A stretch of DNA of 47,176 bases from Pseudomonadota bacterium (lineage in GTDB: Bacteria; Desulfobacterota; Desulfobulbia; Desulfobulbales; SURF-16), in assembly GCA_018897105.1 (NCBI GenBank), contig JAHILF010000056.1:1-47176 (forward strand), given 5' to 3'. The notes below the pieces were generated by a model. That model had not been told where the DNA came from and did not search any database. It was given only the letters and a program-made list of their open reading frames with translations. The position numbers and the translations under genes were made by a program. The first letter of the stretch is position 1. Each line of letters opens with the position of its first letter. This document shows positions 1-47,176 of the stretch, piece after piece.

Positions 1-94
1 CAGGGGTTTCATCAACCGCGGTGCCAAGATCAGAAGTAACAGCAAATGCTAAACCGGGGCAGCGCCGTTCAGCTGCGCTTGAAGTTGAATGTGC

Positions 95-481
95 AGCTTC
101 AGACCTCCTGATGTCGACAGATTATTGTCCGATACTAGATTTTCAAAGTGGTCTCATCGTTATTTTTTGAAAAATTAACAATGATGGTCTCGTAAAAAGT
201 CAAAATTTCAAAAAATGATGACACTAACTCAATGAGTTACGACGCAAAAAAAACGTTTTTGGGACTTTTTACGAGTTCATCAACAATGTCATATAGATAT
301 TAGATTTCTTCAAAATTCTCCTGCCACCATCCAGGCCTGAAATGGTACCAAGAAGAAATCCTGCTTGGAAGCTGTCGTTTGTGGCCTCACTTGTGAGCAG
401 GTACACAATTTAACGCTATTTCAGTACATTAGAAAGAATTAGTTGCTGCTGTCATACTGCCGACATCAGGAGGTCTGAGCT
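95..481. repeat. Inverted repeat pair bounding a 387-bp segment
   Basis: A 26-nt arm at 95-120 and a 25-nt arm at 457-481 are inverted copies of each other with one indel and one mismatch; both contain CAGACCTCCTGATGTCG. The enclosed segment has no credible reading frame and contains a second, smaller inverted repeat (182-282). The arrangement resembles the ends of a decayed small transposon or MITE, but no target duplication or transposase was found, so the mobile-element reading is inference. Confidence 0.5.
182..282. repeat. Short palindromic element with CTCGTAAAAAGTC arms
   Basis: Arms at 182-201 and 263-282 are inverted copies sharing CTCGTAAAAAGTC, followed by A/T-rich inner sequence that can extend the pairing. 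It is non-coding, about 100 bp long, and nested inside the larger inverted pair. The form fits a MITE or REP-like element. A transcript could fold into a hairpin, but no clean terminator U-tract follows. Confidence 0.6.
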
Positions 482-534
482 TAAACTCAGTGGATTTTTG
501 TCTTGACTCAGGGGTCCACTTTACACAGAATAAA

Positions 535-580
535 TTTTCATGCGCGGGGGTGACCTATTACCCGGTCATGAGGGTTTAGC
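535..580 (+). repeat. Dispersed 46-bp module (copy 1)
   Basis: This segment matches the reverse complement of 11467-11512 at 43 of 46 positions. It begins TTTTCATGC and ends GAGGGTTTAGC, with internal GACC/GGTC pairing. The second copy lies about 11 kb away, next to a related 44-bp module with the same type of ends. It is probably a REP-like non-autonomous repeat; function unknown. Confidence 0.7.
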
Positions 581-631
581 ATGAAAAAAAAGGCCCTAAG
601 TGGTACAGGGATGGATATTACTTGCCCTGTG

Positions 632-873
632 ATGAATCGCTTAGTGATTGGTGACAAAAAATGTCGCACACCTGGAGCCTTAATCAATGATACCAAGAAA
701 CGGCGCTGAAATCTTGCTGAATCATGTCCTGCTCGAAGTTGAAGGCATCGATCGGATGTATCTCAACGATTATATTTCTCTGGTGCATTCATTGCCGATT
801 CTTACGGGTTGCATTTTCGGACATCGCGTGCCCAAAAGCCAAACCTCCCACTTCATCTATCCTCGCTTTTCAT
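632..873 (+). pseudogene. Possible decayed coding remnant
   Basis: Two short frames run through here: 632-709 (25 codons, starting MNRLVIGDKKC) and an overlapping 687-875 frame containing EVEGIDRMYLNDY. Reading across both frames gives more protein-like sequence than either alone, which would fit a frameshifted gene fragment, possibly the N-terminus of a transposase-like protein next to the repeats just upstream. I cannot name the family. A chance open frame is the main alternative, and no ribosome-binding site stands out. The rest of 1-977 holds repeats and no recognisable gene. Confidence 0.25.
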
Positions 874-977
874 AAAGCGCGGATGATGGTTGATCGTCTT
901 ATTGAGGAGGCCAGGCTTGTTGCCTGAAACTTGATTTATTAACAACAACTTCTGATAACTAAAGGGCTTTTAATGAT

Positions 978-3431
978 ATGAATATTACTAAAATCCTGGA
1001 GCAGGCCATAGCTCATCACCAAGCAGGACGATTGAATGACGCAGAAAAACTCTATCGTACCATTTTGCAAACACAGCCACGACATCCTGACGCAAATCAT
1101 AATATTGGAGTTCTGGCTCTTCAGATTAACAAACCGGAGGCTGCTTTGCCTTTCCTGCAAACAGCTTTACAGATTAACCAGAACATTGCGCAGTACTGGC
1201 TAAGCCTAACGGAATGTGAGATCCGGCTTCAGGCATGGGATGAAGCAGAATCGTTATTAAATCTGGCTGTGGCTATGGGACTGACTCATCCTTCACTGGG
1301 AGACTTAAAGAGAAGAATTACACAAGGTCGCCGACCGGTTTCGGTTACCGATTGTGGGCGCATGGATTCCGAACTTGCCAAGATTGACATTATGCGCGAA
1401 AAGGGGCAATGGCAACACGCTGCCACAGCGGCACGATCCATCATTGAAAAAGACCCGGACCGGGCAGAAGTCTGGGCACAGCTCGCAATGGTTTTACCTC
1501 AACTCAACCGATTGATTGATGCAGAACAAGCCGCTCAAAAAGCCTTAGAATTATCTCCGCAGAATCCAGTTGCATTAAGATCCTTAGCAATTATTCGATT
1601 AAAACAGGGAAAAATCAATCAAGCGTCGACACTGATTCAACAAGCTTTACAGCAAAAACCCAAATGTGCCAGGACACTTGTTGTAATGGCAACTACCCTG
1701 ATGGCTAAACAGTGTGATGGAGAAGCTGAAACGATCCTGGAGCAGGCCATTGATATTGAGCCGATAGCGGAAGCATACGCCAACTTGGCTTTATTGGAGA
1801 TACGTCGTAATAATATGGAGTCAGCCATAAAAAATGCAAAGATAGCTTTAGGCAAAAAGCCTTTTCTGGTTCCCATGTGGCAGTTGCTCGCCAATCTCTA
1901 CCATCAGTTGGGGCGAAATGACAACGCCGCAAATGCATTGGAGCGGGCCACCCAGTATGAGCCAAAAAATGCGGTGATTCTAGCAGATCTCGGTGAACTA
2001 TACCGCCTGGCAGGCAGGTATCAAGAGGCCATCGAAATACTTGAGCGAAGCATAGTAATTTCGCCAGAACTTGCGAAAGCTTGGACAAACTATGGGACTG
2101 CATTGCAGGCATTGAATCGCACACGCGAAGCAAAGTCTGCGTACACAAAGGCGCTCTCAATACAACCTGACCAAATTGAGATATTAAACAACCTTGCTTC
2201 CATGTCGAGCCAGGAAGGAAAATTGGAAGAAGCAGTTGCTTATTGCAGAAAAATTGTAGCATGCAACCCAGGGTCTGATGAGGCGCATAATAATTTGGCC
2301 GGCGCCCTGCAGGCCCTCGGCGGACAGGAGGCAATTAAGGAATCGGTTTTCCATTATCAACAAGCATTTGCCATCCGTACTGGTATTGCCGAGCAGGTAG
2401 ACATTCCTTTGGCCTCTGGTTTGACGGATATTTTTCTTGAATTAACAAACACATGCAATTTTCATTGTGACTTCTGCCCATCCGATGGCTTGCAGAGACC
2501 ACGTGGCTTTATGAATATGGATTTGATCCAAAAAGTGTACGAAGAAATCGCGGAAAAAAATCTGGTCTCGAAAATCAGCCTTCATCTGATGGGTGAACCA
2601 ACTTTACATCCCAATCTGATTGAGGTTCTTTCTCTTGGAGCGGAAAAGAAGATCAGGGCGGCCCTTGTGACAAACGGAAGCACGTTAAACACGGACACAA
2701 CGAAACGGTTGCTTGACACATTGTCCGGGACACTCATTATAAGCCTGCAGACACCCACCAGGGAGACGTTCAGGCATCGCGGTAAAGTTGGAATCAACTG
2801 GGAGCAATACATTGAAAATATTCGGGGGGTTATTCGTGCCCATGTCAGACGAATCGCCATTAAAGAACTGCGTAAAAACAACATTGATCTGCGGATTATG
2901 ATCACAAAGGGTTCTCATCTTGCAGCACATATTATTGAAAATACAAAACAAATAAAACAAGTCATACAAGAGTGGAACGAATATATCGAAATTCTTGAAA
3001 TGGAGTTTGGTCTGGAACCTTATCATAGAAGTGATATTGATGGTTATCTTCAAAGGGCAGAAGGCTCAAAACTGCCTAGCAATCCATACATACTTCAACG
3101 AGATGTTGAGCTTTCATTTTGGCAGGGATTTTCATTTGCCAACAAAATGGTGAGCAACAAATACGACATTGTGGCATCCGCATCTGACCGTTTCTGTCAA
3201 CGTCCTTTCCGTGATTTGGGAATACTCTGGAATGGGGATATTACATTATGCTGTCTTGATTATGATGGTGAGTTAGTGGTGGGTAATATCAATAATACGA
3301 CAATCGAAAACGTCCTGAGTTGTGAAAAAACGAAAAATGTGCGAGCAGCAATGTTTGCGCAACAGCCACTTCCTCCTTTCTGTAAAAAGTGCCAGTCCGA
3401 TGTTGTTTATTCCGGTACGGATCAAAAATAA
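978..3431 (+). CDS. TPR-repeat radical SAM/SPASM protein
   Basis: The first ~450 residues are consecutive tetratricopeptide repeats (about ten; typical helices such as AEKLYRTILQTQPRHPDAN near residue 25), a protein-interaction scaffold. A radical SAM core follows, with the cluster motif CNFHCDFC (C493, C497, C500), which binds a 4Fe-4S cluster and S-adenosylmethionine. The C-terminus is SPASM/Twitch-like: C740, the pair C758-C759, and C802/C805 in FCKKC can bind auxiliary Fe-S clusters. Such proteins usually modify peptides or carry out other radical chemistry; the substrate here is unknown. There is no signal peptide, so it is cytoplasmic. The start follows AAAGGG. It converges on the RTX/S-layer-like gene and shares its terminator. 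Base composition is more A/T-rich than the downstream operons, hinting at a different history. Family assignment is firm; function is open. Confidence 0.9.
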   Translation: MNITKILEQAIAHHQAGRLNDAEKLYRTILQTQPRHPDANHNIGVLALQINKPEAALPFLQTALQINQNIAQYWLSLTECEIRLQAWDEAESLLNLAVAMGLTHPSLGDLKRRITQGRRPVSVTDCGRMDSELAKIDIMREKGQWQHAATAARSIIEKDPDRAEVWAQLAMVLPQLNRLIDAEQAAQKALELSPQNPVALRSLAIIRLKQGKINQASTLIQQALQQKPKCARTLVVMATTLMAKQCDGEAETILEQAIDIEPIAEAYANLALLEIRRNNMESAIKNAKIALGKKPFLVPMWQLLANLYHQLGRNDNAANALERATQYEPKNAVILADLGELYRLAGRYQEAIEILERSIVISPELAKAWTNYGTALQALNRTREAKSAYTKALSIQPDQIEILNNLASMSSQEGKLEEAVAYCRKIVACNPGSDEAHNNLAGALQALGGQEAIKESVFHYQQAFAIRTGIAEQVDIPLASGLTDIFLELTNTCNFHCDFCPSDGLQRPRGFMNMDLIQKVYEEIAEKNLVSKISLHLMGEPTLHPNLIEVLSLGAEKKIRAALVTNGSTLNTDTTKRLLDTLSGTLIISLQTPTRETFRHRGKVGINWEQYIENIRGVIRAHVRRIAIKELRKNNIDLRIMITKGSHLAAHIIENTKQIKQVIQEWNEYIEILEMEFGLEPYHRSDIDGYLQRAEGSKLPSNPYILQRDVELSFWQGFSFANKMVSNKYDIVASASDRFCQRPFRDLGILWNGDITLCCLDYDGELVVGNINNTTIENVLSCEKTKNVRAAMFAQQPLPPFCKKCQSDVVYSGTDQK

Positions 3432-3443
3432 AACCATCCAAAA

Positions 3444-3480
3444 ATAAAACCCCATCCTGTAACACAGGATGGGGTTTTAT
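3444..3480. terminator. Bidirectional intrinsic terminator
   Basis: A perfect 17-bp inverted repeat (3444-3460 and 3464-3480) encloses a 3-nt loop. The stem is GC-rich at its core (CCCCATCCTGT) and flanked by A and T runs, so it can terminate on either strand. It lies 12 bp after the radical SAM stop codon and 58 bp from the stop of the convergent RTX/S-layer-like gene. Confidence 0.92.
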
Positions 3481-3538
3481 AACTACTGTCTCGCCGGGAA
3501 AATATCAGTAAAAAACTAGTTCCCCGCGGGATTATGAA

Positions 3539-5908
3539 TTAATAGATGTCTGTCATTGCAATCTGGGTCAGAGCTACGCCGGTGAGCTTGATAACATCGG
3601 TGTAACCTGTACCGTCAGTATCAATAACCAGGTAGCTGTCGCTGCCAACCTGACCGACATAGTACAGAACCGTGGCATCAAGTGCGGTATTAGCAGCAGC
3701 CAGCAAGGTGGCCAGATCAGCTGCTGCGGCGCCGGCCTCGGTATAGTTTGTTGCCGAACCCGCGGCGAGGTTGGTTTCAGTGATTTTATCGGTTGCTGTC
3801 ACGAAATCGGTAATGGTATCGGTTACAACGCCGGCAGTTGTGTCAATATCGGCGGTAGCTGTCGTAAAGTTATCAATACCGGCGTTACCGGTCATTGTGT
3901 CGGCGCCTGCGCCACCGATTATGGAGTCAGCGCCTGAACCGCCGATCAGAACGTCTGCCAGGCCCGAACCAGTAACAGTCAGCACACCGGTTAGCGAAGT
4001 GGCATCAATTTTAGTACCGGTAACGGTGCCGGCAATAGCATTGGTGATGGTCAAATTAGCGGAACCGGAAATATTAAACACGCTGTTATCGCTGTTGGTC
4101 AAGGTGGTTATTGTATTGGTGCTGCCTGATGTACCGTTGGAGGTCATTGTCACGGTGGTGACACCCGTGGTTACCAGTGTGCCTACTGTAAAACCTGATG
4201 TGGTAGCGGCGCCAACATTAACAGTTGTATCCGTGACGCCAACCGCGGGAGCGAGGGTCAGTGAGGTTGTAGCAATATTTATATCAGTAGTGCTGCCGGT
4301 CGCCAAATTATTGATGACGTCGGTTAGTCCCGTAGTGTCAACCGCAAAGTGTTTAATCGATGTCAGAGTTGATGCATCCAAGGTGATAGCGGCGTTAATG
4401 CCAAAAATCTCAAAACCCGTGGTCGCATTCAGGATGGCGGTTTCCGCAACGGACAAAGCCGTATCGAGTGTGCCGATTTTGTCAAGCGAACCGGCCCCGC
4501 CGGCAAGCTGGGTGCCGGCGGTAAGTGTGCCTAACTGATTATTCGCTATTTTAATACTGTCATTGCCGGTTCCACCGGTAAAGGTAAAGGCTGCTATATT
4601 GGCGGCCGCGCTCGCGTCAACTAAGCTGCCCCCTGTATTTCCACTGCCGTTTATACTGGTTAAAATCGCTGCGTCACCAGCGGACACTGCATAGGTCAGA
4701 GCCTGGTCACCGGTAATGGTATGGGTGAGAACAGTATTCGGCGCATCGAATGTGGCAATTTTATTGGCATGTCCTCCCTGGGAGACTAAATTCATGGCGG
4801 TGAGAGCGGCTCCGGTGACCGATATATTCTGCAGCGTTGCGCCGGCAACATAAGCAAAACCGTTCATATTAAGCGTTGCCGATGTATCGGTAGCGGAAGC
4901 GGCCCATGTCAGCGCACCGGCCATTTGGGCGCCGTTTGTTGTAGCCAAACCCAATTTAACGCCGGAACCGGTTGTAATGGTTTTACCGCTGATTGCCGCC
5001 GCGTTCAGAATATTGAATTGGGTGAAACCGCCGGAAGCGGCTGAGACGTCCAAGGCAGCGTCAGCAGCCGCGGCAATCTGCAGGGTTTCAATGCTGGTCA
5101 TGGCAGGCAAAATAGCTGCCGTAACAGTACCATAAAGGGTTACAGTATCCGTGCCGGCCCCACCGTTAAGCTGGTCAGAGGCGTTGATGGTAGAAGCGCC
5201 CTGGTCACCAATAAATGTATCATCACCAGCGGTGCCGGTGAAGGAATCGGTAGCGGTAGTAAGGGTATAAGTTTGGCCAGTAGTGGTCGTTGTGGTACCG
5301 GAAATTGTGTCATCAATAGTGAGCAGTGCTGAGGTCAGTGAGGCATCGGTGGTCACACCATCCAGCCAGGCGATTGCGTTGGCTGGATTGGCAATAAAGT
5401 CATTATTCTCAGCTGCAGTGTCAAGAGCGGCAGTGTAACTGCTGGCCGCGGAAACCTTATTCTGGAATGCAGTTGACTCGGTGGCGGTTACTTCGGCTGA
5501 AAGATCAACGCCCCAAGTAGGAGGCGCACCGTAAGTGCCGTCATTTTTTGGCATCAAATGCAAATCGTTCAACATGGCATTGGCCAGGCCCTTAGCCTTG
5601 ATTGACCCGGAAATCAGCCCGGATACGTAATAATTGTAGGTATCGATGTCCAGCGTTGTTGAGGTGGTACCGGTCATCCGCTCATACATATCGGTGACCA
5701 TGGTGCCTGCGTCCGCGGCGCTGGGAACATCAGTTCCCATGTCGCCAAGTCCGCTCACATATGTGACCAGACCAGCTTTCCAGACATTGCCGTTGTTAGC
5801 CAGCAGTAGCTGGTTATAGATACTTAGTTCTGTGGCACTGGCCGAGCGGCCGAGTGTAGCCACGAAGTAAGCTTGCACCTTGTTGTTGTAATCTGCAGCT
5901 GTAGCCAT
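3539..5908 (-). CDS. RTX/S-layer-like secreted protein, type I secretion substrate
   Basis: A 789-residue, cysteine-free, Thr/Ala/Gly/Asp-rich protein without a Sec signal peptide. Residues ~1-115 resemble the DUF4214/S-layer N-terminal region (starting ATAADYNNKVQAYFVATLGR). A short calcium-binding RTX-like stretch occurs near residue 215-255 and a clearer nonapeptide block near 647-680 (GGSGADSIIGGAGADTMTG). The middle is a long beta-strand-repeat region. The C-terminus (IDTDGTGYTDVIKLTGV, ending DIY) looks like an uncleaved type I secretion signal. Expected location is the cell surface or medium, as an adhesin or S-layer subunit. No exporter is adjacent; the complete TolC/PrtD/HlyD set at 25386-30000 is the likely route. 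The start has a strong AAGGAG and a candidate promoter upstream. The exact biological role is not determinable. Confidence 0.88.
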   Translation of the reverse strand: MATAADYNNKVQAYFVATLGRSASATELSIYNQLLLANNGNVWKAGLVTYVSGLGDMGTDVPSAADAGTMVTDMYERMTGTTSTTLDIDTYNYYVSGLISGSIKAKGLANAMLNDLHLMPKNDGTYGAPPTWGVDLSAEVTATESTAFQNKVSAASSYTAALDTAAENNDFIANPANAIAWLDGVTTDASLTSALLTIDDTISGTTTTTTGQTYTLTTATDSFTGTAGDDTFIGDQGASTINASDQLNGGAGTDTVTLYGTVTAAILPAMTSIETLQIAAAADAALDVSAASGGFTQFNILNAAAISGKTITTGSGVKLGLATTNGAQMAGALTWAASATDTSATLNMNGFAYVAGATLQNISVTGAALTAMNLVSQGGHANKIATFDAPNTVLTHTITGDQALTYAVSAGDAAILTSINGSGNTGGSLVDASAAANIAAFTFTGGTGNDSIKIANNQLGTLTAGTQLAGGAGSLDKIGTLDTALSVAETAILNATTGFEIFGINAAITLDASTLTSIKHFAVDTTGLTDVINNLATGSTTDINIATTSLTLAPAVGVTDTTVNVGAATTSGFTVGTLVTTGVTTVTMTSNGTSGSTNTITTLTNSDNSVFNISGSANLTITNAIAGTVTGTKIDATSLTGVLTVTGSGLADVLIGGSGADSIIGGAGADTMTGNAGIDNFTTATADIDTTAGVVTDTITDFVTATDKITETNLAAGSATNYTEAGAAAADLATLLAAANTALDATVLYYVGQVGSDSYLVIDTDGTGYTDVIKLTGVALTQIAMTDIY

Positions 5909-6070
5909 TATTTGTTCTCCTTTCTTGTTGTTTACGAGTGAGCGCTCTTAATTTGTGCGCATCTCAAAAAAAAAAATTGTTTTACAAAATGCCATCCGTG
6001 TCGTGTTGAGCAGATGACTCATTTACTCGTTTTTTTTGGAATTTCTCATTAAGCAATTTAATATTGCATT

Positions 6071-6098
6071 AATATAACGAAACCCTTTCTCCTTGCAA
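6071..6098 (-). promoter_or_regulatory. Candidate sigma-70-type promoter of the RTX/S-layer-like gene
   Basis: On the minus strand, TTGCAA (6093-6098) is followed after 16 bp by TATATT (6071-6076). This would give a leader of about 155 nt, containing a T-rich run, before the AAGGAG of the RTX/S-layer-like gene. Long leaders are common for abundant surface-layer transcripts. The spacing is within the usual range, but A/T-rich DNA produces such matches by chance. Confidence 0.4.
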
Positions 6099-6123
6099 GG
6101 GAAAAATCATTTTTTTTTACTTT

Positions 6124-7569
6124 TTACCTATCTTTATGTAATACAACGTAGCTGTTCCGGCCAGAATCAGTTGCAATGACTACCGGGTCAGACAGTTCGT
6201 TGCCCTTCCCATCTAGACTTACGAGTGAATAAACTCCTGCCGGGGCCGCAAACTGAAAACTGTTGCCCGGCAGCAGCGCATAGTCCTGCCGCAGTCCGGT
6301 TTCATCATCTGTTAGGATCACAAAATCGCCCGCATCGGCCCGGCCAACCACGAATTCGCGCGGCGTTATCGGGCTGGCAAGATCCATGGACAGCAGATAC
6401 ACATCCGGCCAGGCCGGATCAAACAGATTGGGTCCGGTATGCAATGCTTCGCTGATTTCCATGGCCGAGATAGCGATCTCGGTAAGAAACGGAGAAAAGA
6501 GTTTGCGCGATCTGAGGCCTGAAAGCTCGTCGCGCAGCAGTATGTCAACCATGTCGGCAAGGGCTGAGTCGATATCACCACTTTCATCATGGGAACAAAG
6601 CTTCACTTCGATAATTTCGTCAACCAAATCCGCCTCGTAGCCTGTGGCGTCGATCCGATCTTCCGGCGCTTCTGCGGCCTGGTACTCGGCGGGCTCGGCA
6701 TAGTTGGCGCGCAACCGGTTGGCCTGGGAAAAGGACGAGGCATGAAGAAGGTCGGACCAAGCCAGTGGCGATAGACCCTGATCGAGAATCCAGGCATCCT
6801 TGCCCAATGCGGCGAAGGCGGTCGTTTCAGAGACGCCAAGCCGGGCCATAGCCGCCCGGGGATTGCCGCGGGCTTCATTAATCCGCTGCCAGAGCAGCCA
6901 GGCCTGATCGTGAAGATCAAAATTGTTTGGGTCCTCGGGCAGTCCGAAGTCTGCCACAAACATATAGACATGGGGTTGCCCGGCGAACAGAGGGATGCTT
7001 CCTGCCAGCAGAGTCAGGCCAGCTTCGCTGAAAACCGGCGAAAAAATCTTCCGTCGAGCCTCGGGGGAAGCTGTAAGTTCATCGTAAAGCAGATTGTCAA
7101 GCATTATCGGCAGGGCATCCTCAGTCGCCAGGTAACCACTGAATGCCAGCGCCGTCAAGGCCTCGCCCGTTTTCAGCGGTGCATACCCGGTATCGACAAT
7201 CCGCGTCCGCGGAGTATGCCCGTCCTTGGATATATTACTATAGTACAGATTTGCGAACATATCCCGTCCATGTCGTAGTGCCGAAATCATGAGCTGATCC
7301 TGCCAGACAAGGGGCGGTAAGCCCTGGTCAACTATCCAGCCATTCTCACCCAGGGCCGCCCTCGCCGTGCTCTCCGCGATGCCAAGGCGGGACATGACGG
7401 CACGGGGATTGCCCCGAGCCTCGTTGATCCGCGCAAAAAGCTGGCGCGCCTCTTCAATAAGCTCGATTTCCGTGCCAGCACCCGCAGAAACGGCAGGAAC
7501 CGTGCTAAACAGTGCCGCAAGCGCAAGCAGCAGCGGAAGAATGGTTTTTGCCGAAGACAATTTGTTCAT
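6124..7569 (-). CDS. Secreted protein with tandem CAP (SCP/YkwD-like) domains
   Basis: A 481-residue protein with a clear signal peptide (hydrophobic LPLLLALAALFST, likely cleavage after AVSA near residue 29). Two homologous units follow: one starts near residue 40 (FARINEARGNPRAVMSRLG) and one near 228 (RINEARGNPRAAMARLG). Both continue with a WI(V/L)DQGL..L.W pattern typical of bacterial CAP domains. The first unit keeps the CAP-like HGRDM...SKDGHTPR...TGY series; in the second the equivalent His-containing segment is replaced by Glu/Ala-rich sequence, so it is probably non-functional as a classic CAP site. The last ~80 residues form a small beta-rich module. It is likely periplasmic or surface exposed; substrate unknown. 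It sits downstream of the TonB receptor, separated by a 280-bp spacer with candidate regulatory sites. Confidence 0.85.
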   Translation of the reverse strand: MNKLSSAKTILPLLLALAALFSTVPAVSAGAGTEIELIEEARQLFARINEARGNPRAVMSRLGIAESTARAALGENGWIVDQGLPPLVWQDQLMISALRHGRDMFANLYYSNISKDGHTPRTRIVDTGYAPLKTGEALTALAFSGYLATEDALPIMLDNLLYDELTASPEARRKIFSPVFSEAGLTLLAGSIPLFAGQPHVYMFVADFGLPEDPNNFDLHDQAWLLWQRINEARGNPRAAMARLGVSETTAFAALGKDAWILDQGLSPLAWSDLLHASSFSQANRLRANYAEPAEYQAAEAPEDRIDATGYEADLVDEIIEVKLCSHDESGDIDSALADMVDILLRDELSGLRSRKLFSPFLTEIAISAMEISEALHTGPNLFDPAWPDVYLLSMDLASPITPREFVVGRADAGDFVILTDDETGLRQDYALLPGNSFQFAAPAGVYSLVSLDGKGNELSDPVVIATDSGRNSYVVLHKDR

Positions 7570-7584
7570 GGACCTGATTAGCTA

Positions 7585-7599
7585 GCAAAATGGATGCCA
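7585..7599 (-). promoter_or_regulatory. Candidate sigma-54 (-24/-12) promoter of the CAP-domain gene
   Basis: The minus strand reads TGGCATCCATTTTGC, with GG and GC separated by exactly 10 bp as RpoN promoters require (consensus TGGCAC-N5-TTGC). An NtrC-type activator is encoded two genes away, and tandem dyads lie ~155-200 bp upstream, a usual activator-site distance. One point against it: the predicted start of transcription falls only about 5 nt before the ATG, leaving an almost leaderless mRNA. Confidence 0.42.
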
Positions 7600-7610
7600 A
7601 GGAGGAAGTA

Positions 7611-7850
7611 TTCAGGAGTCAGAATTCAGGAGTCAGGTGGAAAAGATATGAAACAGGAGACGGGAGACGAAAGGAAGAAAAGATCAGAAATTTCGTTTTT
7701 TTGTATTCGTTAGAATATGGGTGAAAAAAATAGCTGGCTTTACACTTTGACTGGTTGAATTTAACCAATTCGGTCGAATTTCGACCAATGAATATTCAAA
7801 ATTCCGAATTCCTCCTTTTCTCCTGAATTCTTGTCGCCTGTCTCCTGAAT
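7611..7850. repeat. Spacer bounded by inverted 7-bp periodic tracts
   Basis: The heptads TTCAGGA, GTCAGAA, TTCAGGA, GTCAGGT run at 7611-7638, with more at 7653-7673 (ACAGGAG, ACGGGAG, ACGAAAG). Complementary pyrimidine tracts (TCTCCTG, AATTCTT, GTCTCCT) occupy 7819-7850 and abut the TonB receptor stop codon. The two sides can pair, so the mRNA 3' region could form a long stem. Equivalent tracts sit at other spacers of this window. Confidence 0.7.
7753..7786. promoter_or_regulatory. Two tandem dyads, candidate activator-binding sites
   Basis: GGTTGAATTTAACC (7753-7766) and GGTCGAATTTCGACC (7772-7786) are both near-palindromes built on GGTYGAATTT-RACC. Their centres are about 20 bp apart, two helical turns, so dimers would bind on one DNA face. 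They lie upstream of the candidate -24/-12 promoter of the CAP gene. The NtrC-type regulator encoded nearby is the natural candidate to bind here; this is inference. Confidence 0.5.
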
Positions 7851-9874
7851 CAAAACCTGTACTGCCAGACAAGAAACGCGGAAACAGGCTCACCCTCGGC
7901 CGGGCCATAAAGATCCGGCTGCAGATAATCCTGGTCCAGCAGATTGGTGATCTTCAGGAGAAACGAATCATGATCCAGGGAAAAGCCGGGGCGGCGGTAG
8001 ACCAGATCCAGCAGCAGCGGGTGGCTATAGCTGCCCTCCTCCGCGTCTTTCTGGTAGCTGAAATCCATTGAGCCGCCAATGCGTCCGCTAAGCTGCAGAT
8101 TGTGGGCGGGTCCGATCCGCCAGTTAAGGCCGAGATTCATAAGCCAGCACGGTCCCTGGTCAACCGGCTCGTCCCACTCCTCAAATACGGGAATCCGGCT
8201 GTCATCCGGCCGGATGATGGTAAAGAGCAGGCTGGAAAAATGCTCCTCGCCACCGCCGGAAACAAGAGAGATGTCTCCGAACAGACCGACGGCCTGCCCC
8301 AGCGGCAGATTCCCCGCCAGCTCCATGCCACTCAGCTCGCGACCGGCGGGAATGGAAAGTCCGCCGTAGGGATCCTCGACGCGATGGTCTTCGATCCGGC
8401 TATGAAAGAAGGTCAGCTCCGCCTGGCGGCCCGCTCCGGGGCTCCAGGCAAACTGGGCGCTCACCGTCTGGATGGACTCGGGCTCAAAGGAGGCGCCGGC
8501 AAAAAGCTGGCTTGAATAGGGACTGCGAAAGGCGTTGCCAAAAGCGGCCTTGAAGCGCAGTTCCTCACCTAAGGGCCGATTGAACCCCAGGCTGTAACTG
8601 AAAGTGGACCGGTACTGGGTGTGGTCGTCCAGACGCCCCCCCAGCCACCACTCGGCCCCGGCCCACTGGCAGCGGAACTGACTGAAGAGCGAAACGAGCT
8701 CGTTGGCATAATCCTGCTGGTCAATCTGTGGAACGAACAGGGGGTCCTCCGGGGCGAGGAAATCGGGCAGAAAACCGTCACGGATCAGAGCGCCGTCCAC
8801 CGTGTTCCGACGCCAGGAGGCGCCGACAGTAAGCAAGCTGCGGGCGAGAAGGCGACGGTCCCAAAGCAATTCAAGGTGATTGACCAAGTTGCGCTGTCGC
8901 CTTTCGATGTCAGCATCCCGCACCCGGTAGTCCAGCTCCTGAATAAAACCGGAAAGGGTGTAATGGGAAGGGCCGATGATCTTGCTGGCCGTTGCCTTGA
9001 GCAGATTGAAAGGCGCTTCCTTCTCCCCCGGCCAGCTGATCTCACCAGTGGCATTCCGCATGGTGTAGCGTCGGTTAAAATTGGACCAGCGGCCGCTGAC
9101 ATGCAGCCATTCGCCATAATGCAGCGTGCCGACCAACTCAACGGCATCGGACAGGTCCACGGTATCGGAGGCTGACGTTCCGTCGCTCTGCTGCACGGTA
9201 AAATCAGAGGGATGAAACTGCGAGCGGTTTCCGGACAGGGCGACAAAGGCATCGCCGTTACCGGCCTGGCCTCCCCAGGTGACCGTGGCGCCCCGCCGGT
9301 CATCTGTTCCGGCTTGCAGAGTGGTTTCCACGCCGGGCCGCTGCCTGCCGCGCAGGGGAACGATATTGACCACCCCGGCAAAGGCGTCCGGCCCCCAGAG
9401 AACCGAACCCGGGCCGCGAACAATCTCCACGCGGTCCACAGCAACGAGGGAGATTTCCTGATCCAGGGGAGCAAATCCCTTGGTGACATCGGTGGTGATG
9501 GGGACCCCGTCATACAGAAACAGAACGGAATCCCGCAGCCCGCGCAAATAGGGGGCCGTTCCCCGACCGCCGGTCGCCGTGAAGAAACCGGGTTGGAAGG
9601 CCAGCAGCTCGGCCAGGGTCTGATAGCCATGGCGCTCGATCTCCTCCCGGCCGACCACGGTGACCATGGCCGGTGCCGCGGCAGGTGATTCCGGTTGCCG
9701 CGAGGCCACCGTCGCCACCGTCGCCGTCTCACCGACGAACATGAGCATGGTCTCGTCGGCGGGATCGATCCCGTCAGCGGTGGCCCCGGCCATGACCGGA
9801 AAAAGAGCAATGACGGCCAGAGAGATGCCGGCAAGCATCGGCAATCTGTTCATAAATTTTAACATTTGAATCAT
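7850..9874 (-). CDS. TonB-dependent outer-membrane receptor
   Basis: A 674-residue receptor of the TonB/FecA fold, taking up a scarce ligand across the outer membrane with energy from TonB-ExbBD. A signal peptide (ISLAVIALFPVMAGATA) is followed by a plausible TonB box region (ETMLMFVGE). The plug domain spans about residues 60-170 (VTVVGREEIERHGYQTLAEL, LRGLRDSVLFLYDGVPI, VEIVRGPGSVLWGPDAFAGV), and then a 22-strand-type barrel ends in VWQYRF, with the terminal Phe expected for Bam assembly. The start at 9874 (MIQMLKF) is chosen because longer versions would overlap the preceding response regulator; MNRLPML at 9853 is also possible and no start has a good Shine-Dalgarno. The ligand cannot be told from sequence. 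Context with a sensor kinase, sigma-54 regulator and lone binding protein suggests ligand-responsive expression. Confidence 0.93.
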   Translation of the reverse strand: MIQMLKFMNRLPMLAGISLAVIALFPVMAGATADGIDPADETMLMFVGETATVATVASRQPESPAAAPAMVTVVGREEIERHGYQTLAELLAFQPGFFTATGGRGTAPYLRGLRDSVLFLYDGVPITTDVTKGFAPLDQEISLVAVDRVEIVRGPGSVLWGPDAFAGVVNIVPLRGRQRPGVETTLQAGTDDRRGATVTWGGQAGNGDAFVALSGNRSQFHPSDFTVQQSDGTSASDTVDLSDAVELVGTLHYGEWLHVSGRWSNFNRRYTMRNATGEISWPGEKEAPFNLLKATASKIIGPSHYTLSGFIQELDYRVRDADIERRQRNLVNHLELLWDRRLLARSLLTVGASWRRNTVDGALIRDGFLPDFLAPEDPLFVPQIDQQDYANELVSLFSQFRCQWAGAEWWLGGRLDDHTQYRSTFSYSLGFNRPLGEELRFKAAFGNAFRSPYSSQLFAGASFEPESIQTVSAQFAWSPGAGRQAELTFFHSRIEDHRVEDPYGGLSIPAGRELSGMELAGNLPLGQAVGLFGDISLVSGGGEEHFSSLLFTIIRPDDSRIPVFEEWDEPVDQGPCWLMNLGLNWRIGPAHNLQLSGRIGGSMDFSYQKDAEEGSYSHPLLLDLVYRRPGFSLDHDSFLLKITNLLDQDYLQPDLYGPAEGEPVSAFLVWQYRF

Positions 9875-9885
9875 TGTTTCATTGT

Positions 9886-9955
9886 AGAATTCAGAATAAA
9901 AGAAACTTGTCTTTATTCCGTTTCCTGCTTCCTCATTCTTTCGTCCCCACTCCCC
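9886..9955. repeat. Inverted heptad tracts between response regulator and TonB receptor
   Basis: Pyrimidine heptads TTTCCTG, CTTCCTC, ATTCTTT, CGTCCCC, ACTCCCC run in register at 9921-9955 and span the stop codon of the response regulator (9933). Purine-rich AGAATT/CAGAATA sequence at 9886-9906 is roughly complementary. The tract encodes the last residues of the regulator (GVGTKE). Confidence 0.55.
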
Positions 9956-11369
9956 GCTTGATGACAATCCTCTGGACACGAACCGTGATACCGGAGCCGC
10001 CGGGCGGGGAAGGCTGCGCCTCGATCAGACTGAGCAGGGTGCGGAAGCGCGCCCTGCTCACCCGGAGAAGGCGTGCCGCCGCACTCTGATTCCCGGCGGT
10101 CAACTCCAGGGACTGACGCACGATGCTGCGCTGAAGTTCCTCGTAGTCAAGACCGATGGCGGGAACCTTGAAAACATCATCTCCGGTGGACGGTACAGCC
10201 TCCCGGCTGCAGAGATAGGGAAAATCATCCGAGGAAAACGGGGTTGCTCCGTCCTTCATGATCATGGCACGCTCCACCACATTAAACAGTTCCCGGATAT
10301 TGCCCGGCCAAGGATATTCACCAAGAAGCTTCTGCGCTGCCGGGGTGAGGATCTCGCCTGCTACCGGCCGGCCGGAAAGCTTTTCGATGCAATGCCGGAC
10401 CAACGGGACAATATCCGGCCTGCGTTCCCGTAAGGGTGGCATGTGGATAGGAAACACGGCGAGGCGGTAGAAAAGATCCTCCCTGAAAAAATCCTGGCTA
10501 ACAAGCCTGGCAAGATCCTGATTGGTGGCACAGACCAGCCGACAGCGGATGGGGATCTCCTGGTTGCCGCCCACTCTTTGCAAACTTTTCTCCTGGATGG
10601 CCCGCAGGAGCTTTGCCTGGGCCTCAAGGGGCAACTCGCCGATTTCGTCCAGGAACAGTGTGCCTCCTCCGGCGAATTCAAACTTGCCGACCCTGACCTT
10701 GTCCGCCCCGGTAAAGGACCCCTTCTCATGGCCGAACAGTTCCGCCTCCAGCAGGGACGGGGCCATGGCTGCACAGTTGACCGCGACAAAGCGTTCATGA
10801 CAGCGGTTGCTCGCCTGATGAATGAGATGTGCGACCACCTCCTTGCCGGTGCCGGATTCGCCTGTGAGCAGAACGGTGGCTTCGCTGGCTGCAACCTTCA
10901 GGGCCATCGTATGCACCTGTTGCATGGGCTGGGAGACGAAAATTCCCGGGGCAGTCCGGCCGTCCGCAACAGATTCCTTTTTCAAACGGATGTTTTCGGC
11001 AAGAAGCCGTCGAACCCCAAGGGATCGCTCCACCGCGAGGAGCACATCCTTTTCCTCAAAGGGTTTGACGAGATAATCCGCCGCTCCCAGGCGCAGTGCT
11101 TCTACCGCACTCTCCAGAGTGGCAAATGCCGTGATAAAAACCAACGGGCAGCCCAGTTCTTTTTCGCGAATGGAGGCCAGCAATTCAATACCGCCCATTT
11201 CATCCATACGCATATCAGATATTACCAGATCAACCGCCTCACGCTCAAGCACGGCAAGGGCGGCCCGACCGCTTTCCGCCTCGAACACCTGATGGCCTGC
11301 TGCGGTAAGCATGATATTGAGAATCAGTCTGATTTTTTCCTCGTCGTCAACAACCAGTATCTGTGCCAT
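9933..11369 (-). CDS. NtrC-family sigma-54-dependent response regulator
   Basis: 478 residues in the classic three-domain order. The receiver (1-120) has D8/D9, phospho-acceptor D52, T80 and K102. The AAA+ activator domain carries Walker A GESGTGKE, the sigma-54 contact loop GSFTGA (Ser instead of the common Ala, which is tolerated in this family) and Walker B GGTLFLDEIGELP. A Fis-type helix-turn-helix follows (NQSAAARLLRVSRARFRTLL). It would remodel sigma-54 RNA polymerase at -24/-12 promoters when phosphorylated by the kinase encoded just upstream. The C-terminus runs ~20 residues past the HTH, and its last residues (GVGTKE) arise from a heptad repeat tract, so the tail is probably not functional. 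Likely targets are the TonB receptor and/or CAP gene; the CAP spacer contains suitable sites. Confidence 0.95.
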   Translation of the reverse strand: MAQILVVDDEEKIRLILNIMLTAAGHQVFEAESGRAALAVLEREAVDLVISDMRMDEMGGIELLASIREKELGCPLVFITAFATLESAVEALRLGAADYLVKPFEEKDVLLAVERSLGVRRLLAENIRLKKESVADGRTAPGIFVSQPMQQVHTMALKVAASEATVLLTGESGTGKEVVAHLIHQASNRCHERFVAVNCAAMAPSLLEAELFGHEKGSFTGADKVRVGKFEFAGGGTLFLDEIGELPLEAQAKLLRAIQEKSLQRVGGNQEIPIRCRLVCATNQDLARLVSQDFFREDLFYRLAVFPIHMPPLRERRPDIVPLVRHCIEKLSGRPVAGEILTPAAQKLLGEYPWPGNIRELFNVVERAMIMKDGATPFSSDDFPYLCSREAVPSTGDDVFKVPAIGLDYEELQRSIVRQSLELTAGNQSAAARLLRVSRARFRTLLSLIEAQPSPPGGSGITVRVQRIVIKRGVGTKE

Positions 11370-11466
11370 TGTTTCTTCTTATTCCGTATTTAGTATATGC
11401 ACCGCGAAGATCACGAAGATTTTTTATAATACAAAAAGCGTAAGACTTTTGCAGTGCAGAAATCCT

Positions 11467-11512
11467 GCTAAACCCTCATGACCGGGTATTTGGTCACCCC
11501 CGAGCATGAAAA
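11467..11512 (-). repeat. Dispersed 46-bp module (copy 2)
   Basis: Reverse complement of 535-580 with three differences. Read on the minus strand it begins TTTTCATGC and ends GAGGGTTTAGC, and contains GACC/GGTC that can pair. It is directly next to the related 44-bp module at 11524-11567. Confidence 0.75.
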
Positions 11513-11523
11513 TGTATTTACGA

Positions 11524-11567
11524 GCTAACCCCCATCTCCGCAAGCGGGAACAACGGAGCATGAAAGT
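11524..11567 (-). repeat. Dispersed 44-bp module (copy 1)
   Basis: Reverse complement of 25075-25118 with one difference in 44. On the minus strand it starts ACTTTCATGC and ends GGGGGTTAGC, with an internal TCCG...CGGA stem. It has the same ends as the neighbouring 46-bp module, suggesting two subfamilies of one repeat. Confidence 0.8.
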
Positions 11568-11661
11568 GCGATTTTTTATTTTCACGGTAAATCATATTTC
11601 GTCATACCGGCGAAAGCCGGTATCCAGCATTTTCTTTTCTTCGTGTGCTTCGTGGTGATCC

Positions 11662-13074
11662 TTACCCTGCCCTTTCCAGCGGCAACCTCACCATAAAACA
11701 CGCCCCGCCACTTTCCCGGTTGGTCACGGAAATACTTCCACCGTGGGCATCGACAATCTCCCTGGCAATGGCCAGGCCCAGACCGGTACCCTTGGACTTG
11801 GTGCTGAAAAAAGGGGCAAAGATCCGCTCCAGATCCTCATCGGCAATACCGGGCCCATTATCCTCCACGGTAAAAGTCAGACACCTGTTCGCCAAGGCCG
11901 CCACAACCCAAACCTCCTTGTTGACGCCTGAGACCTCAAGGGCGTTGCGCACGATGTTGAGCAGCGCTCTTTCCAGAATCTGCTGATCGCAGCAAAGTTC
12001 CAGATCCGGCTCAACCTCCGGTGCCTGAAAATGCAACAACGTTTCGCCCTGCATCAGCTTGAACCTTTCCCCCAGCGAGGCAAGTAAACCCTTCAGGGAG
12101 ACCTGCCGCCAGGCCGGTCGCCGCGGCCGGGCAAAAAGCAGAAAATCCTCAATGAGCTTGTTGATACGAGCAATCTCCTCATCAAGAAAACCCATGAGCC
12201 GAATCTTCAGCTCAGGCTCCAGCGGTGTATCCTTCTTGAGCACATCCAAGCTTCCCTTGATGATCGCCAGGGGATTTTTTATCTCATGGGCGACAATCAT
12301 GGAAAACTTGCCGACTTCGGCCAGCACCTGCTGTCTTGCCATCTCGGCGTGCACCGCATCGAGCTTTTCTCGTTGCAGGGCCAAGGCATCCAGCATCTCG
12401 TTAATCGCCCCGGCCAAGGTCCTGGTCTCCTGCAGGGAACCGCCCCTTGCCCTGACATCCATCCTGCCCCGGCTCACCTGCGCGGCGACGGCCAGAATCC
12501 CCTGCAACGGGGCGCTGATTGCCCTGGACAGCATCCAATACATAACGATCGGCACAATGGCCAACAGCAGAGAGATTATGACAAACCTTATAGCCAGCAG
12601 TCTCTTGAGCTGGTCGAGACTTGCATGGGAATAAGAAAGCTTGACCTGCCCCACCACCTCACCGGCTCCGCCCTGCGACAGGAATGGGGAATCAGCTGAT
12701 TCCATCGGGGCCGAGACCACCGGCACGGAAACCACGCCAAGGTTGGCCGGAACTTCTTCCCGGGCGCTTTGAATAATCATTTCATCGTTCTTACCGGAAA
12801 TTTCGATAATCTGCACATCTCGAACCGTAAGCATGTTCTCCGTCAGACTCTCCAGCATCTTTTCATTGCCGAGCAGCACCCCCAGTTCGGCATTAGTGGC
12901 CAGATAGGAGGCCAGCAGGTTGAAGTGGTCACGGAACCGCTCGTTTTCAAAATTCACTGTCAACCTGAACCCGGCAATGCCCACGGCAATCGAAGTACCG
13001 GCAATAAAACACAGGGCGATGGCGGTTAAACGCGCCTGGATGGAATCCAAGCCGGTTTTGTGTAATAAATCCAT
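11662..13074 (-). CDS. Membrane sensor histidine kinase
   Basis: A 470-residue kinase. TM1 lies near residues 15-35 (AIALCFIAGTSIAVGIAG), a periplasmic sensor region of ~130 residues follows, and TM2 is near 165-187 (FVIISLLLAIVPIVMYW). Then come HAMP, the HisKA phospho-acceptor box (MIVAHEIKNPLAIIKG) and the HATPase_c motifs (ERALLNIVRNALE, VEDNGPGIADEDL, STKSKGTGLGLAIA). It should autophosphorylate and pass phosphate to the NtrC-type regulator encoded next. The gene directly upstream encodes a periplasmic binding protein with no transporter, so the kinase's periplasmic domain may read out ligand through that protein (inference). The start is the ATG at 13074; no strong Shine-Dalgarno is visible. 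Confidence 0.93.
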   Translation of the reverse strand: MDLLHKTGLDSIQARLTAIALCFIAGTSIAVGIAGFRLTVNFENERFRDHFNLLASYLATNAELGVLLGNEKMLESLTENMLTVRDVQIIEISGKNDEMIIQSAREEVPANLGVVSVPVVSAPMESADSPFLSQGGAGEVVGQVKLSYSHASLDQLKRLLAIRFVIISLLLAIVPIVMYWMLSRAISAPLQGILAVAAQVSRGRMDVRARGGSLQETRTLAGAINEMLDALALQREKLDAVHAEMARQQVLAEVGKFSMIVAHEIKNPLAIIKGSLDVLKKDTPLEPELKIRLMGFLDEEIARINKLIEDFLLFARPRRPAWRQVSLKGLLASLGERFKLMQGETLLHFQAPEVEPDLELCCDQQILERALLNIVRNALEVSGVNKEVWVVAALANRCLTFTVEDNGPGIADEDLERIFAPFFSTKSKGTGLGLAIAREIVDAHGGSISVTNRESGGACFMVRLPLERAG

Positions 13075-13096
13075 CGTTCTTAATGTCCTTCAAATA

Positions 13097-13241
13097 GAGG
13101 AGACAGGAGACGGTAAAATTTCCCCATTCTGCATTTCGCCTTGCCTACTATCCTTTACCTTCTGGCTTGATCCTACAATCTGCTGCCTTTTATCTCCCGA
13201 CTCCCGACTACTGACTACTGAATTCTGGCTCCTGTCTCCTG
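13097..13241. repeat. Inverted heptad tracts in the binding-protein/kinase spacer
   Basis: Seven consecutive heptads run in exact register at 13193-13241: TCTCCCG, ACTCCCG, ACTACTG, ACTACTG, AATTCTG, GCTCCTG, TCTCCTG. The complementary purine heptads GAGGAGA, CAGGAGA, CGGTAAA occupy 13097-13117. The right-hand tract crosses the stop codon at 13215 and supplies the last codons of the binding-protein gene. Confidence 0.75.
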
Positions 13242-14126
13242 CCTTTTCAGCGCCCGCCAAACCTCTTCATTAACAACTGCTTCGAAATGAGGTGCGACTG
13301 CCCCTTCACATTTCTCCCCGGCAAGGATCAACTCGACCTGCCGGGCAACCTGCTCCCCTACTTTGCGATAATCGATAAGAAAGCTGAGCGCGGCGCCGGA
13401 ATCGTAAAAAAACTGATTGTAGCCGATTACCGGAGTTTTGTGCAGAAAGCCCTGCTTGATGACATACTGAATAACGGCCTTCGAGATGATCGATTTGTCG
13501 GGGATAAACAATATCGCGTCCAGACCAGCAAAATCTCCGACCATCTCCAGCCTGCCCGCCTGCCGTTTTACCTGCAGTGGAACAAGTTCAAAACCCAAGG
13601 CGTCGGCTGGCTCCAGGGCGTTGTTGAACCAGGTCTGGTTGTTTTCAGGATCAAAGAGAACGCCAAGCCTTTTCAAAGCGGGAATATATCGGATGATGGA
13701 AGAGAACTGCGATTCAGACGGGATGTTCAGGCTCACCCCGCAGGGAAGAATCAGCGAGTGGCCGAGCACCTTGTCCGGATTAAGCACCATACCATATACT
13801 ATAGGCCGCTCCGCGGCCTCGGCGTGCAGGTATTGAAGGGCCTCAGGCCCCACCGCCACCAGGACGTCGAACTTCAGGGGGTTCAGGTTGGCCTCACCAC
13901 CACCGAGGTTGTAAGGCCTGCCGTTGGCATCAAGAAAAAAACGCTGGGCAGGAACCTTGAGCCGAGACTCAAGGCCTTCGACCATGGAGACAAAGGGGGC
14001 GATTTCCCTGGACAAGAGGGTGCAGACGCTCTTTTCCCCGGCCCACGCCAACCCGGCGAAAGCCAGAATGAGCAGCATAACGCGGCAGGAAAGTAAAAAC
14101 AGTTTGTTTTTATTTGCGGATAGCAC
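13215..14126 (-). CDS. Lone periplasmic substrate-binding protein (ABC_sub_bind-like)
   Basis: A 303-residue protein with a signal peptide (LLILAFAGLAWAG, cleavage near residue 29). The fold appears to be the type I periplasmic binding family typified by TrpX/YrpS (Pfam ABC_sub_bind): FDVLVAVGPEAL, then RPIVYGMVLNPDK, LKRLGVLFDPENN and LDAILFIPDKSII, in the expected order. Relatives normally deliver a small ligand to an ABC importer, but no permease or ATPase gene is present; the next genes are a sensor kinase and response regulator. It is therefore more likely a ligand sensor for the kinase, or a scavenger working with the TonB receptor. The last ~9 codons (QETGARIQ) derive from a repeat tract, so the natural C-terminus has been replaced or extended. 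Ligand unknown. Confidence 0.82.
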   Translation of the reverse strand: MLSANKNKLFLLSCRVMLLILAFAGLAWAGEKSVCTLLSREIAPFVSMVEGLESRLKVPAQRFFLDANGRPYNLGGGEANLNPLKFDVLVAVGPEALQYLHAEAAERPIVYGMVLNPDKVLGHSLILPCGVSLNIPSESQFSSIIRYIPALKRLGVLFDPENNQTWFNNALEPADALGFELVPLQVKRQAGRLEMVGDFAGLDAILFIPDKSIISKAVIQYVIKQGFLHKTPVIGYNQFFYDSGAALSFLIDYRKVGEQVARQVELILAGEKCEGAVAPHFEAVVNEEVWRALKRQETGARIQ

Positions 14127-14150
14127 CTGTTCGCCCTAGACCATTTATTG

Positions 14151-14339
14151 AGAAGACAGGAGTCAGGATAAGGGGAGTACCTATTTAGAGCAAGTTGTTT
14201 TTCAGATAAATGAAAGTTCTTGATTCTTGTCATTCCGGTGATGACGGAGATCCACTGCTCTTGGCAACTTCGCAGTTACTGGGCTTCTGCCTCCTATCTT
14301 GTATCTTCTCTCTCCTGACTTCTGGATTCTGACTTCTAC
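14151..14339. repeat. Inverted heptad tracts downstream of the terminal GT2 gene
   Basis: Purine heptads AGAAGAC, AGGAGTC, AGGATAA, GGGGAGT lie at 14151-14178. Eight pyrimidine heptads in register lie at 14284-14339 (CTTCTGC, CTCCTAT, CTTGTAT, CTTCTCT, CTCCTGA, CTTCTGG, ATTCTGA, CTTCTAC) and end exactly at the stop codon of the GT2 gene (14340). Between them is a degenerate REP-like unit (CATTCCGGTGATGACGGAG, near 14231). No gene is seen in the 213-bp spacer. Confidence 0.7.
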
Positions 14340-15275
14340 CTACCCTTCTTCATCCAGCGGGCACCTGCCGGTACACCCACGCATACCGTGCCAGAACCCC
14401 AGAGCCATCATCCGCTGGTGCGTCCGCCAGGGCCTCGCCAACAAGGTATAAATACCGTACTTGTAGAGCAACTTCCAGCTTATTGCAAATTTCCAGCCAA
14501 AAGGCAACCATGATTGCCTTACCATCCAGACGGCGTTTCGAAACTGGTAATACCGCCTGAGCGGGCTGTGCACCGAAAAAGTATGGCCCAGAAAACGGAC
14601 CGGCTTTTCGCCCAGGTTGTGCGCCATTCTTGCGTTGCACGCCACAAACGTTTGGTAGCCGAGACTTTTGGCGCGCAGGCACCATTCGATGTCTACATAA
14701 TCAATGAAAAGACTTTCGGTCTTTCCCCCGACCGCAGCCAACACCGTCATGGGGATCAGAGAACCGGAGGCGATCACATGGTCAACCGGTAGAATGTCCC
14801 CTGATCGGTCGCATTTGCAGATTTCAAGCCGCAGGCCACGCAGGCGCACAAAGGGCAGCTGTTGCCTGCTCCTGGCATCCTCATGCCGGGGGCCGACCAC
14901 GGCAACCAGGTTACCCTCGGCTGTGAGCTTTTCCGCCGCTGCCAACAGCCGGTCCACCATGTCCGATGCAGGGCGACTGTCTTGGTCGAGCAGCAGGACA
15001 TATCCTGCTCTCTGCCGTTCTGCCCAGTCAATCCCGGCATTCTGTGCCACGGCAATGCCCAGGTTTTCTCCCAAGCCGAGGCAGTGCACCTTGTCGCCTT
15101 TCACGTTGCCGGACAGCCAGGATGCAATATCCATTTTTGAGCCGTTATCGACCACGACAACCGCGTCGACCTGAGGCAGCACGGCGGCCAGGAGGGCGGC
15201 AAGCACGGGCAGATCGGGCTGGTAGGTCACGATCAAGGCTATGATCGGGCTTGTGCCGAGCATGACATCAACCAT
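14340..15275 (-). CDS. Family 2 glycosyltransferase, rhamnosyltransferase-like
   Basis: A 311-residue GT2 enzyme adding a sugar, probably rhamnose from dTDP-rhamnose, to a growing surface glycan in the cytoplasm. The GT-A nucleotide-binding start (IIALIVTYQPDLPVL, AVVVVDNGSK) is followed by the metal-binding DQDSRP near residue 98 and the WbbL/RfbF-type acceptor region (DYVDIEWCLRAKSLGY, then RRYYQFRNAVWMVRQ). The start ATG overlaps the stop of the preceding large fusion gene (ATGGTTGA, 8 bp), indicating translational coupling; it is the last gene of the glycan operon. Sugar specificity is inferred from family resemblance only. Confidence 0.88.
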   Translation of the reverse strand: MVDVMLGTSPIIALIVTYQPDLPVLAALLAAVLPQVDAVVVVDNGSKMDIASWLSGNVKGDKVHCLGLGENLGIAVAQNAGIDWAERQRAGYVLLLDQDSRPASDMVDRLLAAAEKLTAEGNLVAVVGPRHEDARSRQQLPFVRLRGLRLEICKCDRSGDILPVDHVIASGSLIPMTVLAAVGGKTESLFIDYVDIEWCLRAKSLGYQTFVACNARMAHNLGEKPVRFLGHTFSVHSPLRRYYQFRNAVWMVRQSWLPFGWKFAISWKLLYKYGIYTLLARPWRTHQRMMALGFWHGMRGCTGRCPLDEEG

Positions 15276-18200
15276 GACGCGTTATCTGTTGGGAGGCCGG
15301 AACTTGTCCTGCGGCAAGAACTGTGTGATAAAATCCAGCCAGTTCCCGGGCCTGCTCCTCAAACCACCGAATCCCGGCCTTTTCAAGATCGATCTCCGCA
15401 CCTGTCTCAATGCGCGCGAAATATTCCAGCGTATTAGTGACAGCCTGCATCAAGCCTTCCCCAGTATCATGAAACGGTACAATGAGACCGTTCTTTCCGG
15501 GATGAATGTCCTCCACGGCCCCCCCGGCATCAGTCGCTATTACCCAAACGTTTCTGACAATAGCCTCTCTGACGGTCAAACCGAAACTTTCTTTCCACTG
15601 AGACGGGAAAAGCAGCACGTCAATGGATGCAAAAAAATCGTCAATCGTCTCCTGCGTATAGGCTGGAACAATCTCGACATTGGCGATCCCCCGGAAAAAA
15701 CAGTGGTCATAGGAACGAAACCCAAGGTTGAGCGTGTTGTCCACCACGACCAGGCAGGCATCCACTCCAGAGAGTCCGCAAAAAACCTTTTTGACCAGGC
15801 TGATGCCCTTGATCTCCGTGTTTCCGCCCACATAGCCGAACCGAATCGGTCCGGGCCGCTTAAGCCTTACCGGATCACCCGGCCTGGCTATGCCGTTTTT
15901 ATTGACGACTATTTTTTCCTCTGCAAAGCCGTTCTGCTGATAAAAATTCGCCGTGAATCGACTCGGGCAAAGCAACAGGGCCGCACCATGCAGGGCCGCG
16001 ACAAGCTTTTCCCGCCGATAGCGCAACAGGCCCGACGACACGACGCAATCGGCGCATTTTCCGAAGTCAATGGTTTCCTGTCCGCAATAGACTCCTTTTT
16101 TATCCACCATGAACTGCCGGGCGCAAAGCCACCATGCGTCATGGAGAGTGACCAGGTACGGGATCCCCTTGTCGGCACAATAATCGAGAATGGAAACGCC
16201 AATGGTCTGAAGACAGTGGACATGCACCAGATCCGGCTGCACCGCGTCAACCACCTCAACAAAAGACTGCAAAACATGAGGATTGACAAATTGTTCTACG
16301 GCCTCGGAGTGCGCAGGAATGCCAAGGCCAAAAACCGGAATTCCGTGGGCCTCGTAGCGTTTTACCGCATAAGGGGCCGCGACCGATGCTGGCGCGGTGG
16401 CCAGCACGAAAATCTCAAATTCGTCTCCGCCGTTGAGAATTTTATTCATTTCCTCGGCGACCACCGTGGCACCGCCGAATGAAAACGGGCTGTAGTAAAC
16501 ATTCACCGACAGGATGCGCCGTTTTATATGTGCAGGCGGATTCAGCGGAAAAATCGGGGCCAACTGCCGGGCCGCAATGGAGTCGGGCGCATAGCGGGCC
16601 AGCACGGTTTCGCGTGCCGCAGCGCCGATCCGCCGCCTCAAGTCCACCTCCCTGATCAACATGGTAAGCGTTTCAGTCCATTCTGCCTCGGTTTCACAAA
16701 GATAACCGTTCACACCGTGAACTATCACATCCCGGAAGGCGGAGCGCGGCGAACAGAGGGAAGGGATGGACAGGATAGAAGCCTCCAGGTATTTGATATT
16801 GCTTTTGGAATCATTGAAAATATAATTTTCCAGCGGCGCCAGACTGATGTCACAGGCCCCCAGCCGGGCCAGGTACTCGTCATAGGGGCAGAACTCAAGG
16901 CGCTCGATCTGAGCGGAGCAGGCCGAAAGGATCTCGGGCAGTTCGAGATAACCGATTATCAACAATCGTGCTTCGGGAAAATCTTTCAACACTTGGGCGA
17001 CGGACTTGGCAACCTCCAGAAAATCGCAATCATGGGTGCTGGTGCCCGAGCCGTAGACAATGCGCACCAATCCGTCCTGCCGGGGCCTTTCCGATGAACG
17101 GCGACGTTTGACGGCAAGCCCCATGGTCTGGGGAGCAAGGGCGTTCTCCAGGAGATGCACCCTTGCCAATCCGGCATTTTTCATGGCCAAGACCAGCCCG
17201 GAAGTTGAAGCAATACCCTGGTCGCAGGCAAGCATTGCCGCACGGTAGAGATGTGCTCCCTCCAGCAGCCCCTTGCGCACGGCAACGTCGAGCCGTGCTA
17301 ATGTGCTACTGCCTTCCAGTACGGCCCGATCGAAGATGAGATCGTCGACCTCCCAGAAGGTTTGCAGACGCAGCCGCTTCGCTTCGGCTATCAACGCGAG
17401 CAGCTGCGGAAATGCCGGCGTCCGGTAGAAGATCACCACGCTATGGGTTTGCAGCGCGCCAAGACACGTCTCGGTATCCTGCCAGGCGAGAATCGAACAG
17501 CGGAAACCCAGAGATTCAAGCATCTCTTTTTTCTGTGTCACACGGTATTTTTTGCACTGGGGTATGCTGAGCTCGGCGATGAGAAGAACCGCAGGCGTGA
17601 ACATACCGTCGGCTGCGCGATTCACGATGCGCGAAAACTCCTCGATGCTCTCCGTCCCTCCGGCAATTGGCTGAAAATGCGCGTTCAGGCTGCGGGCAAA
17701 AAGATCGTGGAGGCCCGGCATGCCACCGTTTAGAAAATGGCTCCAGACGGTTTTCAGCCAGTAGCCGATCCTGTGCGGTTCCTGACCGACCCGGCGCACC
17801 GTCATTGCGCCCAGCCTAGCCAGATTCCGAGAAAAACGCACTACTCGGGGCCCACCGAAGCCCAACCAACGCAACGGCTTCGTGACTCTCCAGCTGGTTG
17901 AGGAAAGAATCGCCGCTATCTGCAGGTCCCGTTCCTCCACGTTTCGGGCAAGTTCCGTAACTTGCCGGCTTCGTTCGACCATGGCCTGTTCAAGTCGGTT
18001 GATGCTCTCGTTCCGACGGATAACCGTCGCATTCAGCCAGGAGATCCGATCTTCGCACTGATCCAGATAACCGAAGGCAGGAGCCAGATCCTGCAGGGTT
18101 TCAGCCATGCAGGCCACGGCGGCCAAGGTCTCCGGCGCGTCCACCTCCAACGATTCATCGGCCAGGCCCGAGAACAGGGAGTACGCCCTGACCAGAAATG

Positions 18201-18936
18201 GCGGTGTGCTCTCGTCCGCTTTCAGGTCCTCCATCCCGAAACAGGTGTGGCGAAGCCCGGTTTCAAGGAACTGCCCCGCATATTCTGCAGTTTTTTCGGC
18301 AGTCAAAGGCAGTTCCAGGGAGGCAGACATGCGCCGCAGCTGCTTTTCCGGGTCGGTGAGCAGCATGTCGTAATCAACCACCACCCTTTTTGCTCCGCCG
18401 GTATGCTTCAAGGCGGAAACCACATGCCAGAGCCAGAGCAGATGACTCTTTACCGGCGGCACCTCTCCCCGCCGGTTGCCGCCAGCCAAGGAACAGGCCA
18501 CGCTCAGGGGATGACGCAGTGCGATCACATATCCGACATCAAGGTCCAAAGCCCGAAAAATCTTCTGCCAGAATGGAAGAAGCAGACAAAGCCGGGGATC
18601 CTTGAGACCGAAAACAGGAAACCGCAGTATCCTGGCATGGATCAGGTCGAAGGCTCGGTCCGTCAGTTCGGCGGGAATCTTCTCCATCATTACCGTGCCG
18701 TCCGGCGGCAGCAACGAGCTCCATTTCCGGTTAAGACAGGCGAGAATATCCTTGTTGAGGGCATGGATTTCCGCATCTTCCCAGTAGCCCTTGACATTGT
18801 CACCCGGTACCGGCGGCAACAGGATGTCACCCAGTTCGACCCCTAAGGCAACAAGACCGCTGGTGATCGCGCTGGTACCGCTGCGGTGCATTCCCAGCAC
18901 CACGATAAGGCGTTTTTTATTGGCTCCGGTGCTCAT
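15268..18936 (-). CDS. Trifunctional fusion: sulfotransferase, coiled coil, two glycosyltransferases
   Basis: About 1222 residues. Residues ~8-285 form a PAPS-dependent sulfotransferase (Sulfotransfer_3 type): the phosphosulfate loop GMHRSGTSAI near residue 15, and the 3'-phosphate-binding arm LRHPLSVACSL. A heptad-rich linker (~292-347, NESINRLEQAMVERSRQV) ends with STSWRVTKPLRW, a sequence often seen at domain joints of large glycosyltransferases. Two GT-B (GT4-like) domains follow, one from ~446 (with GVNGYLCETEAEWTETLTM) and one from ~805 (SVNVYYSPFSFGGATVV ... GKNGLIVPF). It would both extend and sulfate a surface glycan at the cytoplasmic face. The ATG at 18936, preceded by a GATGAG sequence, is chosen over the 18969 ATG, which overlaps the upstream gene. 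Donor sugars are unknown. Confidence 0.87.
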   Translation of the reverse strand: MSTGANKKRLIVVLGMHRSGTSAITSGLVALGVELGDILLPPVPGDNVKGYWEDAEIHALNKDILACLNRKWSSLLPPDGTVMMEKIPAELTDRAFDLIHARILRFPVFGLKDPRLCLLLPFWQKIFRALDLDVGYVIALRHPLSVACSLAGGNRRGEVPPVKSHLLWLWHVVSALKHTGGAKRVVVDYDMLLTDPEKQLRRMSASLELPLTAEKTAEYAGQFLETGLRHTCFGMEDLKADESTPPFLVRAYSLFSGLADESLEVDAPETLAAVACMAETLQDLAPAFGYLDQCEDRISWLNATVIRRNESINRLEQAMVERSRQVTELARNVEERDLQIAAILSSTSWRVTKPLRWLGFGGPRVVRFSRNLARLGAMTVRRVGQEPHRIGYWLKTVWSHFLNGGMPGLHDLFARSLNAHFQPIAGGTESIEEFSRIVNRAADGMFTPAVLLIAELSIPQCKKYRVTQKKEMLESLGFRCSILAWQDTETCLGALQTHSVVIFYRTPAFPQLLALIAEAKRLRLQTFWEVDDLIFDRAVLEGSSTLARLDVAVRKGLLEGAHLYRAAMLACDQGIASTSGLVLAMKNAGLARVHLLENALAPQTMGLAVKRRRSSERPRQDGLVRIVYGSGTSTHDCDFLEVAKSVAQVLKDFPEARLLIIGYLELPEILSACSAQIERLEFCPYDEYLARLGACDISLAPLENYIFNDSKSNIKYLEASILSIPSLCSPRSAFRDVIVHGVNGYLCETEAEWTETLTMLIREVDLRRRIGAAARETVLARYAPDSIAARQLAPIFPLNPPAHIKRRILSVNVYYSPFSFGGATVVAEEMNKILNGGDEFEIFVLATAPASVAAPYAVKRYEAHGIPVFGLGIPAHSEAVEQFVNPHVLQSFVEVVDAVQPDLVHVHCLQTIGVSILDYCADKGIPYLVTLHDAWWLCARQFMVDKKGVYCGQETIDFGKCADCVVSSGLLRYRREKLVAALHGAALLLCPSRFTANFYQQNGFAEEKIVVNKNGIARPGDPVRLKRPGPIRFGYVGGNTEIKGISLVKKVFCGLSGVDACLVVVDNTLNLGFRSYDHCFFRGIANVEIVPAYTQETIDDFFASIDVLLFPSQWKESFGLTVREAIVRNVWVIATDAGGAVEDIHPGKNGLIVPFHDTGEGLMQAVTNTLEYFARIETGAEIDLEKAGIRWFEEQARELAGFYHTVLAAGQVPASQQITRHG

Positions 18937-18953
18937 TGTCTCATCTTTCCATC

Positions 18954-19730
18954 TTAGTAGCCTGACCATTTTAGTTCCGGCTGGCAGCAGGTAAGCAACC
19001 GCCTGGCCTCATCCGGTCGGAACTCCCGTGCCCCACGTCCGACACTGGCGCCATGGATGGAAGAAAACTGCAGGGTCTTCTGGTCTTCGATGCCGGTTCC
19101 TCGTGCAGGGTCGGCGAACAGATCGAGAATCTCCGGCTCAAAGGGCAATTCCAGCCAGGAGAAAAGGTGTTGAAGAGTTTCCACCGGTGCCCGAACTAGG
19201 TCATCGTATCGCAAAAGCAGACTGTCATCCGGCCACTGCTCCATATGATGCCTCGCAGCCCGGCAATTGGTCAGCCAGCGATCAAGTACGGCCTCCGGCT
19301 CGGAGGGCAGCGACTTTACAAAACCGGCCTCCCTGGCGGAGGCAAGCATATCCAAGGGATAGCGTGCCATGTGAATGTAGCGGAAACCGGCGGGCAGCAG
19401 CATACGCCATTGTTCGAGATAGAGAGCGTTCTCCGGATCCTTGTCCGCCCATATGGGCTTGCCCAGCCGGTCGGCTATCCGCTGTCTCAGCGCCAGATAG
19501 CCCTGTCCGATGGTGTCAAGCAGATCCTCTGTGGAGGCGGGCAGGCTGCGCACCGTGGTGAAAAAGCGAAGATGGGCGTAGGGGTCGTCCTGAAACTCCA
19601 GGCGCAGGTCACGGAAGAATTTTATCTCCGGCGGGCAGTGGATCTGGCTGTGGCTGTCCAGGAGCCGACGCAGGAGCGTGGTGCCGCAGCGGTAAAAACC
19701 GCCGATGATGATTGGGCGCAGGTCAGACAT
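18954..19730 (-). CDS. Sulfotransferase family protein
   Basis: A 258-residue PAPS-dependent sulfotransferase. The 5'-phosphosulfate loop is GGFYRCGTTLLRRLLDSH near the N-terminus, followed by the acceptor-side PPEIKFFRD and the 3'-phosphate motif ARYPLDMLASARE with its Arg and Ser. Length fits the minimal single-domain Sulfotransfer_3 family. The ATG at 19730 overlaps the stop of the upstream sulfotransferase (ATGTCTGA); a TTG nine bases earlier is the alternative. It is cytoplasmic and acts on a lipid-linked glycan or a protein. Together with its neighbours it implies more than one sulfation position. Confidence 0.88.
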   Translation of the reverse strand: MSDLRPIIIGGFYRCGTTLLRRLLDSHSQIHCPPEIKFFRDLRLEFQDDPYAHLRFFTTVRSLPASTEDLLDTIGQGYLALRQRIADRLGKPIWADKDPENALYLEQWRMLLPAGFRYIHMARYPLDMLASAREAGFVKSLPSEPEAVLDRWLTNCRAARHHMEQWPDDSLLLRYDDLVRAPVETLQHLFSWLELPFEPEILDLFADPARGTGIEDQKTLQFSSIHGASVGRGAREFRPDEARRLLTCCQPELKWSGY

Positions 19731-20586
19731 CGTAACCAAGCTCCGCTAGCAGATCGCCTGCATGGAGATGAAAAACATCGATTTCAGCCGGGGTGAAGGC
19801 GGCCCGCCACTTGCCAGCCTGGGACGGATCAGGGGGGCGCATCGTGTGCTTGTGGATGGAGAGGCGCTGCTCTCTGGGAATCAGAACGTTTCCCTCCCCA
19901 TCGGTCCGATCACCCATCTCCCCGAGCCGCAGATCCGCATTGCGGTGGTAATCGAGCATGGCCTCAGACCATGGCAGATCAAGGAATTGACAGACCCTCC
20001 GCAGGACAGCCTCGGGCTCCGCAAGCAGATCCTCAAAACGCACTTCAAAATACACCCCAGCTGGCAGGGAAGCAGCCTGCAGACGGGCGTTTATGATGCG
20101 GTCCCGCCAGAAGACGACGCTCGCTTCCATCCCCTGACCGGCCGGACCAAACCACTTGTCCCGAAAGGAAAGGGCCACATCACGGCCGTCACGGATCATA
20201 TGGATGAAGCGCGCCTCGGGCAGGAGACTGTGCAGAGCGGCAATATACTGCACATAGGGGGGGGACTTGTCTCCCCAGCGGGATTTACCGAAACGCGCAG
20301 CATAGGCGAGGTAAAAAACGCGGACCGCTTCGGCGAGAACAAAAGGGCCATGGGCCGCCATGTCCGCAGCCAGCGCCATGGCGTCGAGATGGAAATCGCC
20401 CCAGGTATGGGCGGCGGTGAGCATGGCGATAAACTCTCCGACTCCCTCCGGCGGGTGTTCGAGTATTCCGGCCAGAAAATGGGTTTCCGACGGGATGGCC
20501 AGTTGTGGATGGGCGTCGAGCATCAGCCGCAACAGCGTAGTGCCCGAACGGCCAACTCCGACGATAAAGGGAGCAGGATGGGTCAT
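19723..20586 (-). CDS. Sulfotransferase family protein
   Basis: A 287-residue sulfotransferase. The phosphosulfate loop is GVGRSGTTLLRLMLDAHP, followed by PSETHFL, WGDKSPPYV and the 3'-phosphate motif IRDGRDVALSFRDKW. The loop region resembles that of protein-tyrosine sulfotransferases as well as glycan sulfotransferases of the same Pfam family, so a protein acceptor cannot be excluded. The ATG at 20586 is chosen because it forms an ATGA overlap with the stop of the Wzt fusion gene; the longer frame to 20640 lies inside that gene. It is part of the surface-glycan operon. Confidence 0.9.
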   Translation of the reverse strand: MTHPAPFIVGVGRSGTTLLRLMLDAHPQLAIPSETHFLAGILEHPPEGVGEFIAMLTAAHTWGDFHLDAMALAADMAAHGPFVLAEAVRVFYLAYAARFGKSRWGDKSPPYVQYIAALHSLLPEARFIHMIRDGRDVALSFRDKWFGPAGQGMEASVVFWRDRIINARLQAASLPAGVYFEVRFEDLLAEPEAVLRRVCQFLDLPWSEAMLDYHRNADLRLGEMGDRTDGEGNVLIPREQRLSIHKHTMRPPDPSQAGKWRAAFTPAEIDVFHLHAGDLLAELGYDV

Positions 20587-22721
20587 GGCCGTTCTCCACC
20601 CAGAAATGGATGCTGTCGCCAGGGAACGGAAACATCCCACCCGTCTTTCTCCGGATCAACCAACTGCTCTCGCGATGGTAGCCAGGCATCATGAAGGTTA
20701 AAATTTGCCCGCCGACCATGCCAGCCGAGGGTATTGACCTCATATGCACTGTAATTGCGGGCAAGCGTATATTTTTCCTCAAGATGATGCAGACTGAGAA
20801 AAGGATAATGACGGAGAATACATTTTTCCGGTGCCAGCCGCAGGCCGGAGAACTCGACGCGATGGCCGCCGGAATGGACCAGATTCGGGCAACTTTCAGT
20901 TTTTTTCCAGGCGTTCACCCGATGTTCCGGCGTTGGGGCGAAATGATAGGCCAGCCGCAGCCGGGCAACATAATCATCGCCGGAGTGAAGTTCTTCCCCG
21001 GCAAGAGGCAGAAAAACGAACTCTTCAAAATCAATCGCGGTATATCCTTCTTTATCAAGGCGGCGGATTGCCTCGGTCAGGGTTTCTCCCTGCCGCCGGC
21101 TCTGCCGTATTTCATCGGCGTCATGGTGGATGAACCAGTCGGCGTCCAAGGTGACTGCCAATTCAGCCTTACGCCTGAGCAATCCCTGCCAGTCGAAATG
21201 GCCGGCATAGGGGTAACGCTCGACCCCAACAACTCCGCGTCCTTCCCAGGTGCGGGCGATCTCGACGGTGCTGTCGCTGGAATCGTTGTCAATGACGTAT
21301 ACCAACACGCCCTGCTCCGTGAGATGCCGCAGACATCGTTCCATGTACGGCGCCTCGTTGCGCACTGCCAACAGCGCCATGACCCTGATATCATGACGAG
21401 GTTGGGGCATCACCTTCCTATCAGGATGTTGTTCCGTCAGTTGCACTTCACTTGTGCAGACACCAAGAAAATCCAAGTGCAACGGTGCATCAGTCACCCG
21501 AAAATGGAGGGCTGCTATCTGGCTCTGTAAGGGCAGGAAATCCTGATGAGTTATGCGCCGCAGCAATCGCAGGGTGATGAAATAATCACCCAGGGTCAAG
21601 CGGTTTTCCAGCTGAAGTCTGAAACGCCGTAAATGATTGTCAGAACTATCAAGCAGAAAACGTTTTCCAGTAATCTCAAGCAGGCGATGATTCTGCACCA
21701 CAACCGCCAAGGCAAGATCGCCATCCCCGGCCGGACAGATGACATCTACCTCCAGAGTCAGGGGCTCCCCCAGACGTACCTGCGTCTGCTTGTTCTGGGT
21801 CTCTACAAAGACCGCACGGGAAATCTCTCCTTCGCCGTTGCCGAATGCCGCGGACATGGAAGCGTCTCCCAACTTCGGTTGCTGCCGGATCGGCCGCCTC
21901 AGGCCAAGGGCCTGTCGATGCTGTTCCCGTGAATCGAAAAAATATTGTGAGGCAATGGTTTCAGGATCGCCGATCCCTTTAATTTTTCCATCTTCAAGGT
22001 AGATCGCCCGCCGGCAGAAGCTCTGCACCATCCCCATGTCATGGGAAACAAAAAGCATGGTCACCCCTTCCTGCTGCATACGTTCCAGGCGCTTAAGGCA
22101 CTTGAACTGGAACGCTGCATCGCCCACGGAAAGCGCTTCATCAACGATGAGAATATCCGGCTTGAGGCACACCGAGACGGCAAAGGCGAGGCGCACATAC
22201 ATACCGCTGGAGTATGTCTTGACCGGCCTTTCAAGAAACTCTCCGATATCGGCGAAATCGGCAACCTCTCCGAATATGGCTTCCGTCCGGGCATGATCCA
22301 GCCCGAGAATGGCCGCGCTCAGAAATACATTCTCGCGTCCGGTGAACTCAGGGTTAAAGCCCGCCCCCAATTCGAGCAGGGCGGCAATTCTTCCCCGCAC
22401 TTGGATATCACCCGCACTTGGGTTCAGGGTTCCCGCGATCAGTTGCAGCAGGGTGGATTTTCCCGAGCCGTTCCGCCCGATTATGCCGACCATTTCTCCC
22501 GGCGCAACGTCAAAAGAGACATCACGCAGCGCGTAAAATTCTTCGTAATAAGCTAAAGACGTCAGTCCAATCCAACGGCGTAGACGTGGCAGAACGGATT
22601 GTTTCAGACGGTCCCGCGGCTGCCCATAGATCTGGTAGCATTTGCTCACCCCCCTGACGCGGATGGCCATCTCATCATCGGCTTTCTGTCCGGCCTGCTC
22701 ACAGGTATGCTCAAATGACAT
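20583..22721 (-). CDS. Wzt-like glycan exporter ATPase fused to a glycosyltransferase
   Basis: 712 residues with three parts. The ABC ATPase (~15-250) has Walker A GRNGSGKST (near residue 82), the signature YSSGMYVRLAF typical of O-antigen/teichoic acid exporters, Walker B ILIVDEAL and the switch VSHD. A Wzt-type carbohydrate-binding domain (~300-440) should recognise the finished glycan. A GT2-like domain (~450-690) follows: VMALLAVRNEAPYMERCL, VYVIDNDSSDSTVEIA, LDADWFIHHDADEI, then a His-rich acceptor region. The domain order suggests coupling of export to a last glycosyl addition. The ATG at 22721 overlaps the permease stop by 11 bp. The fusion is real as read, since the frame is continuous without any internal stop. 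Confidence 0.9.
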   Translation of the reverse strand: MSFEHTCEQAGQKADDEMAIRVRGVSKCYQIYGQPRDRLKQSVLPRLRRWIGLTSLAYYEEFYALRDVSFDVAPGEMVGIIGRNGSGKSTLLQLIAGTLNPSAGDIQVRGRIAALLELGAGFNPEFTGRENVFLSAAILGLDHARTEAIFGEVADFADIGEFLERPVKTYSSGMYVRLAFAVSVCLKPDILIVDEALSVGDAAFQFKCLKRLERMQQEGVTMLFVSHDMGMVQSFCRRAIYLEDGKIKGIGDPETIASQYFFDSREQHRQALGLRRPIRQQPKLGDASMSAAFGNGEGEISRAVFVETQNKQTQVRLGEPLTLEVDVICPAGDGDLALAVVVQNHRLLEITGKRFLLDSSDNHLRRFRLQLENRLTLGDYFITLRLLRRITHQDFLPLQSQIAALHFRVTDAPLHLDFLGVCTSEVQLTEQHPDRKVMPQPRHDIRVMALLAVRNEAPYMERCLRHLTEQGVLVYVIDNDSSDSTVEIARTWEGRGVVGVERYPYAGHFDWQGLLRRKAELAVTLDADWFIHHDADEIRQSRRQGETLTEAIRRLDKEGYTAIDFEEFVFLPLAGEELHSGDDYVARLRLAYHFAPTPEHRVNAWKKTESCPNLVHSGGHRVEFSGLRLAPEKCILRHYPFLSLHHLEEKYTLARNYSAYEVNTLGWHGRRANFNLHDAWLPSREQLVDPEKDGWDVSVPWRQHPFLGGERP

Positions 22722-23529
22722 CGGCAAATCCCTTGCGAATTTTTTGAAACCAGAAAAATCCGAGCCAGGCCGTTAAGGCGGTAAAAACAGTCAACATGAA
22801 GAAGGGCCTCCACGCCAGACTCTTTCCGAAAAAAAGAAGGTTACGCGCCTGTTCGACGATGAAGGCGAGAGGATTGAGGGAGAGCACAAACTGATATCTC
22901 TCGGGAATGGCGGAAATAGGGTAAAAAATCGGGGTGATGAACATCATAACAGAGGTCAGCACACCGATGATTTGCGCCGTATCCCGCAAGTAAACGCTAA
23001 GTGCGGCAAGAAACCAAGTCACACCCAGGATAAGCAGTGCCAGCGGCGCAAGAAGCACGGGAAACATAAAAAAAGTGGCGTGGGGAACGCCGAACAATAC
23101 GAAATAAAACAACAGCCAGACCATCAGGCTGACAAGGGCATGAAACAAAGCCGCGCCAAAGGAGACAAAGGGAAGGAGTTCCAAGGGAAAAACCACCTTT
23201 TTCACATAGCTGGCGTTGCCGAGAATCAGCGAAGGCGCCCGATTCAGACACTCGGAAAAGAGATTAAAGATCAACAAGCCCGCAAAGAGAACGAGGGCGA
23301 ATTCAGCCCTGGACTCCCCTCCTCCCGGCCAGCGGGCCTTGAACACCACGCTGAACACAAAGGTGTAGACTGCCAGCATTAGAACTGGATTGAAGAACGA
23401 CCAGAGAATGCCCAGCACCGACCCCCGGTAGCGTCCGGCCACTTCCCGTACGGTCAGAACCCGGATAAGATTGCGGTTGCGCCAGAGACTGAGGAACATG
23501 TGGACCGGAGATATCGAAAAATTCTGCAT
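22711..23529 (-). CDS. ABC-2 type glycan export permease (Wzm-like)
   Basis: A 272-residue integral membrane protein with six predicted membrane segments. The cytoplasmic amphipathic start (LTVREVAGRYRGSVLGILW) and NPVLMLAVYTFVFSVVF are typical of Wzm/TagG/KpsM permeases. The segment PIFYPISAIPERYQ followed by LNPLAFIVEQARNLL is a strong family hallmark. It pairs with the Wzt fusion encoded next to form the transporter that flips undecaprenyl-linked polysaccharide to the periplasm. Length is standard. It begins 60 bp after the upstream GT2. Confidence 0.94.
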   Translation of the reverse strand: MQNFSISPVHMFLSLWRNRNLIRVLTVREVAGRYRGSVLGILWSFFNPVLMLAVYTFVFSVVFKARWPGGGESRAEFALVLFAGLLIFNLFSECLNRAPSLILGNASYVKKVVFPLELLPFVSFGAALFHALVSLMVWLLFYFVLFGVPHATFFMFPVLLAPLALLILGVTWFLAALSVYLRDTAQIIGVLTSVMMFITPIFYPISAIPERYQFVLSLNPLAFIVEQARNLLFFGKSLAWRPFFMLTVFTALTAWLGFFWFQKIRKGFADVI

Positions 23530-23589
23530 GAGATCAATGTATGATAGAATACAGCCGCAGCGGGAAGTAATTCAGCGGAGCGGTGGATA

Positions 23590-24555
23590 TTAAAGTTTTT
23601 TAAAAGCGGCGGCGGCAAACAATACCAGATTTCCCAACACACTTTGGCGGCATACCCCCGAGCTTCTGAACTTTAAAAGCCGGGAGAAGAACGGCTGGTC
23701 GCGGGAAATCATGAACTGTTCAAATATATGCCGATTCTCTCTGGTCAGGCGCGAAGCAAAACCACAAAGAGACGTTAGGTTTCGGGTATTCCAGTCCCGG
23801 AATCCCCCACCAAGAAGCATGCTCATCCTTGCCAGACGGCCTGTCAACTTTCTGTTGGAGCCGACAAAGTTGCCGCTGTGCTGTCGGTAGCAGATAGTAG
23901 GCCGAGGATCGAAAAAAACCTTGCCGCCACAACCCGAGACCAGAAGGTACGTCCACCAATCATGGCTGACGATGTCAAGGTTGGGGCCAGCCTCCCTCAA
24001 CAACAACCGGGCGGCGTTGTTGAACACCATGGTGTTCCCTCCCGCGATGCTCTGCACAAGGGCGTTTGCAAAGCAAGGAGGTTTTCTAAAATTCGGCGAC
24101 AAACCTATGTCATTACCTTTTTCATCGATCAACCGTGTACGCGAACAGTAAAGACCAGGAAGATTACAAGGAATTTTTTCTAGCCACTGTAATGCGCCGG
24201 CAAGTTTTTCAGCCTCCCACACATCATCCTGATCAGCATAGGCATAAAACTCTGCTTTGATATCATTTCTACAGGTTAGCGACAAAAAGTTCGCCGCAAA
24301 ACCTTTTCTAGGACCATCACAAATCAAGACCCTATCATTACCACACAACGTTTGGAAATCTTCAAGAATTGCAATCGTATCATCTTGCGATCCGTCATCC
24401 GACACCCACAACTTCCAATAAGGATAGGTCTGTTTGTTGATGGAATCGAGTTGCGCCTCCAGAAAACGCTGACCATTTTTGGTGCAGAGTAATATGGCAA
24501 CCTGTGGAATCGAAACAGACCTGCCATTGTCTTGCATTTTACTTTGCCTCTCCAT
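23590..24555 (-). CDS. Family 2 glycosyltransferase, first gene of glycan operon
   Basis: A 321-residue GT2: VAILLCTKNGQRFLEAQLDS, LWVSDDGSQDDT, FYAYADQDDVWEAEKL with the metal-binding DQDD, and SHDWWTYLLVSGCGGK further on. It resembles the rhamnosyl- or galactosyl-transferases of O-antigen clusters that process a nucleotide-sugar donor in the cytoplasm. Start 24555 is used; the ATG at 24537, preceded by GAGAGG, is an equally good choice. Codon and base composition are more A/T-rich at the 5' end than in the rest of the operon. Sugar specificity is not deducible. Confidence 0.88.
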   Translation of the reverse strand: MERQSKMQDNGRSVSIPQVAILLCTKNGQRFLEAQLDSINKQTYPYWKLWVSDDGSQDDTIAILEDFQTLCGNDRVLICDGPRKGFAANFLSLTCRNDIKAEFYAYADQDDVWEAEKLAGALQWLEKIPCNLPGLYCSRTRLIDEKGNDIGLSPNFRKPPCFANALVQSIAGGNTMVFNNAARLLLREAGPNLDIVSHDWWTYLLVSGCGGKVFFDPRPTICYRQHSGNFVGSNRKLTGRLARMSMLLGGGFRDWNTRNLTSLCGFASRLTRENRHIFEQFMISRDQPFFSRLLKFRSSGVCRQSVLGNLVLFAAAAFKKL

Positions 24556-24995
24556 TTACCAACGTAATTCCTGGTAAATTTATCGAATCCGACCACAAAA
24601 GCTGTTGAGGCAGATGTTCGAGCGAATGTCACGTCCCTGATTTTTAATACCGAAAAAACAATCGTAAATTCGGAGTTCTTTTTAGTGTATAATACTGTAA
24701 AAGTCAAGGAATCAGAATTTTATGAGACAGCAGTCAGAAGTCATAATTTTGAAAAAAATTCTCCCGCATTCATCATATTCTCTGCTTAATTCTGGATTCT
24801 TTTCTCCTTAAAGTTGTTGGAAATATTGGCTAATTATTCATTAAAAACAACTAGTTACAGGCAAAAACCTTCTTGTTTAGTCGTGCAAAGATAAAGTTTT
24901 ACTGGTTATTCAAGTAGTTAGTTTGTTTTTGTCGATGTTCCGAATGCTTTGCTTTTATCCGAAAGTCCTTTCCCCAGCGCGTAATGCATCCTGCA

Positions 24996-25067
24996 GTAGG
25001 AGCGGGCCTTGCCCGCGATAACGGTGTTTTCACAATGCCAAAGGTCGCGGGCAAGGCCCGCTCCTAC
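24996..25067. repeat. REP-like perfect inverted repeat
   Basis: Two perfect 23-bp arms (24996-25018 and 25045-25067), containing GTAGGAGCGGGCC and its complement, flank a 26-bp loop. Sequences of this GGAGCGGGC-TTGCCCGC type are well known REP/BIME elements in proteobacteria, often mobilised by a separate RAYT transposase. None is encoded in the window. Confidence 0.85.
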
Positions 25068-25074
25068 CCCGCGA

Positions 25075-25118
25075 ACTTTCATGCTTCGTTGTTCCCGCTT
25101 GCGGAGATGGGGGTTAGC
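25075..25118 (+). repeat. Dispersed 44-bp module (copy 2)
   Basis: Inverted copy of 11524-11567 with a single mismatch in 44 bp, located 8 bp after the REP-like element. It starts ACTTTCATGC and ends GGTTAGC. The near-identity across 13.5 kb suggests recent movement or gene conversion. Confidence 0.8.
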
Positions 25119-25288
25119 TGAAACACAAAATTTATATTTTAGCAGCATAGCGACCCTAACGCTTTATTTCACAAACCACTTTTCAACACCCTTTCCTTGT
25201 ATTCTGACTCCTGACTCCTGTGACCCTGCTTTTTTTTTAATCCCTCCCATGAAATATTCTCTTACGTGCAAATAATTTAAAAGACTGA

Positions 25289-25318
25289 TTGACAATTTTC
25301 CAATTAGTGACAATTAAT
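25289..25318 (+). promoter_or_regulatory. Candidate promoter of the type I secretion operon
   Basis: A perfect -35 box TTGACA (25289-25294) is followed after 18 bp by ATTAAT (25313-25318), a 4-of-6 match to the -10 consensus. A second weaker pair (GTGACA with CATATC) lies just downstream. Either would give a leader of 60 nt or less before the TolC-like gene. The region is A/T-rich, so chance matches are possible. Confidence 0.4.
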
Positions 25319-25385
25319 ATCGAATTCGCATATCACCAGTTGATCTGCCTCGCATTAAAATAATACTTAACAATTTTAGGAAAAT

Positions 25386-26807
25386 ATGAAGGATAGTTGT
25401 CCATATTGTAATTTCGTACGTCTACTGATTGTGCTTCCTGCATTCATCGTCTGCTGTTTTCCCGCCATGGCATCCGCGGTCCGAGAAAAGATGGAAATTC
25501 CTTCGGAACCTCTGACCCTTGAGCAATGCATCAAAATTGCTCTGACCAACAGCCCTAAATTACAAGTTGCGGAGTATGAAGTTAAGAAAGCTGAAGATGA
25601 TGTCAAGATCACTACCGGTCGTTTTCTCCCCTCTATTTCCGCCTCGGCCCGATACGATGATCTCAGAAGCGTGGCAGCACAGGGCCCCTCGAACAGCGAT
25701 TATCTTGAAAACAGGACCAGAGTTTTCCGCCTTGCTGCCACCCAACCTCTTTTTGCCGGTTTTTCGATCTTCAGCACCTGGCAGAAGGCGAAACTGTATA
25801 AGGAAATCGCTGAAATCAGACGGCAATTCATCACCGCCAGCCATATCCTCGATATCAGAACCTCTTTTCTCAAACTGCTCAAGTCAAAGGAGGATGTGAG
25901 AAATTACACTGAGGCCGTGGTCCGTCTGGAAGAAGACCTCAAGGCTGCACAGGCGCGATACGAACGGCATTTCATTCCCCATGTTGATCTGCTTTCAACG
26001 GAAGTGGAACTGGCGGATATACGCCAGGTTCTGAGTCAGGCTGTCAACCAGACAAATGCCATCAGGGTTCACCTCAATGTCCTGCTTGGCCTGCCGCCTT
26101 CGCAGGACATTTATTATACAGGCAACCTCTCTGATTTCTCAATCGATGCGTCCTTATCTCTTGACGAATGTACGAGAATCGCACTCGACAAACGCCCGGA
26201 ATTGACCTTATTGGAAAAACAGGTTGAAATTGCTTTGAAGGACAAAAAGATAGCAAAATACAAATTTGCACCGCGGGTCGATTTGAGCGCCGCATATAAT
26301 CAGTATAAAACTGATTATAAATTCGATTTGTTTTCCTTTACAGGCCCTTACTCACCTGACCAGAAAAACGATTACTGGACAGTGGGTGTGACCATGAACT
26401 GGGATCTTTTTCAGGGTGGCAGCAAATATTATGAGTACAGCAAAACCCTGCATGAGATAACACGCCTCAAAGAGGAACTGGATGAACAGAAGAATTTCAT
26501 CTATGCGGAAGTAAAGGGCTATTATCTTGACCTCAAGGAGGCGGAAGGGAGAATTGACGTCACTAGAAAGACCATCAAACTGGCTAAGGAAAATTTTTAC
26601 AGCGCGCAGAAGAGGTATATGATCTCCCTGGGAACCCAACTGGAAGTCCTCAAGGCACATGAGCAGTTGATCAAGGCGGAGGTCAATGTCAATCAATCCA
26701 TGAATGACTATCAGATCGCCATGGCCATGCTCAAATTTGCCACCGGCGGCTGGTATCCCCTCGGCGGTTCCTCGTCTGAAACATATCTGACTTCCGGGCT
26801 TTATTAA
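25386..26807 (+). CDS. TolC-family outer-membrane channel of type I secretion
   Basis: 473 residues. A signal peptide with a hydrophobic core (LLIVLPAFIVCCFPAMASA, cleavage near residue 35) precedes LTLEQCIKIALTNSPKLQVA, the characteristic start of the first OEP repeat. The second repeat begins near residue 258 (LSLDECTRIALDKRPELTLL). Long helices forming the periplasmic tunnel and YTEAVVRLEEDL/YYLDLKEAEGRI segments complete the fold. As a trimer it would provide the outer-membrane exit for the adjacent PrtD- and HlyD-like proteins. The stop is 14 bp before the ATPase start, indicating one operon. Weak A-rich ribosome site (TTTTAGGAAAAT). Confidence 0.93.
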   Translation: MKDSCPYCNFVRLLIVLPAFIVCCFPAMASAVREKMEIPSEPLTLEQCIKIALTNSPKLQVAEYEVKKAEDDVKITTGRFLPSISASARYDDLRSVAAQGPSNSDYLENRTRVFRLAATQPLFAGFSIFSTWQKAKLYKEIAEIRRQFITASHILDIRTSFLKLLKSKEDVRNYTEAVVRLEEDLKAAQARYERHFIPHVDLLSTEVELADIRQVLSQAVNQTNAIRVHLNVLLGLPPSQDIYYTGNLSDFSIDASLSLDECTRIALDKRPELTLLEKQVEIALKDKKIAKYKFAPRVDLSAAYNQYKTDYKFDLFSFTGPYSPDQKNDYWTVGVTMNWDLFQGGSKYYEYSKTLHEITRLKEELDEQKNFIYAEVKGYYLDLKEAEGRIDVTRKTIKLAKENFYSAQKRYMISLGTQLEVLKAHEQLIKAEVNVNQSMNDYQIAMAMLKFATGGWYPLGGSSSETYLTSGLY

Positions 26808-26821
26808 TCAAGCGGAAAACA

Positions 26822-28522
26822 ATGAAAAAATTTCTTATTCTCTGGAAAAAATACTTTGTCTTTGCAGCGGTATTCAGCATGTTTATCAATCTGCTGCATC
26901 TCACCTTTCCAATTTACATGCTGTCCATCTATGACCGGGTATTGACCAGTTACAGCATGCCGACCCTGATGACCATCACGGCGGGCGCCCTATTTGCCTA
27001 TCTGGTCTTTGCCTGCCTGGATTTTTTGCGCAGCCGTCTGCTGGTCAGGGCCGGCATCGCCATCGATGAAACGCTGAGCGACACGGTGCTGAATGAGATG
27101 CTGAAGGACGCCTCGCGGCTGATCAAGACCGGTTCGGGCAGCGGACTGCGCGATGTGAACAGTTTGCGTAATTATTTCGCCGGCAATACGATTTTCTCCC
27201 TCTTTGATCTCCCTTGGGCGCCTATTTACCTGATAATCATCTTTTTCATGAACACGACACTGGGAACTGTGGCATTAGGCGGTGCCGTGGCCATTATCAT
27301 TCTGGGCATCTCCCAGGAAAAACTGACCAAAAAAGGACTGGACGAAGCAAACAAAAAAAACATGGATGTCCAGCGTTTTATCAATTCGACCATGCGCAAC
27401 GCCGAAGTAACTCGCTGCATGGGCATGCTCTCCGGTATCCGTGAAAGATGGCATCTGAAGAACCGGGCAGTTATTCAACAGCAGACCAAGGCCAGCCATG
27501 ATGCCGGAATGATTTCATCAATGACGAAAACCCTGCGCATGTCCATGCAGGTGTTTATTTACGGCATAGGCGCCTACCTTGTTCTGAAAAATGAATCAAC
27601 CCCCGGCATCATGATCGCCGCTTCCATCATCATGGGTAGGGCGCTTGCCCCTGTTGAACAAGTCATGGCCACCTGGAAACAGACCATTGAGGTACGCGGA
27701 TCCTACCAGCGGCTCGACCAGTTGCTGCAACGGGCCGAAAAAGATGAGTACATGGAGTTGCCGGCCCCCAAAGGTGCTCTTTCGGTGGAAAATGCCCTTT
27801 TGGTCATCGACGGAACGAGAAGGTTGCTTAATGGCGTCACCTTCTCTCTCAATGCCGGTGAATCCATGGGTCTCATCGGTCCCAGCGCTGCCGGCAAGTC
27901 AACTCTCTGCCGCGTTCTGATGGGCATCTGGCCGGCCATGCACGGCACGGTCCGGCTGGATGGGGCAGACATCTTCCAGTGGGACAAAGAACGCCTCGGA
28001 CCGTATATCGGTTATCTGCCGCAGGATGTTGAACTGTTCCCCGGCACGGTGAGTGAAAATATCGCCAGAATGGGAAATGTTGATCCGGACAAGGTAGTGG
28101 AGGCCGCCAAGAATGCCGGGGTGCATGAGATGATTCTCCGGCTGCCCCAGGGCTACAACACGGAAATCGGCGAAATGGGCCAGATGCTTTCCGGCGGGCA
28201 GCGGCAGCGTATCGGCCTTGCTCGGGCCATATATGGCCTGCCAAAATTTGTCATCCTGGATGAACCGAACTCCAATCTTGACGATGTGGGAGAGCAGGGT
28301 CTGTTGCGGGCACTGCAGATACTGAAGGAAAACTGCTCAACAGTCATTATGGTTACCCACAAGATAAGCATGCTTGCCAATATGGACAAAATTCTGCTGC
28401 TCAAGGATGGGGCCGTGGCCATGTTCGGCCTGCGTGATGATGTTTTCAAGGCCCTCGCTCCACAACAGAGTCCACCTCCGCAAAAGAAAATAACGCAGAC
28501 CAGAACTGTTCCTGTCGTTTGA
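26822..28522 (+). CDS. Type I secretion ABC transporter (PrtD-like)
   Basis: A 566-residue half-transporter: inner-membrane domain (~1-310, with FPIYMLSIYDRVLTSYS and later FDLPWAPIYLIIIFF typical of PrtD/AprD/RsaD exporters), then an ATPase with Walker A GPSAAGKSTLC, signature LSGGQRQRIGLARA, Walker B FVILDEPNSNLDD and H-loop VTHK. There is no N-terminal C39 peptidase or C39-like domain, matching exporters of RTX proteases, lipases and S-layer proteins rather than bacteriocins. It dimerises and energises export straight from cytosol to exterior, with the TolC- and HlyD-like neighbours. Confidence 0.95.
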   Translation: MKKFLILWKKYFVFAAVFSMFINLLHLTFPIYMLSIYDRVLTSYSMPTLMTITAGALFAYLVFACLDFLRSRLLVRAGIAIDETLSDTVLNEMLKDASRLIKTGSGSGLRDVNSLRNYFAGNTIFSLFDLPWAPIYLIIIFFMNTTLGTVALGGAVAIIILGISQEKLTKKGLDEANKKNMDVQRFINSTMRNAEVTRCMGMLSGIRERWHLKNRAVIQQQTKASHDAGMISSMTKTLRMSMQVFIYGIGAYLVLKNESTPGIMIAASIIMGRALAPVEQVMATWKQTIEVRGSYQRLDQLLQRAEKDEYMELPAPKGALSVENALLVIDGTRRLLNGVTFSLNAGESMGLIGPSAAGKSTLCRVLMGIWPAMHGTVRLDGADIFQWDKERLGPYIGYLPQDVELFPGTVSENIARMGNVDPDKVVEAAKNAGVHEMILRLPQGYNTEIGEMGQMLSGGQRQRIGLARAIYGLPKFVILDEPNSNLDDVGEQGLLRALQILKENCSTVIMVTHKISMLANMDKILLLKDGAVAMFGLRDDVFKALAPQQSPPPQKKITQTRTVPVV

Positions 28523-28575
28523 AGGTCTTCCAACAAAAATTAACAGTACATCCGTAATATAGCGAAATTAAAAGC

Positions 28576-30000
28576 ATGGATACAGAACTGAAACAGACTT
28601 CCGAAGGTTCGGAAAAAAAACTGCCCGCACCTTCCCCTGCCGAAAAAGAAGGTTCTCTTGCTGACATTGTGAAAGAGCCTGTCATTGAAGCGCATCAGGA
28701 TATTAATCTCTCCTCTGATCCGAAGCCGGTTATCATGGCAGGCATCTTGGTCATTGCACTTTTTTTCGGGGGCCTTGGAATCTGGGCCGCCTTTTTCCCT
28801 TTCAGCGGCGCCATCATTGCGTCCGGCATCACCAAGGTATCAACGGAACGGCAGACTATCCAACATCTTGAAGGCGGCATTGTTGATAAAATTAATGTGC
28901 GTGACGGTGATCATGTACAAAAAGGGGACACCCTTATCAGTCTTAAAAACAGCCAGATCGATTCCTCCGTCAGTCTCCTGCAGGGGCAGCTGTTGGCAAA
29001 GCTTGCGGAAAAAGCACGGCTGGAAGCGGAAAAAAGTGGCGCTTCTGAAATCGTCTGGTCTCCGGAATTGCTGGAAAGCCCGGAAAATATGACGGCACAA
29101 AAAGCAATGGCGGACCAGGTGGATATTTTTCTGACCCGCAAACAGGAAGTTCAAGGTAAGATCAATCTCTATGAGTCACAGATCGAACAGCTGCAAAAAG
29201 AGATAGTCGGACTCCAGGAAGATCTCCAGACAAAAGATGAGATCCTGGCCAATTTTAATGAGGAGTACAAGGCAAAAGAGGAACTCTACCAGGAAAGGTA
29301 TATCGACAAGGTCCAGATTCTGGAAATGCAGCGCCGCATTTCTGAACTCAAGGGCACCTCCGCCAGATTCCGCCAGACCATAGCCGGCAATCACAACAAA
29401 CTGGAAGAGCTCAAGCTGCAGATCACCGATCTTCACAATGTATACAAGGAAAATGCCGCTACCAACTTTGGCAAGACAAACGATAATATATTTTCCATCA
29501 GGGAACAGCTTACTCCTCTCCTTGACGCACAAAGCCGCATGGGCATAACTGCGCCGGTAAGCGGTATTGTCATCAATCTCACCGTCCACTCCGAGGAAGG
29601 GGGAGTTATTCTGCCACGAGCCCCAATTCTTGATATTGTCCCGGAAAACGCCGAGCTGATCCTTGCCGCCCAAATAGGCCTTAATGAAATTACCAAAGTA
29701 CATGTGGGACAGGACGTCCTGGTCCAGTTGAGCGCCTTCAACAGGCGCAAAGTCCCTCTCATCCCGGGCAAGGTTGTCTACGTGTCGGCTGACCAGGCAA
29801 CCGAAAACACACCAAGGGGACCCCAGTCTTTTTATGAGGTCTCGGTAACCATAGACAAAGAAGAACTGGAAAAGCATGATGCATACCTGAGCCCCGGCAT
29901 GCCGGCTGTCTGTTTTATTACCACGGAAAAACGGACGATTCTGCAATATCTGCTGGAGCCGATATTAGAAAATTTGGATAGGTCGTTGAAGGAAAGTTGA
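28576..30000 (+). CDS. Type I secretion membrane-fusion protein (HlyD/PrtE-like)
   Basis: 474 residues: a cytoplasmic Pro/Glu-rich tail of ~50 residues, a single membrane anchor (MAGILVIALFFGGLGIWAAF), the half-lipoyl motif IQHLEGGIVDKINVRDGD, a long coiled-coil hairpin (~115-310, e.g. YESQIEQLQKEIVGLQEDL), the second half-lipoyl region (ITAPVSGIVINLTVHSEEGG) and a beta-barrel with VSADQATENTPRGP. Bridges the ABC protein and the TolC-like channel. The cytoplasmic tail is somewhat longer than usual for PrtE relatives and might contact substrate. It begins 53 bp after the ATPase gene. Confidence 0.94.
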   Translation: MDTELKQTSEGSEKKLPAPSPAEKEGSLADIVKEPVIEAHQDINLSSDPKPVIMAGILVIALFFGGLGIWAAFFPFSGAIIASGITKVSTERQTIQHLEGGIVDKINVRDGDHVQKGDTLISLKNSQIDSSVSLLQGQLLAKLAEKARLEAEKSGASEIVWSPELLESPENMTAQKAMADQVDIFLTRKQEVQGKINLYESQIEQLQKEIVGLQEDLQTKDEILANFNEEYKAKEELYQERYIDKVQILEMQRRISELKGTSARFRQTIAGNHNKLEELKLQITDLHNVYKENAATNFGKTNDNIFSIREQLTPLLDAQSRMGITAPVSGIVINLTVHSEEGGVILPRAPILDIVPENAELILAAQIGLNEITKVHVGQDVLVQLSAFNRRKVPLIPGKVVYVSADQATENTPRGPQSFYEVSVTIDKEELEKHDAYLSPGMPAVCFITTEKRTILQYLLEPILENLDRSLKES

Positions 30001-30068
30001 AAATGCTAATTTCAGTTTCAGTATGGCGGTAAGCCTTTGCCGCAATATTGTCTCTCAAGGAGGAATAA

Positions 30069-30269
30069 ATGGAAAAACAGGGCACTATTACAATAAATAA
30101 CAAGGAATATATAATCGAAAACCTCGACGACAATGCCAAGGCACAGCTGCTTTCAATTCAAATGTGTGATCAGGAAATAGCGCGACATAAAGCACAGATG
30201 GCAATCGCGGAAACAGCCAAAATGGCTTATTCCAGAGCGTTGATCGAGGCTGTGGAAAGCGAACATTAA
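30069..30269 (+). CDS. Small conserved protein of type I secretion loci (DUF6447-like)
   Basis: 66 residues beginning TITINNKEYIIENLDDNAK, followed by an amphipathic helix rich in Gln/Ala (QEIARHKAQMAIAETAK). It has a strong AAGGAGG and starts 68 bp after the membrane-fusion gene in the same direction, so it is a real gene and probably in the operon. The pattern (NGKEY..D.L...AK.QL...Q..DQEI..L) matches small DUF6447-type proteins I recall from near type I secretion genes; the name is from memory and not checked. It is soluble, with no signal peptide. Role unknown: possibly a secretion chaperone or regulator. Confidence 0.75.
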   Translation: MEKQGTITINNKEYIIENLDDNAKAQLLSIQMCDQEIARHKAQMAIAETAKMAYSRALIEAVESEH

Positions 30270-30282
30270 GGGATTTTTTTAT

Positions 30283-31758
30283 TTATTCCCGTCGTGTTAG
30301 ATCCGAACAGGGATCGCAGGCTTCCCCTTTCAGATGAAAAAACAATTTCAGTCCCTTTTTCACCGTCTCGGAAAATATTTTCGGGGAAAAGTAATTGCCG
30401 GCAACCCTTTTATTGATCTCTGCCAGGGTTGGGTAGGGATGAACAGCACCAACCAGGGTGCTGAGTTTGGTTTTACCGTTTAAAATGGCCACCCATTCGC
30501 TGATCAACTCGCCGGCATGGGGACCGCAGATCTGCACGCCGATTGGTTTTTCCTTGTCATCCAGGATCATCTTGATTCTGCCGACCTGCTCACCCTCAGC
30601 CAGGCTGCGGTCGTTGGCTGCAAATTCCTCACCCCACACCTGGTAATCGATGTCCACGGCCTTTGCCGCCTTCTCATTCATGCCGATGGAGGCAAGCTCC
30701 GGATCGGCATAGGTGCACCAGGGCATCCAGGTGTAATCAGTCTTGCGGGGCAGATGAAAAATGGCGTTGCTGACGACAATGCCGCCTTCATAGCCAGCCG
30801 CATGGGTGAACTGGAAGCTGCCGTTGATATCTCCCGGCGCATAGATATGTTTGTGATTGGTCCGCAGACGGTTATCAACGGCAATGCCGCGTTTATCGTG
30901 CGCGATGCCAATCTCGGCTAAGCCAAGCCCGTCCACATTGGGGGATCGGCCCAGGGCCACCAGCAGGGTATCAACCTTGAGGACCACCTCGCGGCCCTCG
31001 GCATCGATAAGCTTCACCTCTTTTGCCGCCCCCAGATCACGGGTGCCGAGAACCTTGGCGTTGAGATAAAATTCCACCCCCTCCTCTGCCATCACCTGCA
31101 TGACCAGATCCGCCATGTCCTTGTCTTCCTTGCTGAGGATCTGCCCACTGCGCTGGATGACGAAAACCTTGGTGCCCAGCCGGTTGAAGGCCTGGGCCAT
31201 TTCAATGGCAATGGGGCCGGCGCCGAAGACCGCCATCGAAGCGGGCAGAGTGTCGAGATAAAATATTTCCTTGTTGGTGATAAAAGGAGTCGTTGCAAGT
31301 CCGGGAATGGGTGCCGGAGCAGGGGATGAACCGGTGGCAATGACCCATGATTTGGCCGAATAGCTCCTGCCGTTGAGCGAAATGGCATGCTCGTCAATAA
31401 AGCGGGGTGAGCCGAACTCCACCTTTGCCCCCAGCTTACAGAAGCGTTCCACCGAGTCGTGTTGCTGGATGGTGGCAATGACCGACTTGATCCGATCCCG
31501 CACCCGGCCAAAATCAACCGGTGGCACCGTTATCTCGGGCAGCCCGTAGTGTGCCGCCTTTTTCATGGTCTGGTAGACATGGGCCGAATGGATAAGGGTC
31601 TTGCTGGGCACGCAGCCAAAATGGAGACAATCGCCGCCCAGCTCCGGTTCTTTTTCAACCAGCAGGGTTTTCGCGCCGAGCTGCGCCGCCCCGGCGGTGA
31701 CGGTCAACCCAGCCGCGCCGCCGCCGATGACGCCGAGATCAAAATCAAACTTTGTCAT
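30283..31758 (-). CDS. FAD-dependent pyridine nucleotide-disulfide oxidoreductase (mercuric-reductase-like)
   Basis: A 491-residue flavoprotein. FAD motif VIGGGAAGL near residue 10, redox-active disulfide GGDCLHFGCVPSK (C44/C49), NAD(P) motif FGAGPIAIEMAQAF, second FAD motif YAPGDINGSFQFTHAA, and dimerisation domain with HPYPTLAE (the catalytic His-Glu). This is the dihydrolipoamide dehydrogenase / mercuric reductase family; there is no N-terminal HMA domain and no C-terminal cysteine pair, so mercury reduction is unlikely. The ATG at 31758 has AGGTGG six bases upstream and overlaps the TVP38 gene stop. Pairing with a TVP38-family membrane protein is a recurrent, unexplained arrangement, so it may act on a membrane-related thiol or quinone. 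Confidence 0.9.
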   Translation of the reverse strand: MTKFDFDLGVIGGGAAGLTVTAGAAQLGAKTLLVEKEPELGGDCLHFGCVPSKTLIHSAHVYQTMKKAAHYGLPEITVPPVDFGRVRDRIKSVIATIQQHDSVERFCKLGAKVEFGSPRFIDEHAISLNGRSYSAKSWVIATGSSPAPAPIPGLATTPFITNKEIFYLDTLPASMAVFGAGPIAIEMAQAFNRLGTKVFVIQRSGQILSKEDKDMADLVMQVMAEEGVEFYLNAKVLGTRDLGAAKEVKLIDAEGREVVLKVDTLLVALGRSPNVDGLGLAEIGIAHDKRGIAVDNRLRTNHKHIYAPGDINGSFQFTHAAGYEGGIVVSNAIFHLPRKTDYTWMPWCTYADPELASIGMNEKAAKAVDIDYQVWGEEFAANDRSLAEGEQVGRIKMILDDKEKPIGVQICGPHAGELISEWVAILNGKTKLSTLVGAVHPYPTLAEINKRVAGNYFSPKIFSETVKKGLKLFFHLKGEACDPCSDLTRRE

Positions 31759-32458
31759 TTTTTCCACCTTTTCTCTGGCGAAAAACGCCCATGATCTTTT
31801 TTACGGTTAGCGGAAACAGCCCCAGCAGGGCAAAAGAGGCTATAAGACTGGGCGAGAGGATGCTGGACACGGATTCAATCTTGGCAAGCTCCTTGCCCGC
31901 ATTGACATAGACAATGGTGCCGGGCAGCATGCCGATCTGCGAGACCCAGTAATACTGGAAAAGTGAGATTCGGGTCATCCCCATGGCCAGATTGATGAGA
32001 AAAAATGGGAAGGCGGGCACCAGTCGCATGGTGAAGAGGTAAAACCCGCCCTCCTGCTCAATGCCGTTGTTGATCGCTGCCAGCCGGTCGCCGAATTTTT
32101 TCTGCACCCAATCTCTCAGCAGAAAACGGGACACCACACAGGCCAGGGTTGCCCCGATGGTGCTGGCAAAGGAGATAGCCACCGTCCCAACCACCAGACC
32201 GAACAACGCCCCGCCGGCGAGCGTCATGATAACCGCCCCGGGGAGGGAAAGGGCTGTCACCAGGATATAGATCAGCATGTAGGAGGCAATGACTGCCAGG
32301 GGCCTTGCCGCATACAGCTCGGCAAAACGCGCATGGGATTGCTGCAGATAGTCCAGGGTCAGGTACTGCCCCAACCCCAGGTATTTGAAGGCCGCAATGC
32401 AGATGATGATCAGCGCCACAATGGCCGCTTTTTTGGCAACTTGCCTATTTACTTTCAT
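31745..32458 (-). CDS. TVP38/TMEM64-family membrane protein
   Basis: 237 residues with five or six membrane segments. Family marks are the GAVIMTLAGGALFGLVVG segment and RLVPAFPFFLINLAMG, the SNARE-associated/DedA-like re-entrant motif. This family includes proteins linked to lipid transport or scrambling; no substrate can be assigned here. The start overlaps the glucokinase stop by 14 bp and its end overlaps the oxidoreductase start, so the three genes are translationally coupled. Confidence 0.9.
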   Translation of the reverse strand: MKVNRQVAKKAAIVALIIICIAAFKYLGLGQYLTLDYLQQSHARFAELYAARPLAVIASYMLIYILVTALSLPGAVIMTLAGGALFGLVVGTVAISFASTIGATLACVVSRFLLRDWVQKKFGDRLAAINNGIEQEGGFYLFTMRLVPAFPFFLINLAMGMTRISLFQYYWVSQIGMLPGTIVYVNAGKELAKIESVSSILSPSLIASFALLGLFPLTVKKIMGVFRQRKGGKNDKV

Positions 32459-33446
32459 TTATCCGCAAACCATAGGCCGCGGCGCCGATCAAGGCGGCCT
32501 TGGGGTTGATGATAACCGATATTGGAATATCCGCCACTAGGCCGGACATCTTCCCTTTGCTGGCAAAGCGTTTGACAAAATCCTCATGCTGCAGCAGGGA
32601 GAGAATTCTCAGGGGGATGCCGCCGCCGATATAGATGCCGCCGGTGGCAAACACGGTCACGGCCAGGTTACCGCACGCTTCGGCCAGAATACCGGTAAAA
32701 AGGCGCATGGCCTCAAAGCAGATCGGACATCTTTCCCCCGGCCCCAGCGCAGCCTGCACAATCACCGGGGTGGGATCAACGGCTCCGTGTAGTTCCGCAC
32801 GCAGCCAGTCGGATTCGGCAAACCCACCTGTCTCAATCAGAAATCGATAAATATTGGGCAGCCCCGAGCCGGAACAGAGCGATTCAAAGCTTGGACTGAT
32901 ACCATGATTAAGCAGGAAACCCAACAACTCCAGTTCTTCATAGTTAGCCGGAGAAAATGCAGCATGGCCCCCTTCGGAAGGGCAGGCCATATAACCGCTG
33001 CCATCCCAGATACAGAAAGCGATGCCCAGCCCGGTGCCCGGCGCTACCACACCCAGCGCCCCCTTGTCCTGCCGGGTGCCGCGCTGGAGAACAAGCAGAT
33101 CATTATCCGTCAAATGCGGGAGGGAACCGGCAACGGCCACCAGGTCGTTGATAATATCAACCCTGTCCAGGGCAAACTGCTCGGCAATATCACTGCCGAC
33201 TATCTCCCAGGGGAGATTGGTCAGCTTCACCCGGTTGTTTAATACCGGACCGGCCACCCCGAAACAGGCGCGATCCGGCTGCAGCTTTACCTTTTGCAAA
33301 AAGGCTGTAAGCAGTTGCGCAAAGGATTCATAATCCAGGTTTGCCAGGGTAACCTGGTGCATGGGACGGCTTAAACCTTGATCAGCGACAAAGATAGCCA
33401 GATTCGTCTTGGTGCCGCCTATGTCGGCGGCGAGGAGATATGTCAT
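32445..33446 (-). CDS. glk: Glucokinase
   Basis: A 333-residue ATP-dependent glucokinase, phosphorylating glucose to glucose 6-phosphate. The phosphate-binding start LLAADIGGTKTNLAIF, the glucose-contact region LTNLPWEI.GSD, DLVAVAGSLP, the ATP site GVVAPGTGLGIAF and CPSEGGHAAFSP fit the Glk family, as does GGIYIGGGIPLRIL. The start at 33446 (MTYLLAAD) is chosen because it aligns with other Glk N-termini; a longer frame reaches 33491. With zwf and gnd just upstream on the same strand it makes an oxidative pentose phosphate set. A damaged glucoamylase gene lies between, which would once have supplied glucose. Confidence 0.92.
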   Translation of the reverse strand: MTYLLAADIGGTKTNLAIFVADQGLSRPMHQVTLANLDYESFAQLLTAFLQKVKLQPDRACFGVAGPVLNNRVKLTNLPWEIVGSDIAEQFALDRVDIINDLVAVAGSLPHLTDNDLLVLQRGTRQDKGALGVVAPGTGLGIAFCIWDGSGYMACPSEGGHAAFSPANYEELELLGFLLNHGISPSFESLCSGSGLPNIYRFLIETGGFAESDWLRAELHGAVDPTPVIVQAALGPGERCPICFEAMRLFTGILAEACGNLAVTVFATGGIYIGGGIPLRILSLLQHEDFVKRFASKGKMSGLVADIPISVIINPKAALIGAAAYGLRINESK

Positions 33447-33506
33447 GTTCAGTTCTGAATTGAAAGTTTGGTTACATTTTAATAAACTCACAACAAGTCA
33501 TTTTTC

Positions 33507-33587
33507 TACCACAGAGCACACAGAGATCACAGAGAAATATTTTTATTACAGTCAGTTAACTCTGTGTGCTCTATGCTCTCTGTGGTT
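33507..33587. repeat. CACAGAG inverted-repeat element (copy 1)
   Basis: Left arm ACCACAGAGCACACAGAGAT from ~33508 and the inverted CTCTGTGTGCTCT...CTCTGTGGTTA on the right enclose a short ATTTTTATTACAGTCAG loop. A second copy with the same loop lies at 38107-38186. It is non-coding and can fold into a long hairpin. Confidence 0.75.
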
Positions 33588-33605
33588 ACAGCTTTTATAA
33601 GACTA

Positions 33606-33710
33606 TCAAATTTTCGGCAAAATCACCTGCCCGTGCCTGGGGATATACTCCAGCACGGTCTGGACAAAGGCGGCATGGCTCCAGGTGAGCGGACTCACGG
33701 AAAGCGATGA
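33606..33710 (-). pseudogene. C-terminal remnant of a GH15 glucoamylase-like gene
   Basis: A minus-strand frame of 34 codons ending at 33606 reads SPLTWSHAAFVQTVLEYIPR near its start. PLTWSHA-x-FV is a hallmark of the C-terminal end of family 15 glycoside hydrolases (glucoamylase/trehalase type). The frame meets a stop just upstream and the rest of the ~600-residue enzyme is missing, replaced by the inverted-repeat element at 33749-33908. It sits between zwf and glk, where an intact glucoamylase would fit metabolically. Best read as a gene truncated by repeat insertion or deletion. Confidence 0.6.
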
Positions 33711-33748
33711 TCAGGGTCAAACATGCCGAAATACCATAACCCCATTCA

Positions 33749-33908
33749 ATGTCGTTAACTTAAGGCCGGGAGACAGATTTAATTTTTCTTCCAGACTGAG
33801 GGGACTGAATTTTTTTCGCGGTTTTGGCGAAAATCATTCTGTCCCCGGCTTTGGCAAAGGAAAAATAAAATCAGTCCCCTCTGCAACTCACTCTTAAGTT
33901 AATGACAT
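33749..33908. repeat. Inverted-repeat element, 160 bp
   Basis: Ends ATGTCGTTAACTTAAG (33749-33764) and the inverted CTTAAGTTAATGACAT (33893-33908) match at 15 of 16 positions. Inside are further paired blocks: GAGGGGACTGAATTTT with AAAATCAGTCCCCT, and GGGAGACAGATTT with ATTCTGTCCCC. GGGGACAGA/GGGACTGA motifs of this kind commonly surround IS200-like (Y1) transposase remnants in related bacteria, but no transposase is present. It lies at the broken edge of the glucoamylase remnant. Confidence 0.7.
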
Positions 33909-33970
33909 TGTCACGCAACTGATAATTTGCGTCAAAATTGATCAGCAATGATCCATTTCCTACCGGGATA

Positions 33971-35536
33971 TCACGGGGCACTTTTCACCTCCCGCCGGTC
34001 ACGGATCTTATCCACCTGCTCTCTGGCCGCATCCGGCCCCCAGCTGCCGGATGGATAGGGGTGGAGATGCTGCCGGCGGCCCTGGCACTGTTCGCATTCA
34101 TTCAATATGGGGGTGAGAATTCTCCAGGTCTGCTCAATGCCGTCCTGTCGCCAGAACAGTAGATGGTCGCCGAGAATACAGTCAAGCAGCACCTTTTCGT
34201 AGGCGTCCAGTACCGATCCCGTGTCGTAGCGAAAATCCATGGTCATGGGGCGCAGGCAGACCCTGGCTCCTGGATTTTTGGTCTGAAAGGTGAGGCTGAT
34301 CCCCTCCTCCGGATAAATACTCAACACCAGACGGTTGGGGATAATTTTTTCACCGAGCACATCCCGGAAGATGGAGTGGGGCACCTCTTTAAACTGGATG
34401 ATGATCCGGGTTTCCTTGCGGGCCATTCTCTTGCCTGACACCAGACAGAACGGCACCCCCTGCCAACGCCAGTTTTCCACATGAAAATGCATCATGGCAA
34501 AAGTAGGAATCAACGATTTTTCAGCCACCCCCGATTCCTGGCGGTAGCCCTTAAGCTCTTTGCCGTCGAGCATCCCCGGGCCATACTGCCCCAGCACCAC
34601 CTCACCCTCCCTGCTGGAAAAGGGACGGATCGAGCGGAACAGCTTCACCTTTTCATCGCGTACCCGCTCCGACTCAAAATGGGAGGGCGCTTCCATGGCG
34701 ATAAGGGACATGAGCTGCAACATGTGGTTCTGAAACATATCACGAATAACCCCGGCCTGTTCATAGTAGCCGGCCCGGTTTTCCACCCCCAGTTTCTCGG
34801 CCGCCATGATGCCCACGCAATCGATGAAACCGCGGTTCCATATGGGTTCAAAAATGGTATTGGCGAAGCGGAACATCAGGATGTTCTGCACCGTCTCCTT
34901 GGCCAGGTAATGATCAATGCGGAAAATCTGCTTCTCCTGGAAATGCTCATGCAGGGTCAGGTCAAGGTCAAGCGCGCTGTCCAGATCCCGGCCAAAGGGC
35001 TTTTCCACCACGATGCGTGACCAACCCCGATTCTCATTATGCTGGTGGTCGGCAAGCCCTACCCGGCCGAGCATCTCGGCAACAACCGCATAGAGAGAAG
35101 GCGGCAAGGCAAGGTCAAAAACCAGATTGCCCTGCGTGCCCCGTTGCCCGTCAAGCTCAGAGAGATATGCGGCCAGTTCCCGGAAAGAGTTTTCCGAGTC
35201 ATAGGTGAGTTGCCGGTAAAAAAGAAAGGAGGCAAACTCGGGCCAACCGGACATGTCGGCCTTGCCATTGTCCTCACAGGCTTCTCTCATCAGACTGCGG
35301 AAATCATCACTGCTGAAGGCTGTGCGGGCGCAGCCCAAGATGGAGACAGGATCAGGCAGGGAGCCGGTCAGATACATATGATAAAGAGCGGGAATGAGCT
35401 TGCGCGCCGTCAGGTCACCGGATGCTCCGAAAATAACAAGGGTGCAGGGGTCCAGATCACCCACCGTCAGGCAGTCACAGCTGCCGTCCTGACTGCATAT
35501 TCTTTCTTTGATTATATTCGGTTCCATATTATCCAT
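33971..35536 (-). CDS. zwf: Glucose-6-phosphate 1-dehydrogenase
   Basis: 521 residues; oxidises glucose 6-phosphate to 6-phosphogluconolactone with NAD(P)+. The nucleotide-binding motif is VIFGASGDLTARKLIPALY, the catalytic segment RIDHYLAKETVQN, and the EKPFGRDLDSA lysine motif and the C-terminal family block SVLDAYEKVLLDCILGDHLLF are all present. Slightly longer than the usual ~490 because of an N-terminal extension with three cysteines (CSQDGSCDCLT). A GTG/ATG choice does not arise; ATG 35527 is an alternative to 35536. Begins 40 bp after gnd on the same strand, so zwf and gnd are likely co-transcribed. No pgl gene for the lactonase is seen in the window. Confidence 0.96.
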   Translation of the reverse strand: MDNMEPNIIKERICSQDGSCDCLTVGDLDPCTLVIFGASGDLTARKLIPALYHMYLTGSLPDPVSILGCARTAFSSDDFRSLMREACEDNGKADMSGWPEFASFLFYRQLTYDSENSFRELAAYLSELDGQRGTQGNLVFDLALPPSLYAVVAEMLGRVGLADHQHNENRGWSRIVVEKPFGRDLDSALDLDLTLHEHFQEKQIFRIDHYLAKETVQNILMFRFANTIFEPIWNRGFIDCVGIMAAEKLGVENRAGYYEQAGVIRDMFQNHMLQLMSLIAMEAPSHFESERVRDEKVKLFRSIRPFSSREGEVVLGQYGPGMLDGKELKGYRQESGVAEKSLIPTFAMMHFHVENWRWQGVPFCLVSGKRMARKETRIIIQFKEVPHSIFRDVLGEKIIPNRLVLSIYPEEGISLTFQTKNPGARVCLRPMTMDFRYDTGSVLDAYEKVLLDCILGDHLLFWRQDGIEQTWRILTPILNECEQCQGRRQHLHPYPSGSWGPDAAREQVDKIRDRREVKSAP

Positions 35537-35575
35537 TTACAGGATCACTGAATCCATTGCCATTGCATCCACGGC

Positions 35576-36481
35576 TCACGCCTGCTTCACCGCATGCCCG
35601 CCGAATTCCTGCCGCAGGGCAGCCAGCACCCTGTTCTCAAAGGCGTTTTCTTTGCGTGACTGAAAGCGCTGGAAAAGCGCCATGGTGATGACCGGCGCGG
35701 CAACACCGCTGGCAATAGCCTCCTCCACGGTCCAGCGGCCTTCACCGGAATCGTCCACATACCCCTGCAGCGCATCAAGCCTGGGATCCTCGGCAAAGGC
35801 ATCTTCCAGCAACTCAAGCAGCCAGGAACGGACGACGCTGCCCTGGTTCCACAGATGGGATACTTTTTTAAAATCAAGGTGTTCGGCATAAGGAGAGGCC
35901 TCAAGCAAAGCAAAGCCTTCTCCATATGCCTGCATCATGCCGTACTCAATACCGTTATGGATCATCTTGACAAAATGACCGGCCCCCGTAGGGCCGCAGT
36001 AAAGATACCCGTCGACCGGGGCCAGGGCCTTGAAAACAGGCTCAAGATGGTTAAAAATCTTCTCATCGCCGCCCACCATGGTGCAGTAACCGATCTTTAG
36101 CCCCCAGATGCCGCCGCTCACCCCGGCATCAATAAAATGGATACCGGCACCCTTCAGATAGGCGGCCCGGCGGATATCATCACGGTACTTGCTGTTCCCG
36201 CCCTCAACGATGATGTCACCGGGGCTGAGGATATTGCGCAGCTTTTCCAGATGCTCATCGATCACCTTGCCGGCCGGCAGCATGAGCCAGACCACCTTAG
36301 GCCGCTCATCGAGCTTTTCCGCCAACTCCTGCAGGGAAAAACCGCCTTCCGACCCTTCCTTCATGATCTCTTCCGTCTTATCCGGGCTGCGGTTATAGGC
36401 AACCACCTGATGGCCGCCCTGCATGAGCCTGCGAGCCATGTTCATTCCCATTCTGCCCAATCCGATTATACCTATTTTCAT
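35576..36481 (-). CDS. gnd: 6-phosphogluconate dehydrogenase, decarboxylating, short form
   Basis: 301 residues; converts 6-phosphogluconate to ribulose 5-phosphate. N-terminal NAD(P) fold GIIGLGRMGMNMARRLMQGG, substrate motif IIVEGGNSKYRDD, catalytic-lysine region GPTGAGHFVKMIHNGIEYG and C-terminal DDSGEGRWTVEEAI match the ~300-residue YqeC/GndA-type enzyme rather than the ~470-residue E. coli type. These short forms are often NAD-preferring. First gene of the zwf unit on this strand, with a 148-bp upstream gap to the aldehyde dehydrogenase. Confidence 0.95.
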   Translation of the reverse strand: MKIGIIGLGRMGMNMARRLMQGGHQVVAYNRSPDKTEEIMKEGSEGGFSLQELAEKLDERPKVVWLMLPAGKVIDEHLEKLRNILSPGDIIVEGGNSKYRDDIRRAAYLKGAGIHFIDAGVSGGIWGLKIGYCTMVGGDEKIFNHLEPVFKALAPVDGYLYCGPTGAGHFVKMIHNGIEYGMMQAYGEGFALLEASPYAEHLDFKKVSHLWNQGSVVRSWLLELLEDAFAEDPRLDALQGYVDDSGEGRWTVEEAIASGVAAPVITMALFQRFQSRKENAFENRVLAALRQEFGGHAVKQA

Positions 36482-36629
36482 GGTGATACCTCTTTAATTC
36501 ACGATTATAAGTTCAGGGTCGAAGCTGACTCAAAAAGCATACACCATTTGTTATGAAAAATAAAATGATCACTGGGAGCGGGCGAGCAAGTTCTCTGTTA
36601 AAATGTTAGGACATATTTCCCTTATTCTT

Positions 36630-38057
36630 TCAGACATTCCTGATCACCATGAGCCGGATCTCGCTCATATCCTCCATGGCGTAGCGGATTCCCTCCCGGC
36701 CGAGTCCGCTGTCCTTCACCCCGCCGTAGGGCATCTGGTCCGCCCGCCAGGAAGGGATATCGCCGATGACGACCCCGCCCACATCAAGCTCGTTCCAGGC
36801 CTGATGCGCCTTGAAAAGGTCACGGGTGAAGATGCCGGTCTGCAGGCCGAAACGGCTGTCGTTCACCTCGGCCAGCACCGCGTCAAACGACTGAAATCGT
36901 GACAGAACAGCCACCGGCCCGAAGGCCTCCAGCCGGCAGATTTTTTCATTCTTCGGCACATTTTCCAGCAGCGTCGCGGCAAGGAAGGCCCCCTGTCGCT
37001 TGCCGCCGCAGAGAAGTTTTGCCCCCGCGGCCAAAGACTCTTCGATCCACTGCTCCAGCCTTAATGCCTCCTTTTCGCTGATCATGGGTCCGATAAAGGT
37101 CTGCTCATCGCCGGGGTCCCCCATTTTCAGCTCGTCGGCGGCGGCAACCAATCGCTCCTTAAAGGTGTCATAAACCCGGTCATGCACCATGATCCGCTGC
37201 ACGCCGATGCAGCTCTGGCCGGACTGATAAAAAGCGCCGATAATGATACGGGTCACCGCATCGTCCAGGTCTGCATCCTCATCCACAATGCACGCTGCAT
37301 TACCGCCGAGCTCCAGAATAACCTTTTTCTTGCCCGCCATTTTCTTGAGCTCCCAACCGACCTCGGGCGAGCCGGTGAAACTTAAAAGCTTCAATCTCTC
37401 ATCCTCGGTAAAGAGCCGCGCCCCCTCGCGACGGCAGGGCAGGATGGAAAAAGCGCCGGCCGGCAGGTCGGTTTCCGCCAGCGTCTCGCCGATGATCAGC
37501 GCACCGATGGGTGTGAGGCTGGCCGGCTTCAGCACAAAGGGGCAGCCCGCGGCAATGGCCGGGGCGACCTTATGGGCAGCGAGATTTAACGGGAAATTAA
37601 AGGGAGTGATAAAGGAACAGGCCCCCACCGGGATCCGTTTGCTGACCGAGATATAGCCCGCGGTGCGCGGACTGCGATCAAGCGGCATGTATTCGCCGCC
37701 GAAACGCACCGCCTCTTCCGCGGCAATCTTGAAGGTTTCGATAAGGCGCGCCACCTCCCCCCGGCTGTCCCTGATGGGTTTACCCGCCTCAATGCACAAG
37801 GCGCCAGCCAGCTCTTCGGCCCGGATACTGAAGCGGTCCACGCAGTGCTGCAGGATCTGCTGCCGCTGGTAGGCCGGCATCTGGCGCATGGGTTTTTCCG
37901 CGGCAACTGCCAGGGAAATGGCCTGATCAATCACCTTTTCATCGGCCATGGCCACCCGGGTGGCAACCCGGCCGGTGTACTTGTCCGTCACCGCAAGATC
38001 CGTGTTGGCCAAAACCGCCTTATTGGCCAGATAATAGGGATATGTCTCTTTAAGCAT
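36630..38057 (-). CDS. NAD(P)-dependent aldehyde dehydrogenase
   Basis: A 475-residue ALDH superfamily enzyme oxidising an aldehyde to a carboxylate. Motifs: FITPFNFPLNLAAHKVAPAI (coenzyme), LSFTGSPEVGWELKK, the general-base glutamate in VILELGGNAACIVD, the nucleophile C283 in SGQSCIGVQR, and EAFGPVAVLSRF. The profile resembles lactaldehyde/succinate-semialdehyde/GapN-like members; the substrate is not certain. ATG 38057 is used because AAGGAG precedes it; the longer frame to 38129 runs into the repeat element. It lies directly downstream of the acetolactate-synthase-like gene on the same strand, suggesting a shared role in 2-oxo acid or aldehyde metabolism. Confidence 0.93.
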   Translation of the reverse strand: MLKETYPYYLANKAVLANTDLAVTDKYTGRVATRVAMADEKVIDQAISLAVAAEKPMRQMPAYQRQQILQHCVDRFSIRAEELAGALCIEAGKPIRDSRGEVARLIETFKIAAEEAVRFGGEYMPLDRSPRTAGYISVSKRIPVGACSFITPFNFPLNLAAHKVAPAIAAGCPFVLKPASLTPIGALIIGETLAETDLPAGAFSILPCRREGARLFTEDERLKLLSFTGSPEVGWELKKMAGKKKVILELGGNAACIVDEDADLDDAVTRIIIGAFYQSGQSCIGVQRIMVHDRVYDTFKERLVAAADELKMGDPGDEQTFIGPMISEKEALRLEQWIEESLAAGAKLLCGGKRQGAFLAATLLENVPKNEKICRLEAFGPVAVLSRFQSFDAVLAEVNDSRFGLQTGIFTRDLFKAHQAWNELDVGGVVIGDIPSWRADQMPYGGVKDSGLGREGIRYAMEDMSEIRLMVIRNV

Positions 38058-38076
38058 GGTAAACTCCTTAAAAATT

Positions 38077-38253
38077 TGGGATTGCGGATTTTGAAAACCA
38101 TTTTTCACCACCGAGCACACAGCGATCACAGAGGAATATTTTTTATAACAGTCAGTTATCTCTGTGGACTCTGTGCTCTCTGTGGTAAATTTCCAGCTTT
38201 TATGAATCCATCTTGTTTAATCCACAATCCCCAATCCATAATCCGCAATCATA
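38077..38253. repeat. AATCCNN heptad tracts enclosing a CACAGAG element (copy 2)
   Basis: Five heptads in register, AATCCAC, AATCCCC, AATCCAT, AATCCGC, AATCATA, run at 38219-38253 and reach the stop codon of the acetolactate-synthase-like gene (38249). Complementary GGGATTG, CGGATTT lies at 38079-38092. Between them is a CACAGAG inverted-repeat element (38107-38186) closely similar to 33507-33587, including the TATAACAGTCAGTTA loop. The spacer has no gene. Confidence 0.75.
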
Positions 38254-39910
38254 TCGGACATGCCACCTTGCCCAGCCGCTGGGAAAGCAGCCTGTTTTCC
38301 CGGTAATCAATGGGCACCGAGATCAGCACCGGCACATCGTAATGAAAGGCCTGCTCCAGCACGTCCTTGAAATCACGGGAGTCATCAACCCTGAAGCCTT
38401 TGCAGCCAAAGGCCTCGGCCAGTTTGACAAAATCAGGGTTATTGAAGTGGAGGTCACTGTGTGTGCCGAACTGGTTATCCTGCTTCCAGCGAATCAGGCC
38501 GTATTCCTGGTCATCCCATATCAGCACCACGATATTGGCGCCGATCCGCCGTGCAGTCTCCAGCTCCTGCACATTCATGAGAAAACCGCCGTCGCCGCAG
38601 ATGGCCAGCACCCGCCGCTCCGGATAAACGAGCTTGGCGCCGATGGCGCCGGGCAGGGCAAAACCCATGGAGCAGAAACCGTTTGAGATCAGGCAGGTAT
38701 TGGGCTCATCGCACTGGTAATAGCGGGCAATCCACATCTTGTGGGCGCCCACGTCGCTGAGCAGGATATCCTGGGGGCCGAGCACCTCCCGCACATCCCA
38801 GATGATCTTCTGGGGCCGGATCGAGCCACGGGTGTCATCATCCTTGTGTTCAGCAAAATCATTCAGCATAATCTCCCGCAATGCCTGTTTGCAGTCACAG
38901 TCATAATCCGCCTTGAAATCCTTGACCCGCTCATTCATCATCCACAGGGTATGGGCCAGATCGCCGACGATCTCTACATCAACCCCGTAATACTCATCCA
39001 CCTCGGCCGGAATGAAATCAATATGGATAATCTTCTGCGTTTTGTTTCCCTTGACGGAACTTTTAGCCCAGAGCCGTGGTTCATATTCAACCAGATCATA
39101 GCCCAGGCTGATGACCAGATCCGCCTCCTGGATCGCCACCCTGGTGTAGTCATGGGCCTGCAGGCCGATGGTGAAAAGACAGTTCGGTGAGGATCTGGGA
39201 ATGGAGCCCTTGCCCATGAAGGTGTTGATCACGCCGATCCCTGTTTTTTCGACAAATAGCCGGAGCTGTTTTGCCGCCCTGCGCCGGATGGCGCCGTTGC
39301 CTGCCAGGATAACGGGCTTTTTAGCGGCAAAGATAAGCTCCATGGCGCGATCGATGATCTTATCGTCCGGTACCGGCCGGCGGGGATTCAGCACAGGCAG
39401 GGGATTGCCTGTGGCCTCAAAGGAGGCGATGTCATCGGCCAGTTCGATATGGCAGGCCCCGGGTTTTTCCATAACCGCCAGCTTAAAAGCCTTACGCACC
39501 ACCTCGGGGATAATCTTGCTGTGAATGATCGGCTGGGACCACTTGGTGATGGGCCGAAACATTCTGACCACATCCATATTCTGATGGCTCTCCTTGTGCT
39601 GTCTGCGGCTGTCCGCCTGGCCGGTGATGGCTATCAGCGGCGCCCGGTCCATATTGGCGTCGGCCACCCCGGTTACCAGATTGGTGGCACCGGGTCCCAG
39701 GGTACCCAGGCAGACGCCCGGTTTGCCGGTGAGTCTGCCGTAGACATCGGCGATAAAGGCGGCTCCCTGTTCCTGCCGGCAGAGGATAAAACGGATGGAG
39801 GAGTTCTGCAGGGCCATCATGAAATAGGCATTCTCCTCGCCGGGTACGCCGAAGATATATTCCACCCCTTCATTTTCCAGACATTTGACAAAAAGTTCAG
39901 CTGCGTTCAT
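38249..39910 (-). CDS. Acetolactate-synthase-like ThDP-dependent enzyme
   Basis: A 553-residue thiamine-diphosphate enzyme; the family joins two pyruvates into acetolactate. Activator glutamate E47 in LCRQEQGAAFIADVYGRLTG, LGPGATNLVTGVADAN, QNMDVVRMFRPITKWS, and the ThDP motif GDGGFLMNVQELETARR followed by IWDDQEYGLI. The motif usually ends in NN/ND, whereas DD is found here. No regulatory (ilvN-type) subunit gene is adjacent, which points to a catabolic AlsS-like or specialised enzyme. Other ThDP enzymes (e.g. sulfoacetaldehyde or oxalyl-CoA families) share this architecture, so the product name is probable rather than certain. The start at 39910 (MNAAELF) matches homologue ends; 39934 is the alternative. 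Confidence 0.87.
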   Translation of the reverse strand: MNAAELFVKCLENEGVEYIFGVPGEENAYFMMALQNSSIRFILCRQEQGAAFIADVYGRLTGKPGVCLGTLGPGATNLVTGVADANMDRAPLIAITGQADSRRQHKESHQNMDVVRMFRPITKWSQPIIHSKIIPEVVRKAFKLAVMEKPGACHIELADDIASFEATGNPLPVLNPRRPVPDDKIIDRAMELIFAAKKPVILAGNGAIRRRAAKQLRLFVEKTGIGVINTFMGKGSIPRSSPNCLFTIGLQAHDYTRVAIQEADLVISLGYDLVEYEPRLWAKSSVKGNKTQKIIHIDFIPAEVDEYYGVDVEIVGDLAHTLWMMNERVKDFKADYDCDCKQALREIMLNDFAEHKDDDTRGSIRPQKIIWDVREVLGPQDILLSDVGAHKMWIARYYQCDEPNTCLISNGFCSMGFALPGAIGAKLVYPERRVLAICGDGGFLMNVQELETARRIGANIVVLIWDDQEYGLIRWKQDNQFGTHSDLHFNNPDFVKLAEAFGCKGFRVDDSRDFKDVLEQAFHYDVPVLISVPIDYRENRLLSQRLGKVACPI

Positions 39911-40068
39911 GGGGATAAATTCTGCGTTTTGCATTCAAGGTTTAAGCTTCAGGGTTGCGGATAAATAGATTTACGGCAGGCAGTCGGGCAGCAGGAACCA
40001 GGACGAATTTGTCCCCTGGAATGCTGCAATGACTTTGGTTTTCTGCGACCCGGATCGGCTTGCCTGTA

Positions 40069-40680
40069 TCAGAACTGGTTGGTGATGAGGATCTCGGACA
40101 GGGGCAGTTTCCCCACCCGTGGATAGGGTTCGGTGATACCCTTGCCGATGGCCACCATCATGCCGACGATGTGATCCTGGGGCAGGTTGATCAGTTTTCC
40201 CACTGCCTCGAAATCAAAGCCATCCATTGGACATGACTCATATCCCATGTCCTTGGCGATCAGCATGAGCGCCATGGCAAGAATGCCGCAGGAACGGAAG
40301 CACTCATCCCGCTGAACCTGCGGTTTGCCGTCATAGTAATCATGAATTTTGGGCAGGATGAAATCAAGCACCGGTTGCGGAGCTCCATGCCAGTAGCGCT
40401 CCGGCTTCTTCTGCCAGGCATTGACATCCATGCAGAGCACCAGCAGCAGCGATGCATCGGTCACCTGGGGCTGGTTCCAGGCCTGTTCCCTGATTTTTAA
40501 ACGAAGTTCCTTATCCTCCACGTTGACCACCCGCCAGTGCTGGATATTAAAGGCGGTGGGGGCCAGGAAGGCATGGATAAAGAGTTGTTTCTTCTCTTCA
40601 TCACTCAGTTGATGGGTCGGATCAAAACCCTTGACCGCCCTGCGGGCAGCCATCGCCTGACAAACGTCAATGGTACTCAT
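40069..40680 (-). CDS. Nitroreductase family NAD(P)H oxidoreductase
   Basis: A 203-residue FMN flavoprotein of the NfsB/NfnB type. Marks: ARRAVKGFDPTHQLSDEEK (FMN-binding Arg), LAPTAFNIQHWRVV, SCGILAMALMLIAKDMGYES and GIAMGKG-like VAIGKGITEPYPR near the end. The ATG at 40680 is preceded by GAGGAG; the longer frame to 40722 has none. Physiological substrate unknown; may serve as a quinone or nitro-compound reductase. It is set between the metabolic block and the chemotaxis cluster on the same strand. Confidence 0.9.
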   Translation of the reverse strand: MSTIDVCQAMAARRAVKGFDPTHQLSDEEKKQLFIHAFLAPTAFNIQHWRVVNVEDKELRLKIREQAWNQPQVTDASLLLVLCMDVNAWQKKPERYWHGAPQPVLDFILPKIHDYYDGKPQVQRDECFRSCGILAMALMLIAKDMGYESCPMDGFDFEAVGKLINLPQDHIVGMMVAIGKGITEPYPRVGKLPLSEILITNQF

Positions 40681-40758
40681 AGCATACTCCTCATTATAGA
40701 AATTTTCTTCATTTAAGGACACGAATCCTCAACGATCTCCCGATGTCACCCTGCAGTG

Positions 40759-41829
40759 TCATCCTCCGTGGCGGATTACCTCCCGGGCAATGGCCGAGAG
40801 CGGGATGACCAGATCCACCCCGCCCCGTTTGATGGCCTCGTTGGGCATGCCGAAGACCACGCAACTGACCTCGTCCTGGGCAATGGTGAAGGCCCCGGCC
40901 TGCTTCATCTCCAGCATGCCCTGGGCTCCGTCATCACCCATGCCGGTCATAATGACTCCCACCACATTTTTGCCGCCATAACGGGCCGCGGAACGAAACA
41001 GCACATCCACGGAAGGCCGGTGCCTGCAGACCAGCGGGCCGTCCTTCACCTCAAGAAAATAGCGAGCGCCGCTGCGCTTCAGGAGGGTATGGTGATTGCC
41101 CGGCGCAATAAGAGCCCGGCCACGCACCACCGTATCGTTGTCGGCGGCCTCCTTCACCGTAACCCGGCACAATCCGTCCAGCCGCTTGGCAAAAGCGCGG
41201 GTAAAACCCTCCGGCATGTGCTGAACAATGACGATGCCAGGGGAGTCGGCAGGGAGTGACTCGAGAAATACCCGCAGGGCTTCGGTGCCGCCAGTGGACG
41301 CCCCCACCACGATCACCTTTTCGGTGGTCTGGATCATGGCGTTGGAGGCAGGTTTATCAATCATGACATCAGCGCTCAGTTTGGGGGCAACAAGGCTGGT
41401 CCGGGCGGAAATTTTACCCAATTTCGCCTGACTCGCCGCCTTAACCGCATCACAGATGCTTACCCGGGACTCCTCAAGAAAAACCTTAGTGCCTATCCGT
41501 GGCTTCTGAATGATCTCCACCGCCCCGTACTCCATGGCCTTCATGGCGGTTTCCGAACCCTTTTCGGTCAGGCTTGAGCACATGACCACCGGAATGGGGT
41601 GCTGACGCATGATTCTCTGCAGAAAGGAAATGCCGTCCATGCGCGGCATCTCCACATCCAGGGTAATGACATCCGGGATCTCTTCCCGCATCCGATCCGC
41701 GGCAATATAAGGATCACCTGCTGTAGCCATCACCTCGATGGCCGGGTCAGAAGCCAAAATATCGCTCATGGTCTGGCGCACCACGGCGGAATCATCGACA
41801 ATGAGTACGCGAATCTTCTTCGTTTTCAT
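40759..41829 (-). CDS. cheB: Chemotaxis protein-glutamate methylesterase CheB
   Basis: 356 residues: receiver domain with D12/D13 and phospho-acceptor D58, then methylesterase domain with the catalytic S178 ([12 protein letters not shown]), H204 ([13 protein letters not shown]) and the Asp motif [10 protein letters not shown]. It removes methyl groups from, and deamidates, MCP receptors to adapt the chemotactic response. ATG overlaps the cheD stop (ATGA). Placed last in the cheW-mcp-cheR-cheD-cheB order read on the minus strand. Confidence 0.97.
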
Positions 41830-42422
41830 TCCTTATGCTCCGAACTGCTCAACCGTTTCAAAAATACCTCCCCGCTATAGATTCTAAAAATAACCTTACG
41901 CCCCCGCAACCCACCCACGTCGGAAGCCGCCAGCCTGAGCCCCTCTTGCTCCAGGGTCTTCAGGGCCATATCGATATTCTGCTTTCCTACCCCTTTGCGC
42001 TCATTACCCTCGGGGGTGGAATACATGTCCGAACCGCCAAAAACCTTGACCACGATCTCATCACGCGCAATCCCCTGCGTTAAAAACCACTCCAGCATCC
42101 GCCGGATGGCGCAGTCCACATATCGAGGACCATCCCGGCAGTCCCCGACACATGGATGTTCATTACGGCATGAGGGCAGTACGCCGTGACATACCGACCC
42201 GACATGGTAACGGGGAGAGAACATGGTTACCGCCACGCAGGAACCCAGCAGTGTTTTCACCACAGCAGCCTCTTCGCCGAGGAATAATTCCCCCGGCTTG
42301 AGGTAATACCTGACGGGCTTGGCGGGCAAAGCCATGTCTACTTCCCGACGCAGTCTTACTGGCTGCAATGCCTCATGAACGTTCGCGGTGATTCCTTGCC
42401 GTTTTGGCGCTAACCGTTTCAT
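41826..42422 (-). CDS. cheD: Chemoreceptor glutamine deamidase CheD
   Basis: 198 residues with the CheD catalytic pair: C62 in [11 protein letters not shown] and H79 in VCHGVLPSC. It deamidates receptor glutamines and in some bacteria is regulated by CheC. The N-terminal ~35 residues before [15 protein letters not shown] are extra compared with minimal CheD. ATGA overlaps link it to both cheR upstream and cheB downstream. Confidence 0.95.
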
Positions 42423-43291
42423 CGCATTTTCCGATATACGGTAGGGGCAACACTGACCAGCGGCACATCAAGACCGCTCAACGTCTCGGAATGCCCCATA
42501 AAAACATAACCCCCTATACGCAAATTGTCATAAAAGCGCTGCAGCAATCTGGCTTGTGTCGGTCGGTCAAAATAGATAATGACATTGCGGCAGAAAATAA
42601 TGTCCAGCGGTTCCCGCAGACCGAAATCAGTCTCCAGAAAATTGAGTCGCCGTAGTTTCACCCTGGCCCTGAGTTGCGGCACGATCCGCACCAAACCGCT
42701 CTGCCGGTCTTTGCTGCGCAACAGGTATTTCGTCTTGAGTGCCTGAGGCACCGGTGCCAGCAGGTCTTCATTATAAACGGCTTTTCTGGCCTGATCCAAC
42801 GCCCTGGTCGAGATGTCCGTGGCCAGAATCTGGAAATCAAAACCGTTCCGGCTGGCGGCAAACTCACTCAGGACCATGGCCAGAGTGTATGGTTCCTGGC
42901 CGGTGGAGCATCCGGCACTCCATAGCATGAGCCGTCTCGTTCCGCATTTCTCCCACCATGCCGGCAGCACCTGTTCCCGCAGATAATCAAAATGATCCGG
43001 CTCCCTGAAAAAATCCGTCTTGTTGGTGGTGACCTGATCGATCATCTGCACCAGTTCCTGATTATTTTCAGACGGATCAAACAGATAGTCAATATACTCG
43101 GCAAAACTCGTCATGCCCAGAACACGAAGCCGTTTCTGCAGGCGGCCCTCAAGCATCGTCTTTTTGGCCTCCGGCATCTTGATGCCGCACTGCTCATAAA
43201 CAAAACGGCTCAACCTGGAAAAATCCCGGCTTGACAGGCGCACCATAAAATAATCACTGCCCTGGTTTTCACGGGTCATCAGCATAGTCAC
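42419..43291 (-). CDS. cheR: Chemotaxis protein methyltransferase CheR
   Basis: 290 residues: N-terminal helical domain (FSRLSRFVYEQCGI, MLEGRLQKRLRVLGM), S-adenosylmethionine-binding LMLWSAGCSTGQEPYTLAM, and the IIFCRNVIIYFDRPTQ motif characteristic of CheR. It methylates receptor glutamates. An internal ATG at 43246 (MVRLSSRDF) is a possible later start. 41 bp separate it from the mcp gene. Confidence 0.96.
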   Translation of the reverse strand: MTMLMTRENQGSDYFMVRLSSRDFSRLSRFVYEQCGIKMPEAKKTMLEGRLQKRLRVLGMTSFAEYIDYLFDPSENNQELVQMIDQVTTNKTDFFREPDHFDYLREQVLPAWWEKCGTRRLMLWSAGCSTGQEPYTLAMVLSEFAASRNGFDFQILATDISTRALDQARKAVYNEDLLAPVPQALKTKYLLRSKDRQSGLVRIVPQLRARVKLRRLNFLETDFGLREPLDIIFCRNVIIYFDRPTQARLLQRFYDNLRIGGYVFMGHSETLSGLDVPLVSVAPTVYRKMR

Positions 43292-43332
43292 ACATTGACA
43301 GAAATTTTCAAAAGGATTGGCATCCAGTTCCT

Positions 43333-46300
43333 TTAAAACTTCTCAAAGGATCTATCCAGTTCATCGCCCTGGGTATCATCCATCTGCAGAACCATCCCTT
43401 TTGACGATGCAACCTTGCCGAATGAGGAAGTTGCCTGTCGGTCATAACCCGCCTCCTTGACATGGGCGATCTGAGGAGGTTGGTGGGATTTCCTGCCCGC
43501 GCCACGTCTTCCGCCCTGTCCGATTGCCCGTCCCGTGCCGGGAGAACCGCCATGGGAATCGATCTTGAAAAAGGCAATGGAACTCTGCAGCTGCTCGGCC
43601 TGGGCGGAAAGCTCCTCAGCGGTGGAAGACATCTCCTCCGAGGCCCCGGCGTTCTGCTGGATAACCTGATCCAGCTGCTGGATGGCCTTGTTGATCTGCT
43701 CGGCACCGCTATCCTGCTCGCGGCTTGCGGCGCTGATCTCCTGCACCAACTCCGCCGTCTTCTGGATATCGGGCAGCATCCTGCTCAGCATGTTACCCGC
43801 CTTCTCCGCCACCTCGACGCTGGCCGAAGAAAGCTCTGAGATCTCCGATGCGGCTTTCTGGCTCCGTTCCGCCAGTTTCCGCACCTCGGAGGCCACTACC
43901 GCAAAGCCCTTGCCGTGCTCCCCGGCCCGGGCCGCCTCGATAGCGGCGTTTAAGGCCAGCAGGTTGGTCTGCCGGGCAATCTCCTCGATGATTGAGATCT
44001 TGCTGGCGATCTCCTTCATGGCGCCAACCGTCTGATTCACCGCCTTGCCCCCCTCCTGGGCGTCGCCCGCCGATTTGGTGGCGATCTTTTCGGTCTGCAG
44101 GGCGTTATCGGCGCTCTGCCTGATATTCGACGACATCTCCTCCATGGAGGAAGAAGCCTCTTCGGCCGAAGCCGCCTGTTCGGTGGCGCCCTGGGACATC
44201 TCCTGGGCGTTGGCCGAAAGCTCCTGGCTGCCGGCCGCCACATTGTCGGCGGCGGACTGGACTTCCAGGATAACCTCTTTCAGTTTGCTGACCATCGCCT
44301 GCAACGATTCCATCAGATCATCTTCCGCGCTACGTTTCTTGAGTTCCAGCAGCAGGTTGCCCTGGGCCACCTGCTTGGCTGCGCCGCTTATACCCTTGAG
44401 CGCCTCGATATTCTGCCGCAAGGCCCCATTGATCTTTTCAAAATTCTGGGCAATGGACATGGTGTCTTCATCACTGCTTGCCACGGCCGTGTCAACGGCA
44501 AGATCGCCAAGGGACAGTTTCCCCAGATTGACAAGAAGTTTCCCCACCTCTTCCGACTGGAAGCGGGCCTGTTTGTCCGCCACCCTGGCCGCTTTCTTGA
44601 CTGCGGTCTGATCGCTGACCACCTCGAAGGCGCCGATGATGTTGCCCTGCCGGTCCTTGATCGGCACCCCGGAATAGCTGATGTCAAGATCAAGCCCCTG
44701 CATCGGGTGGGCATCGGTCTCACTGTTGGCAACCTGTCCGTTGCTGATGGCGCGGCCGCAAGCGCAGCGCTCGGTGCCGCAGTCCGAGGTCTTGAAATGG
44801 TCGTAACACTTGTTCCCCAGGGTCTGCTGCTGGGTCTTGCCGGCGACCTTTGCCCCCAACTCGTTCATATAAAGTATGGTGAAATCCTTATCAATGATCA
44901 TGGCGGGCGCCGGCATGGAATCCAGAAAGCCGACCAGACGGTTGATGATGTCGTTAACGCCTTCCACGATCTTACGGAACTCGCCCTGGTGCCGACTGGA
45001 ATCGGCGCGGATGCTGAGTTTGCCGGCAATGGCGGCATCGGCAAGCGCGACCGCATCGGCGGCCAGCGCCTTGATGGCTGACACCAGCTCCCGCAGGGAG
45101 CCGTTGATCTTGTCAAAATTCTGGGCAATCGCCGCGGTATCCTCATCACTGGCCGCCACGGCCGTATTCACGGCAAGATCGCCAATGGATAGTTTCGCCA
45201 GATTATCAAGCAGTTTACCCACCTCTGCGGTCTGGAACCGGGCCTGTTTGTCCGCCACCCTGGCCGCCTTCTTGACCGCGGTCTGATCGCTGACCACCTC
45301 GAAGGCGCCGATGATGTTGCCCTGCCGGTCCTTGATCGGCACGCCGGAATAGCTGATGTCCAGATCCTGGCCGGCCATCGGATGGGCATCGGTTTCACTG
45401 GTGGCAACCTGGCCGTTGATGATGGCCCGGCCGCAGGCGCAGCGCTCGCTGCGGCAGTCCGCGGTCTTGAAGTGGTCGTAACACTTGGTGCCCAGCGTCT
45501 GCTGCGGCGTTCTGCCGGCAACCTTTGCGCCCAGCTCGTTCATGTAGAGAATGTTGAAATCCTTATCAATGATCATGGCCGGCGTCGGCATGGAATCCAG
45601 CAGGCCCACCAGCCGGTTGATGACGTCATTCATCCCCTCCACGATGGTGCGGAACTCACCCTGGTGCCGCGCCGCATCGGCCCGGATATTGAGCTTGCCG
45701 GCAACGGCGGCATCGACAAGCGCGCCCGCGTCCGAGGCCAGCGCCTTCATGGCAGCCGCCATGGTGGTCATGGCCCGCTGCAGCTGGCCGGTCTCGTCCC
45801 GGGCCGTATCATCGAGCTCGACATTCATATCGCCACCGGCTATCTTGCCGGCCGCGGTTATGCATGCGCCCAGCGGCCGGGTGATCGACCTGGTGATGGT
45901 AAACGCGAGTCCGAGGCCAAGAAGAAAGGCCCCTGCCGCCAATACGATAACAAGCTTGACGGCTGCACTGGTCATGCCGTCAGCCTCTTTGCCCGCCTCA
46001 TGGACCTGTTCGGTCTGGAACCTGACAAGCGACTTGATACCATCCATATACTGCGTCTGGGCCTTGCTCAATTTCCCCATGAGTAACTGCAAGGCCTGGT
46101 CACGTTTCTCGGATTTAACCAGGCCAAGATACTCCTGCTCCAGTTCCCGGTAGGAACCGGCAGCTTCAGCAAGGGCGGCCAGCTGCCTTTGCCCCGCCTC
46201 ACTCCGGAGCGTATCCTGCAAGGTTCTCATGGTATGGTCGATCTGCTTCCTGGCCTGGGCAAGCTGGTCATGCTGCTGTTCAATATGCCCGGCATCGGCG

Positions 46301-46521
46301 CTCAGCACAATATTACCAATGGCCCGGGCGGTGAGATGAACCGCATCGCTCATCTCCATGGCATGAACCGTATTGGGGAACCGGTCATTAACCACCTTAT
46401 TCATCATATGGTCCAAACCCTGCAGTTTCTGATAGGAAACCCCGGCCATGATCCCCAACAGCATAAGGATCATGCCAAAACCCAATCCCAGCCGCAGCCC
46501 GATTTTCATATTTTTAAACAT
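43333..46521 (-). CDS. Methyl-accepting chemotaxis protein with duplicated Cys-PAS units
   Basis: 1062 residues, about twice a typical MCP. TM1 ([19 protein letters not shown]) and a four-helix periplasmic sensor (~30-180) lead to TM2 ([16 protein letters not shown]) and HAMP. Two consecutive 225-residue units (675-bp period) follow, each PAS ([19 protein letters not shown]) plus HAMP-like helices ([11 protein letters not shown]). Each PAS contains CYDHFKT followed by a CX8CX4CXC cysteine set: C347, C356, C361, C363 and C572, C581, C586, C588. The signalling hairpin ([20 protein letters not shown]) and a Gly/Gln-rich tail ending SFEKF complete it. ATG 46521 has an AAGGAGG; a 46566 frame start does not. 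Likely senses redox or a metal/Fe-S state. Confidence 0.95.
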
Positions 46522-46597
46522 CCCCAACCTCCTTGAAAAATTGTTAGACAGCCCGTCAAACAACAATCACCGTGCATTCGCATCACTATCGGAAAAT

Positions 46598-47107
46598 CTA
46601 GCCATGGGCAGCCCCGGTCAACTCCTCCACTATCTCCTGTAACGGGGCCAACACCTCAGCGGTAATAACCCTGTCGATATCCAGAATCATCATGAACATT
46701 TCATTATGCTTGCCCATGCCCTGAATGAAATCGATATTAATTCTGTTGCCGATGCGAGGCGTCGGCTCGATCTGCTCCGGTTCCAGGTCTATCACCTCCT
46801 GCACCGAGTCGGCCAGCACGCCCAGCACCATCGGCTCCCCATCCAGCACCGTGTCCACCACAATGACGCAGGTGTTCACCGTTTTTTCCGTGGCGCTCAT
46901 GCCGAACTTCAAGCGCAGATCCAGCACCGGCACCACACTGCCGCGCAGGTTGATCACTCCGCGCATGTAATCCGGGGTCTGCGGCACCTTGGTCACCGTG
47001 GTGAAATCCAGAATCTCCCGTACCTTGGCCACATCCAGCGCAAAGATCTCCTCCCCCAGTTTGAATGTCAGATACTGGGTGGTCTCTGTTATTGTCGTAA
47101 CGCTCAT
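46598..47107 (-). CDS. cheW: Chemotaxis coupling protein CheW
   Basis: 169 residues with a CheW fold: YLTFKLGEEIFALDVAKVRE, PQTPDYMRGVINLRGSVVPV, LDLRLKFG and VLADSVQEVIDL. It links CheA kinase to the MCP encoded next. ATG 47107 has GGAGGA directly upstream, and a preceding TAATGA suggests overlap with an upstream gene. It is shorter than the 183-residue frame to 47149, which lacks a ribosome site. Confidence 0.96.
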   Translation of the reverse strand: MSVTTITETTQYLTFKLGEEIFALDVAKVREILDFTTVTKVPQTPDYMRGVINLRGSVVPVLDLRLKFGMSATEKTVNTCVIVVDTVLDGEPMVLGVLADSVQEVIDLEPEQIEPTPRIGNRINIDFIQGMGKHNEMFMMILDIDRVITAEVLAPLQEIVEELTGAAHG

Positions 47108-47176
47108 TATCTCCTCCACTTGATTGCTATTGCGGTCGCATCTTCCCAAGCCATTCTTGCCATGATCAACAGCTCA
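47107..47176 (-). CDS. Possible C-terminal end of an upstream CDS
   Basis: A stop-free minus-strand frame of 22 codons (ending AIAIKWRR) runs from the window edge to a TAA that overlaps the cheW ATG as TAATG. The overlap style and the strong ribosome site inside it fit an operon partner. Too short to name; a chance open frame is quite possible. Confidence 0.25.
   Translation of the reverse strand, partial: ELLIMARMAWEDATAIAIKWRR

Follow-up and report, generated by a model that had tools for sequence, protein, structure and literature searches.

The DNA analysed here (the window) is a contig of 47,176 nucleotides, and its minus strand carries a glycan operon whose genes overlap or almost touch. 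In the order of transcription these encode a GT2 glycosyltransferase, the ABC exporter permease Wzm, its ATPase Wzt (with a Wzt_C domain and a fused GT2), two sulfotransferases, a sulfotransferase-glycosyltransferase fusion and a GT2 of the rhamnosyltransferase type (Table 1).

The fusion gene and its surroundings

The frame of the fusion gene is uninterrupted at 15268-18936(-) and encodes 1222 residues; the longest open reading frame (15268-18969(-)) gives 1233 residues. Judged from the sequence, ATG 18936 has a better ribosome-binding context than ATG 18969; it lies 17 bases past the upstream gene, with GGAAAG 8 bases before it. Residues are numbered according to the 1233-residue frame, and the numbering of the structural model begins at residue 12. 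Since the open frame extends over 3.7 kb and has several independent family matches, it is not a chance frame. An initial annotation of this DNA had described one continuous frame for a sulfotransferase, a coiled coil and two glycosyltransferase (GT) modules on a single polypeptide. Pfam, AlphaFold2 and heptad analysis agree with that description; the frame is on the minus strand, and the plus-strand frame over the same interval is broken by stops.

Table 1. Features of the glycan operon and of the fusion gene
Feature	Coordinates	Strand	Residues	Evidence
GT2, rhamnosyltransferase subfamily; its first bases overlap the 3' end of the fusion gene	14340..15275	-		TIGR01556, 233.6 bits (cut-off 200.55)
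Fusion gene, sulfotransferase - coiled coil - amphipathic segment - GT4 - GT4	15268..18936	-		open frame, domain matches, start context
Second GT module, GT4	15370..16503	-	EX7E at 1127-1135	PF13439 and PF00534
First GT module, GT4-like	16525..17595	-		Pfam PF13524, profile search; NF038229 46 bits, below cut-off
SxSWRxTxPLR element and basic amphipathic segment	17785..17901	-	357-395	hydrophobic moment, charge, relatives
Continuous 90-residue helix / coiled coil	17866..18135	-	279-368, best heptads from 299	AlphaFold2 secondary structure, heptad score
Sulfotransferase domain	18160..18921	-	17-270	AlphaFold2 model, structural alignment, Foldseek
RHPLSVACS, 3'-phosphate-binding motif	18490..18516	-	R152, S160	R141 and S149 (model numbering) invariant in 31 sequences
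KDPR motif	18592..18603	-	123-126	K112 and R115 invariant, D113 and P114 nearly so, in 31 sequences
GMHRSGTS, 5'-phosphosulfate-binding loop	18871..18894	-	26-33	G15, M16, H17, R18, S19, G20 and S22 (model numbering) invariant in 31 sequences
Stand-alone sulfotransferase	18954..19739	-		PF13469, 87 bits
Stand-alone sulfotransferase; probable ATG 20586 overlaps the wzt stop	19723..20640	-		PF13469, 138 bits
Wzt, ATPase + Wzt_C cap-binding domain (approximately 21492-21848) + GT2	20583..22727	-		PF00005, PF14524 34.2 bits (cut-off 30.4), PF13704
Wzm, polysaccharide ABC exporter permease	22711..23529	-		PF01061, 94.8 bits
GT2 glycosyltransferase	23590..24555	-		PF00535

Exactly three PF13469 (Sulfotransfer_3) matches are present genome-wide, all in the glycan cluster. 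The genome also encodes an ATP sulfurylase-APS kinase fusion for PAPS synthesis; APS kinase as such is common, with 11 of 14 control genomes having it. The dsrA gene is present at full length (581 bits), which suggests that the organism is probably a sulfate reducer.

At 34 bits, the Wzt_C domain of the operon scores lowest among the Wzt_C domains compared in detail (86-128 bits for the others), and on this score it is a diverged member. The Wzt protein itself (20583-22727, minus strand) has a C-terminal GT2, and unusually long Wzt_C proteins (636-669 residues) are present also in the relatives L193, L214, L218 and L219. Regions at 3539-5908 (minus strand) and 25386-30000 (plus strand) flank the operon and encode an RTX-like Thr/Ala-rich protein of 789 residues and a full type I secretion set (TolC, ABC and HlyD), with homologues of the RTX protein and the secretion genes at the syntenic locus of another genome, G305. 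Such an arrangement of RTX and type I secretion genes with glycan genes resembles S-layer loci in which the layer is anchored by O-polysaccharide, as in Caulobacter. Elsewhere in the window, 978-3431 (plus strand) encodes an 817-residue TPR - radical SAM - SPASM protein.

Domains of the fusion protein

The N-terminus of the fusion protein scores 19.3 bits against PF13469, below the cut-off of 27 bits, while homologous relatives exceed it (L014, 43.7; L018, 38.7; and L013, 35.0 bits). Because of this weak score, 31 family sequences were aligned and the alignment was used to predict the structure of residues 12-440 with AlphaFold2. The pLDDT was mostly >90 across the sulfotransferase part, and with the model as Foldseek query, ranks 1-26 were sulfotransferases without exception (probability 1.00). 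Structural re-alignment gave Z 14.9 for TPST1 (5wri; rmsd 4.0 over 214 residues), and Z 14.8 for an olefin synthase sulfotransferase domain from a cyanobacterium (4gox). The fold and the PAPS-binding motifs are shared with TPST1/2 and with the sulfotransferase domains of olefin synthase and curacin (Z 14-15, 14-16% identity), which act on protein or polyketide acceptors and are not glycan enzymes.

Both PAPS-binding motifs are present (Table 1), and the R-x7-S spacing of RHPLSVACS is that of known sulfotransferases. On the modelled fold and these motifs, rather than on the PF13469 score, we assign the N-terminus to the PAPS-dependent sulfotransferase superfamily; the initial annotation had named loss of the fold or of the PAPS contacts as what would speak against a sulfotransferase, and the fold and the PAPS motifs are both present. 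That the domain is a degenerate, non-catalytic sulfotransferase retained as a scaffold is very improbable. Such a reading could draw on the PF13469 score and on the relative L012, in which loop residues are lost (GMHESDSS) and the fusion is kept. The fusion protein, however, retains every residue that is invariant in the 31 sequences, among them E64, K and R in KDPR, and those of the two PAPS motifs; for this reason an inactive pseudo-sulfotransferase was rejected. As for L012 (9487-13329, minus strand), its head lacks the PAPS loop (it also has QDPS), is still fused to two GT2 modules and, as read from its sequence, is possibly a pseudoenzyme.

The sulfotransferase domain is followed by the long helix, whose heptad score was matched by none of 300 shuffles. 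Within it, the 42 residues from residue 299 have L, I, V or M at 75% of the a/d positions vs 7% elsewhere; the clear heptad part is approximately 60 residues and hence short. The SxSWRxTxPLR element at its end is also seen after the coiled coils of many relatives. Residues 378-395 have the highest hydrophobic moment in the entire protein and a net charge of +5, in a region where the AlphaFold2 confidence is low.

The first GT module matches PF13524 at residues 660-801, and in profile searches it matches solved GT4 enzymes mainly via its C-terminal half; its N-terminal half has no Pfam match, and EX7E is absent from the usual place, where there is a conserved K...E. The second module (residues 832-1169; PF00534, E 3e-24; PF13439, E 3.5e-12) has, by these family matches, both the N- and the C-terminal GT4 domains, with ESFGLTVRE as its EX7E. 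Of the two GT-B domains proposed initially, the two GT modules are therefore present and the label GT-B follows from family membership only.

Fusions and Wzt_C neighbourhoods among relatives

In a sample of the phylum, the sulfotransferase family was present in 49 of 395 genomes. Where its members are fused to GTs the partner varies: GT4-RgpF (L011), GT2-GT4 (L013, L014, L101 and L105), WbsX-GT4-GT2 (L100) and methyltransferase-GT2-GT2 (L109), while in L104 a GT2 stands ahead of two sulfotransferase matches. A Paracoccus plasmid gene annotated as "glycosyltransferase" (L020) encodes a sulfotransferase fused to GT2-GT2. The fused state requires at least nine changes on a tree of 54 domains, although support is poor for half of its inner branches.

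The sulfotransferase domains closest to that of the fusion, in G051 (L140) and G213 (L120), belong to fusions too. They have up to 45% identity, are followed by a coiled coil and SWRxTxPLR, and are encoded directly downstream of Wzt(Wzt_C), but their GT parts are GT4-RgpF and WbsX-GT4-GT2 instead of GT4-GT4. From these varying partners we infer that the sulfotransferase-coiled-coil head joins different GT bodies. The domain order, initially described as unusual, does lie on one polypeptide, but it is less unusual than that, since members of this sulfotransferase family are joined to various GTs elsewhere.

A scan of genome contigs with a single protein as query gave one distant relative only, and a scan of viral contigs with the second GT module gave no relative. 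The GMHRSGTS sulfotransferase family itself is present on approximately 41 viral contigs (L058-L099), mostly as short stand-alone proteins of approximately 220 residues. In two other family members (L102, 7031-10672, minus strand; L108, 5619-9857, minus strand) 900-1100 residues downstream match no GT model.

We then have the question of genomic context. Ten sulfotransferase sites in the phylum sample, those of G051 and G213 among them, lie within approximately 2.5 kb of a Wzt_C domain, and at seven of these the sulfotransferase gene is the next one after Wzt, in the same orientation. A methyltransferase was found within 2 kb at 29 of 40 other Wzt_C loci vs one of the ten sulfotransferase loci (Fisher p 5e-4), a comparison in which the 40 loci are among the best-scoring and not random, the ten were picked for their sulfotransferase, and the methyltransferase HMM misses the FkbM type. 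Many family members are located near a short Wzt without Wzt_C, or have no Wzm in reach. A link between the whole family and capping was rejected, as many members are far from Wzt_C.

Several Wzt_C neighbours are proteins with the order methyltransferase - coiled coil - SWRxTxPLR, FkbM-type ones included. Those of L180 (4951-5862), L184 and L193 occupy the same slot next to Wzt(Wzt_C) and carry the same coiled coil plus element, and the L180 locus is of the same kind and also encodes this GT pair; they differ in that a methyltransferase replaces the sulfotransferase and in not being fused to GTs. At the syntenic G305 locus, where Wzm and Wzt are homologous, the GT pair (35% identical over 801 residues) is encoded separately, and the gene adjoining Wzt(Wzt_C) encodes methyltransferase - coiled coil - SWRVMAPLRRLG. 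The sulfotransferase head therefore occupies the place of a relative's methyltransferase head. Beside another Wzt(Wzt_C), L220 (812-6040, minus strand) encodes 1743 residues with an N-terminal methyltransferase, an NPYFxxxWYL-type repeat and two GT2 modules.

A candidate sulfating chain terminator

In some ABC-exported O-polysaccharides the chain ends in a cap, and a coiled coil separates the capping enzyme, at its far end, from the GTs (PMC11231755); the cap is recognised by the C-terminal domain of Wzt (PMC9445017). As caps, these papers (PMC9445017, PMC11231755) describe methyl, (methyl)phosphate and Kdo. In Klebsiella pneumoniae, O7 ORF6 and O12 WbbB combine the terminator and two GTs in a single coiled-coil protein, with the same order as here (N-terminal terminator, coiled coil, C-terminal GTs) and in a Wzm/Wzt locus (PMC11231755). 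Their terminators are a methyltransferase-kinase (O7) and a glycosyltransferase (O12) where the present protein has a sulfotransferase, and the GT families differ. WbdD of Escherichia coli O9a has an end-modifying domain, a coiled coil and a membrane-associated amphipathic helix, to which residues 378-395 would be a putative counterpart, together with a cap-reading exporter (PMC3482155; PMC11231755), a likeness drawn from the published descriptions; WbdD is a kinase-methyltransferase that recruits a separate polymerase, WbdA, whereas the GTs are fused here. With the class of WbdD, WbbB and O7 ORF6 the fusion protein shares a catalytic domain at the coiled-coil end far from the GTs, which would modify the chain end, and a Wzt with a C-terminal carbohydrate-binding domain.

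On balance we lean towards the view that the fusion protein combines a polymerase and a chain terminator of a lipid-linked surface polysaccharide, with sulfate as the cap for Wzm/Wzt export. The basic amphipathic segment would keep the two C-terminal GT4 modules at the membrane, where they would extend the chain, and the coiled coil would act as a ruler that keeps the N-terminal sulfotransferase at a distance from them. Only a chain of sufficient length would then be sulfated, at its non-reducing end; sulfation would halt elongation, and the C-terminal domain of Wzt would recognise the sulfated end and admit the chain to export.

The main rival to capping is that the sulfotransferase sulfates a sugar of every repeat unit while the GTs assemble it, giving a polysulfated glycan, with a coiled coil that merely oligomerises the protein. 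We consider this unlikely, though it deserves weight: three sulfotransferases per operon fit sulfation at several positions, relatives of the family occur in loci without Wzt_C, and sulfated bacterial capsules and exopolysaccharides are known. Against it, a catalytic domain held by a helix away from the GTs, the Wzt_C in the operon and a methyltransferase-coiled-coil protein in the same slot are the anatomy of end capping, and for these reasons chain termination is favoured. The initial proposal, that one polypeptide would build and sulfate a glycan unit, thus stands as regards the two kinds of domain on one polypeptide, while unit sulfation is less supported than chain termination.

Capping by the fusion is weakened by the low Wzt_C score of the operon, by the shortness of the coiled coil and by the many family members with no Wzt_C close by. 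What also speaks against it is that two more sulfotransferases are encoded between wzt and the fusion gene, the wzt-abutting one (19723-20640) without a coiled coil, so that the capping enzyme could be another. In this case 19723-20640 or 18954-19739 would provide the cap, and the fused domain would sulfate something else or be a structural partner. The position of 19723-20640 agrees with this, as in seven relatives a sulfotransferase directly follows Wzt(Wzt_C). It belongs, however, to another sulfotransferase branch and has no coiled coil, and the domains nearest to the fused one, in G051 and G213, are themselves encoded by wzt-abutting genes; we therefore regard this alternative as improbable, and more so than sulfation of each repeat unit.

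In the wbsalmo locus of Aeromonas salmonicida, a gene for a 216-residue sulfotransferase-domain protein between wzt and wbbB was left unexplained, with no such residue in the O-antigen (PMC4483657); a cap present only at the chain end could easily escape notice there. The open-access literature yielded nothing usable on fusions of sulfotransferases with GTs or on chain-terminating sulfotransferases, an absence that is weak evidence. The terminator-polymerase design is known and a sulfotransferase in the terminator role is undescribed in PMC9445017 and PMC11231755; a 2021 census of chain-termination chemistries (Glycobiology) may already predict sulfotransferase terminators, so priority is uncertain.

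Returning to sulfate capping by the fusion protein, it would add a charged chemistry to the methyl, (methyl)phosphate and Kdo caps, and would account for a PAPS enzyme on a coiled coil beside a cap-reading transporter. It would also suggest that one scaffold can take different terminator domains in exchange, as in the methyltransferase and sulfotransferase versions. More broadly, we hold it an even question whether ABC-transported O-polysaccharides use sulfate as a cap that licenses export, sulfotransferase-coiled-coil proteins having replaced methyltransferase-coiled-coil terminators, perhaps several times, with matching Wzt domains reading the sulfated end. If so, sulfotransferase - coiled coil - SWRxTxPLR beside Wzt_C would be a marker of sulfated surface glycans in environmental bacteria.
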